DNA from: Promethearchaeota archaeon
Lineage (GTDB): Archaea; Asgardarchaeota; Lokiarchaeia; Helarchaeales; RDOG01
DNA length: 64,000 bases
Assembly (NCBI GenBank): GCA_011365055.1
Contig: RDOG01000008.1
Coordinates: forward strand, 111,321 to 175,320
Direction of reading: 5' to 3'
Shown piece by piece: positions 1 to 64,000 of this stretch (position 1 is the first letter of the stretch; each line of letters opens with the position of its first letter). The position numbers were made by a program, and so were the translations under genes. Below the pieces are notes generated by a model. That model made no database searches and was not told the DNA's origin. It saw only the letters and a program-made list of their open reading frames with translations.

Positions 1-23
1 TACTAAAAATACAAAACAATATA

Positions 24-53
24 AGTATTACTCATATTTATCAAAGTAATACT
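24..53. repeat. Inverted repeat upstream of ecfT
   Basis: Perfect 9-bp arms AGTATTACT (24-32) and AGTAATACT (45-53) are separated by 12 bp, about 35 bp before the ecfT start. This could be an operator or a hairpin in the mRNA leader, or the end of the preceding gene outside the window. Arms are A+T-rich, so chance is possible. Confidence 0.45.
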
Positions 54-88
54 CACTTAAAAATATTAACATTTTAAATTGAAAAAAA

Positions 89-886
89 ATGAGTTTTATC
101 CCTTTTAGAAGCGAAACTGAAATTAATCACCTTTCCAGAATAAATCCGGAAATAAGAGTAATAATTGCATTAATCTTTGGAGTTGTTACTGTATTTTTAA
201 AATATTTAATTTCATTTTTGATAATTATTATAGTTCTTACTATTATTGGTTTATTTACACGCGTGAAATTTATTCCAATATTTAGGAGAACGGTATCTAT
301 TTTACCGATTGTAATCATGTTAACTTTATTCATACCAATTACATCAGGGCAAGTTGTAATTTTCTCATTTCCATTCATTGTTTGGCAAATCAATATTTAT
401 AGGGATGGTATTGTAATAGCGTTGAATTTTGCAATAAGAATGCTTTCAATTTTTTATTTTTTTATGATATTTCTTTCAAGTTTATCACTCACAGAATTTA
501 CTCGATTAAGAATATTTCCGACCATAATATCTGGTTCTTTATTAATTATGATTAATTTTATTCCAGTTTTCATGATGCAAGAACGGAAATTAATTGAATC
601 CCAACAATTAAGGGGTAAAAAATTATCTAGTAGAAGCGAAAAAGTTCGTTCTGCAGGAAATATCATTGGAACAACTTTAATAAAAGCATATGAACAATCG
701 GAAAGAACATATGAGTCCATGAGGTTGAGAGGATTTGGAGGAAAACTCCAATTAAAAAAATTAAAAATTAGAGCTTCAGACATTTTTTGGTTAATTTCTG
801 TAAGCTTATTTGTACTTTCAATATTAATCTTGTTTGAATTTTATTGGAGAATTGATTTATGGAAAGTAATTGGATTATCTGTGTAA
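89..886 (+). CDS. ecfT: Energy-coupling factor transporter transmembrane protein (EcfT/CbiQ family)
   Basis: Membrane scaffold of an ECF-type importer for a vitamin or metal (cobalt/nickel). It links a substrate-binding S component to the ATPase. Seen: 265 residues, the usual EcfT length, with hydrophobic segments at about residues 22-60, 70-90, 105-130 and 145-165 and a last one near 233-252. The cytoplasmic loop carries two Arg-Gly coupling motifs, QQLRG near residue 172 and MRLRGFG near 212. These are the EcfT helices that contact the ATPase. The last 28 bases overlap the ATPase gene, so the two are translationally coupled. No S component is visible; it may lie before the window or be encoded elsewhere. 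No clear Shine-Dalgarno precedes the ATG. The substrate cannot be told from sequence. Confidence 0.88.
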   Translation: MSFIPFRSETEINHLSRINPEIRVIIALIFGVVTVFLKYLISFLIIIIVLTIIGLFTRVKFIPIFRRTVSILPIVIMLTLFIPITSGQVVIFSFPFIVWQINIYRDGIVIALNFAIRMLSIFYFFMIFLSSLSLTEFTRLRIFPTIISGSLLIMINFIPVFMMQERKLIESQQLRGKKLSSRSEKVRSAGNIIGTTLIKAYEQSERTYESMRLRGFGGKLQLKKLKIRASDIFWLISVSLFVLSILILFEFYWRIDLWKVIGLSV

Positions 887-1611
887 AAGATTTAAATTAT
901 AAATATCCAAAATTTGAATTAAAGAATATATCTTTTAATGTAAAAAAAAGGGAGCGTTTCGCATTAGTAGGACCTAATGGTGCAGGAAAAACTACCATAT
1001 TCAGGTTATTAGTAAATTTAAATAAAGCAACTTCTGGAATTGTTAAAATTTTAGGACAAGAGCTTTCTAAAAAAACAGAATGGGATATTAGAAAACAAAT
1101 TGGATATTTATTTCAAAATCCAGAAGATCAAATTTTTTCACCTACTGTAAGAGAAGAAGTTGCATTTGGACCAAGAAATTTAGGATATGAAGAAGACAAA
1201 ATTGAAAGTTTAATAGAACATTCTTTAAAACATGTTGACATGTACGAATATATTGATCATTCTCCAAGTAACTTGAGTTGGGGTCAGAAAAAAAGAGTTG
1301 CGTTAGCGTCTATTTTGGCCATGGAACCAAAGATTTTATTATTAGATGAGCCCTTTGTTAATTTAGATAATAAATCAATCATTAATTTATTTAAAATTCT
1401 TGAAAAATTACGAAATGGTCATGAAATAACTATTCTTTTCACTTCACATAATTACTTCTTTATCGAGAATTGGGCAGATAACATGTTAGTTATGAATCAT
1501 GGGCATCAAATTTTTTATGGAAATCCGAAAGAAGGACTAAAAAAAGAAGAAGTTCTAAATGCAATAGGAAACTTAAATGAAATTGAAAAATTATTAAATA
1601 TAAATTTATGA
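859..1611 (+). CDS. ecfA: ECF/cobalt-type ABC transporter ATP-binding protein
   Basis: ATPase that powers the ECF importer with the upstream EcfT. Seen: Walker A GPNGAGKTT at residues 38-46, Q-loop in YLFQNPEDQIF near 83-93 (the QNP-DQ form typical of CbiO/EcfA), signature LSWGQ at 139-143 (Trp instead of the usual Gly or Pro), Walker B ILLLDEP ending at Asp163-Glu164, D-loop NLD, and an H-loop histidine in TSHNY near 196. Its 250 residues are normal for the family. The start lies 28 bases inside ecfT. Only one ATPase gene is present here, so it probably works as a homodimer, unless a second copy is elsewhere. Confidence 0.92.
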   Translation: MESNWIICVKDLNYKYPKFELKNISFNVKKRERFALVGPNGAGKTTIFRLLVNLNKATSGIVKILGQELSKKTEWDIRKQIGYLFQNPEDQIFSPTVREEVAFGPRNLGYEEDKIESLIEHSLKHVDMYEYIDHSPSNLSWGQKKRVALASILAMEPKILLLDEPFVNLDNKSIINLFKILEKLRNGHEITILFTSHNYFFIENWADNMLVMNHGHQIFYGNPKEGLKKEEVLNAIGNLNEIEKLLNINL

Positions 1612-1658
1612 AAGATATAGATATATTGTAGGTCATATCTTTATTTCAAGGGATAATT

Positions 1659-2474
1659 ATGAGTTCTAATGATTTTGACTTTTTAAAACCGCTTAATAAA
1701 TATGGATTTTCAAAATTGGATATTAAAATAGATAAAGATATTATTAAAAAGATAGATTTGATAACCCGTTCGAGAAAAATTATGGATTTAAAAGAAGGGG
1801 AATTACAATTACGATCTGAAGTTCATCACATGTTAGGATCGGAACTAATAACGTATGGATTGGAGAAATTAATTACTTTATTTTCTCGAATTCGTTCTGG
1901 TGAAGAAAAAAAGGAACTTAAGTCTATATTGAAATATCATGTTATACGAATGGAGCCAAATTATGATGAAAACGAGAAGAAAAGAGTTGATGAGTTATAT
2001 TATAATAAAGTAAATGCTCCAGTTAAAAGGGTTATTGATGTAGTAGAAGATAGAGTAAAAAAAAGTAAAGATTTTGTCGAAGATACTGATAAATATGTTC
2101 GCGGTGAGGCTCGTGATCTTGCATTTAAGGAAATTGGAAAAAGAATTCGAAGAACAGGAGAAGATCTTGGATTTGATGTCAACCAAATTACAAAAAGATC
2201 TGAACAAATATTTGGAAGAATATTAAATGTTTTATCTGATGAACATTCAAAAAAAATAGAGCCAATCGAATACAGAGCATATATTAGATCAAGAATGGGT
2301 GGATCTTTAGAATCTTCAAAACCGCAATTAACAATACATCAAACGGAAAGTGGTCTTAGAATCATGGGAGGATCCTTAATTGATGAGCAATTTGATGACG
2401 TTTCACCTGAATTGTTAGAAGATGCATTACAATTCATGTTATTGAGTAAAGCAGAGATGAAAAAAGATGGATAA
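1659..2474 (+). CDS. Unknown charged protein, 271 aa
   Basis: I do not recognise this protein. It is highly charged, mostly helical by composition, with no signal peptide, membrane segment or cysteine cluster. The stretch from about 120 to 190 is Lys/Arg/Asp-rich and could be coiled or nucleic-acid-binding. The C-terminal third has two MGGSL strings (near residues 211 and 236) in a Ser/Gly-rich context, suggesting a small duplicated turn. It starts 48 bases after ecfA on the same strand, and its end overlaps the FmdE-like gene by 8 bases, so it is probably co-transcribed and translationally coupled with that gene. The reading frame is clearly real from length and overlap; the function is unknown. 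Confidence 0.7.
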   Translation: MSSNDFDFLKPLNKYGFSKLDIKIDKDIIKKIDLITRSRKIMDLKEGELQLRSEVHHMLGSELITYGLEKLITLFSRIRSGEEKKELKSILKYHVIRMEPNYDENEKKRVDELYYNKVNAPVKRVIDVVEDRVKKSKDFVEDTDKYVRGEARDLAFKEIGKRIRRTGEDLGFDVNQITKRSEQIFGRILNVLSDEHSKKIEPIEYRAYIRSRMGGSLESSKPQLTIHQTESGLRIMGGSLIDEQFDDVSPELLEDALQFMLLSKAEMKKDG

Positions 2475-3069
2475 AAAATCCAAGTACGAAGAATATTATG
2501 ATTTTGCAGTTAAATTTCACGGGCACTCGTGCCCTGGGATGTTATCAGGATTGCTAATGTCAATTTATGTTTTGGAAAACTTTAATGTGAATAGAGCCAT
2601 GGATGAAGAGCTCGTCACGATTTCGGAAGGAACGAGTTGCATGGTTGACAGTTTTCAAGCAGTTTTGGGGACGACTTTGGGAAAGGGAAATTTGTTAATA
2701 AAAGATTATGGAAAAAATGCAGCAGTTTTTTTAAATAGAAATACGGAAAAAGGCATTAGATTATCGTTTAATTATTTAAAAATGAGAGAAATTTTAGGTT
2801 TAGAAGATTTAAGGCCTCAATTACAAAACCTAACTCCTAATGAAAGAAGCGAATTTATAAAAAACTTGTATTTTAGACTTCTCGAAAAGCCATTAAATAA
2901 TTTCATTGATGTTGAGAAAATAAACATGACGTTTCCTGACGAAGCTCATATTTTTCAAACTATCATTTGTGAATCTTGCGGAGAAGGAGTAATGGAAACT
3001 AGAATCCGAGTTAAAGATGGGAGGAAATTATGCATCTCCTGTGCTGAAGGAAAATACTGGAAAAAATAA
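2467..3069 (+). CDS. fmdE: FmdE family protein (formylmethanofuran dehydrogenase subunit E-like)
   Basis: The N-terminal domain begins with FHGHSCPGML (about residues 17-26), the His/Cys metal-binding signature of the FmdE family, followed by the EGTSCMVDSFQ and LGKGNL motifs. The C-terminus is a four-cysteine zinc-ribbon-like tail (CESCG near 173 and CISCAEG near 193). Known family: FmdE associates with tungsten/molybdenum formylmethanofuran dehydrogenase in methanogens, but stand-alone members occur widely without the Fwd/Fmd core. No fwdABCD genes are in this window, so a role in molybdopterin/metal handling or another oxidoreductase is just as likely. It overlaps the preceding unknown gene by 8 bases. 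Confidence 0.82.
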   Translation: MDKKSKYEEYYDFAVKFHGHSCPGMLSGLLMSIYVLENFNVNRAMDEELVTISEGTSCMVDSFQAVLGTTLGKGNLLIKDYGKNAAVFLNRNTEKGIRLSFNYLKMREILGLEDLRPQLQNLTPNERSEFIKNLYFRLLEKPLNNFIDVEKINMTFPDEAHIFQTIICESCGEGVMETRIRVKDGRKLCISCAEGKYWKK

Positions 3070-3076
3070 AAAAAAA

Positions 3077-5038
3077 TTAAATTTTTAAAGCAGCTTTATA
3101 TCCGTCTTTTACAGCATCTACAATTTTTCTGGGTTTTTTACAATCCCCAATTTTCTTTAAATTCGGAAATTTAGATTTAATCTCTTCTTCTAGTTTATCG
3201 TTTGATTTGACACCAGTTGCTATTATTAAATCATCAAATTTAATACTAATATCGTTCTTTTTTTGCGTCCCTATTAACGTATTTTCTTTGATTTCAGTAA
3301 TTTTAGTTCTGAGATAAGTTGTAATGTTCTCATTTTCATTTATAAGAGGAATTACGACATTCTTGACCATTTCTTGAACGTTAGCACCTAAGTTCTTTAA
3401 CATCTCTACGACTACCACTTTTTTCTTTTTATCAGCAAGATATTCAGCAACTTCTAATCCTACCATTCCCCCACCAATAATTGCGATGTTTTGTCCTTTA
3501 GGAATCTCCCCTTCCAGGACATACGAATATAACTTGTAAGGAACCTTGCTTAATCCCTCTATTTCAGGTAGTATTGGTTCTGATCCTGTTGCAAGAATTA
3601 TATGATCAGGTTTATAATCATCAAGTATTTTTTCTGAAAATGGCATATTTAACTTCACATTGACTCCTAATTCCATGAAAACTTGGTTATAATAAGAAAT
3701 TATGTTTTTAACTTCTTCCTTAATAGGTGCAACGCTTGCAATGTAAAGATTTCCACCTATTTTACCGGATTTTTCTATCAAAAGCACATCATGCCCCCTT
3801 AATTTTGCGACTTTTGCAGCTTCCAAACCACCGGGACCAGCACCAATTATGAGCACTTTCTTAATGTCTTTTGCTTTTTGGATATCATCATCAACACCAA
3901 ATAAATTAGGATTGACTGCACATTCGATTGGTTTTTGCCACATTAAATTCGTAATACAAGTGTTGCATGCTATGCAAGTTTTAATATCCATCCTTTCTTC
4001 TTTAGCTTTTAATGGGAATTGAGGATCTGCAATTAAACCGCGCCCAATTGCTACTAAATCAGCTTTTCCTTTTTCTATAATTTCGTTTGCCAATTTCGGA
4101 GTGTTTATTCTACCAACAGTGATAACTGGAGTTTTAGTTAAAACTTGCTTAACACTCGCAGCACGTTCGACGTTAAATCCTTTCGGAAAGCTCATATAGG
4201 GAATCATTGGATTTTTTAGAGAGCTGTGTGTTCCACAAGAGATACTTATAATGTTTGCACCTAATTCTTCCATTTTTTTTGCAACTTGAATGGTTTCCTC
4301 AAGTTCGAATCCACCCTCAATGTAATCACTTCCATTCAATCGAACAGAGATTAAAAAATCATCTCCGATGCGGTTTCTGATTTCATTGTAAATTTCAATT
4401 AGAAATCTCATTCTATTTTCTAAAGATCCACCATATTCATCAGTTCGTTTATTAATATTCGGTGAAAGAAACTGATTAATGATATAACCGTGAGCGCCAT
4501 GAATTTCAATACCATCAAATCCAGCCTTCTTGCATCTTTCTGCTGCATCACCATGCATTTTTACAACTTCTTGTATTTCTTCCTTATTTAAAATGTGTAT
4601 TTTCTCCACGTGTCCCCCTAGAGCTTCTACCATCATGAGATCACTCATTTGAGATGCAGAAATCGGTTCAATATTAGTAATTAATTTACTTGTTTGTCCT
4701 CCTGCATGAAATAGTTGGATTGATGCAACCGCCCCATGTTTCTTTATGGTTTGGGCAAGTTTTGACAATCCTTCGATCTTATCATCACTTTCCATGCTTA
4801 ACATTTGGCTTGTTTGCTGACCTCTTTTTTCAATATAAGTACCTTCAACAATAATTAAAGCAGTACCACCCTTTGCTCGTTGTTCGTAATATTTCAACGT
4901 GTCATTAATAACATTTCCATTAGCGTCACCCAAATTTGAATCCATTGGGGGCATTACGATTCTATTTCTAAGAGTAATTGTTCGCCCACTTTTTAATTTT
5001 ATATTTAAAGGTTCAAATAGTTTCGTAAGAATCACCAT
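3077..5038 (-). CDS. NADH:flavin oxidoreductase / 2,4-dienoyl-CoA reductase-like (Old Yellow Enzyme plus FAD domain)
   Basis: Three-part flavoenzyme. An Old-Yellow-Enzyme TIM barrel spans about residues 1-345, with the family signature around HGAHGYIINQFLSP and the DEYGGSLENR string. A [4Fe-4S] site follows: CIACNTC plus a downstream Cys in the IECAVNP region near 355-375. A two-dinucleotide reductase half has GAGPGGLEAAK near 397 (FAD) and GGGMVGLEVAEYL near 520 (NAD(P)H). The 653 residues match bacterial FadH and related trimethylamine dehydrogenase and enoate reductases. Expected reaction: reduction of an activated C=C bond with NAD(P)H, via FMN and the iron-sulfur cluster; the substrate is not predictable. 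It converges with the FmdE gene 7 bases away and stands alone. Confidence 0.88.
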   Translation of the reverse strand: MVILTKLFEPLNIKLKSGRTITLRNRIVMPPMDSNLGDANGNVINDTLKYYEQRAKGGTALIIVEGTYIEKRGQQTSQMLSMESDDKIEGLSKLAQTIKKHGAVASIQLFHAGGQTSKLITNIEPISASQMSDLMMVEALGGHVEKIHILNKEEIQEVVKMHGDAAERCKKAGFDGIEIHGAHGYIINQFLSPNINKRTDEYGGSLENRMRFLIEIYNEIRNRIGDDFLISVRLNGSDYIEGGFELEETIQVAKKMEELGANIISISCGTHSSLKNPMIPYMSFPKGFNVERAASVKQVLTKTPVITVGRINTPKLANEIIEKGKADLVAIGRGLIADPQFPLKAKEERMDIKTCIACNTCITNLMWQKPIECAVNPNLFGVDDDIQKAKDIKKVLIIGAGPGGLEAAKVAKLRGHDVLLIEKSGKIGGNLYIASVAPIKEEVKNIISYYNQVFMELGVNVKLNMPFSEKILDDYKPDHIILATGSEPILPEIEGLSKVPYKLYSYVLEGEIPKGQNIAIIGGGMVGLEVAEYLADKKKKVVVVEMLKNLGANVQEMVKNVVIPLINENENITTYLRTKITEIKENTLIGTQKKNDISIKFDDLIIATGVKSNDKLEEEIKSKFPNLKKIGDCKKPRKIVDAVKDGYKAALKI

Positions 5039-5927
5039 TATCTTATTTGTTCATTTTAAATTTTCTTAAAGGAGTATAAAGATTCTAATTCTGAGTAAAA
5101 TATTTCAAAATCTCCTCAAGATTAATTATTACGAGTTTTTATTTAACTTAATAATTTAAAAAAAAATCAAATTAAAAGTTTTCATAATGAATTTCGAGCA
5201 TAATTTTTATTTTCTATCTCCAATATTCTTGGAAATCAATAAATTAAAAAGAAATCAATTTAAATTTAGTGAAAAAAAACTGTATAGAGAGAAATTTTTA
5301 ATTTATAAATCTAATAATTTTTAAATCCTTAAAGAAAATCATATGAATATTTGTACAAAAGAATTTTATGCCAAATATAATTTCGATTTAATTTTAAATA
5401 ATATTTTTTTTGTTTTATATACAATTTAGATTGAAAAAATTTTGAATATTTAATTTTAGTAAGGTTATTGATTAATTTATTACTATTAAAAAATCATTAT
5501 AAATTAAAAAAATCCTTTATGAAATTCATATTCATCCTTCAGATAATATTTCTGTAAAAAAGTATCATATGGAAGAAATAATTTGAGTTTCTGAGCATTT
5601 TAACTAAAATAATAATTAGAGTACAAGTAATAGACAATAATATTCGATTTATAAAAAAATTGAAATGTAAGAAATATATTGGTAAAATAATTTAGAATTT
5701 ATATTAAATATTTTTTAAAATAAATTTAATAATGATTAAGATATTTCTAATCTTTAATATAATAATTGATTAATGGTAGCAAATTTCTATAAAAATTTGT
5801 TGAATGCATTAAAAATTGTCAAGAAATGTTTATATAGAAAATGCGAAAAAACTACACATCTCATTTAAAATCTTGATTTAAATTTGTTATAGGATTTAAT
5901 TAAGGAATGGTTATGAGATGAATAGTC
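5039..5927. other. Long A+T-rich intergenic region, no gene seen
   Basis: About 890 bases between a leftward start and a rightward start. All frames are broken by frequent stops and I see no convincing small gene. Two TTTATATA boxes occur, at 5414-5421 and 5829-5836; the latter suits the downstream surface-protein gene. No tandem repeat or strong hairpin stands out beyond A/T runs. Confidence 0.6.
5829..5836 (+). promoter_or_regulatory. Candidate TATA box for the surface-protein gene
   Basis: TTTATATA matches the archaeal TATA consensus. Transcription would start about 25 bases downstream, leaving a leader of roughly 70 bases before the ATG at 5928. This is inferred from motif and position only. 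Confidence 0.4.
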
Positions 5928-7178
5928 ATGAAAATAAAAATAATATTGCTTAGCTTTGTTTTATTATTTCCAATGATTTTTACTTCTAATTGTTTTTTGT
6001 ATAATGTCTCTTTATCAGCGGGAAATAAGTTTGAAATTTCACGAACTGCTTCAAACGCGAATTGGCATGAAGGATCAGCAACTACGACTTCTGAAGCATC
6101 GATTACTTATACAACAGACCTTAAGCCAAGTTCTGTTATAGATTATAATTATGTATACTATCAAAAAATGAGTATTAATTTTTTAGATGATACGAGTACT
6201 TCAGTTGAATTTAACTTCATAAATCACTTTTTAGAAGAAGGTGTAGATAATAATACGGGGACAATAACGGATTGGGACTATTGTAGCTATATAGAACCTC
6301 ATCTTATCAGCGAATCTTATAAAAATGGATATAATATCAAATCTAGTTATAAATTTAATGGTTTCGATATAGTTAATGGAAGCTCAAATAATTTATCATT
6401 CCAAAATAGCACTGAAGGAGGTAATTGGGGTCTAATGGTTGATGATAGCATCAAATTAGGCAGAATAGAATTTTCTAACTGTTCAAGTAGTATTAGCGAC
6501 CCATATCTAACAACAAGAAATTATCAATATAATGGCCAATCTTTAAAGGAAAGTAGAATATTTTTTAATGTTACTTTAAATTCAACAATTGGAATAACAA
6601 GCGATAAACGATATATTGATACAGTGCTTATGTTTGAAATTATACATAATATAACAACAACTTGGTATAAATATGGTCTTTTTTTGAATTGGAGTGAATA
6701 TAAAGATTTTCCAACGAATTTTGCTATTAATACAGGTGATGATTTCTGTCTTGTTGCTAATGATAGGTTGGGAATTGGAACGGCAGATTGGAGTATTTCT
6801 CAATTCAATGTTAGTGCAGAAAATGATACAGCAACGTTTATTTATAATGATGAGAATTATGCTCAACAATTCTTTACAAAGGAATATAATATTTTAGAAG
6901 ATTCTACAGTTCGTTTTACGAATAGAACTTATTTTGAAAATGCAACTTATGTAGCAGATAGTGGAGTCATAAGTTCACGAGTTTTTACTTGTTTCGATGA
7001 TTTTAAATATAATCAAAGTACGGGTATAAATTTTGATCCTAGTTTTTGTATTCCATGTAATTCTGTTCCAACAACCTCTCCTTCTATCCCAGGTTTTGAG
7101 TTCCTTTTTGTGATAATTGGATTAGCTGGTATCTTGGTTTTATTTCTAAGAAAAAGAATGCAATTAGAAGCATTTTAA
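5928..7178 (+). CDS. Secreted surface protein with C-terminal IPGFE-type sorting/anchor tail
   Basis: Exported protein of unknown function. The N-terminus is a signal peptide: Lys-rich start, hydrophobic core to about residue 25. The body is rich in Asn, Thr, Ser, Tyr and many N-x-S/T sequons, as expected for a glycosylated archaeal surface protein. The C-terminus has a Pro/Ser/Thr spacer, then IPGFEF, a single hydrophobic segment and a basic RKR end. This resembles the archaeal PGF-CTERM type of tail that is processed and lipid-anchored. An upstream ATG at 5918 runs straight into a stop, so the ATG at 5928 is chosen. A long promoter region precedes it and a T-run follows. No enzyme motif is visible. 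Confidence 0.75.
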   Translation: MKIKIILLSFVLLFPMIFTSNCFLYNVSLSAGNKFEISRTASNANWHEGSATTTSEASITYTTDLKPSSVIDYNYVYYQKMSINFLDDTSTSVEFNFINHFLEEGVDNNTGTITDWDYCSYIEPHLISESYKNGYNIKSSYKFNGFDIVNGSSNNLSFQNSTEGGNWGLMVDDSIKLGRIEFSNCSSSISDPYLTTRNYQYNGQSLKESRIFFNVTLNSTIGITSDKRYIDTVLMFEIIHNITTTWYKYGLFLNWSEYKDFPTNFAINTGDDFCLVANDRLGIGTADWSISQFNVSAENDTATFIYNDENYAQQFFTKEYNILEDSTVRFTNRTYFENATYVADSGVISSRVFTCFDDFKYNQSTGINFDPSFCIPCNSVPTTSPSIPGFEFLFVIIGLAGILVLFLRKRMQLEAF

Positions 7179-7197
7179 TTTTCTTTAATTTTTTTTT
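7179..7197 (+). terminator. Oligo-T terminator
   Basis: The stop codon is followed by T-rich sequence ending in a run of nine T (7189-7197), the usual archaeal intrinsic termination signal. Confidence 0.45.
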
Positions 7198-7372
7198 CTG
7201 AATTCTTTAAATAAAGCCATTCATTATTATGTCAAAATATTTCACTCTATCCATAAATAGTATAAATAGATTTTTTATATAAATGAAAAAATAGATCAAT
7301 ATAACAAATAGACTGAAGAATCAGATAATAGAATATTGTATTTGCAATTAAGTGCATTCTGTTATGAATTCA

Positions 7373-8254
7373 TTATATTGATATAAAAATATTGATAAGA
7401 AATCCTATGAAAAACGAAATGGCAGCTATTCCCAGACTGATTAATACCATTTCTAAAAAACGTTTCTTGAAATTTAGATCTTTCGCAACTGAAATATAAT
7501 AAGTAAAGAAGAGTATGACTAGTACTGAATTACCAATTGCCCAAGTTAAAGCAATTAAAACGTTTGATATTAAAAAATATGGAAATACAAGAAGAAATAC
7601 GGAAATAATATAAGCAATTCCCGTATATAAAGATGCTTTTAAAGGATTCTTATCAGTTTCTTCAGATTTTGTTGAAAGATATTCTGATGCACCCATGGAC
7701 ATTGCTGCAGCAATTCCTGTTATTAAAGCAGTTATGGCAATAAGTCCAGGGATTTGTAAAGCAAAAGTAAAACCTGCAAGAGCTCCCGTGAGTTCAACCA
7801 GTGCATCGTTAATTCCAAGAACGATTGAGCTGACATATTTTAACCTTTCTTCATCTAATAAATTAATTAGCTTATTTTCGTGATTAATTTCATCATCAAT
7901 CACTTCTCGGAGATCAGGAATAAATTTTGATAATGTATCATAGTTATCTTGAGCATTCTTTTCACCCTTTTCCATCAATTTTATAGAGAATGTCATTCCG
8001 AACAGTTTCGATAAAAATTTATATTTATTTATGGTTCTATTATTTGGTTTTATATCAATACCTGTATATCTCTTCCAAAAGTTATAATGTTTTAATTCAG
8101 CATTTGCAATATCTTCTAAAACTTTTCTATTAGCATCATTTTTTTCTGTTTTCGCTAAATGCATATAAATGTGATATTCAGTTATTTCACATCTTTGATA
8201 TCCTAACATAAGTGTCTTTAATTCTTCATCTAGCCCAGAAAAAATTTCAGTCAT
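7373..8254 (-). CDS. Ferritin-like/VIT1 fusion protein (membrane iron or manganese transporter)
   Basis: The N-terminal half (about residues 1-135) is a ferritin/rubrerythrin-like four-helix domain. It has Glu and His in the right spacing (ITEYH near 20-24, NAELKH near 51-56, DEINHE near 117-122), which would bind a di-iron site. The C-terminal half is a VIT1/CCC1 transporter. It opens with the conserved INDALVELTGALAG string near residue 148 and continues with about five membrane segments, including the ITGIAAAMSMGASEYLS motif. Known family: fused Er-VIT1 proteins such as MbfA export iron or manganese. It is the last gene of a leftward trio, 14 bases after the hydrolase gene. Confidence 0.85.
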   Translation of the reverse strand: MTEIFSGLDEELKTLMLGYQRCEITEYHIYMHLAKTEKNDANRKVLEDIANAELKHYNFWKRYTGIDIKPNNRTINKYKFLSKLFGMTFSIKLMEKGEKNAQDNYDTLSKFIPDLREVIDDEINHENKLINLLDEERLKYVSSIVLGINDALVELTGALAGFTFALQIPGLIAITALITGIAAAMSMGASEYLSTKSEETDKNPLKASLYTGIAYIISVFLLVFPYFLISNVLIALTWAIGNSVLVILFFTYYISVAKDLNFKKRFLEMVLISLGIAAISFFIGFLINIFISI

Positions 8255-8268
8255 TATATAGACATCTT

Positions 8269-9090
8269 TTATATTCTTTTTAAAAATTTATGTAATAAAT
8301 CATTAAATTCTTTGATGTATTCTCGAGGGGGAGAATGTCCACACTCTTTAAAAGTTATAAATTGACAATTTTTAATTTTCTTGTAACTCTCAACGACTTG
8401 ACTATTTAGAATTCTATCTTCTTCTCCGAAAACTACCAAAGTAGGGATTTTAATCTCCTTTAATTGTTGAGTCAGATCGAAAGCTCTTAATGCTTCAAAA
8501 TATTTCTTCAACATTCGCCCATTAATAGCTTTTTCTCTTCTATCAATACTCCATGCCTTTAGTTTCTCATAAAATTCAAGTTTATTAACTGGAATTTTTT
8601 GTTTTGATAACGTCAATTGATGTGAAAAAAAATCTAATATTTCTTTTTCTGAAAAGCGTTCTACGAGTTCTAATGGCATATTTTGTTTAAAGAAAGGAAG
8701 TCCATCTACAATTACCAATTTTTTGAGATTAAATGGATATCTAATTGCGTAATTCAAGCAAATAATTCCACCAAGTGAATGACCAATTATGATAGGATCT
8801 TTTATTTTAAGAATATCAATAAAATTTTTTAGATCTTGAGTCAAAATTTCAAAACTTACTTCTGTACCCAGCTCAGAGCCTCCATGCCCTCTCATATTGA
8901 AACAAAAAATCTTGTAATATTTCTGAAATTCAGTGATTTGAAAATGCCATTCATCAATTGAACCAGTAAATCCATGAATAAAAATTAAATTTTCACGACC
9001 AATTCCTGATTCAAAATATTTTAGAATAATATCATTAATTTTCAAATCTTTTTTTTCTAAAATGATTTTAGGTGGAATTTCAAATTCCAA
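8269..9090 (-). CDS. Alpha/beta hydrolase
   Basis: Soluble hydrolase with the complete catalytic triad visible. The nucleophile is Ser105 in GHSLGG, the acid is Asp225 in FGEEDRI, and the base is His252 in CGHSPP. The oxyanion segment is IHGFTGS near 38-44. Its 273 residues are standard. Esters or lactones are the likely substrates, but none can be named. The start is a TTG behind a GGGGATAT sequence. It is the middle gene of the leftward trio, with gaps of 9 and 14 bases on either side. Confidence 0.88.
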   Translation of the reverse strand: MEFEIPPKIILEKKDLKINDIILKYFESGIGRENLIFIHGFTGSIDEWHFQITEFQKYYKIFCFNMRGHGGSELGTEVSFEILTQDLKNFIDILKIKDPIIIGHSLGGIICLNYAIRYPFNLKKLVIVDGLPFFKQNMPLELVERFSEKEILDFFSHQLTLSKQKIPVNKLEFYEKLKAWSIDRREKAINGRMLKKYFEALRAFDLTQQLKEIKIPTLVVFGEEDRILNSQVVESYKKIKNCQFITFKECGHSPPREYIKEFNDLLHKFLKRI

Positions 9091-9099
9091 TAATATCCC

Positions 9100-9765
9100 C
9101 TATTGAGAATAAAGTTGTTTACTCATTTCTAATAAATAATCTAAAGTGTGTTTGTATCCCATTTTTAGTACATCAATAACTGGGCGTTTTAATACTTCAG
9201 TAATTTTTAAAATAGAGGTGTCTTTTATAATTGTATTGATAGCTTTTTGGGTATAACTTATTTGTTTCAATAATTCTTTTTTAGACGTTTCATAATCAGG
9301 ATACGTTTTTAAAATTATTTCATCGTATGTTTTACATTCTCCAACTTTCATCATTATAGCCGTTTCTTTAATACGATGGCGAAATGTCTTGAGTTGGTAT
9401 TCAATTATTTGCTGATAATTTTTATGATTTTTCTTTAAATTTTGAGCTGTAATATCAAATTTTAGATATTGTTTTTTATTTTCTTCAACTAGAGCGTCGA
9501 TGTTAGTCCCATCATATAATTTAGCAACTTGAATAAAAACATCTAATTGCTTAATGGTCTGATCTCTTAAATCTTTAAGAAAAATATTATATATCTGTTT
9601 TAACATTGGTGCACTCATTGTATCAGCAACTTTAGATAATTTAACTGATTTTAATACACTTTCAATCACGATTTCACCCATATTTTCTTCTATATATTCA
9701 AGACCTTCAACAATCTCTTTTATCCACGCAGCTTTCATGAGTTTTATATTATTTTCAACGCTCAC
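9100..9765 (-). CDS. Unknown helical protein, family member 1 (paralogue of the gene at 43483)
   Basis: Not a family I recognise. All-helical by composition, cytoplasmic, 221 residues, with no cysteine motif or membrane segment. It looks homologous to the 206-residue protein at 43483-44103. Shared landmarks in the same order are YDGT (about 104 here), a downstream KxYL, a (T/S)Y(D/H)EI string near 147, and a C-terminal block ending in a Met-rich helix. It is the first gene of the leftward trio, and GTG is the start. The partner genes (iron transporter, hydrolase) give no clear functional hint. Confidence 0.72.
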   Translation of the reverse strand: MSVENNIKLMKAAWIKEIVEGLEYIEENMGEIVIESVLKSVKLSKVADTMSAPMLKQIYNIFLKDLRDQTIKQLDVFIQVAKLYDGTNIDALVEENKKQYLKFDITAQNLKKNHKNYQQIIEYQLKTFRHRIKETAIMMKVGECKTYDEIILKTYPDYETSKKELLKQISYTQKAINTIIKDTSILKITEVLKRPVIDVLKMGYKHTLDYLLEMSKQLYSQ

Positions 9766-9859
9766 CGTATCTTACACCAAATTCGGAATTTTATATTAGT
9801 AATAAAAAACTAATATATAATGAATTGCATTTCAAAACAAAAAATAAAGTAGTGATTAA

Positions 9860-10516
9860 ATGAAAGAATCTGAAAATTTAATAGAAAAAGGAAAGGAATT
9901 TTCAGATAAAAAAGATGAAGAACAAGCTATTTTTTGTTTTAAACAGCTTATTGAGAAAAATCCTAAAAATTTTGAAGCATGGTTACTAAAGGGTAAATCT
10001 CATTTTAAATTGGAAGAGTATGAAGAAGCACTTGCGTGTTTTGAGAGAGCAGTTAAACTTAACCCCAAAAATATCGATGCTTGTTTAGATTTAGGGAAAA
10101 GTTATCGAAAAACAGGAAACCCCTTTAAAGAATTAGAACAGATTAATAAAGCTATTCAAATGGATTCAAATGATTCGAATGATTGGTGCAGAATTGGACA
10201 TGCTTATACGAATCTCGATCAATATGAAAATGCTATTACATGTTTAAAAAAAGCTCTTGAAATAAATCCAAAGAATATTAGAGTAATGTATAGTTTAGCA
10301 ATCATTTATGGCGATTATTTAGGAGATCCCAAATGGGCAATTCATTATTATGAAAAATTAGTAGATGTTGATAAATCAAGATCTATGATTAAAGCATATG
10401 CATATTTAAAACTGCATAAAGAATATAATAAAATAGGCGATACCAAAAAAGCAAATGAATATCTTTTTAAAGGAGACGGAATTTTATCAAAATTTCTTAC
10501 TAAAAAATTATTATAA
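9860..10516 (+). CDS. Tetratricopeptide-repeat protein
   Basis: About six TPR units fill the protein. Units 2 and 4 are the most canonical (YEEALACFERAVKLNP and YENAITCLKKALEINP patterns), and degenerate units are at both ends. It is a soluble adaptor that would mediate protein-protein contacts; no catalytic domain is present. ATG is preceded by a GTGAT Shine-Dalgarno. The next gene follows 47 bases later on the same strand. Confidence 0.88.
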   Translation: MKESENLIEKGKEFSDKKDEEQAIFCFKQLIEKNPKNFEAWLLKGKSHFKLEEYEEALACFERAVKLNPKNIDACLDLGKSYRKTGNPFKELEQINKAIQMDSNDSNDWCRIGHAYTNLDQYENAITCLKKALEINPKNIRVMYSLAIIYGDYLGDPKWAIHYYEKLVDVDKSRSMIKAYAYLKLHKEYNKIGDTKKANEYLFKGDGILSKFLTKKLL

Positions 10517-10563
10517 AAGATATTTTTGAACGGTCTTTTGTTTAATTTTTTGAGGAATGCATC

Positions 10564-11427
10564 TTGCAATCTATTGAAAAAATATTAAGTGATGAAATTA
10601 TTTCAAAAATCTTTCAAAATGATTATGAAATATTAGATTTTGCTTTTTCTTCTTCAAAATTCCTTATTTTCTTGATCAAAATAGATAAAATTTATTTATG
10701 TTTTTTAGAAAACGGTTCAATTCGTAAAGTCCCAATTGATTTTAATACCATCAAGTCTGGTAAGTTTCGGCCAAATAAAATATCGATTGATTCTGAAAAC
10801 AGAATATATGCATTTATGGAGGAAAAGAAATCAGAATCGGTTCCCTCTTGCGTGAAGGTTAAATTTGATGGAGAAGTAGAATCATATTATTTCTTTAAAA
10901 ATCACATCTCTAATTTATTGATTGATTCAGAAGGAAATATATTTGTTTCTTACCATAAAATGGATGAATTTTTGAGAGATAATAAATTATTAGAAAAATA
11001 TGATGCGTCAGGAGATTTAATTACCTCAAGATTCCCATCTGAACAGGTTCAAATAACAACAATCCGAGATTTCTTTTTGGATAAGAAAGATAAACTTTAT
11101 GTTGTTGGTATTAATGAGCAATTTGGAAACATGAAGATTTATTATTTTATAAAATTAAGCTCTTACCTTGATATTATCGACATATTTATAGACATGGAAC
11201 AATTTTTTCAATCTGAATTATCTAATATAACCTTAAATTCACAAAACAACATATTTGTCCTTCTTAAAAAATCCAATACACTAAAAAAGTTGGATCAAGA
11301 AAAGAATTTCATTGATATAAAACTTGGAGAATTCTCTTCAACTATTAAAAAAATATTAATTCTTGATGATAATATTTATCTCACAACACGTAAGGAATTA
11401 ATTAAGATTACAGGACTCGAAAAATGA
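10564..11427 (+). CDS. Beta-propeller-like protein (NHL/SMP-30-type repeats)
   Basis: 287 residues of alternating short beta-strand patterns. Recurrent units of the type 'x-I-x-I-D-S-E-N/G-x-I-y/f' (ISIDSENRIYAF, LLIDSEGNIFVS, FFLDKKDKLYVV, ITLNSQNNIFVL) suggest a five- or six-bladed propeller. No signal peptide, so it is probably cytoplasmic. The start is TTG at 10564 behind GAGG (10552-10555); the nearby ATG at 10557 is out of frame. The last four bases overlap the methyltransferase start (ATGA), so the two are translationally coupled. That pairing is unusual, and the protein could be a DNA- or partner-binding subunit for the methylase. This is an inference; the function is unknown. Confidence 0.65.
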   Translation: MQSIEKILSDEIISKIFQNDYEILDFAFSSSKFLIFLIKIDKIYLCFLENGSIRKVPIDFNTIKSGKFRPNKISIDSENRIYAFMEEKKSESVPSCVKVKFDGEVESYYFFKNHISNLLIDSEGNIFVSYHKMDEFLRDNKLLEKYDASGDLITSRFPSEQVQITTIRDFFLDKKDKLYVVGINEQFGNMKIYYFIKLSSYLDIIDIFIDMEQFFQSELSNITLNSQNNIFVLLKKSNTLKKLDQEKNFIDIKLGEFSSTIKKILILDDNIYLTTRKELIKITGLEK

Positions 11428-12782
11428 ATTCCGAAGAAGAAATTAAAATTATTTGGAAAAATAAAATAAAACCAGAAATAAAAAAGGTAGATTTTAAATT
11501 AATTGAGACTTCTTATATTGAAAATTCAACAAATTCTCCCGATAATCTACTTTTTTATGGAGATAATAAAGAAGTTTTATTTTTTTTGTTAGAAAATTTT
11601 AGAGAAAAAATTGATTTAATCTATATTGATCCGCCATTTGCAACAGGAGAAGCATTCAAGCATAAGATTAAAGTATCAGACGGATCTTGGACATTAGTAG
11701 ATAATTTTTTCGAAAAAAAGGCTTATGATGATACTTGGGGGAAAAATCTAAGCATTTATTTACAAATGTTATATGAAAGATTATGTCTTATGAAGGATTT
11801 ATTATCAAAAAGAGGTAGTATTTTTGTACATGTAGACTGGCGTGTAAGTGGATATGTCAAACTTATTTTAGAAGAAATTTTTGGTAAATATAATTTTTTA
11901 AATGAAATCATTTGGAATTATGTTACTCCAGGATATCCTAAAGACCGGTTTGCAAAGAAACACGATACTATTTTTTGGTATGCTAAAAATGCAGGAGAAC
12001 ATATTTTTAATTTAGATGATGTAAGGACACCTTATGACGAAGAACGGAAAAAGAAAGCGACCTTGGATGATGATGGAAATTTAGTATATGTTCATGGACC
12101 AGGGTTTGGAGTAACAAAACTTCATCCTAAAGGGAGAATTACGGATGATGTCTGGAAAATAGCGTTGGTAAATTCCATGGCTAAAGAAAGAACTACATAT
12201 CCCACTCAAAAACCTTTAGAATTAATTGAAAGAATAACTAAAGCAGCATCAAATCCTAATAGTTTAATAGCTGATTTCTTTTTGGGATCAGGAACCACTT
12301 GTATTGCTGCAGAAAAATTAAAACGACGTTGGATCGGTGTAGATAATTCTTTTTTTGCATTAAATACTGCAAAAAAACGATTATTAAAGAAAAAAACTCC
12401 ATTTCATATATTTTCAAAATCAACGTTTAAAGAATCTCAGATACCCTTGAAAAATATCGAATGGAATTTTGACGTGCATTTGGATGGTGAATTACTTAAA
12501 ATTACATTTAAGGATTATCAAAATGAGAAATTAATTAACATCTTAAAAGAGAAAATGACTGAAATAAAAATTCCTGATGATCTTATTGATTTTTGGGCTG
12601 TAGATTTTGATTTTAGGAATGTATTTAATATTAATTGGTGTTCATTTAAAACAAGAAATAATAATTTTATAAATTTAGAATGTTCACATCGATATAAAGA
12701 ACTTGGGAAAAAAATTATTAAAATACAATTCATAGATATATTTAATAATTATTTTGAATCAGAAATGGAGATTTTTATTTAA
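11424..12782 (+). CDS. Site-specific DNA methyltransferase, beta class (adenine-N6 or cytosine-N4)
   Basis: Motif order is beta-class. The catalytic DPPF is at residues 69-72, followed by a target-recognition region and the SAM-binding FLGSGTT motif near 285-291, preceded by the YPTQKPLELIERI string typical of type III Mod and related enzymes. At 452 residues it is shorter than most type III Mod subunits, and about 130 C-terminal residues are unlike the core. No restriction endonuclease or helicase (Res) gene is adjacent. It therefore looks like an orphan or regulatory methylase, or one whose partner is the overlapping propeller-like protein. It converges with the next gene one base away. Confidence 0.9.
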   Translation: MNSEEEIKIIWKNKIKPEIKKVDFKLIETSYIENSTNSPDNLLFYGDNKEVLFFLLENFREKIDLIYIDPPFATGEAFKHKIKVSDGSWTLVDNFFEKKAYDDTWGKNLSIYLQMLYERLCLMKDLLSKRGSIFVHVDWRVSGYVKLILEEIFGKYNFLNEIIWNYVTPGYPKDRFAKKHDTIFWYAKNAGEHIFNLDDVRTPYDEERKKKATLDDDGNLVYVHGPGFGVTKLHPKGRITDDVWKIALVNSMAKERTTYPTQKPLELIERITKAASNPNSLIADFFLGSGTTCIAAEKLKRRWIGVDNSFFALNTAKKRLLKKKTPFHIFSKSTFKESQIPLKNIEWNFDVHLDGELLKITFKDYQNEKLINILKEKMTEIKIPDDLIDFWAVDFDFRNVFNINWCSFKTRNNNFINLECSHRYKELGKKIIKIQFIDIFNNYFESEMEIFI

Positions 12783-12783
12783 A

Positions 12784-13170
12784 TTAAATGATAGGAACTA
12801 TAATTTCAAATCGATAAGGTTCTCTTAAATGCGATACAAATCTATAATATCCTTCCTTGGTAATATCTTGAATTTTATTTATATTTAATCTAACTTGTTT
12901 TTGTATAACAGAGAGTTGAAATAAACGATCTCCGTATTCTTTGATATCGTCAGCCTCAAGAAGATATTCTAAATTTTCAGATTCATTGAAAATCAATTCT
13001 ATGTAAGGTAAGGACTCATCAATAGTTTCAGATAAGTTAATTTCCTTATTTTTTTTAATTAATATTATCAAATCGTCTTGAATTTTAAAAATAACTTGAC
13101 CCAGCTTTAACGGAGCAAAAAGATTAATCCTTTTGACAAGCTCCATCACGCTTTTCTTGAGATCCTTCAT
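12784..13170 (-). CDS. Unknown small cytoplasmic protein, 128 aa
   Basis: Not recognised. Mixed charged/hydrophobic sequence, no cysteines, no membrane segment; the middle is rich in Glu and Asp. It sits between the convergent methyltransferase and the flx-hdr operon, 61 bases after the last operon gene and in the same direction, so it could be read through as an eleventh gene. ATG start. Confidence 0.55.
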   Translation of the reverse strand: MKDLKKSVMELVKRINLFAPLKLGQVIFKIQDDLIILIKKNKEINLSETIDESLPYIELIFNESENLEYLLEADDIKEYGDRLFQLSVIQKQVRLNINKIQDITKEGYYRFVSHLREPYRFEIIVPII

Positions 13171-13231
13171 TTGAATCTATTAAGATAAATTTAATATTCA
13201 GCAATAAACCTTATGAGTTTCATTTCATTTT

Positions 13232-14098
13232 TTAATATTCTTTAGGTAATTTACTCAATTCACTTTGAGTAAATACTGGACCGTCTACACAAATAAATTT
13301 CTCACCCAAGTTACATCTCCCGCATTTACCAATGCCACATTTCATCCTTGCTTCTAATGATAATAGAATTTGATTATCACTGAACCCTAATTCTTGTAAA
13401 ACAGGGATTGTAAATTTAATCATAATAGGTGGACCGCAAACTAATGCAAATGCGTTTTTTGGAGTTGGAGCTATTTCCTTGGTAATAGTGGGAACATAAC
13501 CTTCTCTTTTTGTCCAAGTTTCATCACCCTTATCAACAGTTAAAATCAAATTTAAAGTATCAAGCATTTCCCATTCTTTCAAGTCTAGTTTATAGCATAA
13601 TTCTCCTGGTTCTCGAGCTCCATAAATAACTGTAAGTTCACCATAATCTTTTCTGTTATCATCATCTAAGAGATATTTAGTTAAGGAACGTAGCGTTGAA
13701 AATGCAAAACCTCCACCAATTATTATAATATTTTTCCCTTTCATAGCTTCCACGGGCCAGCCGTTTCCAAGTGGACCTCGAATACCCATAATAGTCCCTA
13801 CCTTTGAATTATGTAGCATACCTGTGACTGTCCCTACATTTTTAACTGTAAATAGAAGAAATCCTTTTTCCGTAGGAGAAGAAGCTATTCCAATTGGACA
13901 TTCCCCGAATCCAAATAGGGATAGCTCTGCAAATTGGCCAGGAATGTACGAAAATTGCTCAATATCTTCAGAATCCTTAAATTCTAGTTTAAATGTTTTC
14001 AGATCATTTGGAGGATTTTCAGATATTATATCTGCAATCCTTACTAATTTTGGTATATATGGATTTTCGATTTTTACTTCTTCTTCGGTCAAATTCAT
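13232..14098 (-). CDS. flxA: FlxA-like NAD(P)H/FAD oxidoreductase (ferredoxin-NADP reductase family, [2Fe-2S])
   Basis: Electron-input subunit of the predicted Flx-Hdr complex. An FAD-binding ferredoxin-reductase domain covers about residues 1-110 (PGQFAELSL near 53). A nucleotide-binding domain follows (IIIIGGGFAFS near 123, VCGPPIMIK near 220). A C-terminal four-Cys [2Fe-2S] segment (CGIGKCGRC and FICVDGP, residues 254-271) is of the dihydroorotate-dehydrogenase-B/sulfhydrogenase-gamma type. Known analogues are FlxA, HydG/SHI-gamma and AsrB. It would oxidise NADH or NADPH and pass electrons to FlxB/FlxC. It is the last gene of the ten-gene leftward operon; its start overlaps flxB by four bases. 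Confidence 0.82.
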   Translation of the reverse strand: MNLTEEEVKIENPYIPKLVRIADIISENPPNDLKTFKLEFKDSEDIEQFSYIPGQFAELSLFGFGECPIGIASSPTEKGFLLFTVKNVGTVTGMLHNSKVGTIMGIRGPLGNGWPVEAMKGKNIIIIGGGFAFSTLRSLTKYLLDDDNRKDYGELTVIYGAREPGELCYKLDLKEWEMLDTLNLILTVDKGDETWTKREGYVPTITKEIAPTPKNAFALVCGPPIMIKFTIPVLQELGFSDNQILLSLEARMKCGIGKCGRCNLGEKFICVDGPVFTQSELSKLPKEY

Positions 14099-15132
14099 AT
14101 CTTACAACCCCCCTCACATATGATTTGGAGTATTTCTCTAATGTCTTGATTACATGGACATGAGATAAGGCATCTTCCACATCCAACACAACCACAAAGG
14201 TCATAATTATTAATATAATAATTAAATTTATGATAAATCCTTTGTCGAATTCGCTCTTTTTTTTCAGGTCGAGGATTATGTCCAGAACCATGAAGTGTAA
14301 ATAATGGAAATTGACAAGTATCCCAAAGTCTTACTCTTTGACCTTTGTTTTTATTGATATTTTCATCGATTACATCAAAGCAATGACAAGTCGGACAAAG
14401 GAATGAGCAAGTTCCACAACCAATACACGTATCACCCAATAATTTCCACATTTTATTATCATAAATTTCGTCCAGATTTTGGGTAATCACTTCTATTGCA
14501 AATAAATCTTTCATATTTTCTATAACTTTTTTTGAAAGAACTTCTGCTTTAATAATTTCATCATTTAATGCATCTCTTAACACATTTAAATTCTTGATTA
14601 TATTAACTCCACTATCAGTTATGCTTTCAACGAGGTATCTATCACCTAAATCTGTAAAAAAAATATCAGTATCTTCTTTATTGAAGGGACTCCCTTTAAC
14701 AGATGTACAGAAACACGTGGATCTCGGATGATTACAACCAAGACCTATTATAATGGAATTTTTTCTTCGTTCCATATAAAGTTTATCTTTAAATTCACCA
14801 AAAGCGAAGAAATTGTCGAGTAATTTAAAACTTCTTGCATCACAAGGTCTTATAGCGAAGACAATTTTAGACGAAGATTTCTCAAAAGTATCTGATAATT
14901 TAATTTCTCCATTAATTTTTTCATACTTAAATAAAACTTCTTTTTGAGGAAAAAAAATTGACTTCGGAGGAATTTTTGTATTCAAAAATTTAAGATAAAT
15001 TTCATCTGGATTTGTAATTTTTTGATAGGATAAATTGTTATCTTTCTTGACAGGAGCATAAACATCATTAAATTCCATAAGTAAATTAATAAATTTAGAA
15101 AGATTTTCTTTCATTAAGACTTTTTTTTCCAT
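14095..15132 (-). CDS. flxB: FlxB-like 4Fe-4S dicluster protein (HydB/AsrA family)
   Basis: 345 residues. The N-terminal domain resembles sulfhydrogenase beta/AsrA (IRPCDARSF near 111 and the CNHPRSTCFC cysteine string near 151-160). The C-terminus carries two [4Fe-4S] sites: CIGCGTCSFLCPTCHC near 238-253, and CGCVGCGRCLISCPC near 317-331. It would relay electrons between FlxA and the Hdr core. It sits between flxC (16-base gap) and flxA (four-base overlap). A GAAGGG sequence precedes the ATG. Confidence 0.8.
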   Translation of the reverse strand: MEKKVLMKENLSKFINLLMEFNDVYAPVKKDNNLSYQKITNPDEIYLKFLNTKIPPKSIFFPQKEVLFKYEKINGEIKLSDTFEKSSSKIVFAIRPCDARSFKLLDNFFAFGEFKDKLYMERRKNSIIIGLGCNHPRSTCFCTSVKGSPFNKEDTDIFFTDLGDRYLVESITDSGVNIIKNLNVLRDALNDEIIKAEVLSKKVIENMKDLFAIEVITQNLDEIYDNKMWKLLGDTCIGCGTCSFLCPTCHCFDVIDENINKNKGQRVRLWDTCQFPLFTLHGSGHNPRPEKKERIRQRIYHKFNYYINNYDLCGCVGCGRCLISCPCNQDIREILQIICEGGCKI

Positions 15133-15148
15133 TAATTTTTTCCCTTCT

Positions 15149-16123
15149 TTACTTATGTATCATAAAATCTTCATTATCATTTATGCTACAACTTCCAAAT
15201 GGAATTGGCTTTTCGGGATCAATTCCAGAAATAAAATCATATCTATTTTTTACAACTTTTTCTAGTTCTCTTGTAATTAATGTTAGATCTATGCCCATTG
15301 GACATGAATTTGTACAATCACCACAACTAGTACATCTACCCGCAACGTGAAATGCTCTGACGATGTGAAAAATTATTATATCACTTAGTTCTGTTGTCTT
15401 ATCAAACCAAATTGGTTTAATTTGATCGATAAAGCATTGATTACAATAACACATTGGACAAGCTTCTCGACATGAATAACATCTTATACAATTTGAAAGA
15501 ATCTTAGTGATAATTTCCCATTTTTCATCTGGAGATTTTTCATCAAATTCTTTTAAATCCTCATAATCATCATTATTATTTATCGCGATAGGTGATATTT
15601 CGCCAATTATAATATCACTTAAGGGGTGAATTCTAACTTTACATGTCTTACATGAATTATTTAAATAGTCACTCTTAGAAATAATCTCCTCAAAATCTTT
15701 TCCTTTAATAATTATTTTATTATCTTTTTCTATTACATCTAAAATTTCTTGATTGTTTATTATATCTTCTATCTTTCTCCTGTTGATGTTTCCACTACAT
15801 TCTATGCCAATTATAGTAATGTTATCTCGATTTATTTGATTCTCCAAAGCAAGTTGAATGATAGAACGGCCTGTACACCCTTTCGCAATGATCCCAATTT
15901 TCAAATCTTTATTAATTGATGGTAAAAATTTCGCAAGATTTAAAGAACAATACGAATTCCAAACTAATTTTTCGACACTTTCTTCCTTATTTAGAAAAAT
16001 TGGTCTAGTTCGAAAGGAAATTGAACCTTTAGAGTATCCAATTATCAAATCTACTTTTTTTTCTCTTAATAATTGACGAGCTTTAATTCTAATTTGTTGC
16101 TCAAATTCATTCATATTTAGCAC
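15149..16123 (-). CDS. flxC: FlxC-like 4Fe-4S dicluster protein
   Basis: 324 residues. The first 190 form an FrhB/CoF420-dehydrogenase-like alpha/beta region, with KGCTGRS near 93 and an isolated CKTC near 175. The C-terminal 130 hold two [4Fe-4S] motifs, CIRCYSCREACPMCYC and CTSCGDCTNSCP. This matches the iron-sulfur subunit that accompanies FlxA/FlxB in flxABCD-hdrABC loci. The GTG at 16123 lies inside mvhD; the ATG at 16114, just past the mvhD stop, is an equally good start (321 aa). It would act as an electron wire to the Hdr core. Confidence 0.75.
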   Translation of the reverse strand: MLNMNEFEQQIRIKARQLLREKKVDLIIGYSKGSISFRTRPIFLNKEESVEKLVWNSYCSLNLAKFLPSINKDLKIGIIAKGCTGRSIIQLALENQINRDNITIIGIECSGNINRRKIEDIINNQEILDVIEKDNKIIIKGKDFEEIISKSDYLNNSCKTCKVRIHPLSDIIIGEISPIAINNNDDYEDLKEFDEKSPDEKWEIITKILSNCIRCYSCREACPMCYCNQCFIDQIKPIWFDKTTELSDIIIFHIVRAFHVAGRCTSCGDCTNSCPMGIDLTLITRELEKVVKNRYDFISGIDPEKPIPFGSCSINDNEDFMIHK

Positions 16124-16566
16124 TTTTTTATTAAATTCTTATTAGGTCCCAATTTTTTAACTAATTCTACTACTTCTTTGACAATATCAGCAAATCTTTG
16201 TCCTTCTGCAGCAGAAACCCATGTGAAATTCACACGATCTGGTTCTATTCCAAAAAATGTAAGAATGTCTTTAAGAGTACCAAACCTTCTCCGAGCTACA
16301 AGATTACCACTAATGTAATGGCAGTCGCCAGGATGACACCCCGAAACTAATACACCATCCCAACCTTGTTGTAAGCTTTTAATAATATAGAAGGGGTTGA
16401 TCCTACCAGAACAAGGCACTCTTAAGATTCGAATATTTGGAGGATACTGAATTCTACTAACACCAGCAAGGTCTGCTCCTGCATAGGAACACCAGTTGCA
16501 TAAAAAGGCAATTATTTTAGGTTCCCAAACTTTTTTTTCATAACTTTCAATTTCAGTAATAACCAT
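16117..16566 (-). CDS. mvhD: MvhD/FlxD-type [2Fe-2S] electron-transfer subunit, copy 2
   Basis: 149 residues, the normal length for MvhD. Cysteines are conserved in FLCNWCSYAGADLAG (Cys23, Cys26), RVPCSGR and GCHPGDCHY, the known [2Fe-2S] ligands. In methanogens MvhD bridges hydrogenase to HdrA; in flx operons FlxD does the same for the FlxABC module. It lies directly between the fused hdrA and flxC, so it is the likely FlxD. A GGGAGTGA Shine-Dalgarno precedes the ATG. It is a paralogue of the longer MvhD at 19584. Confidence 0.9.
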   Translation of the reverse strand: MVITEIESYEKKVWEPKIIAFLCNWCSYAGADLAGVSRIQYPPNIRILRVPCSGRINPFYIIKSLQQGWDGVLVSGCHPGDCHYISGNLVARRRFGTLKDILTFFGIEPDRVNFTWVSAAEGQRFADIVKEVVELVKKLGPNKNLIKKC

Positions 16567-16581
16567 TATTTCACTCCCTTT

Positions 16582-19500
16582 TTAGAGCCTTTCCATAATC
16601 ATTAAATTTATCTGTTCATCCGTGAAACCTAAAATATCTATTGCTGAACATCTGCAACTTCCTGAACATGCCCCACATCCCTTACATAATGCTGAGTTGA
16701 TAATTGCTTTTCCTGTTTCTTGATCAATTGATATTGCATTATATGCACAATTCGTCACGCATAACCCACATCCACTGCATCGGAGAGGATTAATCAATGC
16801 AATTTTTCCTTCAGCTTCAATAATATCTTTAGATAAGATCGTACAAGCTCTTGAAACGGCTGCATTAGCTTGAGTAATACATTCTCGGATAGATTTTGGT
16901 GCATGAGCAAGACCGGCAACAAATATACCTTCTGTTGCAAAATCAACTGGACGTAACTTCACATGTGCTTCTAAAAAGAAATGATCTTCATTTAATGGAA
17001 CTTTTAACATTTTAGCTAAATTTTCATTTGTTTTAAAAGGCATAATAACGCCAGTACTTAAAACTAAAAGATCAGGTTTGATATTAAGAATGATATCTTC
17101 ATTTCTTTTAATAGATAATTCCAAATTATCGCTAGAAATTGTGAGTTTTGGATAATCTAAAGGATCATATTGTAAGAAAATGACACCCTTCTGACGAGCT
17201 TTTCTATAATACTTTTCTTTAAACCCATATGTACGAATATCTCTAAACAGAACTATGATTTCCGTATTTGGACTTTTTTCTTTAATTTTTAAAGAATTTT
17301 TTATTGCTTCAGCACAACAAATTCTACTACAATATGGATGTTCTTCATTTCGTGAACCAATACACTGGATCATTACTATTAATTTTTTATTTTTTATTTC
17401 GTTTGAGGCATGTAACATTTTCTCAAGTTGTAATTGAGTGATAATCCTTGAATCTTCCCCATAATTATATTCAGTTGGAATATATTCGTGGGCTCCAGTA
17501 GCTACAATAATAATGCCATGATCTAGTACTTCTTCTTTTTTATCATCACTATGAATTAAATAAGTCTTAAAATTTCCAATATATCCAACAATTTCCTTTA
17601 TTTCAGCTTTCTTAAACGTGATAATATTTGGATGGTGTTCTATTTTTTTAATTATAGAATTTATATAAGTTTGAACATCTTCTTCTTCTAATGTATTATA
17701 AATATTTCTTGCAAATCCACCTAATTTTTCTTCTTTTTCAATTAAATATGTTTGATAACCTTGGTTCGCAAAATTAATGGCAGCTACCATCCCAGAAATA
17801 CCGCCTCCTATTATTAAAGCATTAGGAATAACTTGTAAAGTTAATCTTTGCAAAGGTATTATATTACGGACCTTAGCAATAGCCATTCTGACAAGATCTA
17901 TTGCTTTTTCTGTTGCATTTTTAGGTTCGTGCATATGAACCCAAGAACATTGATCCCGAATATTCGTCATTTGGAATAAATAACGGTTTAATCCAGCTTC
18001 TCTTATCGTTTCTTGGAATAATGGTTCGTGAGTTCGGGGAGTGCAGGAAGCTACAATCACTCGGTTCAAATTAAATTCTTTAATTTTTTCTTTAATAATA
18101 TCTTGAGTATCGGCAGAACATGTATATAAATTTCTGTCGGCAAGAACAACATCAGGAAGGGATTTTACATATTCGGTAACTGCAGGAACATCAACAAATC
18201 CTCCAATATTAATGCCACAATGACAAATAAAGACTCCTATTCTAGGAGGTTGACCCCTTACATCTATTTCTTGTGGATATTTCTTTTTTGTTATTAATTT
18301 TCCTCTTGCAGTTGCAAGTAATTCATTGACACGACCAGCAGCTGCACTTGCTTCTGTTACGGTTTCGGGTATATCTTTTGGAGAATTATAAACACCACAA
18401 ACATAAATACCAGGTCGAGAAGTATCTACTGGATTAAATGAAGAAGTTTTAGCAAATTTATATTCATTTAATTCAATATTAAATATTTTGGCTATTTTTT
18501 CAGAATCAATAGGTGGATTTAATCCTACAGCAAGAACAACCATATTATAATTTTCTTCAATTAATTTTCCATTAGAAGATTCATAAGTTAATAACAAATT
18601 TTTAGTATCTGGAATCTCTGAAATTGAGGAAATTCTTGAGCGAATGTATCTAACACCATATTCATCCTTAGCGCGTTCAATATATTTATCAAAATCCTTA
18701 CCATAAGCTCGAATGTCCATTGAAAATATCGTGGGATTTACAAGATGCTCATGTTCTTTTGCTATAACAGCTTCTTTTGCGGTATACATACAACAAACTG
18801 AAGAACAATACTCTTTACCATGAGCAGGATCTCGAGATCCAACGCAATGTAGAAAAGCAATTTTTCTAGGTATATCCCCATCTGAAGGACGAAGAATTCT
18901 CCCTCCATATGGTCCACTTGCACTTAGAATTCTTTCAAATTCTATACTAGTAACTATATTCTTATACTTTCCATAACCATATATTTTTAATATTGATGGA
19001 TCAAACTCATCAAAACCTGGAGCAAGTATCACGCTGCCAACATTTAATTTAATTTCCTTATCTTCTTGTTCATATTCAACAGCACCTGCTTTACATACCC
19101 CAGAACAGATTCCACATCCAATACAAATATTTTGATCAATACAATACACTAATGGAACCGCCTGAGGATATTTCACGAATACTGCTTTTGATTTTGCTAA
19201 TTTTTCATTAAAAAAATCAATACCTTCAATCGGGCAATATTGTGCACAAACACCGCATCCCGTGCATTTATTTTGATTAATAAACAAGGATTTTTTGTTT
19301 AAAGTAACAAAAAAATTTCCTGCTTCCCCCTCAATATCTATAATTTCTGAATTTATTATTAAATCAATATTTGGATGTCTTCCAGCTTCCACTAATTTTG
19401 GGGATACGATACACATGGCACAATCATTTGTTGGAAAAGTTTTATCTAACTGCGCCATAACCCCTCCAATACTTGAGGTTTTTTCAGTTAGATATACTTT

Positions 19501-19584
19501 AAAGCCAGATTCACTTAAATCTAAAGCAGCTTGGGTGCCCCCAATCCCACCTCCTACTATTAAAACGGCACCAATTTTATCCAT
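16582..19584 (-). CDS. hdrA: Fused double HdrA (heterodisulfide reductase subunit A-like), 1000 aa
   Basis: Flavin/iron-sulfur core of the complex. Known HdrA performs flavin-based electron bifurcation between ferredoxin and a disulfide. Half 1 (about residues 1-440) has the FAD motif VGGGIGG at 10-16, HdrA string DKTFPTNDCAMC near 47, [4Fe-4S] motifs CTGCGVCAQYCP and CIGCGICSGVC near 105-165, and LHCVGSRD with YCSSVCC near 245-265. Half 2 (about 445-1000) starts with the HdrA N-terminal domain (IGVFICHCG), then CTPRTHEP, a second GGGISGM dinucleotide fold near 593, CSRICC, and a C-terminal ferredoxin (CSGCGLC and CKGCGAC). Canonical HdrA is about 650 residues, so this is a double-length fusion. 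The start overlaps the upstream mvhD stop by one base behind GGAGGTT. Confidence 0.92.
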   Translation of the reverse strand: MDKIGAVLIVGGGIGGTQAALDLSESGFKVYLTEKTSSIGGVMAQLDKTFPTNDCAMCIVSPKLVEAGRHPNIDLIINSEIIDIEGEAGNFFVTLNKKSLFINQNKCTGCGVCAQYCPIEGIDFFNEKLAKSKAVFVKYPQAVPLVYCIDQNICIGCGICSGVCKAGAVEYEQEDKEIKLNVGSVILAPGFDEFDPSILKIYGYGKYKNIVTSIEFERILSASGPYGGRILRPSDGDIPRKIAFLHCVGSRDPAHGKEYCSSVCCMYTAKEAVIAKEHEHLVNPTIFSMDIRAYGKDFDKYIERAKDEYGVRYIRSRISSISEIPDTKNLLLTYESSNGKLIEENYNMVVLAVGLNPPIDSEKIAKIFNIELNEYKFAKTSSFNPVDTSRPGIYVCGVYNSPKDIPETVTEASAAAGRVNELLATARGKLITKKKYPQEIDVRGQPPRIGVFICHCGINIGGFVDVPAVTEYVKSLPDVVLADRNLYTCSADTQDIIKEKIKEFNLNRVIVASCTPRTHEPLFQETIREAGLNRYLFQMTNIRDQCSWVHMHEPKNATEKAIDLVRMAIAKVRNIIPLQRLTLQVIPNALIIGGGISGMVAAINFANQGYQTYLIEKEEKLGGFARNIYNTLEEEDVQTYINSIIKKIEHHPNIITFKKAEIKEIVGYIGNFKTYLIHSDDKKEEVLDHGIIIVATGAHEYIPTEYNYGEDSRIITQLQLEKMLHASNEIKNKKLIVMIQCIGSRNEEHPYCSRICCAEAIKNSLKIKEKSPNTEIIVLFRDIRTYGFKEKYYRKARQKGVIFLQYDPLDYPKLTISSDNLELSIKRNEDIILNIKPDLLVLSTGVIMPFKTNENLAKMLKVPLNEDHFFLEAHVKLRPVDFATEGIFVAGLAHAPKSIRECITQANAAVSRACTILSKDIIEAEGKIALINPLRCSGCGLCVTNCAYNAISIDQETGKAIINSALCKGCGACSGSCRCSAIDILGFTDEQINLMIMERL

Positions 19585-20354
19585 TAATGAACCTCCATTG
19601 AAGCATAAAAAGGTGTTATTTCCTCGACTTTTGAAAGAATAACCAATCCTTGATTGCGTAAAATGACAATATGTTCTAATATCTTGCTTGTATCCTCATC
19701 AAGTTGTTCTGCTAATGATTTTACAGATCTTTCGCTTTTATCTAACAAAATCAAAATTTTTTGACGTGTATATTCATCAAAAATGGCATTATTTTGAATT
19801 TCTTCAAACTTATCCTCTGAAATTCTGTTGTCATAAACATTACCTTCATCAATAATTTTCCTTTTTCGCCCTACAAGAGCACGCAATCTAAATTCTTCAA
19901 CGGTTCTTTGAATTGCGTCAATATTTAACATCATATCAGGATTATTTTTTGACTCCTTCAATGGAGTAGGACCAATTTTTTTAATTTTTTCAGTAAATTC
20001 CGTAACTATTTTTTGAAATCTTATACCTTCTGCAGCAGAAACCCATTCTAATTGTATGCGATCAGCCATATTTATTAATTTCAACAGTTTTTTCAGTAAG
20101 TGATACTTCATTTCTGCTTCATAATTTCCGCTTAAATAATGACAATCGCCTAGATGGCACCCCATAATTAATACTCCATCCATTTTATTTTTCAAAGCTT
20201 GAATAACAAATTTAGGATCAACTCTTCCACTGCACATAATTCTAATAACTCGAATATTTGGGGGATATTGCATCCTACTAACCCCAGCTAAATCCGCACC
20301 TGCATAAGAGCACCAATTACAAAGAAATGCTAAAATTTTTGGTTCAAATTCCAA
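19584..20354 (-). CDS. mvhD: MvhD-type [2Fe-2S] subunit with C-terminal extension, copy 1
   Basis: The first 135 residues are MvhD (FLCNWCSYAGADLAG, IMCSGR, GCHLGDCHY). About 110 extra residues follow, and the last 60 look like a winged-helix fold (ILLLDKSERSVKSLAEQ helix-turn pattern). I choose the TTG at 20354, placed right after the preceding hdrA stop and behind AGGAAGTGGT. An ATG at 20402 would add 16 residues unlike MvhD and overlap the upstream gene by 47 bases. The extension may be structural rather than DNA-binding. It links the split HdrA pair to the fused HdrA that follows it. Confidence 0.87.
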   Translation of the reverse strand: MEFEPKILAFLCNWCSYAGADLAGVSRMQYPPNIRVIRIMCSGRVDPKFVIQALKNKMDGVLIMGCHLGDCHYLSGNYEAEMKYHLLKKLLKLINMADRIQLEWVSAAEGIRFQKIVTEFTEKIKKIGPTPLKESKNNPDMMLNIDAIQRTVEEFRLRALVGRKRKIIDEGNVYDNRISEDKFEEIQNNAIFDEYTRQKILILLDKSERSVKSLAEQLDEDTSKILEHIVILRNQGLVILSKVEEITPFYASMEVH

Positions 20355-20355
20355 A

Positions 20356-22020
20356 TTAACCACTTCCTGATAGAGATAGAATTTGCGATAAAATTTGTTC
20401 ATCCTTATAATGGCGAATAATTATTGCTTGATGCGGACAAGTAGCGCCACATGTACCGCATCCTTTACATAAGACTTCTTGTACATAGGCAACACCTTCA
20501 TCATCTTTAAAAATAGCTCCAAAAGGGCAAATTTTTATGCAAATTTCGCATCCTATACATTGATTTTTATTAACAAATGCAGTATTACCTTCCACTTCTA
20601 TTTTACTTTTAGATAAAATCGTTGATACCCTAGCCGCAGCCGCGATTCCTTGCGAAATTGATTCTTGAACATTTGAAGGCCACTTTGTAGAACCACAAAC
20701 AAAAATTCCATCGGTTGCAAAATCAATAGGTCTTAATTTAACATGTGCTTCCAAAAAGAAACCATTTTCTTCCAGAGGAACCTTCACCATTTGAGCTAAG
20801 ATCTTAGAATCAGAATTAGCTATCAAAGGTGTTGATAATACAATGAGATCATATTTTAATTCTAAATTTTCATTTAAATACTCATTATGTATAATAATTT
20901 TATCTTTTTCGACAATTGCAGGTCTTTTAGGATCATATTTAATAAAAATGACACCTAAATCTCTAACATCCTTGTAATATTGTTCAAACTCAATCCCAGG
21001 AGAATATATATCCCTAAATAAAATGAATATGTTTGCATTACTATTTTTTTGTTTTATTATCTTAGCATTTTTTAATGCTGTCATACAACAAACATTAGAA
21101 CAATATAATCGTTCTTTATCTCGTGAACCAACACATTGTATCATTACGATATTTTTTGAATTAAAAATATTTTCCAAAAATTGTAATTCCAATTCCTGTT
21201 GATTAATTACTTTAATGCCGTCATAACTATACATTCCTTCTGGTTGTAAAACTTGAGTTCCTGTAGCAATTATTATGCAACCTGAATTGTATTTAATTTT
21301 TTTATTTTCTTTAGAAATAATGATTTTAAAGTTTCCAATATATCCCTCAATATTAATAACTTGACTGGATAATAAAACTTCAATATTTTTATGATTCATG
21401 ACTAATTTTATGATATTTAAAACCTTAGAAGGTTCAATATCATCAGGAAAAAGTGAATATAAATAATTTAACCTTCCACCTAATTTATCTTCTTTTTCGA
21501 TTAATTTTACTTCAAAACCTTGATTTGCCAAATTAAGGGTGGCGGTCATACCAGCAATACCTCCCCCAATTACAACGGCTGAAGGTAACACATCTACAGT
21601 GTTTTTAGAAAGAGATTCCAACAAGGTTGCTCTTGCTACACCCATTCTGATTAAGTCTCTTGCTTTTGCATTTGCTTGTTCTTTATCTTTTTGATGAACC
21701 CAAGAACATTGTTCTCGAATATTCACAAATTCAAAATAATAAGGATTTAATCCCTTTTCGTTGCAAATATTCCTAAATAATGGCTCATGAGTTCTTGGAG
21801 TGCATGCTGCAACAAGTACTCTATTTAATTTATTTTCTTCTATCCCATTTTTTATTTGAGACAACCCAGTTTCAGAACACGTGTATAAATTATCTTGTGT
21901 AAAAACTACATTCGGTAAACTTCTAGCAAATACCGCAAGATTTTCGCAATCGATAGTATTTGCTATATTACTACCACAATGACAGATAAATACACCTATT
22001 CTTATTTTTTCGTTATCCAA
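20356..22020 (-). CDS. hdrA: HdrA-like protein, C-terminal-half type, 554 aa
   Basis: Collinear with residues of about 445-1000 of the fused HdrA at 16582. It has the N-terminal domain RIGVFICHCGSN, the ACTPRTHEPLF segment, the REQCSWVH string, an FAD/NAD fold VIGGGIAGM near 147, IQCVGSRD with YCSNVCC near 295-315, and a terminal two-cluster ferredoxin (CIGCEICIKICP and CKGCGTCGATCP). It lacks the ferredoxin insert and the DKTFPTNDC motif, which are found in the neighbouring 431-residue protein. The start is TTG behind GAGGCG, 12 bases after that neighbour. Expected role: flavin- and iron-sulfur-carrying half of a split HdrA. Confidence 0.9.
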   Translation of the reverse strand: MDNEKIRIGVFICHCGSNIANTIDCENLAVFARSLPNVVFTQDNLYTCSETGLSQIKNGIEENKLNRVLVAACTPRTHEPLFRNICNEKGLNPYYFEFVNIREQCSWVHQKDKEQANAKARDLIRMGVARATLLESLSKNTVDVLPSAVVIGGGIAGMTATLNLANQGFEVKLIEKEDKLGGRLNYLYSLFPDDIEPSKVLNIIKLVMNHKNIEVLLSSQVINIEGYIGNFKIIISKENKKIKYNSGCIIIATGTQVLQPEGMYSYDGIKVINQQELELQFLENIFNSKNIVMIQCVGSRDKERLYCSNVCCMTALKNAKIIKQKNSNANIFILFRDIYSPGIEFEQYYKDVRDLGVIFIKYDPKRPAIVEKDKIIIHNEYLNENLELKYDLIVLSTPLIANSDSKILAQMVKVPLEENGFFLEAHVKLRPIDFATDGIFVCGSTKWPSNVQESISQGIAAAARVSTILSKSKIEVEGNTAFVNKNQCIGCEICIKICPFGAIFKDDEGVAYVQEVLCKGCGTCGATCPHQAIIIRHYKDEQILSQILSLSGSG

Positions 22021-22032
22021 TTCTTTTTCGCC

Positions 22033-23328
22033 TCATATTTTCATAATATATTCTGCAGCTTTTGCAGCAGCACCGCTTGCTTCAATAACAGACGTAGGAA
22101 TATCTCTAGGACCATGTGAGCAACCACAGACATAAATTCCAGGAATATTGGTTTCCAAGGGATTTGTAAAATTGGTTTTTATGAATTTATTATTATCTTG
22201 TTCCAAACCAGCAGCTTTTACTAAATTTTCTGTGCTATCACTTGGGATCATGGCAGTTGCCAATACAACTAAATCAACTTTTTGTGATTTAATTTCAAGC
22301 GTACTTAAATTTTCATAAAAAAGAATAGGATTCTCATTTTCATCAATTTTAATTTCGCTGATAATCCCTTTAATATAATGAACAGAATATTCTTTTTCTG
22401 CTCGTTCAATATATTTTTGAAATCCCTTGCCACCCGCTCTCATATCGATATAATAGATATAAGTATTTACTTCACTATCATGTTCATATGCTAAAATTGC
22501 TTGTTTTGTAGAATACATACAACAAACAGAAGAACAAAATGGATTGTGTTTCACATCTCTTGAACCAACACATTGAATAAAAGCTATATTTTTTGGAGTT
22601 TTTTTGTCAGATAATCGTTCAATATGCCCCAAAGTTGGACCAGAGGTAGATAATAATCTCTCAAACTCTAAACCCGTAATGACATTTTTGAATTTTTTAT
22701 ATCCATATAACGTTAAAGCAGAAGGATCAAATTGGTCAAATCCTGTTGCAACTATAATAGCATTAGGAGTTAATTCAAATTCAGTATCTTCTTGATTAAA
22801 AGCAATTGCTTGCTTAGGACATAGTTTTTCGCAGATTTTACAGATACCCTTTTTATGATATAAGCATTTTTCTTTGTCTATGGCCATTACCGCAGGAATT
22901 CCTTGTAAAAAATAAAGATAAATTGCTTTTCTCATCCTAAGCTCTTGATCAAACTTATCTTCTACTTTTACAGGACATTTCTCAACGCACAAACCACAAT
23001 TTATGCATTCAGTTTCCTTCACATATCTAGCTTTTTTAAGGAATTTAGCAATGAAAAAACCATCTTTCCTCTGTAAATTTGTTAATTGAGATAACGTATG
23101 AATATTAATACGTTCATGTCTATAACAATCAGAGAGTTTAGGGGATAAAATACAGATTGAGCAATCATTTGTCGGAAAGGTTTTATCTAATTGAGCCATA
23201 TGACCTCCAATACAAGGCTCTTTTTCAACTACATCAACCGAAAACCCCATTTCAGCTAGGTCCAAAGCTGCTTGAATACCGGCAATCCCGCCACCTATTA
23301 CAAGGACGTTCCCCTTATCGTGATACAA
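22033..23328 (-). CDS. hdrA: HdrA-like protein, N-terminal-half type, 431 aa
   Basis: Collinear with the first ~440 residues of the fused HdrA. FAD motif VIGGGIAGIQAALDL near 10, MAQLDKTFPTNDCSIC near 46, a first ferredoxin site CINCGLCVEKCP near 108, and a second, altered site (CLYHKKGICKICEKLCP) with an insertion between its first two cysteines. IQCVGSRD and FCSSVCCMYS are near 250-270, and a C-terminal CGCSHGPRDIP segment closes the flavin fold. It lacks the CHCG domain of normal HdrA, which is supplied by the next gene. TTG start with GGAGT upstream. It presumably assembles with the 554-residue partner. Confidence 0.9.
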   Translation of the reverse strand: MYHDKGNVLVIGGGIAGIQAALDLAEMGFSVDVVEKEPCIGGHMAQLDKTFPTNDCSICILSPKLSDCYRHERINIHTLSQLTNLQRKDGFFIAKFLKKARYVKETECINCGLCVEKCPVKVEDKFDQELRMRKAIYLYFLQGIPAVMAIDKEKCLYHKKGICKICEKLCPKQAIAFNQEDTEFELTPNAIIVATGFDQFDPSALTLYGYKKFKNVITGLEFERLLSTSGPTLGHIERLSDKKTPKNIAFIQCVGSRDVKHNPFCSSVCCMYSTKQAILAYEHDSEVNTYIYYIDMRAGGKGFQKYIERAEKEYSVHYIKGIISEIKIDENENPILFYENLSTLEIKSQKVDLVVLATAMIPSDSTENLVKAAGLEQDNNKFIKTNFTNPLETNIPGIYVCGCSHGPRDIPTSVIEASGAAAKAAEYIMKI

Positions 23329-23352
23329 TTTGTACAGACTCCAATTTTTTAT

Positions 23353-24237
23353 TCATTTATTCGAATAATTTATCTCTTGTAGAAAGTTCATCGGTTTTAC
23401 GCCATGAAATTTAAGTCCCAACTCTTTTTCTGCAATATTATGTGAAAGTGCAATTAATTCTGTTATGTAAAAAACAGGAAAATTGAAATCAGTATTGTAT
23501 TCTTTATTTACGGTCCTTTGACCGAAATCAAATTGTAAAAAACACGCTGGACAGACTACAGTAACACAATTTGCTTCAGATTTTTTGATACTTTTAAGTT
23601 TTCTGTATAATATTTCATTTGATAATTTTTCATCTATTTTACTTAATGGAGAACCACAGCATTCCATTTTTTGATCATAATGAATGCTTTTTGCACCTAA
23701 AGATTGAATAATTTCATCTAAACTTTTTGGTTCAAAAGGATCATCCCAATTTATGATTTCAGAAGGTCTTAAGAAATGACAGCCATAATGACATGCTACC
23801 TTAAATTCATCAAGAGGGGTAACAACTTTACTTTGAACTTGATCTAAATTCTCATAAATTAATTGTGCAGCATGTTTAATTTCCACATTTCCCGAATATT
23901 TTTTCCCAATCTTTGCTAAATTATCATTGATTTTACCTTTAAGTTTTATATCCCTGTTAAGAAAGAATTTCACTGACTTTAGAGTCTCAACACATCCAGA
24001 ACATAAACTTATTAATGGAGAACCATTATTTTCAGCCAAACTTAAGTTTCGAGCTCCAAGAGTTAACCAGGTATCATTATCTACTGCAGGTATACCAGTA
24101 GGATCGGGACAACAAGATGCATTTTCTAAGTGAGAAACGTCAAAATTTAATTTATTAAATACTTGCCTTGCAGAACTTTCAATAAATGGAAGCCTTGCAG
24201 GAATGACACAGCCTAAAAACATATTCATCTTCGTCAA
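23353..24237 (-). CDS. hdrB: Heterodisulfide reductase subunit B (HdrB)
   Basis: Disulfide-reducing subunit with two noncubane [4Fe-4S] clusters. Both cysteine-rich CCG domains are complete: Cys10, Cys42-Cys43, Cys79-x2-Cys82; and Cys149/Cys153, Cys193-Cys194, Cys229-x2-Cys232. The first agrees with the known CX31-38CCX33-36CXXC pattern. The 294 residues match methanogen HdrB. No CoM/CoB biosynthesis genes are in the window, so the natural disulfide or other acceptor is open. The TTG start is seven bases past the hdrC stop, whose GAGTGAT doubles as Shine-Dalgarno. Confidence 0.92.
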   Translation of the reverse strand: MTKMNMFLGCVIPARLPFIESSARQVFNKLNFDVSHLENASCCPDPTGIPAVDNDTWLTLGARNLSLAENNGSPLISLCSGCVETLKSVKFFLNRDIKLKGKINDNLAKIGKKYSGNVEIKHAAQLIYENLDQVQSKVVTPLDEFKVACHYGCHFLRPSEIINWDDPFEPKSLDEIIQSLGAKSIHYDQKMECCGSPLSKIDEKLSNEILYRKLKSIKKSEANCVTVVCPACFLQFDFGQRTVNKEYNTDFNFPVFYITELIALSHNIAEKELGLKFHGVKPMNFLQEINYSNK

Positions 24238-24243
24238 TTTTCA

Positions 24244-24753
24244 TCACTCAACATTATTCCAATTATAATGTATTATTTTATCGAACCCAACTTCTTTTAA
24301 AAGAGTTTGAATTTCTCTAAGTGCTGAAATTTCTATTATTGGAAGACCTAGTTGTTCGCGTCTTCGATTTATTGGAGTGGTAAATGGAACTGCAACTCCA
24401 TTTTCCAAAACTGAAATACCTTGTGATTTAAAAGCTTCAGGACATTTTCCTGCTTTAACTGCAGCATTTTTTAAAACGTTGAAAATTTCAGTTAATTCAA
24501 CATGTTGTGGGCATAATTCTACGCATTTTTGACAAGTAGAACAAAGCCATACATTTGGTTCTTGTTTTTCTATCAATCTATCTTTTAATCCGAGTATTGA
24601 TTCTTCAATAATCTTACGGGGATTATAAGATCCGTTTGTTAATCTCGCAATAGGACATCCTCCAGAACAAGTAGCGCATTGAAAGCAATAGTTAAGAGAA
24701 AAATTATGTGACTGTAATTTTTTGCGAAAATCAAAATCAATTGACAATCCCAT
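24244..24753 (-). CDS. hdrC: Heterodisulfide reductase subunit C (HdrC)
   Basis: Ferredoxin-like subunit that wires HdrA to HdrB. Two complete [4Fe-4S] motifs: Cys23/26/29/33 (CFQCATCSGGCP) and Cys71/74/77/81 (CSTCQKCVELCP). 169 residues, soluble, with no membrane domain as in HdrE-type systems. It is the first gene of the operon; the ATG is preceded by GAGGT (24760-24764) six bases away. Its promoter shares the 550-base region with the divergent FrhB-like gene. Confidence 0.93.
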   Translation of the reverse strand: MGLSIDFDFRKKLQSHNFSLNYCFQCATCSGGCPIARLTNGSYNPRKIIEESILGLKDRLIEKQEPNVWLCSTCQKCVELCPQHVELTEIFNVLKNAAVKAGKCPEAFKSQGISVLENGVAVPFTTPINRRREQLGLPIIEISALREIQTLLKEVGFDKIIHYNWNNVE

Positions 24754-25303
24754 TTCATTACCTCGAAAATTTTTAAAATGATTTAAATCAGATCATCGAA
24801 TAAATGAATTTAACCTATTTTTTTATAATAAGTTATATTTTTTTTATTAAATTCTTAAGAAATTTACTTGATTTTAGTTGTTATTTATATATTACGTTTG
24901 GGTTTTTATTATAAAAAGTTTATTATGTGTATATTAATAACTGATTTAATCATTATTTTTTCCTAATTTAGGAATTTCATAAAAATCTTAAATTTAATTT
25001 CCTAAATCAATAAAAAAGAGTAAAAATTACGTTTTTTATCCGTTTTTTAGTATTAAAAATCCGAAATCAGTCATATGAAAATAATAAAATTAAGGTATTT
25101 TTCTGGAAAAAGAAAACATATTATTTATGACGAATTTCGGATTTTTTTTAATAAAAACAGTGTAAAAATTAGGAAAAACACAAAATTTTTATTAATTTAA
25201 TCTTTATTTATTAAATAATGCTTTATAATCTATATTTTTTTGTATTAGCTAAAAAAATTTTAACAGAAAGAAATAAAAATTAAATTTTTTTACGTGATAA
25301 AGA
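24754..25303. promoter_or_regulatory. Divergent promoter region of the hdr-flx operon and the FrhB-like gene, with dyads
   Basis: 550 bases without a gene. Candidate TATA elements: leftward at 24821-24828 (reads TTATAAAA on the minus strand) for hdrC, and rightward at 25222-25229 (TTTATAAT) for the FrhB-like gene. Between them is an interrupted palindrome TTCCTAA-T-TTAGGAA (24960-24974). Further copies are TTCCTAA (24999-25005) and TTAGGAA (25169-25175). There is also a 13-bp perfect inverted repeat, AAAAATCCGAAAT (25055-25067) with ATTTCGGATTTTT (25134-25146). These are plausible operators for the nearby Lrp/AsnC proteins; binding is inferred, not shown. Confidence 0.5.
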
Positions 25304-26440
25304 TTGACTGAAATATCTACATCTAAAAATAATGAAGTAGTTCCAAAATCATTTGAAGATCTTATTCAAGAGGTGCATTTAAGAGGAATATGTGGTCAGT
25401 GTGGGGGATGTGTTAATTTCTGTTCTGCCAATGAAATTGTAGCAATAGAAATGAAGGAAGATGGACCTCCGATTTATGTTAATAAGGATAATTGCTTGCA
25501 TTGTGGAATATGTTATTTAATCTGCCCACAAATACACGTTCTTGATGAAGCGTTGTATCAAAAATTTAATTGGAAAGCACCCATTGGACATTGGCAAAAA
25601 GTATTGAGTATTCAAGCATCCAGCCAAGAAATAAGAAATCGTGCTACCGATGGTGGAGTTATTACAGGAATCTTGAATTATTTACTTGAATATAATTTAA
25701 TAGATGGTGCATTGGTATGTAAAAAGAAAGGTCCATTTCAAAGAGAATCATTTTTTGCAACAACGAAAGAGGATTTAATTGAAGCTGAAGGCAGTAAATT
25801 TGACTTTTCTTCAGGGACAAATCAATTAAGTAAATATACTACGTTTACTCCTACAATTTCTGGACTTAAAAAAGTCCTAGATTTGGATAGGACTAAGATC
25901 GCAGTAGTAGGAGTCCCATGTCAAATTCATAGTATAAGAAAAATGCAGGAACTAAAAATTTTACCAGCCCACGTTATAAAATATGCTTTGGGATTGTTTT
26001 GTTATGAAAATTTCACCTTTGATGAAATAGGAAGAGAAAAAATTGAAAAAAAGTTCAATTTTTCTTTTGAAAATATAATTAAGATGAACTTAAAAGATAA
26101 AGTAATGTTTTATTTTAAAGATGGATCTCAAATTAATGTCTCCTTTGAGGATATGGAAGAATATATGAGACCTGCTTGTAGTGCTTGTGGTGATTTTTCT
26201 AATGTATTTTCAGATATTGCATTTGGTGGACTTGGATCTCCTGATGGTTATACAACAACTATGATTAGAACAAATACTGGACAAAAAATTTACGATGGTG
26301 CTTTGAAAAATGGATTTATATTGGAAAATGAGAAAATTAACACTTCTGTAAGACAATCTGAAAAATTAGCTAAAATAATCGCCTTTGCAAAAATGAAAAA
26401 TAAAAGATCAATTAATACTTTATCTGAAATTATGAAATAA
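25304..26440 (+). CDS. FrhB/FdhB-type F420- or ferredoxin-linked flavoprotein with two 4Fe-4S clusters
   Basis: N-terminal ferredoxin domain CGQCGGCVNFC (about residues 33-43) and CLHCGICYLICP (near 66-77), then the FrhB-type core: RNRATDGGVITGIL near 109, GVPCQIHSIRKM near 204, and PACSACGDFSNVFSDIAFGG near 289. Known family: FrhB/FpoF/FdhB/FqoF oxidise or reduce F420 with FAD, and relatives act on sulfite or with Hdr. Length 378. TTG start with GTGAT a few bases upstream. It is transcribed divergently from the hdr-flx operon and so is a probable functional partner, an entry or exit point for F420 or ferredoxin electrons. It converges with the first Lrp gene. Confidence 0.85.
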   Translation: MTEISTSKNNEVVPKSFEDLIQEVHLRGICGQCGGCVNFCSANEIVAIEMKEDGPPIYVNKDNCLHCGICYLICPQIHVLDEALYQKFNWKAPIGHWQKVLSIQASSQEIRNRATDGGVITGILNYLLEYNLIDGALVCKKKGPFQRESFFATTKEDLIEAEGSKFDFSSGTNQLSKYTTFTPTISGLKKVLDLDRTKIAVVGVPCQIHSIRKMQELKILPAHVIKYALGLFCYENFTFDEIGREKIEKKFNFSFENIIKMNLKDKVMFYFKDGSQINVSFEDMEEYMRPACSACGDFSNVFSDIAFGGLGSPDGYTTTMIRTNTGQKIYDGALKNGFILENEKINTSVRQSEKLAKIIAFAKMKNKRSINTLSEIMK

Positions 26441-26441
26441 T

Positions 26442-26888
26442 TTACTTCAAGTCGTCTTTAAGAGTTCTTAATACAATACAACTCTCTATCTCTTTAACTC
26501 CCTGAAGGTTCCGAACGAAATCAATTGTATCATCCACTTCTTTTAAATCATTCACTTCAATTTTTACAAGTAGTCCACATTTACCACTCATATAAAATGC
26601 TTCTGTAACATCTACTGTAGTTAATATCTGATCGGCAATTTCTTTTATATTGGATTGAATGACAGGAGTAATAGTCAAAAAAGCGAGCACTTTTTTATTA
26701 TTGTCAGGTGGATGTAATACTACTGTAAAGTGGCTTATTACATCTTCATGCATTAATTTATTTACTCTTTTTCTAACTGTTGATTCACTTATTTTTAATT
26801 CAGTTGCGATCTCGGCAAAGGATGCACGTCCATCTTTTTTTAAAAAATTAATAATTTTCCTATTCACATCGTCAAGGTGTTCTAACAA
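26442..26888 (-). CDS. Lrp/AsnC-family transcriptional regulator 1
   Basis: N-terminal winged helix with AEIATELKISESTVRKRVNKL as recognition region (about residues 26-46), then the AsnC ligand-binding/oligomerisation domain (MSGKCGLLVKIE and IESCIVLR motifs). I start it at the TTG at 26888, by analogy with its paralogue: both then begin Met-x-x-x-Leu-Asp-Asp and sit behind GGGGG. A TTG at 26906 would add six residues. 148 residues. A 13-bp perfect inverted repeat lies just upstream of the Shine-Dalgarno and may be its own operator. It presumably senses an amino acid or related metabolite and controls the adjacent redox genes. Confidence 0.88.
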   Translation of the reverse strand: MLEHLDDVNRKIINFLKKDGRASFAEIATELKISESTVRKRVNKLMHEDVISHFTVVLHPPDNNKKVLAFLTITPVIQSNIKEIADQILTTVDVTEAFYMSGKCGLLVKIEVNDLKEVDDTIDFVRNLQGVKEIESCIVLRTLKDDLK

Positions 26889-26901
26889 AAAATAATCCCC
26901 C

Positions 26902-26958
26902 AACAAAAAAGATTAACTTATTATAATAATGATTTTAGGAAATAAAATCTTTTTTGTT
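26902..26958 (-). promoter_or_regulatory. 13-bp perfect inverted repeat in the leader of Lrp gene 1
   Basis: Arms AACAAAAAAGATT (26902-26914) and AATCTTTTTTGTT (26946-26958) are exact reverse complements, with a 31-base spacer. The left arm directly abuts the GGGGG Shine-Dalgarno (26897-26901). It may be an autoregulatory operator or an mRNA stem that affects ribosome access. The arms are A/T-rich, but a 13-base exact match is unlikely at random so close together. Confidence 0.5.
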
Positions 26959-27317
26959 CGAGAAACTCCTATTTTTTAACTAAATCTTCTTGGTTTTGTA
27001 TTATTTTGTGAATTATCTTGACGATTTCAAGTATTTCAAGTAATGAACTATGTAAATAAAACATTCGTATTTTTAATTAGAATAACGAAATTCAGTTATG
27101 AAAGTAAGAAAAAATATATCAAAATCATAATTTAATAACTAAAAAAATCCCTTTTTTAGTGAAATTTTTAGTATTTTTTACGGAAATTTTCTGACAATAC
27201 AAACGTTTTTTTAAGATATCTGTAATAATTTGACGAATTTTATGAACTATAGATTTATTTAGGAGCACATTTATTAATATATACAACAAAAAAAGGAAAT
27301 ATCTTTGATAAAGTGGG
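26907..27317. other. Intergenic region between Lrp gene 1 and small cysteine-rich ORF
   Basis: About 410 bases. Apart from the inverted repeat at its left end I see A/T-rich sequence, an ACGGAAA element near 27179 similar to the TTCGGAA motifs nearby, and no additional gene. Confidence 0.5.
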
Positions 27318-27326
27318 TTGGTTATT

Positions 27327-27596
27327 ATGTGTAATTATTGTGATTGCGAAGCAATTGATTTTTGTTCAATCCGAGGGTACATGTCGATAGGAAGCTGTTG
27401 CGAAAAATGTGGATTTATAATCAATAATGAATGCACAAGAATTGAAATATTAAAAAAAGTAGATGATCCAGAGGAAATATTGATTTCAAAAACCATAAAT
27501 AACTTAGAGAAAAAAATATTGGAAGATCTAGGGAGATTTAAAAACGAATTGCTTCAAAAGAAGAAACAAAAAATATTCATATTGAATCCAAAATAA
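27327..27596 (+). CDS. Small cysteine-rich protein, probable metal-binding, 89 aa
   Basis: Not recognised. The first half carries eight cysteines: a C-x2-C-x-C cluster at residues 2-7, one at 13, a CCxxC group near 25-29 and one near 37. This would suit one zinc or iron-sulfur site. The second half is a Lys/Glu-rich helix. ATG at 27327 sits behind GGGTTGG; an in-frame TTG at 27318 would add three residues. It lies between two Lrp genes in the dyad-rich region. Could be a small iron-sulfur or zinc regulator; function unknown. Confidence 0.6.
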   Translation: MCNYCDCEAIDFCSIRGYMSIGSCCEKCGFIINNECTRIEILKKVDDPEEILISKTINNLEKKILEDLGRFKNELLQKKKQKIFILNPK

Positions 27597-27774
27597 TAAT
27601 TTCTTTTTCTAATCTATTTTGATATTATATTTAATTTTATACAAAAACATATAAATTAAGATATTTTTGGATTTAATTATTTTATCTAAGGAATTTTCCC
27701 AAATTCCCCTCCAAATATATAAATGAATTACGAAATTTAAGTAGAATCAATATGATTTTTCCGAATTTTCGTTC

Positions 27775-27873
27775 TTTTACCTAGAAATATTAATGAAATT
27801 CCGAAGAATCGGAAACTTTTTAGGTAAAACTTAATTAAAATTAAGTGAGAAATTACTAATTTCTACTAGAAAT
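27775..27873 (+). promoter_or_regulatory. Dyad-rich leader before the 80-residue ORF
   Basis: Four inverted repeats fall within 100 bases. TTTTACCTA/TAGGTAAAA (27775-27783, 27821-27829) encloses TTCCGA-AGAA-TCGGAA (27799-27814). Then come ACTTAATT/AATTAAGT with a 2-base centre (27829-27846), and AGAAAT-ATTTCT-AGAAAT (27848-27873), in which the middle element can pair with either flank. This may be clustered operators or a folded mRNA leader with alternative stems. No known riboswitch class is recognised. Confidence 0.45.
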
Positions 27874-27884
27874 ACGTGATTTAT

Positions 27885-28127
27885 ATGAACGAAAATAAGT
27901 TAATACCGATCCATAATACCGAATCTTACATTAAAAACGAATTATATGAAATAGGTGGATTGCCAGGACATAAATTTGAAGTGATAAAATTAACTTCAAT
28001 AGACATTGATGAAGAATGTTGCCCAGTTTTGAGATATATTGTATTAATTAAGCATTTTTTGCCAAATGGAAAGCTAGATTTAAATCATTTTAAAATGCAT
28101 GTTTTTCTAATGTATCCAAACCTCTAA
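27885..28127 (+). CDS. Unknown small protein, 80 aa
   Basis: No recognised domain. Mixed alpha/beta composition with a Cys-Cys pair near residue 46 and aromatic/hydrophobic strands at the end. The ATG at 27885 is preferred because GTGAT at 27876-27880 is a good Shine-Dalgarno for it; that GTG could itself be a start, adding three residues. It follows the dyad-rich leader and precedes the convergent second Lrp gene. Moderate confidence that it is expressed. Confidence 0.5.
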   Translation: MNENKLIPIHNTESYIKNELYEIGGLPGHKFEVIKLTSIDIDEECCPVLRYIVLIKHFLPNGKLDLNHFKMHVFLMYPNL

Positions 28128-28318
28128 AAATTTTAAAATAATTTTTAAAAAACTGAGCTGAATTAATTTAGATTTTTCTCTAAAAAAATATGTGAATTTA
28201 TTTGCAAGATTTGATAAATTATTTAAAAACCTTTAATTTCTAATGCTAAATTTTCAAATTTTCAAATAATAAATTAAAAAATTATAGCATTTTTAATTCA
28301 AAATAATAAAAAAAATGA

Positions 28319-28762
28319 TTAATTGGTTCTTTTAAGTACTCTTAGCACTATACAAGATTCAATTTCAGAAATACCACGAATTTCTCTCACGGTTTCAATA
28401 AATTCGTCCAATTTTTGTAGACTAGCAACTTCTATCTTTAGAAGGATTCCACACTTACCAGACATATAAAATGATTCAGAAACTTCGGGATAGGTCGAAA
28501 TTTCATCTGCAATTTCCTTAATATTAGATTGATTATTTGGAATTATTGTTATGAAAGCTAATACCGTTTTTCCCCCTTGTTCAGGGTTGAGTTGAATTGT
28601 AAATTTATCAATTATGTTTTTTTTAATTAATTTAGATACCCTTTTTCGAACAGTACTTTCACTTAAGCCTAAATGTTCGGAAATCTCTCTATATGGTTTT
28701 CTTCCATCATTCATTAGCATTTGAATTATTTTTTTATTAATATCATCTAATTCTTGAATCAA
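28319..28762 (-). CDS. Lrp/AsnC-family transcriptional regulator 2
   Basis: Paralogue of the regulator at 26442, with the same layout: winged helix (SEHLGLSESTVRKRVSKL) and AsnC domain (SFYMSGKCGILLKIE, IESCIVLR). 147 residues. Identical blocks such as QSNIKEIADEI/QI and SESTVRKRV indicate a fairly recent duplication, while the recognition helix and ligand-binding region differ. TTG start behind GGGGG. Two TTCGGAA elements (28820-28826 and 28851-28857), exactly 31 bases apart, lie upstream, consistent with autoregulation on one helix face. Confidence 0.9.
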   Translation of the reverse strand: MIQELDDINKKIIQMLMNDGRKPYREISEHLGLSESTVRKRVSKLIKKNIIDKFTIQLNPEQGGKTVLAFITIIPNNQSNIKEIADEISTYPEVSESFYMSGKCGILLKIEVASLQKLDEFIETVREIRGISEIESCIVLRVLKRTN

Positions 28763-28819
28763 GCAAAACCCCCATTTGATACTGATCTAATACTTATCGT
28801 ATATTTATTATTTATTTTT

Positions 28820-28857
28820 TTCGGAAAATTAATGCTTTTTTTACCAAAAATTCGGAA
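28820..28857. promoter_or_regulatory. Paired TTCGGAA elements upstream of Lrp gene 2
   Basis: TTCGGAAAA at 28820-28828 and at 28851-28859, spaced 31 bases (about three helical turns), 58-95 bases upstream of the regulator start. The same core occurs at 27759-27765 and 27799-27814 and, as TCCGAAAT/ATTTCGGA, at 25055 and 25134. Confidence 0.45.
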
Positions 28858-28939
28858 AAATTTAATCATTTGAGCTTTATTTTAGTAATAAATCAGATCT
28901 GAAGAATTTCAAAATTAAAAAAGAATTGGGAAAAAAAAT

Positions 28940-29638
28940 CTAAAAATCCAAATCAATTTCATTTAAATAATTAATATATAAATCATTTTCTCTAATTTCT
29001 ATTTTATTTAACATTGCTTTTATGATTACTCCTTTTTCTTTAGCCAATTTCAGTTCTTTACTAAATATCGGATCCATTTCTTCATTTGGTCTAAATTTTA
29101 TTGCATCATGACGTTGAATGACAAAAAAAATCATTGAAATAAAATTATTTTTTAAAGCTTCAATTAACTCGGAAACGTGCCTTGTCCCCCTTATAGTTGG
29201 GGCATCTGGAAACAAAGCAATATCTTCAATCACAAGATTACATCCTTTAACTTCAAGTAAATATTTTTCATTTCCTTTTTTGAGATAAAAGTCAAGGCGG
29301 CTATTCCCATAAGAAAATTCGGATTTTCTAAGATCAAATTTTGTTTTAAACAATCGATTTTTGTGTAATAAGTCTAAAACATGTTTATTTGGAACACGTG
29401 AATCGATACCCACGATTAAGTTATCGTGTTCTACTGCGATTAGATCAAAATCAGTTTTACGCCCTTCTTTTTTAGCAGAAGTTAAATATACTTTTTTACC
29501 TTTATACAATAATTCTTTTAATCTTCCTGGATCTGGAATGAAACAAGGAATTTCTTCTCCATTTAATTCAACATACCCTAAAAAACGATTTGGTCGTTTA
29601 ATAAAAGTAGCGGGTATGATATTTTTAGCCAAGATCAT
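28940..29638 (-). CDS. sfsA: SfsA family protein (DNA/RNA-binding, sugar fermentation stimulation homologue)
   Basis: The family's hallmarks are all present: N-terminal OB-like part RPNRFLGYVELNGEEIPCFIPDPGR in consecutive pieces near residues 14-38, SRVPNKHVL near 82, then a nuclease-like core with YGNSRLDF (near 110), LLEVKGCNL (near 126) and FPDAPTIRGTRHVSEL (near 142). 232 residues is typical. The biochemical role of SfsA is poorly known; the core resembles PD-(D/E)xK nucleases and binds DNA. It is the last gene after iscS-iscU, with an 18-base gap. Confidence 0.92.
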   Translation of the reverse strand: MILAKNIIPATFIKRPNRFLGYVELNGEEIPCFIPDPGRLKELLYKGKKVYLTSAKKEGRKTDFDLIAVEHDNLIVGIDSRVPNKHVLDLLHKNRLFKTKFDLRKSEFSYGNSRLDFYLKKGNEKYLLEVKGCNLVIEDIALFPDAPTIRGTRHVSELIEALKNNFISMIFFVIQRHDAIKFRPNEEMDPIFSKELKLAKEKGVIIKAMLNKIEIRENDLYINYLNEIDLDF

Positions 29639-29656
29639 CTAAAAAACAAGATGATT

Positions 29657-30025
29657 TTACTGGTTTTTCTTTTTATAATCTTCAATTGCATTATGTAGGG
29701 CATCCGCAGCCAAGTTAGAACAATGAAGTTTAACAGGAGGCAATCCTTCTAATGCATCAGCAACATCATTTCTTGAAATTTTCATTGCCTCTTCAAGACT
29801 TTTTCCTTTAGCTAATTCAGTAATCATAGAAGCAGTTGCAATAGCTGCTGCACATCCAAAAGTCTCAACCTTTATATCTTCGATCTTATTATCTTTAACT
29901 TTTATGTAGCAATACATCATATCACCGCATGTGGGATTACCTATTTCTCCAATCCCATCTGCGTTTTCTATTTTTCCTACATTACGCGGATTTTTGAAAT
30001 GTTCCATTACTTTTTCACTATACAT
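29657..30025 (-). CDS. iscU: IscU/NifU-type iron-sulfur cluster scaffold
   Basis: Scaffold on which [2Fe-2S]/[4Fe-4S] clusters are built. The three ligand cysteines are Cys33 (NPTCGD), Cys58 (FGCAAAIA) and Cys102 (KLHCSNLA), with Asp35 also conserved. 122 residues, without the C-terminal ferredoxin/Nfu extension of NifU. It follows iscS by 11 bases with AAGGTGAT before the ATG. This pair would supply clusters to the many Fe-S proteins encoded nearby. Confidence 0.95.
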   Translation of the reverse strand: MYSEKVMEHFKNPRNVGKIENADGIGEIGNPTCGDMMYCYIKVKDNKIEDIKVETFGCAAAIATASMITELAKGKSLEEAMKISRNDVADALEGLPPVKLHCSNLAADALHNAIEDYKKKNQ

Positions 30026-30036
30026 AAATAATCACC

Positions 30037-31260
30037 TTAATGGACTTCACAATCTTCTTCTTCATATTTAATATTTCTATCGGGTTTTAATGGACTCATC
30101 TTTCTTAAATCATTAATTACTTTTTTCAACTTATCGATGAAATATTCAGCTTCTTCAATCGTATTTTCACGTCCCAAGCTAGCTCGGATCGTTCCATGAA
30201 GACCTTCTTCAACAGTGAGTCCAATAGCTTGGAGAACGTGTGATGGATCTAAACTTTTAGAAGCACATGCTGACCCGGTGGAAACAGCTATTCCTTCAGC
30301 ATCAAGTCTGAAGAGAATTGCTTCTCCTTCTACATATTTAAAAGCAAAATTTATATTATTACATAAACGTTTATTACCATGCGATTCTATATTAGGCCCA
30401 TTGAGTTGAGTATAGGGAATCTCATCTAAAATTGTTTTTATTATCATATCTCGTAAATTTACCATGTGTTTGATATTATCCTCAGTTGCTAATTCCACCG
30501 CTTTAGCAAATCCTACGATTCCAGGGATATTTTCGGTACCAGCTCTAAAATTAAACTCGTGACTTCCTCCATCAATTAATTTCTTGACATTTCGTTTTCG
30601 CTGTAAATCTTTCGAAATGTACAATGCACCTATTCCTTTAGGACCGTGAATTTTATGTGCAGTTATTGAAACGAGATCTAAATTATATTTTTTAACGTCT
30701 AATGGAACTTTTGTAAATGCTTGTACTGCATCTGAATGAAATATGATGTTTTTATCTCTACATATTTTTCCTATCGCTTCCAAATCTTGGATGGTTCCAA
30801 TTTCATTGTTAGCATGCATGATTGAAACTAATATCGTGTTATCATTGATCTCTTTTTCTAATTGATTTAAATCTATAAATCCTTCCTTATCAACATTCAA
30901 TAACGTTATTTTAAATCCTTCATTTTCGAGAGTCTCGACAGATCTTAAAATGGCAGGATGTTCTATCTTTGTTGTTATTACATGATCTTTCTGGTGTTTC
31001 TCTTTAAAGATGCGTGCAATACCCTTGAGTGCGAAATTATCACTTTCAGTTCCTCCTGAGGTAAAAATTAATTCATCATAATTAGCATTCATTTTATCAG
31101 CAATTGTTTTCCTGCTATTATCAAGAGCCTCGTGAGCTTCCATACCAAATTCATGTAATGAGCTTGCATTTCCAAATATTTCTAAATAATATGGAAGCAT
31201 GGCATCTACAACTCTTTTATCCACAGGAGTTGTAGCAGAATGATCGAAATATACACGCAT
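30037..31260 (-). CDS. iscS: Cysteine desulfurase (IscS/NifS)
   Basis: PLP enzyme that takes sulfur from cysteine for iron-sulfur clusters and thiolated tRNA. Start motif MRVYFDHSATTPV; PLP-binding lysine Lys203 in TAHKIHGPKG; HSDAVQ near 175; catalytic Cys332 in STGSACASKSLDPSHVL. 407 residues, class I type. The ATG is preceded by GGGG. A tRNA-Cys gene lies 42 bases upstream on the same strand, so the two may share a transcript. iscU follows directly. Confidence 0.96.
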   Translation of the reverse strand: MRVYFDHSATTPVDKRVVDAMLPYYLEIFGNASSLHEFGMEAHEALDNSRKTIADKMNANYDELIFTSGGTESDNFALKGIARIFKEKHQKDHVITTKIEHPAILRSVETLENEGFKITLLNVDKEGFIDLNQLEKEINDNTILVSIMHANNEIGTIQDLEAIGKICRDKNIIFHSDAVQAFTKVPLDVKKYNLDLVSITAHKIHGPKGIGALYISKDLQRKRNVKKLIDGGSHEFNFRAGTENIPGIVGFAKAVELATEDNIKHMVNLRDMIIKTILDEIPYTQLNGPNIESHGNKRLCNNINFAFKYVEGEAILFRLDAEGIAVSTGSACASKSLDPSHVLQAIGLTVEEGLHGTIRASLGRENTIEEAEYFIDKLKKVINDLRKMSPLKPDRNIKYEEEDCEVH

Positions 31261-31302
31261 CTTGAAACCCCTTTAATTCTGAAATGATTACATTTTTAAA
31301 AA

Positions 31303-31377
31303 TGGAGCCAGAGCCCGGATTTGAACCGGGGAAAAGTGACTCTGCAGGCCACCGCCCTACCGCTAGACGACTCTGGC
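31303..31377 (-). tRNA. tRNA-Cys (anticodon GCA), CCA encoded
   Basis: On the minus strand, acceptor GCCAGAG pairs with CTCTGGC. The D arm is GTCT/GGGC. The anticodon stem GTGGC/GTCAC encloses loop CTGCAGA with anticodon GCA. The T stem is CCCGG/CCGGG with loop TTCAAAT, and the variable loop TTTTC. Discriminator T is followed by a genomically encoded CCA (31303-31305). No intron. It sits just upstream of cysteine desulfurase on the same strand. Confidence 0.96.
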
Positions 31378-31455
31378 TCATTTAACAATCATATTACATA
31401 GTTATTATTAAAAATTTATCATTCAAAAAGTAACTTGGTATTTAAGTTTAATTGA

Positions 31456-32373
31456 TTATAATAACCCATTTTTAATTAAATATCGCTTAATACCATTACA
31501 ACCCATTCTGAAGGAATTAAAATTTTCTGGAAATCTCTTTACCATCAAGATCCGTTCTTGTAATTTTTCAATTATTTGTTTTCCATCTAATTCGGTTCCA
31601 AACTCTTTTAAAATGTTTCTTATCTCGTTGACAAAAAGAACGTGTTGTTCTCTTACTTTATTAAATATGTTTTGATTTAATTTAGGGGGTGCAGGACCCA
31701 TATGTGTGAAAAGTAGCAATTTAGGGTCAAGTTCTTCCATCCTAGTTATTGATTTTAAAATTGTTGGTTGATCATAATCAGGAGGCGGAGTAACTATTAT
31801 AGGATAATCTTGTTTCGCTAAAATCTGTGCATGAATCTTGCCTAATAAATCACCAGTGAACAAAATTCCATCTTTTTCGATGAAAAAACAAACATGATGC
31901 TTTGCATGACCAGGTGTATAAAATGTTTTTAATGATATATTCCCAAGGTCAATTTCATCACCTTCTTTCAAAGGAATAATTTGATGTTCAGGAACAGGTA
32001 ATAACTTTCCAATCATAGGAAAAGCACGAGTACCATATGCACGTTCTGCACTTTCATTAAGTCTTTCAGGATTAATAAGATGTTCAACACCCTTTTCATG
32101 TGCAAATACTTTTAATTCAGAATTCATATCAGCAAGTTGTCCAGCAGCACCACAATGATCTAAATGCACGTGAGTGGTTGCAAAATAATCAATATCCTTC
32201 GGGTCCAATCCCAATTTATTAAAACCATTCTTTAAAGACTTCAATTCAGAAGGAAAACCAGATTCAACAACAATTTTTTTTTTAGATCCTCTAATAACAT
32301 AGGCAGAATTCGTGCCTAGATTCTTAATTTTAATTATATCCAATCCGGGTCGGATATTTTCAACTTGAACCAT
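31456..32373 (-). CDS. MBL-fold metallo-hydrolase
   Basis: Metal-binding HxHxDH motif at His68-His70-Asp72-His73 (TTHVHLDHCG), further ligands in TPGHAKHH near 154, FTGDLLG near 173 and a late His in FTHMGP near 222. 305 residues. Glyoxalase-II-like or thioesterase-like chemistry is plausible. It lies 17 bases after the acyl-CoA synthetase-like gene in the same direction, so a thioester substrate is an attractive inference. Confidence 0.87.
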   Translation of the reverse strand: MVQVENIRPGLDIIKIKNLGTNSAYVIRGSKKKIVVESGFPSELKSLKNGFNKLGLDPKDIDYFATTHVHLDHCGAAGQLADMNSELKVFAHEKGVEHLINPERLNESAERAYGTRAFPMIGKLLPVPEHQIIPLKEGDEIDLGNISLKTFYTPGHAKHHVCFFIEKDGILFTGDLLGKIHAQILAKQDYPIIVTPPPDYDQPTILKSITRMEELDPKLLLFTHMGPAPPKLNQNIFNKVREQHVLFVNEIRNILKEFGTELDGKQIIEKLQERILMVKRFPENFNSFRMGCNGIKRYLIKNGLL

Positions 32374-32390
32374 TATAATATCATTGTATT

Positions 32391-33857
32391 TTAATTATTG
32401 AAATCTTTTCTGCTATTTTCGTACCATCCTACAAGGGCAGAATATGTACGAGCAATTTGTCTGAATTCTGGCAAAATTACTACATTATTTGCCCGGAAAA
32501 AGTCAGGCAAGTTATTTCTTGCACGAATTGGTCCAAGGAAAAATACAGGTTTTTCGGATTTTTTAATGTATTTATTCATCTTCTTCACTTGACCCTTTAT
32601 AACTTCACCAAACACTCCCGAGATATCGGATACTTGAACTCCAAAATCGACGATATCACCTTGGTTATCACTAACATCACCAAATAATACTATCAATCCA
32701 TCAATATTATCTTGATTAATTATTAATTTAATGATTCTCCCGAATATATTAAAGTTCATTGAATCAGTTACGTCAATAGGATTTGAGTGGCTCCAATATT
32801 CTGGTAGCCAAGTATTTAATTCTTCTAAAACTTCCGGCTTTAACTGAGGAACTTTCAGGCCTTCTTTATTACAAGCATCTGATGCCATGACTCCAAGACT
32901 TCCTGCAGGAGTGATAATTCCTATATTTCGCCCTTTAGGAATGCATGAGACCATATATGATGTGCAAACATCAATTACTTCGGTTATACTTTCTACCGAA
33001 ATTAAACCAGATTGTTTAACAGCACCTTCAAAAATTTTATTGCTATGTTCACCAGCAATAGCACCGACATGACTCATGGCTGCTTTTCGTCCATCTTGTG
33101 AATTTCCTGATTTGAATAATACAACTGGTTTTTCTCGATTGACCTTTTTAATGATATTTATAAAATCTTTACCGTGCGTAATACCTTCGGTATATGCCCC
33201 AATTACATTTGTCTCAGGATCCTGCCCGTAATATTCAATAAAATCCTGTATTTCTAACCCTGCTGCACCCCCGAGATTGATAAACTTAGAAACTCCAATT
33301 CCTCTTTCTGTTGTTTCAATTAGAAAATGAATACCAGCTGTACCTCCCCTAGTAACATAAGAAATATTCCCAGATAAACATTTAACTCGCGGTCCAAATA
33401 TTGCATTTAATGATACAGCATCACTATAAACACCATTACAATTTGGACCAGTGAAAATAAAACCATTTTTTTTAGCAATTCTAATGATTTCATCCTGTAG
33501 GGATAATTTATCTTTATTATATAAGATGGATTCTCCGAATCCTGAAGAAATGATAATAACAGCTTTACCATCTGATCCAATATCTTCTAAAACACCAGGA
33601 ACAGAACGAGAAGGAACTATTACAAACACCAAGTCAAGTTCAGTATTAACTTCTTTTAACGATTTTTTCACTGATCTTCCTAGAATCTTCGTTTCTTCTC
33701 TCACGTTGGGATTAATAAGATTTAAAGGACCCTTATAATCTCCTGCAACGATATTTGATAAAATCATCCCACTGGGACTCATCAAATTTCTACTAACACC
33801 AACAATTGTTAGATTTTTTGGATGGAAAAAATAATCCATTAATTCAAATTTATTCAT
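32391..33857 (-). CDS. Acyl-CoA synthetase (NDP-forming) alpha-subunit-like / CoA-binding protein
   Basis: CoA-binding Rossmann domain at the N-terminus (IVGVSRNLMSPSGMIL near 18-33, FTGPNCNGVYS near 135), then succinyl-CoA-synthetase-like flavodoxin domains. The MSHVGAIAGEH segment near 264 corresponds to the phospho-histidine motif SHTGxxAG of ADP-forming acyl-CoA synthetases, so the catalytic His is retained. 488 residues, alpha part only. The ATP-grasp beta subunit is not adjacent and must be encoded elsewhere. Expected reaction: acyl-CoA + ADP + phosphate to acid + CoA + ATP, an energy-yielding step in fermentation of peptides or organic acids. Operon with the MBL hydrolase. Confidence 0.85.
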   Translation of the reverse strand: MNKFELMDYFFHPKNLTIVGVSRNLMSPSGMILSNIVAGDYKGPLNLINPNVREETKILGRSVKKSLKEVNTELDLVFVIVPSRSVPGVLEDIGSDGKAVIIISSGFGESILYNKDKLSLQDEIIRIAKKNGFIFTGPNCNGVYSDAVSLNAIFGPRVKCLSGNISYVTRGGTAGIHFLIETTERGIGVSKFINLGGAAGLEIQDFIEYYGQDPETNVIGAYTEGITHGKDFINIIKKVNREKPVVLFKSGNSQDGRKAAMSHVGAIAGEHSNKIFEGAVKQSGLISVESITEVIDVCTSYMVSCIPKGRNIGIITPAGSLGVMASDACNKEGLKVPQLKPEVLEELNTWLPEYWSHSNPIDVTDSMNFNIFGRIIKLIINQDNIDGLIVLFGDVSDNQGDIVDFGVQVSDISGVFGEVIKGQVKKMNKYIKKSEKPVFFLGPIRARNNLPDFFRANNVVILPEFRQIARTYSALVGWYENSRKDFNN

Positions 33858-34216
33858 GGATCATGTTGGTCTATTGAAAATAAAAAATTACGTAAATATG
33901 TCCTATATTCTATTATTTAAAGTGCGATATTTTACCCATATTTTGAATTATCTTTACTTGAAAGAATAAATAAAAATGATGCAACTAGAATTTCACAACC
34001 ATTTAATTAATGATATTCACGAATCCATTAAAAAAAAATTCAGAAAAAATGATTAATTTGTTATAATAAATGGAAAAGAAAAATTTATTCTAAAAAATGA
34101 AAAATTAGATACTATGGTAAAATAAATGATAACTTATGGATTCTAAAACCAAAAAAATTCTTAAAATCACTAAAAACGATAAAAAAATTAATAATAATAA
34201 AAAAAAGTTTGGGAGT
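33858..34216. other. Intergenic region with a possible decayed small ORF
   Basis: About 360 bases. On the plus strand an ATG at 33976 opens 26 codons to a TAA at 34054-34056. The same frame then continues for 22 more protein-like codons to a second TAA. Otherwise A-rich with no recognised element. Confidence 0.4.
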
Positions 34217-34780
34217 TTATCCCATCAATTCAAATCCAAATTCTTCGCCTAAAGCTTCAAAAATAGAACGTAACCCCATTGCTTTTGTTAAATTTCCCTC
34301 AGCTTTGATTTCGCCTGACATGTAAGCTTGCATTGCATCGCCTTCGCCAGACATCATCCCTTTCATTGTTTCTTTTGTCATTTTCATAGTAAGATCAGCA
34401 TCAGGGACTGCTGCAAGTTTATAGTCGAATTTACCTTCTTTGACGATAAAGGTCATGGCGAAATCTGAATCTTCAACTACCATCGAAATGACAGTATCTT
34501 CCACATCTTCTAATTCATCTTGTATATCTTCATTCGAATCTGCTAAGGTTTTCATTGCATCAAAAACAACTGGCATGAATTGTTTCATTAAGTTTAAACT
34601 TTCATCGACTTCAAATTCTGCCATTTTGTCTTTTACAATCTCAGTAAGTTCTGGAATTTCTTTCGCTACTTGAGCAAAACCAACAGCTTTTGCTTTATCT
34701 AATACGTCGGGTAGTGCTTTGATTACCTCATCTTTAGACATATCTTTTATTTTACCTACAATACTTTTTATTTCGTCCAT
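34217..34780 (-). CDS. SCP2 sterol-transfer-domain-like protein
   Basis: C-terminal ~110 residues carry the SCP2 pattern: the Met/Val-rich strands (ISMVVEDSDFAMTFIV) and the DADLTMKMTKETMKGMMSGEGDAMQAYMSGEIKAEG region in successive pieces, ending with a conserved hydrophobic helix. The N-terminal ~75 residues are an acidic helical cap. It probably binds a lipid or acyl chain in the cytoplasm. The start at 34780 is chosen because GTGAGGT lies six bases before that ATG, while the ATG at 34786 touches the Shine-Dalgarno. Stand-alone gene with long flanking gaps. Confidence 0.8.
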   Translation of the reverse strand: MDEIKSIVGKIKDMSKDEVIKALPDVLDKAKAVGFAQVAKEIPELTEIVKDKMAEFEVDESLNLMKQFMPVVFDAMKTLADSNEDIQDELEDVEDTVISMVVEDSDFAMTFIVKEGKFDYKLAAVPDADLTMKMTKETMKGMMSGEGDAMQAYMSGEIKAEGNLTKAMGLRSIFEALGEEFGFELMG

Positions 34781-34786
34781 ATTCAT

Positions 34787-35357
34787 ACCTCACTTATTAT
34801 TCTGGTATATATTTTGATTTTGATTTATTATTTAATGGATGAAAATTAATTTCTGATTATACACTTAAATATTACCTTGAATGTCTAAAGTATAATTATT
34901 TAATTTGCTTAAATTGCACTTCCTAATTATGTCACATGCAATACTTATAATTGATTTATATCAAATTTACAATAATTATTTTCATACAAAAAGGGAATTT
35001 TCTAAGGTACGATAATCATGACCTTACACTTGTTTAAGGAACTTTCCGGCGTTATTTTGGCGTTTGAGTGCTTTCTAAATAGTATCTCGAGGTTGAGAAT
35101 AATTTAAGCGAAGGAAAATTCTTTAAAGAATGATGATAATGATGATGATGATGATGATGATGATGACAATACACACATTTGGAGAAATCATAAACGATAA
35201 TGGGTAAAAATTTCATAGAGATGAAAAATATATTCCCTAACAAAAAAGAAGCAATTAATAGAAAAATCAATTTAAAATTGTTAAATAGAGAAGCTTACAC
35301 GACGAATGGAATTGATTAATCCGATAAAATTGGACTTAGATTTAAAAAAAATGAATT
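34787..35357. other. Intergenic region with ATG/GAT trinucleotide repeat
   Basis: About 570 bases. The right part holds a trinucleotide repeat (35130-35165). The segment 35020-35100 is less A/T-rich than its flanks and contains a 29-codon ORF from the ATG at 35018 that I cannot support as a gene. No promoter dyad was recognised. Confidence 0.45.
35130..35165. repeat. (ATG)n trinucleotide microsatellite
   Basis: Twelve consecutive triplets of ATG with a single ATA interruption (third unit). On the minus strand this reads as a run of CAT and would give a His run in an otherwise implausible ORF. It is a simple repeat likely to vary in length by slippage. Confidence 0.85.
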
Positions 35358-36485
35358 TTATATTAATAAATCACTCAAGTGACGCATAAAGACCTTTCCA
35401 CCTACCTTATTTTTCTCTGGTGGGATCTCATTTTTTGTTTTATTCATTTTAATAGCATTTTTTGCACAATTTGTAGCACATACGCCACATCCTATGCAAT
35501 AGTCAAGGTTTATTATTACTTTATTTTCTTCCTCATTAAAGGAAATTGTCTCCATAGGACATTTCTTCACGCAAACTTTGCATTGCACGCAAGTTTTTTC
35601 ATCAACAACTGGAGTATAGTTACTTGGAACAACCGTTTTATATCCTTGTTTAACGGGATTGAGAGCACCACAATGACATCCGCAACAATTACAAATAAAC
35701 ATTAGATGCTCACCACCTTTTGAATTGGATGAGCAATGTACGAGCCCAGCCTTTTCAGTCTTCTTGAGATATTCTATTGCTTCTTCTTTATTTAATCTTC
35801 TACCTATACCAGCATCTACCATTGCTATTGCACTTCTTCCTGCGCAAAAACACCCCATATCAGCAGATGCAACTTCACAAGGTTCCCCAGATAATTCTCC
35901 AACATAACGACATTGACAAGGAATAACGGCAAACTCATTATTATTATTAATTAAATCTTCAACTAATTCATATGTTAAGACTTGTGTTTCTGAATTCACT
36001 GCTTCATTAATTTCTATTAGGTTTTTTTGGTCCTTTCCTATTGGTAATAATGGTCTAAAAAGACCGAAATCTGGATTTATGAAATTTGGTTTAAATTCTG
36101 GAAAATGCTTGAAAATGTATCTAAATATTTTTGCTGCCTTATTTAGATTTTCTTCCGTATCTTGACGGGCTATAAAATATGCCTCAAAAATACCTGGTAA
36201 TAAAGGGGCTAATCCATAAGCTCTTCCTTCTTTAACTATTGTTTTTTTATCAACAGCTTTTTTCAATGCCGTTCTAATGAAATTTTTTTCTAATCCAGAT
36301 TTTTCAATTAATTCTTTAACCGATGTTCCTCCCTTGCCAATGGCAGGAAAATAAGATAATACTTTAATTACATCTTCGTCCCAAAGGACTTTAAGTAATT
36401 CGATGGTTTTTTCATGTTTTGGCACACGTAATGGTTCAACGTTTAATTTTTCCCTTACAATATCATAATAATCTATTTCTGTCAT
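35358..36485 (-). CDS. HTH-linked 4Fe-4S ferredoxin-type protein, 375 aa
   Basis: Residues 1-100 look like a winged-helix domain (SVKELIEKSGLEKNFIRTALKKAVDKKTIVKEG). Residues 180-275 hold an unusual cysteine-rich block (IPCQCRY, MGCFCAGR, then CNCCGCHCG). Residues 285-350 hold two classic [4Fe-4S] motifs (CVQCKVCVKKCP and CIGCGVCATNCA). The architecture fits a redox-sensing or electron-transfer protein of anaerobes; similar HTH-ferredoxin proteins exist but their role is unclear. It is preceded by a long intergenic region and is monocistronic. Confidence 0.8.
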   Translation of the reverse strand: MTEIDYYDIVREKLNVEPLRVPKHEKTIELLKVLWDEDVIKVLSYFPAIGKGGTSVKELIEKSGLEKNFIRTALKKAVDKKTIVKEGRAYGLAPLLPGIFEAYFIARQDTEENLNKAAKIFRYIFKHFPEFKPNFINPDFGLFRPLLPIGKDQKNLIEINEAVNSETQVLTYELVEDLINNNNEFAVIPCQCRYVGELSGEPCEVASADMGCFCAGRSAIAMVDAGIGRRLNKEEAIEYLKKTEKAGLVHCSSNSKGGEHLMFICNCCGCHCGALNPVKQGYKTVVPSNYTPVVDEKTCVQCKVCVKKCPMETISFNEEENKVIINLDYCIGCGVCATNCAKNAIKMNKTKNEIPPEKNKVGGKVFMRHLSDLLI

Positions 36486-36776
36486 AAAGGCATCAATGAA
36501 ATTTTATTAATAAAATCTTTTGTCTGGACTTATAATTGTCATAAAAATGAAATTCAATTACAAGATAGAAATGAAACGAATTACTAAAGCGAGAATCTTC
36601 ACTTTAATCTTCTTGGGATTATTAAATGCAATAGCAGTATAAATATTTATTGTGATCCTTAATTGACAGTTCACAAGTTAATGATAGCAGTTTATTATGG
36701 CATCTATGAAAGTATTATGTTTCCTTTTATTTTCTTGATTTTTTAATTAATTTAACAATGATGATTAGCTTGTTTT

Positions 36777-36815
36777 CGGTGGAATAAATTTCCCAGTCTA
36801 ATTTATTTTCCACCG
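36777..36815. other. Stable G/C-containing hairpin
   Basis: CGGTGGAA (36777-36784) pairs with TTCCACCG (36808-36815). After a two-T bulge, TAAATT (36785-36790) pairs with AATTTA (36800-36805). The loop is TCCCAGTCT. It stands out in A/T-rich DNA. May be a structured RNA, a terminator-like element or the remnant of a mobile-element end. Confidence 0.55.
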
Positions 36816-37028
36816 CCATGTTGAATTATTTCACAATAAATGCCAGTATTATCGTGCGAATTGAACCCAAGGTTTGACTGATTAAGATTTGTTCAGATTT
36901 TATGTTTTTTTAATTGTCATACATACAACTAATTCTATTATTCTTTAATACCAGAATTAGGAGATAGATAGAAATATTAGATAGTAATTTTATTTATACT
37001 AGAATTGTTAGATAGTTAGAATTATGGG

Positions 37029-37046
37029 AATTGTTATATAACAATT
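37029..37046 (+). promoter_or_regulatory. 18-bp perfect palindrome containing a TATA-like box
   Basis: AATTGTTATATAACAATT is fully self-complementary and contains TTATATAA (37034-37041), about 68 bases before the TTG start at 37109. A repressor bound here would block TBP, so it is a candidate operator/promoter overlap. Upstream 9-bp direct repeats reinforce the idea. Confidence 0.5.
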
Positions 37047-37108
37047 AGAATAACTATAGACCAATTTTAATTAAAAAAAATTACAATTAGGTTAAGAGAG
37101 GTGGATTT

Positions 37109-38437
37109 TTGACTATACATACGTTTGGAGAGATTTCGGACGATATTCCAACTAAGTATCACTTACCGCTGGGTTCGAATATATGGGCTATGTTTAAAGA
37201 AATGGGATGGGAATGGCTTAAATATTTCTTCACTGAATTTGGAAAAACTATTTTTGACCTTTCAACCATTAGGTTAAACGAGTCCATTTATACAGCTCGT
37301 GATGTAGTTTCGGGTAAAATTCCTGAAAATAAAGCAGATAAGACCCTTACATATGCATTTTTTCCTGTTGTCCTTGCAATTCGAAGCGACTTACAACAAG
37401 GTATCATGAAACTTTTATTCGGCGAAAGTGCTGACACGACTTTTTTATTCATTCATGATTTTAAAGATGGACAAGCGCTATTTGCACTAAATACCCACTT
37501 AGAGGATGGAATTCCGGTTGATTGGTGGGTGATTAAGGAAGATGACGAATTTTTCAATAGACGCCATATGAAACATGGAATAAAACTCAAAGACATTCCA
37601 AAAAAATCAAAAAATCTTGATCAAGCGGCAGATCGTATTATCGAGACGTTATGTGATGCAAGAAATGAAAGAACTCCCGAGTATAACCATTCTTCATATA
37701 ATATAGTTGTAACATGGTGTTCAGCTGGTTTAAACATGGTATTAGAGACATCCTCATATGAAACATTAGGATTTATGTTTGATGGGATAACATCAAAAAT
37801 AGCGTATAAATTAAAAGATTATTGGTTCAATTGGTGGCCAGCTCCACCGATGATAGGCAGTTTTGCTTATGGTGGTTTAGGTTATAAAAAGAAATTTATG
37901 GAAATGATGGCAGGGCTTTTTACAGAACATAGACAATACTTGCAACCTATCGAAGCTGAAGCAAGACCATTAATTGACGAGTTGGTTCCAGAATGCATTT
38001 CGTTTATGAAGAATAAATGGGAAAATAAAGGAATGGTCATGCCTTATCAATCTTATGAGAGAGAGCTACCTAAAAGCCGAGATAAGAAAATATATAAAAA
38101 TGCTGATCAAAATCCAGGGTTATTGGAAACAACTTTTCCAGATGATCCGCAAGCAAGATATAAATTAGAAGACCTTGGATTGACTTTCGAAGAAGTTTTA
38201 GATGGAGCATACTTAGATCTGACATTAGACTCAAGAAGAAAGGATGTTAATCCGGGTGTGGTTATAAGCCGTAAGCATGGAAGATATACAGAATTTGTTT
38301 GGAAAGAATATACTGAAGAATCAATGGAGAAAGTAAAGAAAAGATCCTCATTAACAGCAGCAGTAGCGGAAACAGGCATGGACATGGGAGACATAACTAA
38401 AATGCGTAGAGATTTTCAATATTATAAGGAAGAATAA
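37109..38437 (+). CDS. Unknown 442-aa cytoplasmic protein
   Basis: I do not recognise the family. Soluble, rich in Trp, Tyr and Phe, with several Trp-rich strings (GWEWLKYFF near 33, VDWWVI near 138, YWFNWWPAPP near 234) and a mixed alpha/beta pattern. Only two cysteines; no nucleotide or metal motif I can name. The TTG start is supported by a near-perfect Shine-Dalgarno (GAGAGGTGGAT) six to eight bases upstream, suggesting strong expression. It has its own promoter with a palindrome and is followed by a T-tract, so it is monocistronic. Possibly an enzyme of lipid or aromatic metabolism; this is a guess only. Confidence 0.72.
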   Translation: MTIHTFGEISDDIPTKYHLPLGSNIWAMFKEMGWEWLKYFFTEFGKTIFDLSTIRLNESIYTARDVVSGKIPENKADKTLTYAFFPVVLAIRSDLQQGIMKLLFGESADTTFLFIHDFKDGQALFALNTHLEDGIPVDWWVIKEDDEFFNRRHMKHGIKLKDIPKKSKNLDQAADRIIETLCDARNERTPEYNHSSYNIVVTWCSAGLNMVLETSSYETLGFMFDGITSKIAYKLKDYWFNWWPAPPMIGSFAYGGLGYKKKFMEMMAGLFTEHRQYLQPIEAEARPLIDELVPECISFMKNKWENKGMVMPYQSYERELPKSRDKKIYKNADQNPGLLETTFPDDPQARYKLEDLGLTFEEVLDGAYLDLTLDSRRKDVNPGVVISRKHGRYTEFVWKEYTEESMEKVKKRSSLTAAVAETGMDMGDITKMRRDFQYYKEE

Positions 38438-38438
38438 A

Positions 38439-38462
38439 TTTATTTTTTATTTTTTTATTTTT
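38439..38462 (+). terminator. T-tract terminator
   Basis: Three T-runs of six to seven bases follow the stop codon almost directly, as expected for archaeal intrinsic termination. Confidence 0.5.
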
Positions 38463-38565
38463 GATATATAATATTTTTTATAAATAACCAGAATGCATCC
38501 AATCAATTGAATGATTCAACAAATCTAAATGCTTTTAAGTTCATCCAAAAGATGTTAATTGATTT

Positions 38566-39693
38566 ATGATAAGGATTGTAATTTTAGTCTTAGTAATATC
38601 AGCATTTTCAATCAGTACAATTATTTTTTTCAGGCTTTTATTATCATTAACAACTAAAACGGAAATTAATCGTTTATTATTATTCTTATTAATTAGTATA
38701 GGAATTATTTTAATTTATACTTGCGTGCGAATTTTATATTTCTCATTTTTTAACCAATTTATCGACATGTACGATCGATTTTTCTTTTCCCTAAGTTTTT
38801 TTATTCTTCTTTTAAACATCTCAATTGCTATAAAAATGATATTTGAAATAAGTAAACAAAGTGGTAATAAATCAAAATTTGAAGATCCATTTAGATTTGT
38901 TTACATCTCAGCAGCGATTATTTTTGCCTCAGTAAATATTTACACCGCGTACCAGACAAATGCTGATATTTATGGTTATTATTTATATCAGATTAATCCA
39001 ATTGTTTTTTTAGCTATTATTATAGTATATACACCATTATTTTTTGCACTACCCTATTTTATAATAAAAATTCAAAAATCTATTAAAAATAAAACCATTA
39101 AAAACAAATTTAATTATTTATGTGTTGTTTTTTTTGTATTGCCTATAATTAATGTTGGTTATTTGGGGATTTATTTAGTAATTCCTGACTATAATATTTT
39201 TAATTTTACCTATTTCACGATAATTTTAATAATCATGACAACTAGTTCAATTTTTTTCTTTAAGAATCCCGGAATATTAGAATCGATAACAACGTATTTT
39301 TGTGCTAAATCCTTATATGTTATAGAAAGTTCTGGGCAAATGATTTACAGCTATAATTTTCGAGATGTCAATGAAGAATATTTTACTTCCAAGGAGCTTT
39401 TAATCGGCGGATTCATTCATGCAATTACTTCTGGAATAGAATTAACTATTGAGTCATCAGATAAAGTGAGATTTATAGAGCTTGGAGAATTAAATTTAAT
39501 TATTACGCATGGAAAATATGTTTTTGGAGTTTTATTTTCAACTGAAAATGTAATTTCATTACAGCGAAAGTTAGATACGTTTATTGAAAGGTTTGAAAAG
39601 AAATTTGCCTCATTTCTCCATGATTGGGATGGGGAAGTTACGTGCTTTAGTACGAGTGAAATTCATTCAATTCTCGATGATATTTTCATTTAG
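38566..39693 (+). CDS. Seven-transmembrane protein with C-terminal roadblock/longin-like domain
   Basis: Residues 1-240 contain about seven hydrophobic helices (near 5-27, 37-56, 70-92, 110-127, 140-163, 185-206, 213-232). The last ~130 residues are soluble. Their strand pattern (LYVIESSGQMIYSYNF, then a helix, then IELGELNLIITHGKYVFGVLFS and a long final helix) resembles small alpha/beta longin or roadblock-like domains. In Asgard archaea such domains are abundant and thought to bind small GTPases. The fusion would place a GTPase platform under a membrane receptor-like module. The domain call is by pattern and not certain. Monocistronic, ATG start. Confidence 0.65.
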   Translation: MIRIVILVLVISAFSISTIIFFRLLLSLTTKTEINRLLLFLLISIGIILIYTCVRILYFSFFNQFIDMYDRFFFSLSFFILLLNISIAIKMIFEISKQSGNKSKFEDPFRFVYISAAIIFASVNIYTAYQTNADIYGYYLYQINPIVFLAIIIVYTPLFFALPYFIIKIQKSIKNKTIKNKFNYLCVVFFVLPIINVGYLGIYLVIPDYNIFNFTYFTIILIIMTTSSIFFFKNPGILESITTYFCAKSLYVIESSGQMIYSYNFRDVNEEYFTSKELLIGGFIHAITSGIELTIESSDKVRFIELGELNLIITHGKYVFGVLFSTENVISLQRKLDTFIERFEKKFASFLHDWDGEVTCFSTSEIHSILDDIFI

Positions 39694-39835
39694 AAAAAAA
39701 AAAGACCAAAAACTCGAATTTTTAATTCAAAAAGTTCTTTTATTCAAATTTGAGAAACTTTTTCATTTTTAATAGAATTATTATATTGAATAATATAGTA
39801 TTTTTTCAGAGAAAATCTAATAGGTGCGTATTCAC

Positions 39836-41008
39836 TTGAGTTACAAAATAACTGGAATAGAATTAACTCCTCTACAAGTTCCTTATCAAGATTTCATTCA
39901 AGAGCTCGTTGATAGAAGTGAGGGAGGTTTAGGCATGGCGATTCCTTCTGATACGACTTGGCCTTGGGAATTTATTATTTGCAAACTCTATTGCAATGAT
40001 GGGAGTATCGGTCTTGGAGAAGTTTTTGTTTGGTTACCTGAAACTGGAGAAATTGGAGATAATATAATAAACTTAATTAATAAAATTTTATCCCATTATG
40101 TAATTGGAACAAATCCATTTGATATTGAAAAAATTCTATTAAAAATGGATAATAATGTAACTCACAATTTTGTCAGTAAAGGGCTTATAGACATGGCAAT
40201 ATATGATTTAATAGGAAAATTAAAGAATAAGCCCGCATGTGATTTAATTAGCGATAAACATATGGATAAAATACCACTTGCGTGTTTAATTCCCTTAGGA
40301 GATATTGAAACTTCTATCAAATCAGTGGAGACTTTTAAAAATTTGGGATATAAAACATTTCGGTGCAAACTTGGGAGAAATATCGAAGATGATGTATTCA
40401 TTTCGGAAACAATCCGTAAATTGATAGGACCAGAAATGAAGATGAGAGTTGATTATAATCAAGCATATACACCTGAAGAAGCAGTTAAAGCCATTAAAGC
40501 AATCGAGAAATTTAAAATTATGGTTGCAGAACAACCGGTTAATAAAAATGATTTTATAGGGATGGCATACGTTCAAAAACGTGTTGAAGTCCCCTTAATG
40601 GCTCATGAAGGTTTTTTTTCCTTGCAAGATTTTCAAGTTTTAGTGGAATTAGGAGGTATTGGAGTCTTGGGTATAAATTCTGAACGCCCAGGAGGAGTGA
40701 CTAATGCATTGAAAGCATTAGACTATGCAAATAAGATTGGAATGAAAGCTTTAGTTCATAACCAATGTTTAGGGATAGCTTCTGCCATGCTTATTCATTT
40801 AGTTGCCGCGAAATTTGATTTATTTACCCACGATACTGAATTAATGGGTAATATCATGCTTAAAGATGACTTGATCAAGAAAAAAATAAAATATTCAAAT
40901 GGTTTTGTACATGTACCAAAAGGTCCAGGATGGGGTGTGGAACTTGATGAAAAGGCATTAGAGAAATATGCTACGGGCCCTACTACAATAATTGGGAAAA
41001 TTTCCTAA
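39836..41008 (+). CDS. Mandelate racemase/muconate lactonizing enzyme-like (enolase superfamily)
   Basis: Barrel enzyme of the enolase superfamily. Metal ligands are visible as Asp in MRVDYNQ, Glu in VAEQPV and Glu in MAHEG. The KxK acid/base pair is RCK (first Lys replaced by Arg), and a late His in LVHNQ matches the mandelate-racemase His, whereas its Asp partner appears to be Asn or Ser (GINSERPGG). The function therefore differs from the racemase; dehydratase, cycloisomerase or epimerase activity is possible. I choose the TTG at 39836 because AGGTG at 39822-39826 is its Shine-Dalgarno; the GTG at 39824 lies inside that site. An amidohydrolase gene follows 14 bases later. Confidence 0.85.
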   Translation: MSYKITGIELTPLQVPYQDFIQELVDRSEGGLGMAIPSDTTWPWEFIICKLYCNDGSIGLGEVFVWLPETGEIGDNIINLINKILSHYVIGTNPFDIEKILLKMDNNVTHNFVSKGLIDMAIYDLIGKLKNKPACDLISDKHMDKIPLACLIPLGDIETSIKSVETFKNLGYKTFRCKLGRNIEDDVFISETIRKLIGPEMKMRVDYNQAYTPEEAVKAIKAIEKFKIMVAEQPVNKNDFIGMAYVQKRVEVPLMAHEGFFSLQDFQVLVELGGIGVLGINSERPGGVTNALKALDYANKIGMKALVHNQCLGIASAMLIHLVAAKFDLFTHDTELMGNIMLKDDLIKKKIKYSNGFVHVPKGPGWGVELDEKALEKYATGPTTIIGKIS

Positions 41009-41022
41009 AGGGAGATGTAAAA

Positions 41023-42741
41023 ATGAAGGATAATACCATTGTTTTATTTTTTAATTGCCAGATTTATACTATGGATCAAAAGTTGTCAGAAGCTGAAGCC
41101 ATGGCAATTTTTAATGACGAAATAATAGCAATTGGCAAAGAAACTCGAGTACGAGAAGAAATTAATTTAATTAAATCAATTAAAAATGCGAAATTGATAG
41201 AAAAAAACGTTGGAGGGGCTTGTATTGTTCCAGGATTCATCGATGCTCATATGCATCCTGCTTTTTATATTTACTCTAAAACACAATGTAATTTATCAAA
41301 GGTAAGAGGTTATGTTGAATTAAAAAACATATTAGAAAAAGAAGATAAAATACGGCCTCCAGGGGATTGGTTAGTAGGTTTGGATTTAATGGAAGACGTT
41401 TTCATTAATCCAGAAGAACGAAAATTTCCAGATAGAAATTTTTTAGATATTTTTCATCGACCAATATTGATATTTAGACATGATGGTCATATTTGTGCTG
41501 TTAATTCGAAAGCTTTAGAAATTATTGGGATAAATAGTTCGAATGCTAAAGAAAAAACACCAGAATTCGGAGAAATTCGTTTGGATAAAGATGGAAATCC
41601 AACAGGAATTCTAACTGAAGATGCTATAGGATTTGCCTCAGCTGCAATACAGGTTCCAGATCTAGAGTCTTTCAAAAAAGCAACCATAGAATTTCATAGC
41701 GAATTAGCTTCTTTTGGCATCACGACGATTGGAGGAGTGATTCAGATTGGTGAATTTGGACCAGCAGGGAAAATTGGCGAAATGGAAATAGAATTAATGC
41801 GAGTGCTCTTAAATCAAGGAATTATTGAACAAGATATTGTCTTCTACTTTATAACGGATAAACCACATAAATTAGAACGATTAAAAAGAACATATATCAA
41901 ATCGAAAGAATTGAAAGAAAAATACGTAATTGGAGGAGTAAAAATTTATGGAGATGGCAGTTTTGGGGCAAAAACAGCTTGCATGTTCGAACCATTTTCG
42001 GATTCACCAGAACATAAAGGATTCATGGTAAATAAAAAGGAAAAATTGCATGAAATGGTAAAAAATTCAATTGAATTGGGATTTCATGTAGCAATTCATG
42101 CAATTGGAGACAAAGCAAATAGAATTATTGTTGATGTCTATAAGGACGTGATAATGGAACTTTTAATGAATAAAGAAAAGAAATTCTCAGAACTTACAAA
42201 AAATGAAAAAAATCATTTATTTAAGGAAATAAAATTGAAATTACCGCGATTACGTATCGAACATGCATCAATTTTAACTAGTGATGTTCTTGATGATGCA
42301 TCAGAATTAGGAATTATAATGGTATGTCAACCTGCATTTCTTAATAGTGAACAAACTTGGTTGGAACGGCGGGTAGGACCAGAAAGAATTAAACATACTT
42401 ATGCATTTAGATCTATTATCGATTCAGGTATCATTTTAGCAGGCGCTTCAGATGCACCTGTTGAATCCGCAAGCGTGATGGAAGCCATCCAAGCTTGCGT
42501 GATGAGAAATGGCATCATACCTGAAGAAAAAATTTCAGTCATAGAAGCATTGAAAATGTTCACTTGGAACGCAGCTCATGCACTCGGTCAAAATTTAAAA
42601 AAAGGGAGTCTTGAAAAAGAAAAATTAGCAGATTTTGTCATTCTTGAAAAAGATATCAAAGAAGTTCAAATTGATGAACTGAAAAGATTGAAAATTTTAG
42701 AGACCTATCACAGAGGAAAGTTGATTTATAGAATGAATTAA
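41023..42741 (+). CDS. Amidohydrolase family protein (YtcJ-like, amidohydrolase 3)
   Basis: Metal-dependent hydrolase. The N-terminal beta-sandwich is followed by the HxH motif in GFIDAHMHP near residue 75, RHDGH near 150, a probable metal-bridging Lys/His region (GGVKIYGDGSFGAKTA near 308), AIHAIGDKAN near 355, HASIL near 415 and a final Asp in AGASDAPVE near 478. 572 residues is typical for YtcJ/NfdA-type enzymes, which act on N-formyl or amide/lactam substrates. GGGAGATG precedes the ATG. It is translated with the upstream enolase-superfamily enzyme, so the two probably handle one small molecule. Confidence 0.88.
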   Translation: MKDNTIVLFFNCQIYTMDQKLSEAEAMAIFNDEIIAIGKETRVREEINLIKSIKNAKLIEKNVGGACIVPGFIDAHMHPAFYIYSKTQCNLSKVRGYVELKNILEKEDKIRPPGDWLVGLDLMEDVFINPEERKFPDRNFLDIFHRPILIFRHDGHICAVNSKALEIIGINSSNAKEKTPEFGEIRLDKDGNPTGILTEDAIGFASAAIQVPDLESFKKATIEFHSELASFGITTIGGVIQIGEFGPAGKIGEMEIELMRVLLNQGIIEQDIVFYFITDKPHKLERLKRTYIKSKELKEKYVIGGVKIYGDGSFGAKTACMFEPFSDSPEHKGFMVNKKEKLHEMVKNSIELGFHVAIHAIGDKANRIIVDVYKDVIMELLMNKEKKFSELTKNEKNHLFKEIKLKLPRLRIEHASILTSDVLDDASELGIIMVCQPAFLNSEQTWLERRVGPERIKHTYAFRSIIDSGIILAGASDAPVESASVMEAIQACVMRNGIIPEEKISVIEALKMFTWNAAHALGQNLKKGSLEKEKLADFVILEKDIKEVQIDELKRLKILETYHRGKLIYRMN

Positions 42742-42868
42742 TCGCAAGGGTTCATTTTTCTATTTTATTATTTGTTAATGTTTAAAGTAAATTGGTAAGT
42801 ATTTAATTTATAAAATAGAAAGTAGAATAAATTGGGGTTGATATATTGAAATTAAATACTTAAATTTA

Positions 42869-43423
42869 TTAAATTTCAGAATCTAACTCAGAGAAGTATG
42901 TAAAAAGTTTAGTAAATCCCTTAAATAAAAATTTTGTTTGTTGGAATTTAAATAATTTCCGATCTAATTCTCTAAAAAAATTTGATTCATCTTTGTAATT
43001 TTCAAATGTTAATCCAAACATTTTTTTTATTATCTCTCTTGTATTAATGCATCTGAGATCGACGAAATTTTCATTAAAAGCTTTACAGGCGTTTGGTTTT
43101 ATTTTTGGGTCATGAATTAGACAGAACGTTTTACCATTTTTTTCATTTCTGAATGGACATTCTTTTAATTCATCTTTTGTTATTGGATGAAAAAATAAAT
43201 CCCCCAATTTTGAATAATTTTTAGATTCTAAATCGCAAAAATCTCTCATGGCAAAAGTTCCTATTTTAGATTGAACTATCACGTTCTCCCAACGTTCCCA
43301 ATCATCATTTTTTAATCCAATCTTGAAGTTACAACAATAACCACACTGAGTACATTTCCACTTTGTTTTGATTTCATTCAATCTTTTCATTAATTTTTTA
43401 GGAGAAAGGTAGTTATTCATCAC
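42869..43423 (-). CDS. YkgJ-type cysteine-cluster protein
   Basis: 184 residues with the UPF0153/YkgJ pattern: CTQCGYCC near 24-31, then CDLES near 63, CPFRNE near 88, and CLIHDPKIKPNACKAF near 100-115. It is expected to bind a zinc ion or iron-sulfur cluster. Function unknown in this family. GTG at 43423 or ATG at 43420 as start. It diverges from the next gene. Confidence 0.85.
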   Translation of the reverse strand: MMNNYLSPKKLMKRLNEIKTKWKCTQCGYCCNFKIGLKNDDWERWENVIVQSKIGTFAMRDFCDLESKNYSKLGDLFFHPITKDELKECPFRNEKNGKTFCLIHDPKIKPNACKAFNENFVDLRCINTREIIKKMFGLTFENYKDESNFFRELDRKLFKFQQTKFLFKGFTKLFTYFSELDSEI

Positions 43424-43482
43424 ATTATAATAAATAAAAGAACTTAAAAGATATTATGGATTAATAATTCGGAGATGAAATA

Positions 43483-44103
43483 ATGGAGCAACCAATAGAA
43501 GAAAAAATTCAAATATATATGGATTACTTTACAAAGATGATTAAGGAAACTTTAAAAGAATTAGGAGAAATTTTTAGAAAAAAGTCAGCATTACCCCTTG
43601 ATATTATATTCCAATTAGTTATAGGACCTGAAACGGAAAAAAGATTGTTAGAACAGAAAAAAATTGTATTGGAGAGTGCACAAATTTACGATGGTACTGA
43701 AGCAACCAATCAAAGATTAATAGAAGAATTATTTCCAAAATATTTACGGTCAGATAATCATAATTCAAATTTAAAGAAAAAAGATAGTAAATATCCAGAG
43801 GCTAAAGAGATAATAAAAAATATTTTTTTATCAAGAAGTGGGATAGATTATGAACATCTCAAAGGATCAGGCTCAAGTTATCATGAAATCGTGAAAAGTG
43901 CATTTAAGGATAAGGAAATAGCATTAAATACGATAAATCAAGAATTTGTATTCATTGACAAGTTATATCAATTCATTCTTAAAAATCGAAGATTAGTAAA
44001 CGTCCCAGGAATTGTTCGAGCAGACGTGATTGATGCAGTTCAAGAAATGACAAATTTGATAAAACAGAAGATCTTTAATGAAATTGATAGTGTTTATGGT
44101 TAA
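43483..44103 (+). CDS. Unknown helical protein, family member 2 (paralogue of the gene at 9100)
   Basis: 206 residues, all-helical, soluble, no known domain. It shares ordered landmarks with the protein at 9100-9765: a middle YDGT (AQIYDGTE near 67), a (S/T)Y(H/D)EI string (SSYHEIVK near 131), then a basic helix and a C-terminal helix of similar length. The N-terminal part (EKIQIYMDYFTKMIKETLKE) resembles the same region of the paralogue in helix periodicity. No partner gene in the neighbourhood explains it. ATG start. Confidence 0.72.
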   Translation: MEQPIEEKIQIYMDYFTKMIKETLKELGEIFRKKSALPLDIIFQLVIGPETEKRLLEQKKIVLESAQIYDGTEATNQRLIEELFPKYLRSDNHNSNLKKKDSKYPEAKEIIKNIFLSRSGIDYEHLKGSGSSYHEIVKSAFKDKEIALNTINQEFVFIDKLYQFILKNRRLVNVPGIVRADVIDAVQEMTNLIKQKIFNEIDSVYG

Positions 44104-44192
44104 TTTTTGTTTCAACGTTCTTTAACGAATATCTTCATAGAAATGAGATACGGAGAATAGACTTCAGATATAATTAAAAGATGCTTTCATTT

Positions 44193-44735
44193 TTATTTTA
44201 ACTCAAATTTTTCTAATGAATAAATTTTTTCGAGCTCTTTTCTCTTTGTTTTAATAGTTCCACCTTCTGCGGGATGCCCTAATGGAGTAATTGTCACGAC
44301 AATGTATTTATCCTGTAATTCTTCTGGGACACCTAAAATAGTCATTATCCGATTTTGGAAATCTGGAGGTTTATTAATCCCATATACTGCACTCCAACAA
44401 GTTCCCAAACCTCGTTCTGCAGCAGCTAGTACTAAATGTTCAGTAGCAATGGATACATCAAGAAGATGCCAAATACTCTTCGTGTTTGCTAAACAGGCAA
44501 TTGCAATGGGAGCAAATTTATTATATTTTGCCCATGGCATGAGTTTTGCTATTTTTTCTTGTGTTTCTTTGTTTCTTATTACTATAAAGTGCCAAGATTG
44601 CTTATTAGTGCCAGATGGAGCCCATCGAGCAGCTTCGAGGCAAAATTTCACGTCTTCGTCTGAAACTTCTTGATCTGTAAATTGTCTCACGCTTTTACGT
44701 TTCATTATGAGATCCATTATAGTCATACAATTCAA
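44193..44735 (-). CDS. Nitroreductase family FMN enzyme
   Basis: 180-residue nitroreductase fold: MKRKSVRQF near 11-19 (FMN phosphate contact), AARWAPSGTNKQSWHFIV near 35-52, GLGTCWSAVYG near 109, and the C-terminal PLGHPAEGG near 160. It would use FMN and NAD(P)H to reduce quinones, nitro compounds or enoates; the physiological substrate is unknown. The TTG at 44735 or the internal ATG at about 44726 could be the start. Monocistronic. Confidence 0.9.
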   Translation of the reverse strand: MNCMTIMDLIMKRKSVRQFTDQEVSDEDVKFCLEAARWAPSGTNKQSWHFIVIRNKETQEKIAKLMPWAKYNKFAPIAIACLANTKSIWHLLDVSIATEHLVLAAAERGLGTCWSAVYGINKPPDFQNRIMTILGVPEELQDKYIVVTITPLGHPAEGGTIKTKRKELEKIYSLEKFELK

Positions 44736-44822
44736 TTTCCATTTTATTGATAGTAGTTTTAAAATGATTTTTTTTAATAAATAAAAATGGTTATTAAAAA
44801 AAAAAAAAGGTTTTGAAGGTTT

Positions 44823-47096
44823 TTAATGGTTAAAACGGTACGAATTTCTTTTCTTTAGTGTGTAACTAATTCCAACTATGGCAATGATAACAAAAAATAC
44901 AGTGAATAACTCAAATCCAGGAATAGGAGGAGCTGCAATACCTCCAGGTAATTCTGTAATGATAATTTCAACCGTGTCGTTCATACCATAATTGTCATAA
45001 GAATCATTATATTGGATGACATAGACCCAAGTTCCCGCAATATCTGTAATAATTGCGATATTCAAATTTGTTCCATTGTTCCAAGTTGACCAATTAAGAT
45101 ATAATTGATCATTTATGAAGACTCTATACCAACCTCCAGAATCGACTTTATCCGTTATGATCCATTCTATTTTTTTATTTTCAGCATGTTTTTGATATGT
45201 TGCATTATCAGGAGAGTTGCAGGTTGGAGAATGAGACATAATTGTTACCCATACCATGTGTGGTGCTCCATAATTGTTGTTTGAGTCATTAAATTGTATG
45301 GTATAATTCCAGACTCCCACACCACAATTAGTATCCACAGGGACTTGTAAATTAGTATCGTTATCCCAAGAATCCCATTCTATATATGTCGATTCATTTT
45401 TTAACACTGTGTAATTGCCCGTGCCTTCATAGTCTATGAGCACCCAATCAATAGTATTTCCTGTAGAATTTGCATAGTAAGAACTTGCAGATGGCGTATT
45501 GGATGTAGGGATTTCATCATAAATCGTGATGAAAACGGTATGTGGAATTCCAGTATTATCGTTAGAATCATTAAATTTAATGGTATAATTCCAGACTCCC
45601 ACACCACAATTAGTATCTACAGGTACTTGCAAATTGGTATCGTTATCCCAAGAATCCCATTCTATATAAGTTGATTCATTTTTTAACACTGTATAATTAC
45701 CTGATCCAATATCATCCGTAAGATTCCAATCAATCGTATGACCAGTCGAGTTAGCTTTATAAGAAGCATTCAATGGGCTATTAGATTGAGGTAGTAAATC
45801 TTCATAATAAAAACCTCGGAAATAGATACCACTTTCATCCTCATCTTGGTAATAACTCTGCCAAGCGACCACAAAGATCGTATCATTAAGCATGCATGCT
45901 GAAGGTAATCCTTGTACATCGCTAGTATAGGAATTTATGTGTATCTCATTAGTTAAATTAGTTCCAGAATCATCAAAGATTCTCCCATATACTCCTGTAC
46001 TAGAAGAAGCTTCTTGCATGTCACTTGTCCAAGCAACCAGAAAGGTCTTATCTGTTAATTCAGTTATTGTTGGGCGATATTGATTATAAGCTGTATGAGT
46101 GTTCGCTTGGAATTCATTAGTCAAATTAGTCCCTGAAGTATCAAAAATCTTCGTAAATATTCCATTTTGGTCACCATCTTGCTCATCACTTTCCCATGAA
46201 ATTGTAAATGTTGTATCTGTTAACCGACTCAAACAAGCATAATCCTGAACATTAGTCGTATTATAATTTACACGAAACTCATTGGTTAAATTTGTTCCAG
46301 TATTGTCAAAAACGTTAGCATATATACCATAATCAGATGTTGCCACATCAGGACCCGTCCATGCAACGGCAAAAGTTGTATCAGTTAATCGATCTATAGT
46401 CGGTCTACTTTGAAAACCAGTCTGATTAGTGTTCAAAATAAATTCACTTGTGATATTTTTACCAGAAGTATCGAAAATAGAGCCAATTATACCCCAACTT
46501 TCAGCATCTTGTCCGTAACCAGCGAAGACCACCGCAAAAGTCGTGTCAGTCAATCTACAAACAGATGGAAACATCTGATTGCTAGCAGTAACATTATTAA
46601 TGGGAAAATCAGAAACTAATTTCGTACCAGTGTTATCGAAAATTGCTCCATAAACACCATAAGTACTCGCAGCATCTTGCCCATAACTTGTCCATACAAC
46701 CACGAAGGCCGTATCATTCAAGCAGCTTACAGAAGGATCATCTTGATAACTTGTCGTGTAAGTATTAACTAGAAACTCTGATGTTAAGCTTGCTCCTGTA
46801 TTATCAAATATTCGCGCATAAATTTCACCTTCAGTGCCTAATTGTCCGTCACTTCTCCATACGATTACATAGGTGGTATCACTTAATTTGCTTATACAAG
46901 GAAACCATTGTGAACCCGTAGTATAAACATTTGCTATCGTTTCGGAAAAAATTGGATTTGGTCCTGCTTCCACTTTTAAAGTTATATTCGTTTCTTGAAT
47001 TGTTGAAATTTTCGGTTGAGAGAAATTTATTGATCCAATCAAGCAAATTATGACCAAAAGAATAAAAATCGATAAAATATTTTTTCTACCTTTCAT
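44823..47096 (-). CDS. Large repeat-built surface protein with IPGFE-type C-terminal anchor
   Basis: Signal peptide at the N-terminus (MKGRKN then a hydrophobic core to about residue 27). Residues ~55-440 are seven or eight repeats of about 48 residues with the shared pattern 'LTDTTFxVxWxS...G..G.IF/D.TGTNLTxEFxVNT', probably one propeller blade each. Residues ~440-700 are three Ig-like repeats (SNSPLNASYKANS, SNTPSASSYYANS, CNSPDNATYQKHA starts); the first two are almost identical. The tail IPGFELFTVFF plus one membrane helix and KKRN is like that of the protein at 5928. Many N-x-S/T sequons. ATG at 47096 behind GAAGTGA chosen; a GTG lies three codons before. Probably a cell-surface adhesin or S-layer-associated protein. 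Confidence 0.8.
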   Translation of the reverse strand: MKGRKNILSIFILLVIICLIGSINFSQPKISTIQETNITLKVEAGPNPIFSETIANVYTTGSQWFPCISKLSDTTYVIVWRSDGQLGTEGEIYARIFDNTGASLTSEFLVNTYTTSYQDDPSVSCLNDTAFVVVWTSYGQDAASTYGVYGAIFDNTGTKLVSDFPINNVTASNQMFPSVCRLTDTTFAVVFAGYGQDAESWGIIGSIFDTSGKNITSEFILNTNQTGFQSRPTIDRLTDTTFAVAWTGPDVATSDYGIYANVFDNTGTNLTNEFRVNYNTTNVQDYACLSRLTDTTFTISWESDEQDGDQNGIFTKIFDTSGTNLTNEFQANTHTAYNQYRPTITELTDKTFLVAWTSDMQEASSSTGVYGRIFDDSGTNLTNEIHINSYTSDVQGLPSACMLNDTIFVVAWQSYYQDEDESGIYFRGFYYEDLLPQSNSPLNASYKANSTGHTIDWNLTDDIGSGNYTVLKNESTYIEWDSWDNDTNLQVPVDTNCGVGVWNYTIKFNDSNDNTGIPHTVFITIYDEIPTSNTPSASSYYANSTGNTIDWVLIDYEGTGNYTVLKNESTYIEWDSWDNDTNLQVPVDTNCGVGVWNYTIQFNDSNNNYGAPHMVWVTIMSHSPTCNSPDNATYQKHAENKKIEWIITDKVDSGGWYRVFINDQLYLNWSTWNNGTNLNIAIITDIAGTWVYVIQYNDSYDNYGMNDTVEIIITELPGGIAAPPIPGFELFTVFFVIIAIVGISYTLKKRNSYRFNH
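45301..45419. repeat. Direct repeat, copy A (119 bp) inside the surface-protein gene
   Basis: Matches 45583-45701 with about eight mismatches in 119 positions. All appear silent, since the two Ig-like repeats are identical over about 41 residues here. Confidence 0.85.
45583..45701. repeat. Direct repeat, copy B (119 bp) inside the surface-protein gene
   Basis: Partner of 45301-45419, offset 282 bases (94 codons, one Ig-like repeat). Confidence 0.85.
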
Positions 47097-47105
47097 AAAT
47101 TTCAC

Positions 47106-47461
47106 TTCTATTTTTAATCTAATAATTAGAAAGGATGGAGATAAAATAGATCAAATTTAGATTTATTTTATTTAACAGATTATTAATATTATTTAAAAAA
47201 ATTTCGTTAACAAACGTATAGGACATTAACCTTTTTTCTATTTAAAAAAAATTAAGAAAATATTTAACATATTCATCTCATATTGATGATTTTGACCATT
47301 TATTATTTATCATAATTCCCAAAGGAGTTATAAATAGAGTCATTTTCGTTTTCTTAATTTAAATTAAATATTTTTAAACATAATTTTTGTAAAAAAAACA
47401 ACTTATAAAAAAGATGTTCAATACTTTTTTTTTGATTATAAATAATAGATTTTGATAAAAA
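47106..47461. other. Intergenic region between divergent genes, nothing specific seen
   Basis: About 355 bases of A/T-rich sequence upstream of both the surface protein and the acyltransferase. No clear dyad or small gene; T-runs only. Confidence 0.5.
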
Positions 47462-48790
47462 ATGTCCAAAAATATTAAAGGAGATAATCAAAAATCAGTT
47501 GAAATAGATTTAAGTGAGGATAATTTCCAGAGATTCTCGAAGAGCATCTATTCCTTGAGGTTTCTTTCCATTTTAGGAATACTTTTTTACCATTGGGGAG
47601 CTTGGAGTTTCTATGGATTATATTATAATTTAATTTTTAATCCAAATCCTTTTCTCAAAATGATTTTTGATATTGGGGAAGCGGGTGTTGATTTTTTTGC
47701 ATTCTTGAGCAGCATGTTCCTTGCAATTCAATTAGTTGATAAAGATTATAATTTAAAAGATTGGGGAAAGTGGGGTAAAAAACGAATTTTACGTATCTTT
47801 CCATTAATGTGGCTTTCTGTTATAATAATCTTACCTATTGATTTTTTAATGACCTATTCAGTCTATCCAGCGAATTCAATATTCATTCAATTGGGAGGAA
47901 TAGGAGGACTGGTTGGAGATATTATAATTGGATATGATTGGTTCATCACGTTTATCCTATTCTGTTATTTAATGTTTCCTTTAATTTTTTTGGGAATAAA
48001 ACAGAATTTTAAGCTAACAACAGGAATTCTAATTGGAGCTTTTATCGTTCTTATCATTGCCTATTATCCATTTGCTCTAGCCATGCCTGAAGCAATAAAT
48101 GTTTATCTAAGCATCCATCGATTTTTTAGCTTTTTTTTTGGTATCGTATTTGGATTTTGGATTGGACAAAACCAGAAACAGAATTTAAAATACTTCAATG
48201 ATAAACGAATTGGTATTATTTGTTTTATAGCTTTTATTGGAGCAATCGCTTATTATATGTTGATAAAATTGAGTCAACCTTTTTATATTGGATACATGAC
48301 ACATGAACGATTAATTTCATTTATTTTTTTGACCGTTACAGGTACACCTTTTTGCGTATATTTATTTGGACTTTTTCAAAAATTTAGCAAGCCTCTAAGT
48401 TTTCCAGGAAAGATATCTTATGAAATTTATTTAATTCATAAAACTCCATGGCAGTTAACAGCTATTACACTTTTTATTGGTTTTTCACTACCCATACTTC
48501 TCTATCCATTAGGATTAATAGTCTTTATTTCATTATGCCTCCTAATGGCATATCTCATGAGCTTCTTTGATAAATTGATTGATAAAAAAAAGCAATTAGA
48601 TAATCCTATTCTTATTTTGGCTATTAGTTTCATGGCTTATACAATCATACAATATATTGTCAAAACTTTATTCTTAGATTTAGGTAAGTTCCATATTTTA
48701 TCAGTTATTATCTGGGGAATAGCATTAACAATAACAATTACTAGTTATTATGTTTTAAAAAAAGTTCAAAGTAGGCGAAATTTAAATTAA
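47462..48790 (+). CDS. Acyltransferase 3 family membrane protein (OafA/YrhL-like)
   Basis: Multi-pass protein (about ten to eleven helices) with the family start RFLSILGILFYHWG (residues ~30-43, the catalytic His in FYHW) and the GVDFFAFLSSMF string near 78. A KRILRIFPLMW segment is near 105-118. It would transfer acetyl or other acyl groups to an extracellular glycan or lipid. 442 residues. It could decorate the glycosylated surface proteins encoded nearby, although adjacency is the only evidence. ATG start. Confidence 0.88.
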   Translation: MSKNIKGDNQKSVEIDLSEDNFQRFSKSIYSLRFLSILGILFYHWGAWSFYGLYYNLIFNPNPFLKMIFDIGEAGVDFFAFLSSMFLAIQLVDKDYNLKDWGKWGKKRILRIFPLMWLSVIIILPIDFLMTYSVYPANSIFIQLGGIGGLVGDIIIGYDWFITFILFCYLMFPLIFLGIKQNFKLTTGILIGAFIVLIIAYYPFALAMPEAINVYLSIHRFFSFFFGIVFGFWIGQNQKQNLKYFNDKRIGIICFIAFIGAIAYYMLIKLSQPFYIGYMTHERLISFIFLTVTGTPFCVYLFGLFQKFSKPLSFPGKISYEIYLIHKTPWQLTAITLFIGFSLPILLYPLGLIVFISLCLLMAYLMSFFDKLIDKKKQLDNPILILAISFMAYTIIQYIVKTLFLDLGKFHILSVIIWGIALTITITSYYVLKKVQSRRNLN

Positions 48791-48802
48791 TCTTGCTATT
48801 TC

Positions 48803-49174
48803 TTAATCAATCGGTATATTAAATGACCCATCTGCTTGATCTTCATCGGACGGAGCTTCTATTCTATTTTCTTCTTTAACAATGGAAATTTCTTCAAGTT
48901 CGGGACAGCCTTGGACATGTAAGACGTGTTTTGTACCATCAAATTTTACTACGGGATTATTAAATAATATAAAAGTGGAAATAAATTTACCAGATTTTTG
49001 ACGAAATATATCCCGGATTCGAGAATCAGTAAATATTTGAGTTGTCATTCCAAGGAAATTTAAACCTAGTACCTTTTTAACTTCTTCTTGGATTTCAACT
49101 TCTAATTCACTCAATCTCTTATCGAGAAATTTGTTCATTGCTTCTTTATAACATGAACATTCTTTAACTTTCAT
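48803..49174 (-). CDS. Unknown protein, 123 aa
   Basis: Not recognised. Begins MKVKECSCYKEA, then a helix with repeating Glu/Lys, then a strand-rich part (ISTFILFNNPVVKFDGTKHVLHVQG) and an acidic tail. ATG at 49174 has GAGGT five bases upstream; a TTG at 49186 would add four residues. It is in line with the next leftward gene (65-base gap), so the two may be co-transcribed. Confidence 0.6.
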   Translation of the reverse strand: MKVKECSCYKEAMNKFLDKRLSELEVEIQEEVKKVLGLNFLGMTTQIFTDSRIRDIFRQKSGKFISTFILFNNPVVKFDGTKHVLHVQGCPELEEISIVKEENRIEAPSDEDQADGSFNIPID

Positions 49175-49251
49175 ATAGAACCTCAAAAATATATTAGAAA
49201 ATCAGAATTAAAAAATGTTTATTCTGTTTTTGAAAAATAAAAAGTAATTAA

Positions 49252-49761
49252 TTATGTGTAAAGATCTGCAGCAGTTGTTGGAGGAGGATACGTGCTCTCT
49301 TGTTTTACTTCTTTTCCAACTGTTGGTAGGATTTTATTGAAAAACTCAAGAACTCCAAAGAGAATAGAATTATATTCAGATTTAAAATTTTCAAAAGTTG
49401 AATCTGAAGGCATGTCAACTTCAATAAAAAAGTTTCCTTCTTGTGGGTCAATGCTATAGGTGACTTCGTTTAAGGAAAAATTAGCTTTTAATAATTCTTC
49501 ACAGATTTTATGGTAAATTGCTTCATCGGGTATTATATTCTTATACATCAACAAGCATTTAGCGTTAATCCAATTCTCGTTTACGATGGTCCTAACTAAC
49601 AGGTTAAGGGGAGGAGGAGCATTTGGTCCTTTAAAATCGATTGCTAAAGGCATATCAACGTAGTAACGGTGTTTATTTTCAATAATTTCTTTAAAATTCA
49701 TTTTTTTTAAAAATTTTTTTACGATTTCTAGGACTTTACTAATTTTTTTTTCATCTGGCAT
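49252..49761 (-). CDS. Unknown protein, 169 aa (YbjN-like fold possible)
   Basis: Alpha/beta sequence with an N-terminal amphipathic helix, then strands such as NLLVRTIVNENWINAKCLLM and GNFFIEVDMP, and a Pro/Thr tail ending AADLYT. The strand order is reminiscent of YbjN/type III chaperone-like folds, but I cannot confirm it. GAGTGAT precedes the ATG. Function unknown. Confidence 0.58.
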   Translation of the reverse strand: MPDEKKISKVLEIVKKFLKKMNFKEIIENKHRYYVDMPLAIDFKGPNAPPPLNLLVRTIVNENWINAKCLLMYKNIIPDEAIYHKICEELLKANFSLNEVTYSIDPQEGNFFIEVDMPSDSTFENFKSEYNSILFGVLEFFNKILPTVGKEVKQESTYPPPTTAADLYT

Positions 49762-49914
49762 ATGAAATCACTCAAACCATTTTTAATACTAGACAATAAT
49801 CAAGCATTTTATTTAAATATATTATGGAGAATTCTCAATTTCAAAGATTAAATATATTAAGAATTATTTCATTTACTTTCTCAGAATTATTGCATGTTTT
49901 CAGGTGAAAAATAC

Positions 49915-50142
49915 TTGACGAGAGTTTTGGACCAAGGAAAGATAAGAATTAATTATTTAGAATTTTCAATGGATTTAGAGTGCGTTTGTGGCAATAAATT
50001 ATACTTAAATGAGGATAAAGGCGAAGTAATTTGTGAATTATGCAATCGAGCTTATTTTTGGAGATTTGATATTCGTTTTTATAAAAAATCAGATCGAGCC
50101 ATGGAATTAGAGAGAAAAAAATATGATATCATGGGCGGTTAA
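49915..50142 (+). CDS. Small zinc-ribbon-like protein, 75 aa
   Basis: CxC near residues 22-24 (CVCGNKLYL) and CELC near 39-42 form a treble-clef or zinc-ribbon pair, followed by an aromatic/basic tail. TTG at 49915 is supported by GGTGA at 49903-49907; the in-frame ATG at 49894 has no Shine-Dalgarno. Could be a small RNA- or DNA-binding protein. It converges with the permease gene 43 bases away. Confidence 0.58.
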   Translation: MTRVLDQGKIRINYLEFSMDLECVCGNKLYLNEDKGEVICELCNRAYFWRFDIRFYKKSDRAMELERKKYDIMGG

Positions 50143-50185
50143 GATAATTTAAGAGTTAAATTATAAAAAGATCTGATTTCGGTTT

Positions 50186-52024
50186 TTATATACCAAGTTT
50201 TTTCCTTGTAAGGATATATACAGGAATAATTACAAAATTAGTTGAAGCAATAATCGTGAGAGTTAAAATCAAGAAATATAAAAATATTAAGAGAGGATTC
50301 AGCATTACTTGGAAATATAAGATTATTGAAATAATGAATCCAAGGGCAATTCCCGAAAAAGACGCAGGAATGGTGAATAAAAAGTTTTCAAACAAGAGAA
50401 TTTTTAAGAAACTCGTTTTTTGTGTACCCAAGGCCCGTAAGATTACATAATCTGTTTTATCATCTTTATATTTTTGATAAAAAAATATGCAAAAGCATAA
50501 TGAAGAAAAGAAAACTAACAAAAAAGGAAAGATAAAAAACGGAAACCAAATGATATTGGCATAATTTAAGTTTTCTGATGATACCATTTGAAGATTTATT
50601 AATGATAAATTTGAATATTGGGTATTAATTAAATTTTGGACAACAGATATTTGACTTTTATTTGTAAATTTAAGAAATATTAAATTACTTGAATCGATTG
50701 ATAAACTTAGATAGTTACATAAAGTTTCCTGGTCCATCAAACAATTCCTTCCTTGTGCTAAAGGGTCAATGGTATAACCAATGATATTATATATTGGTGA
50801 TTTTCCGTGAATGGCATCATTAATTTCAATTTTTTCGTAATCAGGGCTAAAAATTACATTAAAATAAACGAAATCGCCTAAAATTATTCCGTTTTGCAAT
50901 TGAGATAGGGGCACATTAACATAAGCATTATAAAAAGATGATGAGCGATTAATTCCTATTGCAAGCATTTCAAAGGTATTATAATTACCAATACGTGCAT
51001 AACCTATAGTATAGGGGATCTCAGTTACCGTTAATGAAACCACTAAACGCTTATCAATTTGTACTCCAATTGTAGCTTCCAGAGTTTCAATCAAAGTCTG
51101 ATTGATTATATTGATGTTTTTTAACCCTTCATATTGATTTAAAGGAGTTGTAGATCTTAAATTAAGGAGTTCAGTATAATTACCTATAAAATTTCGCTCA
51201 CCCAAGATGTAATCATCACCATCAATAGAACGAGAGAGATAGGTATTTGAACTATTATTATAAGTAATAGTACTAAATATTACAAGAGAAATTGAAAAGA
51301 AGCAGAGTAACAAACTGACATATAATCGATTATTTTTCGAACTTTGCCTATCATTACTTCTTTTTGCAAATTTATATTCAAATTTGAGCCAATTAAACCT
51401 TCTTCTTGATTTATTTTTTTCTTTTTGTTCAGAAATAATCATTTTTTCTTTAGATAATAAATTAGAAATTGGTTTTTTGTAATAGAAATTTATTAATAAT
51501 CCCCCAAATAACCAACTAATTCCAAACAAAAATCCAGCCACTAATAAAATTTCAATAATTGGATAGCGGAGAGTTACTGTAAATCCAGAAAATAACAACA
51601 TGTAATATATAGAATAAAAAATAATTGGGAAAATAGTAATACATAAAATAAATGAAATTATAGTAAAAGAAAAAATTTCGGTTAAAAAAATTGTTCTAAT
51701 GTAATTAAGTCCGCCTAATGCCTTTATGATGCCAATATCCTTCCGTTTTTTAATCAACCAATTTTGGATGTTCAAAAAATAGATTATTCCAACGAAGATT
51801 ATGCTTAAAATGAAGAGAGTTGTCAAATAATCATGGATGAACCCAAAATACCAGTTAGTAAAAGAAAAAAAGAAAGGATTTAACTGCAAAATCACAAAAA
51901 TTGAAATTACGCTCATTATTGCCAAATTAGCAACAAGTAAAAGACTGAGATTAAATAGATTTTCCGCTTTATTTATTGAAAAATCCTTTTTAAAATAAAA
52001 TAAAAAATCCATTAAAATCATCAA
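50186..52024 (-). CDS. ABC transporter permease, FtsX/MacB type
   Basis: 612 residues with four hydrophobic helices between about 25 and 185, a cytoplasmic basic linker, one helix near 232-252, an extracytoplasmic region of about 230 residues (Asn/Thr-rich), and three helices near 490-515, 540-570 and 585-608. The two FtsX domains are those of macrolide/lipoprotein-type exporters, though the first lacks the long extracellular domain often seen. It overlaps the ATPase gene by four bases (ATGA-type coupling). Substrate unknown; export or lipid-extracting function likely. Confidence 0.83.
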   Translation of the reverse strand: MMILMDFLFYFKKDFSINKAENLFNLSLLLVANLAIMSVISIFVILQLNPFFFSFTNWYFGFIHDYLTTLFILSIIFVGIIYFLNIQNWLIKKRKDIGIIKALGGLNYIRTIFLTEIFSFTIISFILCITIFPIIFYSIYYMLLFSGFTVTLRYPIIEILLVAGFLFGISWLFGGLLINFYYKKPISNLLSKEKMIISEQKEKNKSRRRFNWLKFEYKFAKRSNDRQSSKNNRLYVSLLLCFFSISLVIFSTITYNNSSNTYLSRSIDGDDYILGERNFIGNYTELLNLRSTTPLNQYEGLKNINIINQTLIETLEATIGVQIDKRLVVSLTVTEIPYTIGYARIGNYNTFEMLAIGINRSSSFYNAYVNVPLSQLQNGIILGDFVYFNVIFSPDYEKIEINDAIHGKSPIYNIIGYTIDPLAQGRNCLMDQETLCNYLSLSIDSSNLIFLKFTNKSQISVVQNLINTQYSNLSLINLQMVSSENLNYANIIWFPFFIFPFLLVFFSSLCFCIFFYQKYKDDKTDYVILRALGTQKTSFLKILLFENFLFTIPASFSGIALGFIISIILYFQVMLNPLLIFLYFLILTLTIIASTNFVIIPVYILTRKKLGI

Positions 52025-52758
52025 ATCTCGTTTATGTAATGATCAAGGCTTTTAATTATTGATTTAGAAATTATTTCACCTTTTTGAATCTTAATTATCG
52101 TGTTAGATATCCGTTTTAATTTTTCATCATGTGTAGCAATAATTATTGTTTTTTTTCCCCTTAGACTTTTTATTATTTGTATTATTTTGTCTGATGTCTT
52201 ATCGTCTAAATTTGCTGTGGGTTCATCAATGATTAAAATTTCAGGATCGTTCGCTAGCGCTCTAGCAAACGCTAGACGCTGTTTTTCCCCTCCACTCAAT
52301 TCGTGGGGTAAATGATTGCGTCGATCATATAAACCAACCATATCTAATAATTGTTTACTTCTTTGGACAATATATTCATCTTCTTCTTTATGTCCAACTA
52401 AAAATAAAGGCAATTTTATATTTTCAAGACTTGTATATATTGAGATTAAATTAAAATCTTGGAAGACAAATCCAATATTCATCCCTCTAAAAAAAGCAAG
52501 TGATTCTTCGTCCATCATAGAAATATTTTCGTTTAATATAAATAATTCATAATCTTTATTAGTTGGTTTTTCTAAAGTACCAATAATATTCAACAAAGTT
52601 GTTTTTCCTGCTCCCGATTCACCTGTTATACAAAAAAATCCGTTTAATGGGATTGAAAGATTTATATCATATAATGCATTTATCTTTTTTGAACCATCTT
52701 TAGCTTTATATTCCTTAGATACGTTTTTTAGATAAATTCCGTTCTTTAAAATTCTCAC
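52021..52758 (-). CDS. ABC transporter ATP-binding protein (LolD/MacB type)
   Basis: Walker A GESGAGKTT near residue 47, Q-loop FVFQDFNLI near 96-104, signature LSGGEKQR near 149, Walker B ILIIDEP near 167-173, H-loop THDE near 209. 245 residues, the size of MacB/LolD ATPases. GTG start behind GAGAGGATC. It powers the FtsX-type permease encoded directly downstream. Confidence 0.92.
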   Translation of the reverse strand: MRILKNGIYLKNVSKEYKAKDGSKKINALYDINLSIPLNGFFCITGESGAGKTTLLNIIGTLEKPTNKDYELFILNENISMMDEESLAFFRGMNIGFVFQDFNLISIYTSLENIKLPLFLVGHKEEDEYIVQRSKQLLDMVGLYDRRNHLPHELSGGEKQRLAFARALANDPEILIIDEPTANLDDKTSDKIIQIIKSLRGKKTIIIATHDEKLKRISNTIIKIQKGEIISKSIIKSLDHYINEI

Positions 52759-52950
52759 GATCCTCTCATTTTGATCTGGAAATTATAAGATACGTACTTT
52801 TTTTAATAATAATGGTTCAAGAGTTTGATTGACTATTAATTCATAACATATTTATTTATACCATAATATGTGTTATAATTTAACGAAAGGAAGAAAAATA
52901 AATTTGAATTGATAGCAATTAAAATAATATAAATTTTGGGAGCGCGTGGA

Positions 52951-53799
52951 ATGAAAAATTATAAAGGAAAAACTTTCATAATTACGGGAGCTGCTGGAGA
53001 AATCGGAAGCTCAATTTGTAGACATTTTGCTCATGAAGGATTAAGGTTTTATTTGTTAGATTTGGAAAGCCAACTAGTAAAGTGTAACGAATTAGCGGGC
53101 GAACTAATGAACATGGGAGCTCAACATGCAGAAGGAATGGTTATGGATGTAACAAATCCAGAACAAATCAAAGAAGTTATTACAAAAATCGGTGAAGAAG
53201 AAAAATATATTGATATCCTAGTAAACAATGCGGGTTATGGTAATACGAATAGCATCACAAATGAAGGTACAATTGAGATTTTTAGAAAGATGATGGCAGT
53301 TAACGTTGAAGGACCGTGGATGATCACGCAAGCAGCATTACCCTACCTTGGACGACCTGTAAAAAAACCACCAAAAAAAAATAAGGATCAACGAGAAGGT
53401 CAGCTCATATATATTGAAAGTTCGGCAGGAAAAGTAGGGGTTCCTTACATGGCTTCGTATGTTGCAACCAAACATGCCCTTGTGGGTATTGCAGATGTGG
53501 TTCGAATGGAAATGAAAATAAAAAATGAAAAAATACAAGTCATTTCAATTTGTCCAGCTCCTGCAAAAACTAAATTTTGGGATAAAACTAAAGATATGAG
53601 AGGATTTATGAATAATTATGAGCAAAAAGGATTCCTTTATTCCGCGATAACTGCTGATGATGTAGGAAAAGCAGTTTATCGTGCATCTAGAGGTAATAAA
53701 AATGAAGTCATGGTCCCGCGATGGTGGTATTTATTGCCTTTCATTCGATCGTTGAGCATTGGATTTACAGATAAACTCTTAGTAAATATTGGCAAATAA
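52951..53799 (+). CDS. Short-chain dehydrogenase/reductase (SDR)
   Basis: Classical SDR. NAD(P)-binding TGAAGEIG near residues 12-19, NNAGYG near 95, catalytic Ser in YIESSAG, Tyr/Lys in YVATKHAL, and PAPAKTKFW after the active site. 282 residues. I start at the ATG at 52951 behind GGGAG; a TTG five codons earlier is less likely. It leads a tight rightward cluster with a roadblock/longin-like protein, a CBS protein and others. Substrate unknown; the Asp after the second strand (LLDLE) suggests NAD rather than NADP. Confidence 0.9.
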   Translation: MKNYKGKTFIITGAAGEIGSSICRHFAHEGLRFYLLDLESQLVKCNELAGELMNMGAQHAEGMVMDVTNPEQIKEVITKIGEEEKYIDILVNNAGYGNTNSITNEGTIEIFRKMMAVNVEGPWMITQAALPYLGRPVKKPPKKNKDQREGQLIYIESSAGKVGVPYMASYVATKHALVGIADVVRMEMKIKNEKIQVISICPAPAKTKFWDKTKDMRGFMNNYEQKGFLYSAITADDVGKAVYRASRGNKNEVMVPRWWYLLPFIRSLSIGFTDKLLVNIGK

Positions 53800-53847
53800 T
53801 AGACGATAAACCATTATTTACACTTTTTCTTTATTTTTTGGATTGTA

Positions 53848-54435
53848 ATGAAAAATAATTTATTGTTGTTTATTATTATTTTTTTGAGTAAGATGGAGTC
53901 TGAAATTCTTGATATTTGGATAGTCAATAAAGATACTGGCGTAATTTTATTGCATAGAAATTATTCAGAGGTTGAGCTCATAAAAAGTGAGCTTTTTGGG
54001 AGCATATTATCTGCTATTTTTAACTGGAATTTCTCGGATGATCCAGACGAACAAGAAGGTATCAAATCAATTGAATTGGGCGACAAAGCTTTACATTTTT
54101 CTTTAGAAGAGAATTCAATCTTATTGATTATTGGAATAAATGTTAGCGAAGGATTTGATCAGCACAAATTGATGCATCTATTTGATGTAATTATAAAGAA
54201 GTTTGCTGAAGATGGCTGGTATGAAAAAGTTAATGATATAATGTTAGATACGGATGAATATAACAAATTCATACCTGTTTTAGATTCCATAGTAAAGGAT
54301 TTTGAAGACAAGTTAAAAAATAGATTCACATCAGATGTTCAATTATCCATTAAAGAAATTCTCTTGAAAGTAGCTAATGGGGAGATGGAAGCGAAAGCTG
54401 CAGCAGATTTAATTGAAAAATTAAAAAAATCTTAA
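53848..54435 (+). CDS. Roadblock/longin-like domain protein
   Basis: 195 residues. The core (about 18-150) has the alternating strand/helix pattern of small longin or roadblock modules (ILDIWIVNKDTGVILLHRNY opening, a helix, then IELGDKALHFSL and NSILLIIGIN strands). The C-terminal 40 residues (IKEILLKVANGEMEAKAAADLIEKL) are a helical hairpin like short SHOCT/anchor segments. The first 15 residues are hydrophobic and may be a membrane anchor if the ATG at 53848 is used; the ATG at 53893 would drop it. Known: such proteins are common Asgard GTPase partners. 48 bases after the SDR. Confidence 0.65.
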   Translation: MKNNLLLFIIIFLSKMESEILDIWIVNKDTGVILLHRNYSEVELIKSELFGSILSAIFNWNFSDDPDEQEGIKSIELGDKALHFSLEENSILLIIGINVSEGFDQHKLMHLFDVIIKKFAEDGWYEKVNDIMLDTDEYNKFIPVLDSIVKDFEDKLKNRFTSDVQLSIKEILLKVANGEMEAKAAADLIEKLKKS

Positions 54436-54462
54436 TTTTAATTAATAAAATGATGATGCGAA

Positions 54463-54840
54463 ATGAAAATTAAAGATCTTAATATTTATGATGAATATGC
54501 GACAGTCAAAGATGAAAGCGTTTTCGAAGCTGTTAAATTAATGAAACAAAAGAAAGTACCGGATTTAGTATTGCTTGGGGAGGATGGAAAACCAAAGGGA
54601 ATAATTTCTTCAGAAGATATTGTTTTCAAAATAATAGCGGAAGAAAAGGATGCTAAAGTCGTTAAGATATCTGAAATTGCTAGAGATGTAAAGACATTTA
54701 CAATTGAAGCAACGAAAGAAGAAGTCTTTAATTACATGATGGAATCAGATAATGAAATAGTACCCATTATAAAAAAAGATGGAAAATTATTAGGCGTTTG
54801 TACAATTGCGGATGTGGCTTGGGAAGAGGAAGATAAGTAG
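54463..54840 (+). CDS. CBS-domain pair protein
   Basis: 125 residues consisting of two CBS domains (patterns AVKLMKQKKVPDLVLLGEDGKPKGIISSEDI near 24-54 and EEVFNYMMESDNEIVPIIKKDGKLLGVCTIADV near 86-118, in pieces). CBS pairs bind adenosine nucleotides and regulate partner proteins. It sits 27 bases after the roadblock/longin-like gene and 14 before the next, in one cluster. Confidence 0.9.
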   Translation: MKIKDLNIYDEYATVKDESVFEAVKLMKQKKVPDLVLLGEDGKPKGIISSEDIVFKIIAEEKDAKVVKISEIARDVKTFTIEATKEEVFNYMMESDNEIVPIIKKDGKLLGVCTIADVAWEEEDK

Positions 54841-54854
54841 GGGAAAAGTCTGAA

Positions 54855-55112
54855 ATGCGTCAACGTTTTAGAGGTAGCCATTCTCGATATAGATCAGGTC
54901 CAATGATGAGAAGAGCTGCTCGAAGAACTATATGGAGAACTAGACGTTATCATCATTACCCATATAGACCATTCAGTAATAGATATTATGGATATAGATA
55001 TAGTCCACTTGGTTTACGAGCGAGAATTATGTTAATAGGAGTTATACTGACAATATCAATTATCATAATCACCATAATGTTTGTCATTTTTTCACCAAAT
55101 TTATTGGGTTAA
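54855..55112 (+). CDS. Arg/Tyr-rich membrane miniprotein, 85 aa
   Basis: The first 55 residues are extraordinarily rich in Arg (about 17) and Tyr, with RxxR-type repeats, then one transmembrane helix of about 25 residues and a short tail. GGGG precedes the ATG. The basic arm may bind lipid head groups, nucleic acid or an acidic partner. No family recognised; it is part of the tight SDR-longin-CBS-FAH cluster. Confidence 0.7.
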   Translation: MRQRFRGSHSRYRSGPMMRRAARRTIWRTRRYHHYPYRPFSNRYYGYRYSPLGLRARIMLIGVILTISIIIITIMFVIFSPNLLG

Positions 55113-55127
55113 GGAGTAGATAAAAGG

Positions 55128-55982
55128 ATGAAATTTCTAAGGTTTGAAATGGAAGATGAAATAAAATTAGGTTTATTGGGAAAAAATGAAACTATTCACG
55201 ATTTAAATTCTATATTAGCCATATTAAAGATACCTGAAATAATTAAAATGAGAGATTTCATCGAATATTATAAGAATAATGAACTAGATTTAAAAGGATT
55301 ATTTGAAAAGGCATCTAAAGATAAGGGAAAAATTCAATTAAAAGATGTGAAATTAAAATCTCCAATATTACCCCAAAAAATGATTTGTTTAGGATTAAAT
55401 TATGTTGATCATGCAAAGGAAACTAATAAAAAAATACCGAAAAAACCGATATTATTTGCTAAAGCAGTATCATCTATAAACGATCCAAATGGGTTCATTG
55501 AATTACCATCTCAATTCGTAGATTATGAAGTTGAACTATGTGTAGTGATTGGTAAAAAATGCAAAAAAGTGTCTCCAGAAGATGCATCCGATTATGTTTT
55601 TGGATACACGATTCTTAACGATGTTACTGAAAGACGGGTTCAATCTTCAGATGGACAATTTTTTAGAGGTAAATCTTATGATACTTTTGCACCGATAGGA
55701 CCTTATATTGTTACTAATATTGATCCGTCAAATTTAGGGCTTGAATTACGCCTTAATGGAGAAATAATGCAAAAATCTAATACACAGAATTTAATTTTTT
55801 CTGTCCCACAAATAATAAGTTTTATTTCTGAAGGTATTACCTTATCACCAGGAGATTTAATTGGGACGGGTACGCCACCAGGTATTGGAGCTGCAAGAAA
55901 TCCACCAATCTTTTTAAAGTCGGGAGATAAAATCGAATTATCTATTGATAATATAGGTAACTTGATTAATCTCGTCAAGTAA
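55128..55982 (+). CDS. Fumarylacetoacetate hydrolase family protein
   Basis: C-terminal FAH domain with GLNYVDHAKE near 90, the metal-binding FVDYEVELCVVIG near 131-144 (Glu ligands), GYTILNDVTER near 160 (Asp ligand), KSYDTFAPIGP near 181-191 and GDLIGTGTPPGIG near 243-255. 284 residues. It would cleave or decarboxylate a C-C bond of a beta-diketo acid (fumarylpyruvate, oxaloacetate or similar). Last gene of the SDR cluster, 15 bases after the miniprotein gene. Confidence 0.92.
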   Translation: MKFLRFEMEDEIKLGLLGKNETIHDLNSILAILKIPEIIKMRDFIEYYKNNELDLKGLFEKASKDKGKIQLKDVKLKSPILPQKMICLGLNYVDHAKETNKKIPKKPILFAKAVSSINDPNGFIELPSQFVDYEVELCVVIGKKCKKVSPEDASDYVFGYTILNDVTERRVQSSDGQFFRGKSYDTFAPIGPYIVTNIDPSNLGLELRLNGEIMQKSNTQNLIFSVPQIISFISEGITLSPGDLIGTGTPPGIGAARNPPIFLKSGDKIELSIDNIGNLINLVK

Positions 55983-56143
55983 GATTGTTGTCAATCTAAA
56001 TTCTAATGAAAGCTACTATAAATATTAATACCATCTAAACAAAAGTTAAAAGTAAATGATTAAATCAAAGTATTGTTGACCTCGGTGATTTTAAAAAAGT
56101 TACAAGAAAAAAGAAGCAAATCATAATAATGGGAGTAAACGTT

Positions 56144-57352
56144 TTGGAGACAAAAATTTATCAAGTGTCAAAAGAGATTTGTGATACAGTAGGCAATTTA
56201 CTTATGAAAAAAGTATATATAGCTGTATTAGATCGTATAGGGCAGTTATATTATTCAGATCCTGAATTAGATGACCTTATAGAGTTTGTCCAAACGTTTA
56301 CTAGAACTAATTTTAAATTACTTACCGCTGGTGACCATTCAATCCCTCTAAGTAATTCTAATATAGTATTTTTCAAATCTTCAGATAATATCATGATAGT
56401 TCTTTTTATGAAAGATGGACGTGTAGGCCAATTATTAACATTTAAACGAAAAATGGACCATTATGGTAATATTTTCGAGGATTTACTTAAAGACTATATT
56501 GCACAGATTAGAGATGAGGTATTTTTAGATGAACAAATTTCTATTTCTCCAGAATTAGGTGTAAATCCAAAATTACCAAATCCAGAAATTAACGTACAAT
56601 CTTTTTCTGTACCAGATCAGATCATTTCACCAACTGATCCTATTAAAAGTGAGAATGAACCCCAAGATTATGTTTTAGAGGAACCTCTTGAATTAGATGA
56701 AGATTTTGAAGGAATAAAAGAAATTCCAAATTTATTAAGAGAAATGAGTGATAAAGACAAGTTTGAGATAAATACAAGTGTTGTATTTCAATATTGCAAC
56801 GGTAAAAACTCTATTGAAGATATCATAGAAAAAACTAAATTAGACAGAAAAGAAGTTGAGGAGATCCTAGAACGTTATCAAACCAAGGGATGGATTAAAA
56901 TACAGATTCTTGAAGGAAGGATTAAAAAAGACTTTAAAATTCTGCCAAAAATTGGCAGGGTATCGTTAGCATTAGGTTTTAATCCAGAAGAAGTAGCAGT
57001 GTTAGAATTATGCAATGGAAAAACTACTGTGAAGGAAATTGCACAAAAAACAGGATTACCACTTAAACAGGTTAGCGAAGTATTAAAGAAGCATGAAGAA
57101 GAAAGTTGGATGACAATCAAATGGGAAGGAGAACCCGTAATGTATCCTGAGAATTTAAAGCCTATTAATCCAAGTGCAGTTCAATTGGGTCTTATGTCAA
57201 AAAAAGAATTTAATATTAGAGAATTATCAACTGGTGAAAATACCGCAAGTGCAATAGCTCATAAATTAGGCATCCCATTGAAGGATTTAATTAAAAAATT
57301 AACGGGTTTAGAAAAGAAAAAGACGATTAAACTCAACATTCAATATTATTAG
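56144..57352 (+). CDS. Roadblock-like domain fused to three winged-helix-like repeats
   Basis: 402 residues. The first ~120 show a roadblock/LC7 pattern (VYIAVLDRIGQLYYSD strand, a helix, then NIVFFKSSDNIMIVLFMKDG). After a Pro/acidic linker (about 130-200) come three helix-turn-helix-like units of 60-65 residues. Each holds a 'GK-T/S-I-x-E/D-I-x-x-K-T/L-x-L/I-P/D' core: NGKNSIEDIIEKTKL, NGKTTVKEIAQKTGLP and TGENTASAIAHKLGIP. TTG at 56144 behind GGGAGT is the likelier start; the ATG at 56129 overlaps that site. It may bring GTPase or dynein-light-chain-like signals to DNA or proteins. Unusual architecture. Confidence 0.68.
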   Translation: METKIYQVSKEICDTVGNLLMKKVYIAVLDRIGQLYYSDPELDDLIEFVQTFTRTNFKLLTAGDHSIPLSNSNIVFFKSSDNIMIVLFMKDGRVGQLLTFKRKMDHYGNIFEDLLKDYIAQIRDEVFLDEQISISPELGVNPKLPNPEINVQSFSVPDQIISPTDPIKSENEPQDYVLEEPLELDEDFEGIKEIPNLLREMSDKDKFEINTSVVFQYCNGKNSIEDIIEKTKLDRKEVEEILERYQTKGWIKIQILEGRIKKDFKILPKIGRVSLALGFNPEEVAVLELCNGKTTVKEIAQKTGLPLKQVSEVLKKHEEESWMTIKWEGEPVMYPENLKPINPSAVQLGLMSKKEFNIRELSTGENTASAIAHKLGIPLKDLIKKLTGLEKKKTIKLNIQYY

Positions 57353-57464
57353 TTCATAATTTTATTTAAATATCAATATAAAGAAATTTTAGTTTATTTA
57401 GACAAATTATTTAAATCTAGTAAACCTATTTTTTTTGCGTTCAATAAACCAAGAGAAAAATATA

Positions 57465-59009
57465 ATGAATTTCGAGAAATTAAAAGCACTTTGCGAGGAA
57501 TTAATTCCGTCATGTGTAGTTTTTGTAAATCCGTTAAGGCCTAAATCACCAGAGAATGATGATGAGTTTGACTCAGTTTTCATGTATTTGCCTAGATTTT
57601 TTGATGAAAAAAGAATTCCAATTCATCTAAACATCCAGAACGCGTATAGAGTGTGTTTCGTTGAAACTGATTGGCTTGAATTAAGTAAAGAAATATTTGT
57701 TACACGTCGAAAAATAGGAAATCAAAGAATAAATATACTCTGTGGAATGAAATTTTTGGACGAATTAAAAGTATTAGAGGGCAGTATAGATAAATTAACC
57801 CTAGAATTAGATACAAGTTATGAAAAGCCTAAAGAAAATAGAATCATTATTAATGTTAGAATGCCAAAAATATATGTTGGAACTAAAACAGGCTTGTGCA
57901 TTCGATCTTTTCCTCTCGAAAGTGACGATCAAATCACTTTTGGATTTTTAGAATCTTTAAGAAGTTTTGGTCAAGAAATGATTTTAGGAAACATGGTGAC
58001 TAAAAATTTAGAGAGTTTAGAATCATCAAAAAGTTCCGATGAAGTGAAAATTTCAAATAAAATAGTAGAAATTAATTCTTCAATTCCACTCGATGAAAAT
58101 TTTAATTTTTCTATTTTTCAATTTAATCCAGACGATATTTACGATGAAATTAATAAAAGAACAATCGATATTTTAAAAACGTTTCTTAGAGAAACGTTGA
58201 GAAGAAGTAATTTATTAAATGAGGAATTTCAAAATATTTTAGACACTTATAAAAAAGCTTTTCAAAAAAAATTTTATGGAGGAGCTAGTTCAGAGCTTTT
58301 AATAAATAGAGCTCAGAAATATGGTGAAGAAATTTTAGTTTTCCCATTACTAAGTGAAATATTTCGGGAATTAACTCGAGAATTGAATTTTCCGCAAGAT
58401 TACTATTTATTCCTTTTAAATTCTCTTAATGCACATGTGATTGCAGTTGATCATTATAATTCTAAAATTAATGATAAAAACATGTTAGAATTAGAAGAAG
58501 GTTTTATTAAAAAATTAACTCATTATAGAAGTAAGATTAGCAGGATCGTTTCATCAAAAGTAATTAATTCTGCACTACTAGACTATGGTTCACAAAAATG
58601 TCGTATTTTTCCACTTCAAGGATTAACAAAATTTGGAGATTTTGAAGTTAGTCCCTCAATTATAGAAGCACATTTAGCTTACGTAGGAACTTGGGAACTA
58701 ATTTCGGAGAATCATCATAAAATTAAATTATTAATTGATACATTGGAACAAGGAATAATTCAATTATCCGATCCAATACATATTCGTCCAAAAATTGATA
58801 AAAATGGGAATAGAACAACAAGATTCGTAACTATTAATGAAAAAACGATGAAAATGCCAGACTTCTCTCTTTTAGACTCTAAGAAAAGAGCCTTATTACG
58901 AAATCAAATAAGAAAAGAAATGAAAAATTTCCTTGATGAACCTACATTAACAATGATAAAAATTTTAAAATATTCATTAGATGAATTACACCTAATAATG
59001 AGTTTTTAA
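57465..59009 (+). CDS. Unknown 514-aa protein
   Basis: Not recognised. Soluble, mixed alpha/beta, with an acidic Ser-rich linker near residues 190-215 (LESLESSKSSDEVKI) dividing an N-terminal strand-rich domain from a long helical C-terminal domain (RNSLLNEEF..., LEEGFIKKLTHYRSK). One Cys-containing N-terminal segment, no metal motif. ATG at 57465 is preferred over a TTG ten codons earlier. It follows the roadblock-winged-helix gene by 112 bases and could work with it. Confidence 0.65.
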   Translation: MNFEKLKALCEELIPSCVVFVNPLRPKSPENDDEFDSVFMYLPRFFDEKRIPIHLNIQNAYRVCFVETDWLELSKEIFVTRRKIGNQRINILCGMKFLDELKVLEGSIDKLTLELDTSYEKPKENRIIINVRMPKIYVGTKTGLCIRSFPLESDDQITFGFLESLRSFGQEMILGNMVTKNLESLESSKSSDEVKISNKIVEINSSIPLDENFNFSIFQFNPDDIYDEINKRTIDILKTFLRETLRRSNLLNEEFQNILDTYKKAFQKKFYGGASSELLINRAQKYGEEILVFPLLSEIFRELTRELNFPQDYYLFLLNSLNAHVIAVDHYNSKINDKNMLELEEGFIKKLTHYRSKISRIVSSKVINSALLDYGSQKCRIFPLQGLTKFGDFEVSPSIIEAHLAYVGTWELISENHHKIKLLIDTLEQGIIQLSDPIHIRPKIDKNGNRTTRFVTINEKTMKMPDFSLLDSKKRALLRNQIRKEMKNFLDEPTLTMIKILKYSLDELHLIMSF

Positions 59010-59212
59010 ATATTTTACTAAAAAATAGAGAAGAAAATTAATAATAAGACGCTAATTTTAATTTTATCAAGTAAATTATTAAATATAAAATAATTTTTCA
59101 TTGATTTCATTTTTATACATAATGTGATAATTAAAATCAGATTTATTTAATTTAATCTTCAATAATACTTATAATCATTTTTTCTATTATTATTTAAAGG
59201 AACGGAGAGAAA

Positions 59213-60697
59213 ATGGGCATTACATATGATGCCATCATAGTAGGTGGCGGTTTAGCAGGACTTTCTTGTGCTGCAATCTTAGCAAAAAATGGTAAAAGAA
59301 TTATTTTATTTGAAAAAAATAACATTGTAGGCGGAAGATGTTCATCATATAAGAAAAAGGGATTTATTATTGATTATGGAACGCATGTTTTTACTAGAAC
59401 GGAATTTGGACCTATAGGAGTGCTATTATCTGAAATTAATGAATCTGTAGAATTTTATCATCTTAGGAGAATGCCTTTTTATTATTTAAGAAAAGAAGGA
59501 AAAGTTGGACCTTTTGGCATCGATATAGACACCAAATATGGAAGTATTCTTCCTCCTGACGAAGAATTTAAGAAATTAAATTTTGATAAAGAAGATTTTA
59601 AAGATCTATTAAATAAGTTATCAAAAACAACTAACATGGAGCTCGAGGAAACTTACAAATACGATAATATTCCATTTTTTGATTGGTATGAGAAAAATAA
59701 AGAAGTTTTGAATATTGGAGAAGGTGTTAAGGGTTTACTTTTTTCACTTTATTCTTCTGGATTATGTTTATTGGTAGAAGAAGGGAGTACTGGGGAATTT
59801 ATGCGTATTATGAAGAATAATTCTTCCTCTAGCATTCATTCCATGTTAAAGAAGGAAGTTAGAGCTCTTGGATTAGGGTATCCCAAAGGAGCATGTATTG
59901 CAGTTCCAAACGCCATAGAAAGAGCTATTAATAAATTTGGTGGGAAAATTATAAAAAATACGATCATTGACGAAATTATTCTAGAAGATGGGGAAGTTAA
60001 AGGCGTAATCACGGATAAAGGGGAAACTTATCAATCAAAAATCGTGATCAGTAACATTGGTCCCAAAGAAACTATTATTGCAGCAGGGAAGCAAAATTTC
60101 CAGAAAAAATTTTTATCCAAAATTGATAGTTTAAAAGAATCTGTTCGGGGATATGTTTTGAAAGTAGCTTTAGATGAACCTGTTACTGATGAAGCTTTTT
60201 TATTTGGATTAGCTTCTAATATTGAAAAATCATCATTAATAATGAAAGAGGCGCGACTTCCTGAAATCCCATGGACCATCTTTGTCCCAGTTGTATCTAA
60301 TATGGATCCCTCACTCGCACCTAAAGGAAAACAATTAATGATACCTGCGCATGGGACATATGGAGATACGGTAAAGTATCCTTGGCATAAACTATCTGAG
60401 AAAATATTAGAGTCATTAGAAATAATTTTTCCCCACATACAAAACAAGATTTCATTTTATGATGAATTTGGAGCTGTTCAAGCCAAGACTTTATGGAAAG
60501 CAAACGATGGAGCAATAATTAGAGTTGCTCAAATACCCGGACAAGTTGGAGAAGATGCCCTTCCATCAAAAACTCCAATAAAAGGTCTTTATCTTGTTGG
60601 TACGGGAATTGGAACAGGTATTTCAGAAATTGGAGTAGATTATGCAATAAGATCTGGATCAGAATGCGCAAAAGATATTTTAAAGAATGAAAAATAA
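59213..60697 (+). CDS. Phytoene desaturase/FAD-dependent oxidoreductase (CrtI-like)
   Basis: N-terminal FAD-binding signature AIIVGGGLAGLSCAAILAK near residues 7-25, EKNNIVGGRCSSYKKKGF near 36-53 and DYGTHVF near 56. The C-terminal GTGIGTGISEIGVDYAIRSG is the second FAD contact of amine-oxidase/CrtI enzymes. 494 residues. Members saturate, desaturate or isomerise isoprenoids; in archaea candidates act on carotenoids, menaquinone side chains or lipid precursors. GGAACGGAG upstream of the ATG is a good Shine-Dalgarno. Confidence 0.87.
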   Translation: MGITYDAIIVGGGLAGLSCAAILAKNGKRIILFEKNNIVGGRCSSYKKKGFIIDYGTHVFTRTEFGPIGVLLSEINESVEFYHLRRMPFYYLRKEGKVGPFGIDIDTKYGSILPPDEEFKKLNFDKEDFKDLLNKLSKTTNMELEETYKYDNIPFFDWYEKNKEVLNIGEGVKGLLFSLYSSGLCLLVEEGSTGEFMRIMKNNSSSSIHSMLKKEVRALGLGYPKGACIAVPNAIERAINKFGGKIIKNTIIDEIILEDGEVKGVITDKGETYQSKIVISNIGPKETIIAAGKQNFQKKFLSKIDSLKESVRGYVLKVALDEPVTDEAFLFGLASNIEKSSLIMKEARLPEIPWTIFVPVVSNMDPSLAPKGKQLMIPAHGTYGDTVKYPWHKLSEKILESLEIIFPHIQNKISFYDEFGAVQAKTLWKANDGAIIRVAQIPGQVGEDALPSKTPIKGLYLVGTGIGTGISEIGVDYAIRSGSECAKDILKNEK

Positions 60698-61500
60698 CAA
60701 TTAAATTTACTTCTTACTTGACTTCTCTTCTAAATGTTTTTCAAGCTCTGCATGCTTTCCCATATCAATGGATTTAACTTTCGATTCTTGTTCTGCTTTT
60801 TTTTCATCTGCAATTTTTTTTGCTCTTTCCATCATTTCTTTTAATTCTTCTGGAGATGGGGGATTTTCATCATCAGTCAATTAAATAACCTCCTTATTTC
60901 CAATTTAGGATAAATAATGAACCATAATATAAAAATACTATGAAATAAATTGGAACTATTTTATTAATTTTAAATAAGAAATTAGAGAAATATTTTTAAT
61001 TTAAATTTACTTGGAGATTAAATCCATCCAATTCACAATATTTTTTAAGGAATATCAAGTTAATTCGTAATAATTGTTAAAGAATTAATTGAATAAATTG
61101 AGTTTAAATTCTTTTCATAAGACATGCTTAGCCTCTTTTATAAAAAAAGCCAATACAATATCAAAAATTATGCAAGATTAGCATATAAATTTCTTCTAAG
61201 TAGATTAATTTGATAATTGAAGGAACTCAATTAGTAGAAAATAGCACTTAAATTTTTCTTAATATAGGAAATTTAATATTTTTTTTCTTTAGTAATTCTT
61301 TTTTTATCATTCAAAGATAATTCGTTATTTATTATAGATTAATAGTCATAAATGTATATGTAAATATAATTTGAATAAATAAAATACTCGATAAATTATC
61401 ATTTCATTATTAAATGATTGTATTTAAAATTAAGAAAACGGATCTTTTAATAACATTTTAAGTTAAAAATTTTTTATTAAAAAATAAAAATGGAATAACA
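60698..61500. other. Intergenic region, mostly empty apart from the small ORF 60707-60880
   Basis: Beyond the small leftward gene, about 620 bases (60881-61500) are A/T-rich with frequent stops and no dyad that I can support. It would hold the promoter of the permease gene. Confidence 0.5.
60707..60880 (-). CDS. Small charged protein, 57 aa
   Basis: TTG start behind a perfect GGAGGT (60888-60893) seven bases upstream, then 57 codons to TAA. The product begins MTDDENPPSPEELKEM and is mostly a Lys/Glu-rich helix (no cysteine, no membrane segment). The N-terminal acidic-Pro start and the amphipathic helix suggest a small adaptor or stress protein. Too short to recognise. It converges with the flavoenzyme gene 9 bases away. 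The Shine-Dalgarno quality and codon pattern make it credible. Confidence 0.7.
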   Translation of the reverse strand: MTDDENPPSPEELKEMMERAKKIADEKKAEQESKVKSIDMGKHAELEKHLEEKSSKK

Positions 61501-62997
61501 ATGGTCATTAGCGCAATTATAATTACACTCATGTTTGTAACGGTAATAGGGTTAGTTCTTACTGACAAAATGAATAGAGCAATTGCCGCTTTAGGAGGAG
61601 CGATTGTTACCTTTTTTGTTTTAACCTATATAGATGGAGTAAGTTTCATTAGTTTTATGGGATTTTTATTTGGAACTCAAGGAGATTCATTTGTAAATTT
61701 ACATTCTTTGATTTTAATATTAGGTATGATGTTTCTAGTTCAAGTTTGTAATGAAGCGGGAGTTTTTCAATATTATGCGTTTGTTTTAGTTCAGCATACG
61801 AAGGGAAACCCAAGATATTTACTTTTAATTATATGCGCTCTTTCAGTTGGTTTGTCCGCCATTCTTAATAATATATTAACTGTCATTATTTTAATACCTC
61901 TAATAATCACTGTATCACGTATTTTAAGCATTAATCCCACACCGTATATCATAACCTCAGCAATTTTAGTCAATATTGGAGGCATGGTTTTTCCGATTTC
62001 TTCAATACCGAATATTCTAATTACATCATATGCAAACATAACATTTTTGGAGTTTTTTTTTAATGTAGGGCTGATATCTTTACTTGTTTTTGGCATTAGT
62101 TTATTATTTTTTCATATCATTTTTAAAGACCGTTTAGATGTTCCTCAAGAACGATTAGTAAAAGTATTGGAAGATTTTAATGCTTGGAATTTCGTTCCTG
62201 ATAAGCGAGTTTTTTCCATCTCAAGATGGACACTCTTATTTGTTCTTGTTGGTATTTTTACTTTGGAACCAGTAGGTATAGAACCTTCAATGATTGCTCT
62301 TACAGGTGGTATTTTATTAACAATAATTACGAGATTAAATGCAAAAGAAATTCTAGAAAAAATAGATTTTGAATTATTATTATATTTATTAGGAATATTT
62401 GTTCTATCGGGGGCTTTAGAATTAGTAGGGATTATCAATTTCATAGGAGCTGGTTTATCCTATTTAACTGGAGGGAATGTTTTCGTCACAATTATGATAA
62501 TAATGTGGTTTTCAGCTTTTTTAAGTAGTACAATCGATAATATACCCATTACAAAGGTACTCATCCCAATCGTGGGGGTGATTGGAACTAATTTTACAGT
62601 GGCACAAGTGAAAGAATTTTATTATGGATTAGCATTCGGTGCAAATTTAGGAGATAATTTAACTCCAATGGGAGATAATATTCTCGTTATGAAAATTGCC
62701 GAAGCTAATGAACGTCCAATTAGTACAAGCACGTTTTTTAAGCTTGGTTTCTTAACAACCATCATTCAACTATTTGCATTAACAATTTATTACGCTTTGT
62801 ATATGGTACCTATTTTTGGCATCCTTTTATTAATATTGGTTGGAATTGGAATTTTATCCATATATTTGTTTAATTATTTCGAGAAAAAGTATGGAAAAAT
62901 TGAATTTTCAAGGTATTATAAAATTAAACAAAGAATTTTGAAAATATTAAAGAAGATCGGTGATAAAATTGGTATTAAAAAGCATAGAAAAAATTAA
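61501..62997 (+). CDS. ArsB/NhaD-type (SLC13-like) ion permease
   Basis: About eleven to twelve hydrophobic helices. The ArsB/CitT-superfamily signatures are ALSVGLSAILNNILTVIILIPLI near 115-137 (in pieces; the 'SAILNN' hairpin) and FGANLGDNLTPMGDNILVMKIA near 378-399, with STIDNIPITKVL near 340. These match the P-protein/NhaD/ArsB fold, transporting Na+/H+, arsenite or dicarboxylates. 498 residues, with a basic C-terminal tail. The end overlaps the next gene's start by about 30 bases. Confidence 0.85.
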   Translation: MVISAIIITLMFVTVIGLVLTDKMNRAIAALGGAIVTFFVLTYIDGVSFISFMGFLFGTQGDSFVNLHSLILILGMMFLVQVCNEAGVFQYYAFVLVQHTKGNPRYLLLIICALSVGLSAILNNILTVIILIPLIITVSRILSINPTPYIITSAILVNIGGMVFPISSIPNILITSYANITFLEFFFNVGLISLLVFGISLLFFHIIFKDRLDVPQERLVKVLEDFNAWNFVPDKRVFSISRWTLLFVLVGIFTLEPVGIEPSMIALTGGILLTIITRLNAKEILEKIDFELLLYLLGIFVLSGALELVGIINFIGAGLSYLTGGNVFVTIMIIMWFSAFLSSTIDNIPITKVLIPIVGVIGTNFTVAQVKEFYYGLAFGANLGDNLTPMGDNILVMKIAEANERPISTSTFFKLGFLTTIIQLFALTIYYALYMVPIFGILLLILVGIGILSIYLFNYFEKKYGKIEFSRYYKIKQRILKILKKIGDKIGIKKHRKN

Positions 62998-63868
62998 AGA
63001 AGTCCTTCCAGAGGTCAAACACGTAGTAATGTTTTACAATGATGGCACGGTTTTTCAAACTACACTTGAACCGCCTATAAACGTGCCTAAATTGGGAATA
63101 AATCTTTCAGAAATAATAACTCATTTTAGGAATTTATTCCAAGTATGCGACTTAGAAACAGATCCTTATAGAAAAATCATTTATGAAACAAAAGATAGGG
63201 TTATAGTGATATTAAAAGCAGGAGAAAATAGTAATTTAGCTCTTTTTATGGATAGAACAGAAGATCAAGACAAAAAATTACAATCAATAAGAAGATTTGT
63301 TGATCATATTGAACGATTAATAGATATGGATAAGTTAGAGATAGATAGGAATAGATTGGAAAGTAAAAAAATCGAAATTGAAGAGATAGTAGAAGATTTG
63401 AAGAAAAAAACAATCAGATTAGAAAAATTAGAATCTGATATTGCTAATATGGAACACATTCTAATAAAGAAGAAAGAAGATTTAAAACCTAAAGAGGAAG
63501 AATTAGAAAGAGAAAAAGAGATTAGGGAAAAAAGAGAATTATATTTAAAAGAAAGAAAGGAAAAGATGAAAGAAGTAGACGAAGAATCAAGAGAACTTGT
63601 AAAGGCTGATATCAAAAAGGAAGAAGAAAAACTAAATACTTTTAAAAAAGAAATAGAAGAACATATAAAAGATTTAGCTAAAATCAAAGATAACTTAGAC
63701 AAAGAAGAACATGAAAAAGAAAAGATGTGCGAAGAAGTTGAAAATTTAAAAAAGGAATCCAAAAATCTTCAAGATTTATTTAAAGAAAAAGTAACTAAAC
63801 TCGCTGAAATAGAAGAAGAAATTGAAAAACGGGAAAAAGAGAAATTTGAAGACAAACTTCTTGAATAA
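62969..63868 (+). CDS. Roadblock-like domain plus long coiled coil
   Basis: 299 residues. About the first 115 have a roadblock/LC7 pattern (HVVMFYNDGTVFQTTL, helix, RKIIYETKDRVIVILKAG, NLALFMDRT). The remaining ~185 are an almost uninterrupted Glu/Lys coiled coil with heptad spacing. TTG at 62969 behind GGTGAT is the likelier start (a GTG at 62960 is part of that site), and it lies inside the end of the permease gene. It resembles a scaffold that holds a GTPase-binding module at the end of a rod, which is notable for an archaeon. Confidence 0.72.
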   Translation: MVLKSIEKIKEVLPEVKHVVMFYNDGTVFQTTLEPPINVPKLGINLSEIITHFRNLFQVCDLETDPYRKIIYETKDRVIVILKAGENSNLALFMDRTEDQDKKLQSIRRFVDHIERLIDMDKLEIDRNRLESKKIEIEEIVEDLKKKTIRLEKLESDIANMEHILIKKKEDLKPKEEELEREKEIREKRELYLKERKEKMKEVDEESRELVKADIKKEEEKLNTFKKEIEEHIKDLAKIKDNLDKEEHEKEKMCEEVENLKKESKNLQDLFKEKVTKLAEIEEEIEKREKEKFEDKLLE

Positions 63869-63882
63869 TATTTAAAAAAATT

Positions 63883-64000
63883 TTGGAAAAAAAATATTAC
63901 AAAATTTTTGTAGATCTCCCGATTCCTGTAGAAATGATATTTTTTCTTGACAATTTTGAGTCCATGGGAGTTTCATGGTTAACATTAAATAATATTCCAT
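63883..64000 (+). CDS. Start of a further gene, cut by the window edge
   Basis: Open frame from a TTG at 63883 to the edge, reading MEKKYYKIFVDLPIPVEM and onward without stops, with protein-like composition. No obvious Shine-Dalgarno precedes the TTG; an ATG 17 codons in is an alternative. It lies 14 bases after the coiled-coil gene in the same direction. Unidentified. Confidence 0.4.
   Translation, partial: MEKKYYKIFVDLPIPVEMIFFLDNFESMGVSWLTLNNIP

What the first reader, a model, noticed from the sequence alone, without database searches (positions are those of the whole stretch)
16582..23328. HdrA duplicated: one copy split into two genes, the other fused into one 1000-residue protein
Seen: the 431-residue protein (22033-23328) aligns with the first half and the 554-residue protein (20356-22020) with the second half of the 1000-residue protein (16582-19584). 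The same order is followed by an MvhD gene in each case. This reads as a tandem duplication of an [HdrA-N / HdrA-C / MvhD] unit in which one unit fused or the other split. Two flavin/iron-sulfur cores in one operon imply an asymmetric complex with two electron paths.
Basis: partly seen in the sequence, partly recalled or inferred. Interest (0 to 1): 0.75.

Follow-up and report, generated by a model that had tools for sequence, protein, structure and literature searches.

The report
Paired double HdrA electron-splitting operon
An Asgard archaeon carries one operon that encodes the core of an electron-splitting enzyme (HdrA) twice, once as two genes and once as one long fused gene, and the same pairing recurs in many related archaea, so it is a real, old and probably functional arrangement rather than an assembly error or a recent copy.

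Summary
The 431- and 554-residue proteins align at 46% identity with the two parts of the 1000-residue protein, and MvhD follows each unit. Two corrections. First, the pieces are not halves of one HdrA: each is a trimmed HdrA subunit, so a unit equals an HdrA dimer with unlike members. One carries Cys197 and the inserted ferredoxin, the other the N-terminal cluster domain and the C-terminal ferredoxin. Second, it is no local tandem duplication: split and fused units are separate old lineages, each found in Lokiarchaeia and Bathyarchaeia, and exclusive sisterhood is weakly rejected (AU p 0.03) or borderline (0.066). The order A_N-A_C-MvhD-A_fused holds in 45 of 56 loci, fetched mainly for a split-unit gene. 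The core occurs with Flx-like or MetV-MetF modules, and by eye with a hydrogenase; some arrays have three units. MvhD after the split unit usually has a long tail, a winged helix where examined. Fused and tandem HdrA heterodimers are published; I did not find the fixed split-plus-fused pair in the literature searched. Likely a double-HdrA bifurcating complex; one joint complex and two bifurcations are unproven.

The parts
24244..24753 (-). hdrC, 169 aa, two 4Fe-4S sites; first gene of the operon
   Evidence: Pfam Fer4_8; NCBIfam TIGR03290 CoB_CoM_SS_C E 8.8e-34, below its cut-off (116.5 of 160 bits); at the start of many relatives' arrays
23353..24237 (-). hdrB, 294 aa, two CCG cysteine motifs (disulfide-reducing site)
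   Evidence: Pfam CCG, two stretches; TIGR03288 E 4.3e-84, below its cut-off (282 of 345 bits); PDB 5odc_B E 9.7e-66; CC and CxxC pairs present
22033..23328 (-). Split unit, member 1 (A_N, 431 aa): HdrA without the N-terminal domain and C-terminal ferredoxin; holds FAD site, Cys194/Cys197 and inserted ferredoxin (8 Cys)
20356..22020 (-). Split unit, member 2 (A_C, 554 aa): HdrA with N-terminal cluster domain, FAD domain lacking the inserted ferredoxin and Cys197, and C-terminal ferredoxin (8 Cys). TTG start after a GAGG motif; same frame as A_N, separated by TGA and 12 nt
19584..20402 (-). mvhD1, long MvhD: FlpD domain plus C-terminal ArsR-like winged helix; real start probably near 20366
16582..19584 (-). 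Fused unit (A_fus, 1000 aa): residues 2-426 correspond to member 1, 445-995 to member 2
16117..16566 (-). mvhD2, short MvhD (149 aa) next to the input module
   Evidence: Pfam FlpD E 4.9e-54
15149..16123 (-). FlxC-like (324 aa): weak FrhB_FdhB_C match plus 4Fe-4S sites
   Evidence: PF04432 E 2.9e-7
14095..15132 (-). FlxB-like (345 aa): AsrA / sulfhydrogenase beta type, Fer4_22
   Evidence: below NCBIfam cut-offs
13232..14098 (-). FlxA-like (288 aa): FAD/NAD-binding, AsrB / HydG type
   Evidence: below NCBIfam cut-offs
25304..26440 (+). FrhB/FdhB-type protein (378 aa), divergent from the operon here; in many relatives an FrhB-type gene lies inside or at the end of the array
   Evidence: Pfam PF04432 E 1.4e-36

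Best explanation
The operon encodes an NAD(P)H-linked, flavin-based electron-bifurcating (or, run backwards, confurcating) Hdr enzyme with two HdrA pseudo-dimers instead of one HdrA homodimer. Shown: each unit has one Cys197-bearing HdrA member and one N-domain-bearing member; there are four flavin sites in all with the residues linked to bifurcation (E356, K409), two MvhD, one HdrBC and one Flx-like module, in an order kept across two archaeal classes. Inferred: electrons enter from NAD(P)H through the Flx-like proteins and the short MvhD2 into the fused HdrA; the long winged-helix MvhD1 joins the fused and the split HdrA; HdrC docks on a unit's N-domain and HdrB reduces a still unknown disulfide, while ferredoxin is served at the inserted ferredoxin domains. 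The core accepts exchangeable modules (Flx-like; MetV-MetF; perhaps hydrogenase).
Against: No biochemistry or expression data; co-transcription does not prove one complex. Only one HdrBC pair serves two N-domain docking sites in the window. Asgard disulfide substrate unknown. Some relatives depart from the pattern: G005 has a different fused HdrA in first place (L131), L132 and L134 have other unit combinations, L130 lacks a called A_N, L178 has a 433-aa piece of another branch as the next HdrA, L181 has an FrhB gene inserted. In the fused clade two Lokiarchaeia proteins (L131_8551, L134_4811) branch before the Bathyarchaeia, unlike in the split clade. Flx-like genes and HdrB/HdrC score below NCBIfam cut-offs.
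Confidence: 0.6

Rival explanations
1. Two isozymes in one operon: the split and the fused unit assemble into separate Hdr complexes that share HdrBC and are used under different conditions or with different partners.
For: The units belong to different old lineages; the core occurs with different input modules; L177 has an HdrC-type gene (490 aa) beside the split unit and separate hdrC-hdrB after the fused one, so each unit can have its own partner.
Against: Order and linkage in 45 of 56 loci, broadly congruent branching of the two units, a single HdrBC pair in most of the arrays tallied, and the long MvhD placed between units.
Confidence: 0.27
2. Recent tandem duplication with fusion or fission at this locus.
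For: Same gene order in both units; 46% identity of HdrA parts and 59% of MvhD.
Against: Both units recur in Bathyarchaeia and Lokiarchaeia as separate groups; exclusive sisterhood weakly rejected on N+C (AU p 0.0295), borderline on N (p 0.066); the inserted-ferredoxin spacing differs: C5-C6 8 or 13 in all 51 split-N, 3 in 50 of 51 fused-N.
Confidence: 0.08
3. The 431 and 554 genes are one gene read through the TGA between them (error or selenocysteine), so both units are really fused.
For: In the window the two frames agree and only TGA plus 12 sense-coding nt separate them; Asgard archaea use UGA as selenocysteine in other HdrA genes (PMC11227280, passages).
Against: In 41 of 49 neighbouring pairs the second gene is out of frame with the first; the TTG start follows a GAGG motif.
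Confidence: 0.02

Closest known systems
HdrABC-MvhADG of methanogens (5odc)
   Same: HdrA flavin, N-domain, inserted and C-terminal ferredoxins, Cys197, E356 and K409; HdrB CCG sites; MvhD
   Different: HdrA homodimer replaced by an unlike pair, twice; no hydrogenase in the operon; MvhD1 carries a winged helix
Type II (fused) HdrA and tandem HdrA heterodimers (PMC12054007, passages; PMC9012536, passages)
   Same: Two thioredoxin-reductase domains with complementary N-domain and Cys197; authors already propose heterodimers, and two bifurcations when a second HdrA is clustered
   Different: Those papers treat ANME and other methane- or alkane-metabolising archaea; here a split and a fused unit are paired in one operon in Lokiarchaeia and Bathyarchaeia. 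PMC9012536 gives the opposite order of the halves for its fused HdrA3/4 (N-domain first).
FlxABCD-HdrABC (reported for MK-D1 and other Asgard archaea in PMC7015854, passages)
   Same: Flx-like FAD/NAD, iron-sulfur and MvhD genes next to Hdr genes
   Different: Two HdrA pseudo-dimers, not one HdrA. The FlxABCD domain make-up is recalled, from no call.
MetFV-HdrABC-MvhD of Moorella (described in PMC9012536, passages)
   Same: Fused HdrA, MvhD and MetFV in one cluster, as in loci L102, L108, L109
   Different: The Loki version adds the split unit and its MvhD
QmoA/QmoB (label recalled; two-gene HdrA pairs of like sizes seen in bacterial and archaeal loci such as L012, L030)
   Same: Two-gene split of like design
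   Different: No QmoC-type membrane subunit in the operon; the 169-aa HdrC scores 66.5 of 300 bits on NCBIfam qmoC

Membership tests
HdrA (bifurcating type) | FAD GxGxxG motif, CX..CXXXCC cluster, E356 and K409 | tested here: met
   present in all four HdrA parts of the window; in relatives 51 of 51 per set, except one gap in split-N (GxGxxG) and 2 of 51 split-C with N at K409
HdrA (bifurcating type) | Measured flavin-based bifurcation | not testable with these tools
   needs purified enzyme
HdrA (NCBIfam models) | Curated cut-offs of NF040770, NF041778, NF041891 | tested here: not met
   999 of 1100, 773 of 1400, 702 of 1300 bits for the fused protein, lower for the other two
Type II / heterodimeric HdrA | Two HdrA members with complementary N-domain and Cys197 | tested here: met
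   fold match of both parts to HdrA
HdrBC | HdrB with two CCG motifs; HdrC with two 4Fe-4S sites | tested here: met
HdrBC (NCBIfam equivalogs) | Curated cut-offs of TIGR03288 and TIGR03290 | tested here: not met
   282 of 345 and 116.5 of 160 bits
FlxABCD-HdrABC | FlxA FAD/NAD protein, FlxB and FlxC iron-sulfur proteins, FlxD (MvhD) in one operon with Hdr (recalled) | tested here: inconclusive
   matching domains in order, but no Flx-specific model was hit and scores are below related NCBIfam cut-offs
Qmo complex | QmoC membrane subunit | tested here: not met
   NCBIfam NF038018 66.5 of 300 bits on a 169-aa HdrC

The most novel reading that the evidence does not exclude
The operon encodes a modular electron wire: winged-helix MvhD connectors join two or three HdrA pseudo-dimers in series, so one NAD(P)H- (or methylene-H4F- or H2-) fed complex makes successive flavin bifurcations, to reach lower potentials or to serve several acceptors at once. 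The winged helix would be a protein-protein connector, not a DNA-binding part.
Probability: 0.2. Interest if true: 0.85.

Novelty: new variant of a known kind. Interest (0 to 1): 0.5.

Why it matters
HdrA complexes set how anaerobic archaea make low-potential ferredoxin. A conserved double-HdrA core that is kept in Lokiarchaeia and Bathyarchaeia and swaps its input module would be a new architecture for electron bifurcation, in part in the relatives of eukaryotes. It turns the published but untested idea of two bifurcations in one complex into a defined set of genes to purify. The winged-helix tail on MvhD gives a testable guess for how units are joined.

Tried and rejected
Local tandem duplication: see rivals. 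Read-through of the TGA between 431 and 554: rejected because 41 of 49 pairs are out of frame. Shortened HdrA parts in L169, L170, L176, L185: runs of N, not real splits. Consensus promoter and terminator scan of 13000-25400: 76 promoter-like sites against 66.8 expected and 4 terminator-like against 4.3, so uninformative. The N tree alone could not settle one or two origins of the split state (2 changes; AU p for one clade 0.176); a clade of split plus the L062/L132 fused proteins, without the fused unit, is not rejected either (p 0.4). Direct joint folding of 431+554 was not done: both fold jobs went to the fused protein and MvhD1.

Rows chosen or dropped: the trees used HdrA parts from 56 of the 77 loci listed (near-copies left out). 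Two long rows (L188_6858, L187_2773) were taken out of the C tree (98 to 96 rows). The reduced sets left out the bacterial fused HdrAs (L004, L049, L052) that fall with the fused unit, and L187 and L188. L096 (same place as L002), ORFs with X and ORFs covering under 80% of the reference were left out of the residue counts. L178 was taken off the 46 loci that the script marked.
Full report
WHAT IS THERE. The - strand from 24753 to 13232 reads hdrC, hdrB, A_N (431 aa), A_C (554 aa), mvhD1 (272 aa), A_fus (1000 aa), mvhD2 (149 aa), then three genes of FlxC-, FlxB- and FlxA-like type; an FrhB-type gene (25304-26440) faces away. A_N and A_C align with the two parts of A_fus at 46% identity, E about 1e-124 and 1e-154, and the two MvhD at 59%. 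The nearest named relatives are a Helarchaeota MAG (72% over A_N) and a Prometheoarchaeum MAG (63%), so the window is very likely from an Asgard archaeon of the Lokiarchaeia; no genome is held for the window itself. Class names below are mine: 'Lokiarchaeia' is the tool's class that holds these two MAGs, 'Bathyarchaeia' the class of a record titled Bathyarchaeota (L003); the genomes themselves are unnamed.

HOW CONSERVED. In the class of the Helarchaeota genome, 72 of 83 genomes have an A_C match (split or fused) at E <= 1e-120. At E <= 1e-175, 53 of 227 genomes of the phylum match; one of these (G005) has a fused-length frame, and the other 52 have frames of 555-818 aa; 50 of the 52 lie in that class and two (G391, G424) outside it. 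In the Bathyarchaeia class 36 of 256 genomes have an A_N match at E <= 1e-130, eight of them at 56-60% identity. I fetched regions of up to 20 kb for 40 places in the first class and 20 more places. Of 56 loci tallied (window, L001, L002, 39 of the 40, and 14 of the 20), the script marked 46 as A_N-A_C-MvhD-A_fus; L178 does not belong, because its last gene is a complete 433-aa N-type piece that groups elsewhere, which leaves 45. In L127 and L128 the MvhD is fused to A_C; in L001, L114, L175, L176 and L179 the fused gene is interrupted, cut or masked. The eleven others are: L106, L169, L170, L174, L182 cut by contig ends or N runs; L181 with an FrhB gene inserted; L130, L131, L132, L134 and L178 differently built. 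Four places (L002/L096, L097, L129, L133) have a third, also fused, unit.

HISTORY. In the tree of N parts (106 rows) the fused-unit proteins fall in one clade (SH-aLRT 99) with Lokiarchaeia and Bathyarchaeia members; the clade also takes in bacterial fused HdrAs (L004, L049, L052) and two odd rows (L004_9977, L188_6858). The split-unit proteins lie outside it, mostly in one clade of 30 rows (100), with the L177-L180 group placed nearby. In the tree of C parts (96 rows) the fused clade has 44 rows (100, again with the three bacterial ones) and the split clade 38 rows (97). In the joint tree (56 rows, bacterial ones left out) the fused unit is one clade (100) and the split unit one clade (85); in the reduced N tree the split unit needs two changes. 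Other archaeal fused HdrAs branch outside both, so with the Thermoplasmatota root the split looks derived by fission; the root is an assumption. Holding split and fused units together as exclusive sisters costs likelihood: AU p 0.066 on N, 0.0295 on N+C. A spacing difference in the inserted ferredoxin also separates them: C5-C6 is 8 or 13 in all 51 split-N and 3 in 50 of 51 fused-N; the five canonical HdrAs have 8 in four and 3 in one. Both units branch in broadly the same order, which fits joint inheritance or joint transfer, except that L131_8551 and L134_4811 branch first in the fused clade. G424, in the Asgard phylum but outside the class, falls among Bathyarchaeia; transfer or a mis-binned 7-kb contig would both explain that.

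MODULES AND CONNECTORS. Flx-like genes follow the last MvhD in 24 of the 45 loci, plus L096. In a second operon of some of the same genomes (G056: L101 and L102; G039: L110 and L109) the last HdrA is fused to MvhD (about 1153 aa) and is followed by MetV and MetF (seen in L102, L108, L109; Pfam for two of these proteins). In L177 hydrogenase-type genes follow, judged from their sequence only. MvhD directly after a split A_C is long (247-287 aa) in 44 of 47, MvhD between two fused units in 6 of 8, while the last MvhD is short (up to 175 aa) in 27 of 32; lengths are mechanical ORF lengths. The tail is a winged helix: among 21 long MvhD aligned, Pfam HTH_5 matches 14 and PF0610-like_N 13; model pLDDT 83.4; ArsR/SmtB-type fold matches (best 6cdb, E 1.6e-3); profile match to ArsR-type proteins (E 3e-4). 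A search for MvhD with 'winged helix' found one paper, seen only as a listing.

MECHANISM. I favour one complex with two HdrA pseudo-dimers, fed by NAD(P)H through the Flx-like module, with HdrBC reducing an unknown disulfide and ferredoxin served at the inserted ferredoxin domains. Shown: genes, domains, residues, linkage. Inferred: one complex, direction of flow, connector role of the winged helix. [quoted passage not shown]

NOVELTY. Fused and tandem HdrA in archaea are in print (PMC9012536; PMC12054007; PMC11237513, passages, which reports fused HdrA duplications and several hdrA copies in Lokiarchaeota and Thorarchaeota), as is Flx-Hdr in Asgard archaea (PMC7015854, passages). Eight full-text searches were read as listings; ten papers were opened and passages seen from nine (the find in PMC9430772 returned none). 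I saw no description of the split-plus-fused pair or of the winged-helix tail on MvhD. PMC6478937 (passages) describes a Helarchaeota cluster with a disulfide reductase/FlpD protein; its gene list was not seen, so overlap is not excluded. Most subscription papers are not in the library.

Noticed in passing
L131 (G005): In an otherwise matching operon the first unit is a fused HdrA of another branch (with L134_4811), as if the split unit had been replaced.
   Followed up: partly
L134 591-4028 (also end of L112): A 576-aa C-type HdrA directly followed by a split A_C: two C-type members with no Cys197-bearing partner between them.
   Followed up: no
L177 and L180: Bathyarchaeia arrays with more than one HdrC/HdrB set (L177: a 490-aa HdrC-type gene before and hdrC-hdrB after the units), fitting one HdrBC per unit.
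   Followed up: no
L178 5512-10236: After the split unit and MvhD comes a lone 433-aa N-type HdrA near the contig end that groups with L003_9989, so the second unit there may be split too.
   Followed up: no
L001 12941-15362; L114 6438-8543: Fused HdrA frame interrupted in two relatives (L001 in two frames near a contig end; L114 an in-frame TGA). Left as they are.
   Followed up: no
G001 and G002 loci (for example G001:C12:27470-28180): TGA codons inside HdrA genes of about 660-680 aa, as expected for published Asgard selenocysteine HdrA.
   Followed up: no
window 26442-26906 and 28319-28762: Two Lrp/AsnC-like regulator genes near the operon (judged from sequence only); a similar gene sits after MetF in L102 and L109.
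   Followed up: no
window 3077-5038: 653-aa old-yellow-enzyme-type oxidoreductase (Oxidored_FMN plus Pyr_redox_2).
   Followed up: no
L004 1021-11215: Bacterial array with a canonical-length HdrA (686 aa), a 1510-aa fused HdrA, MvhD and an FlxC-like gene: another double-HdrA layout.
   Followed up: no
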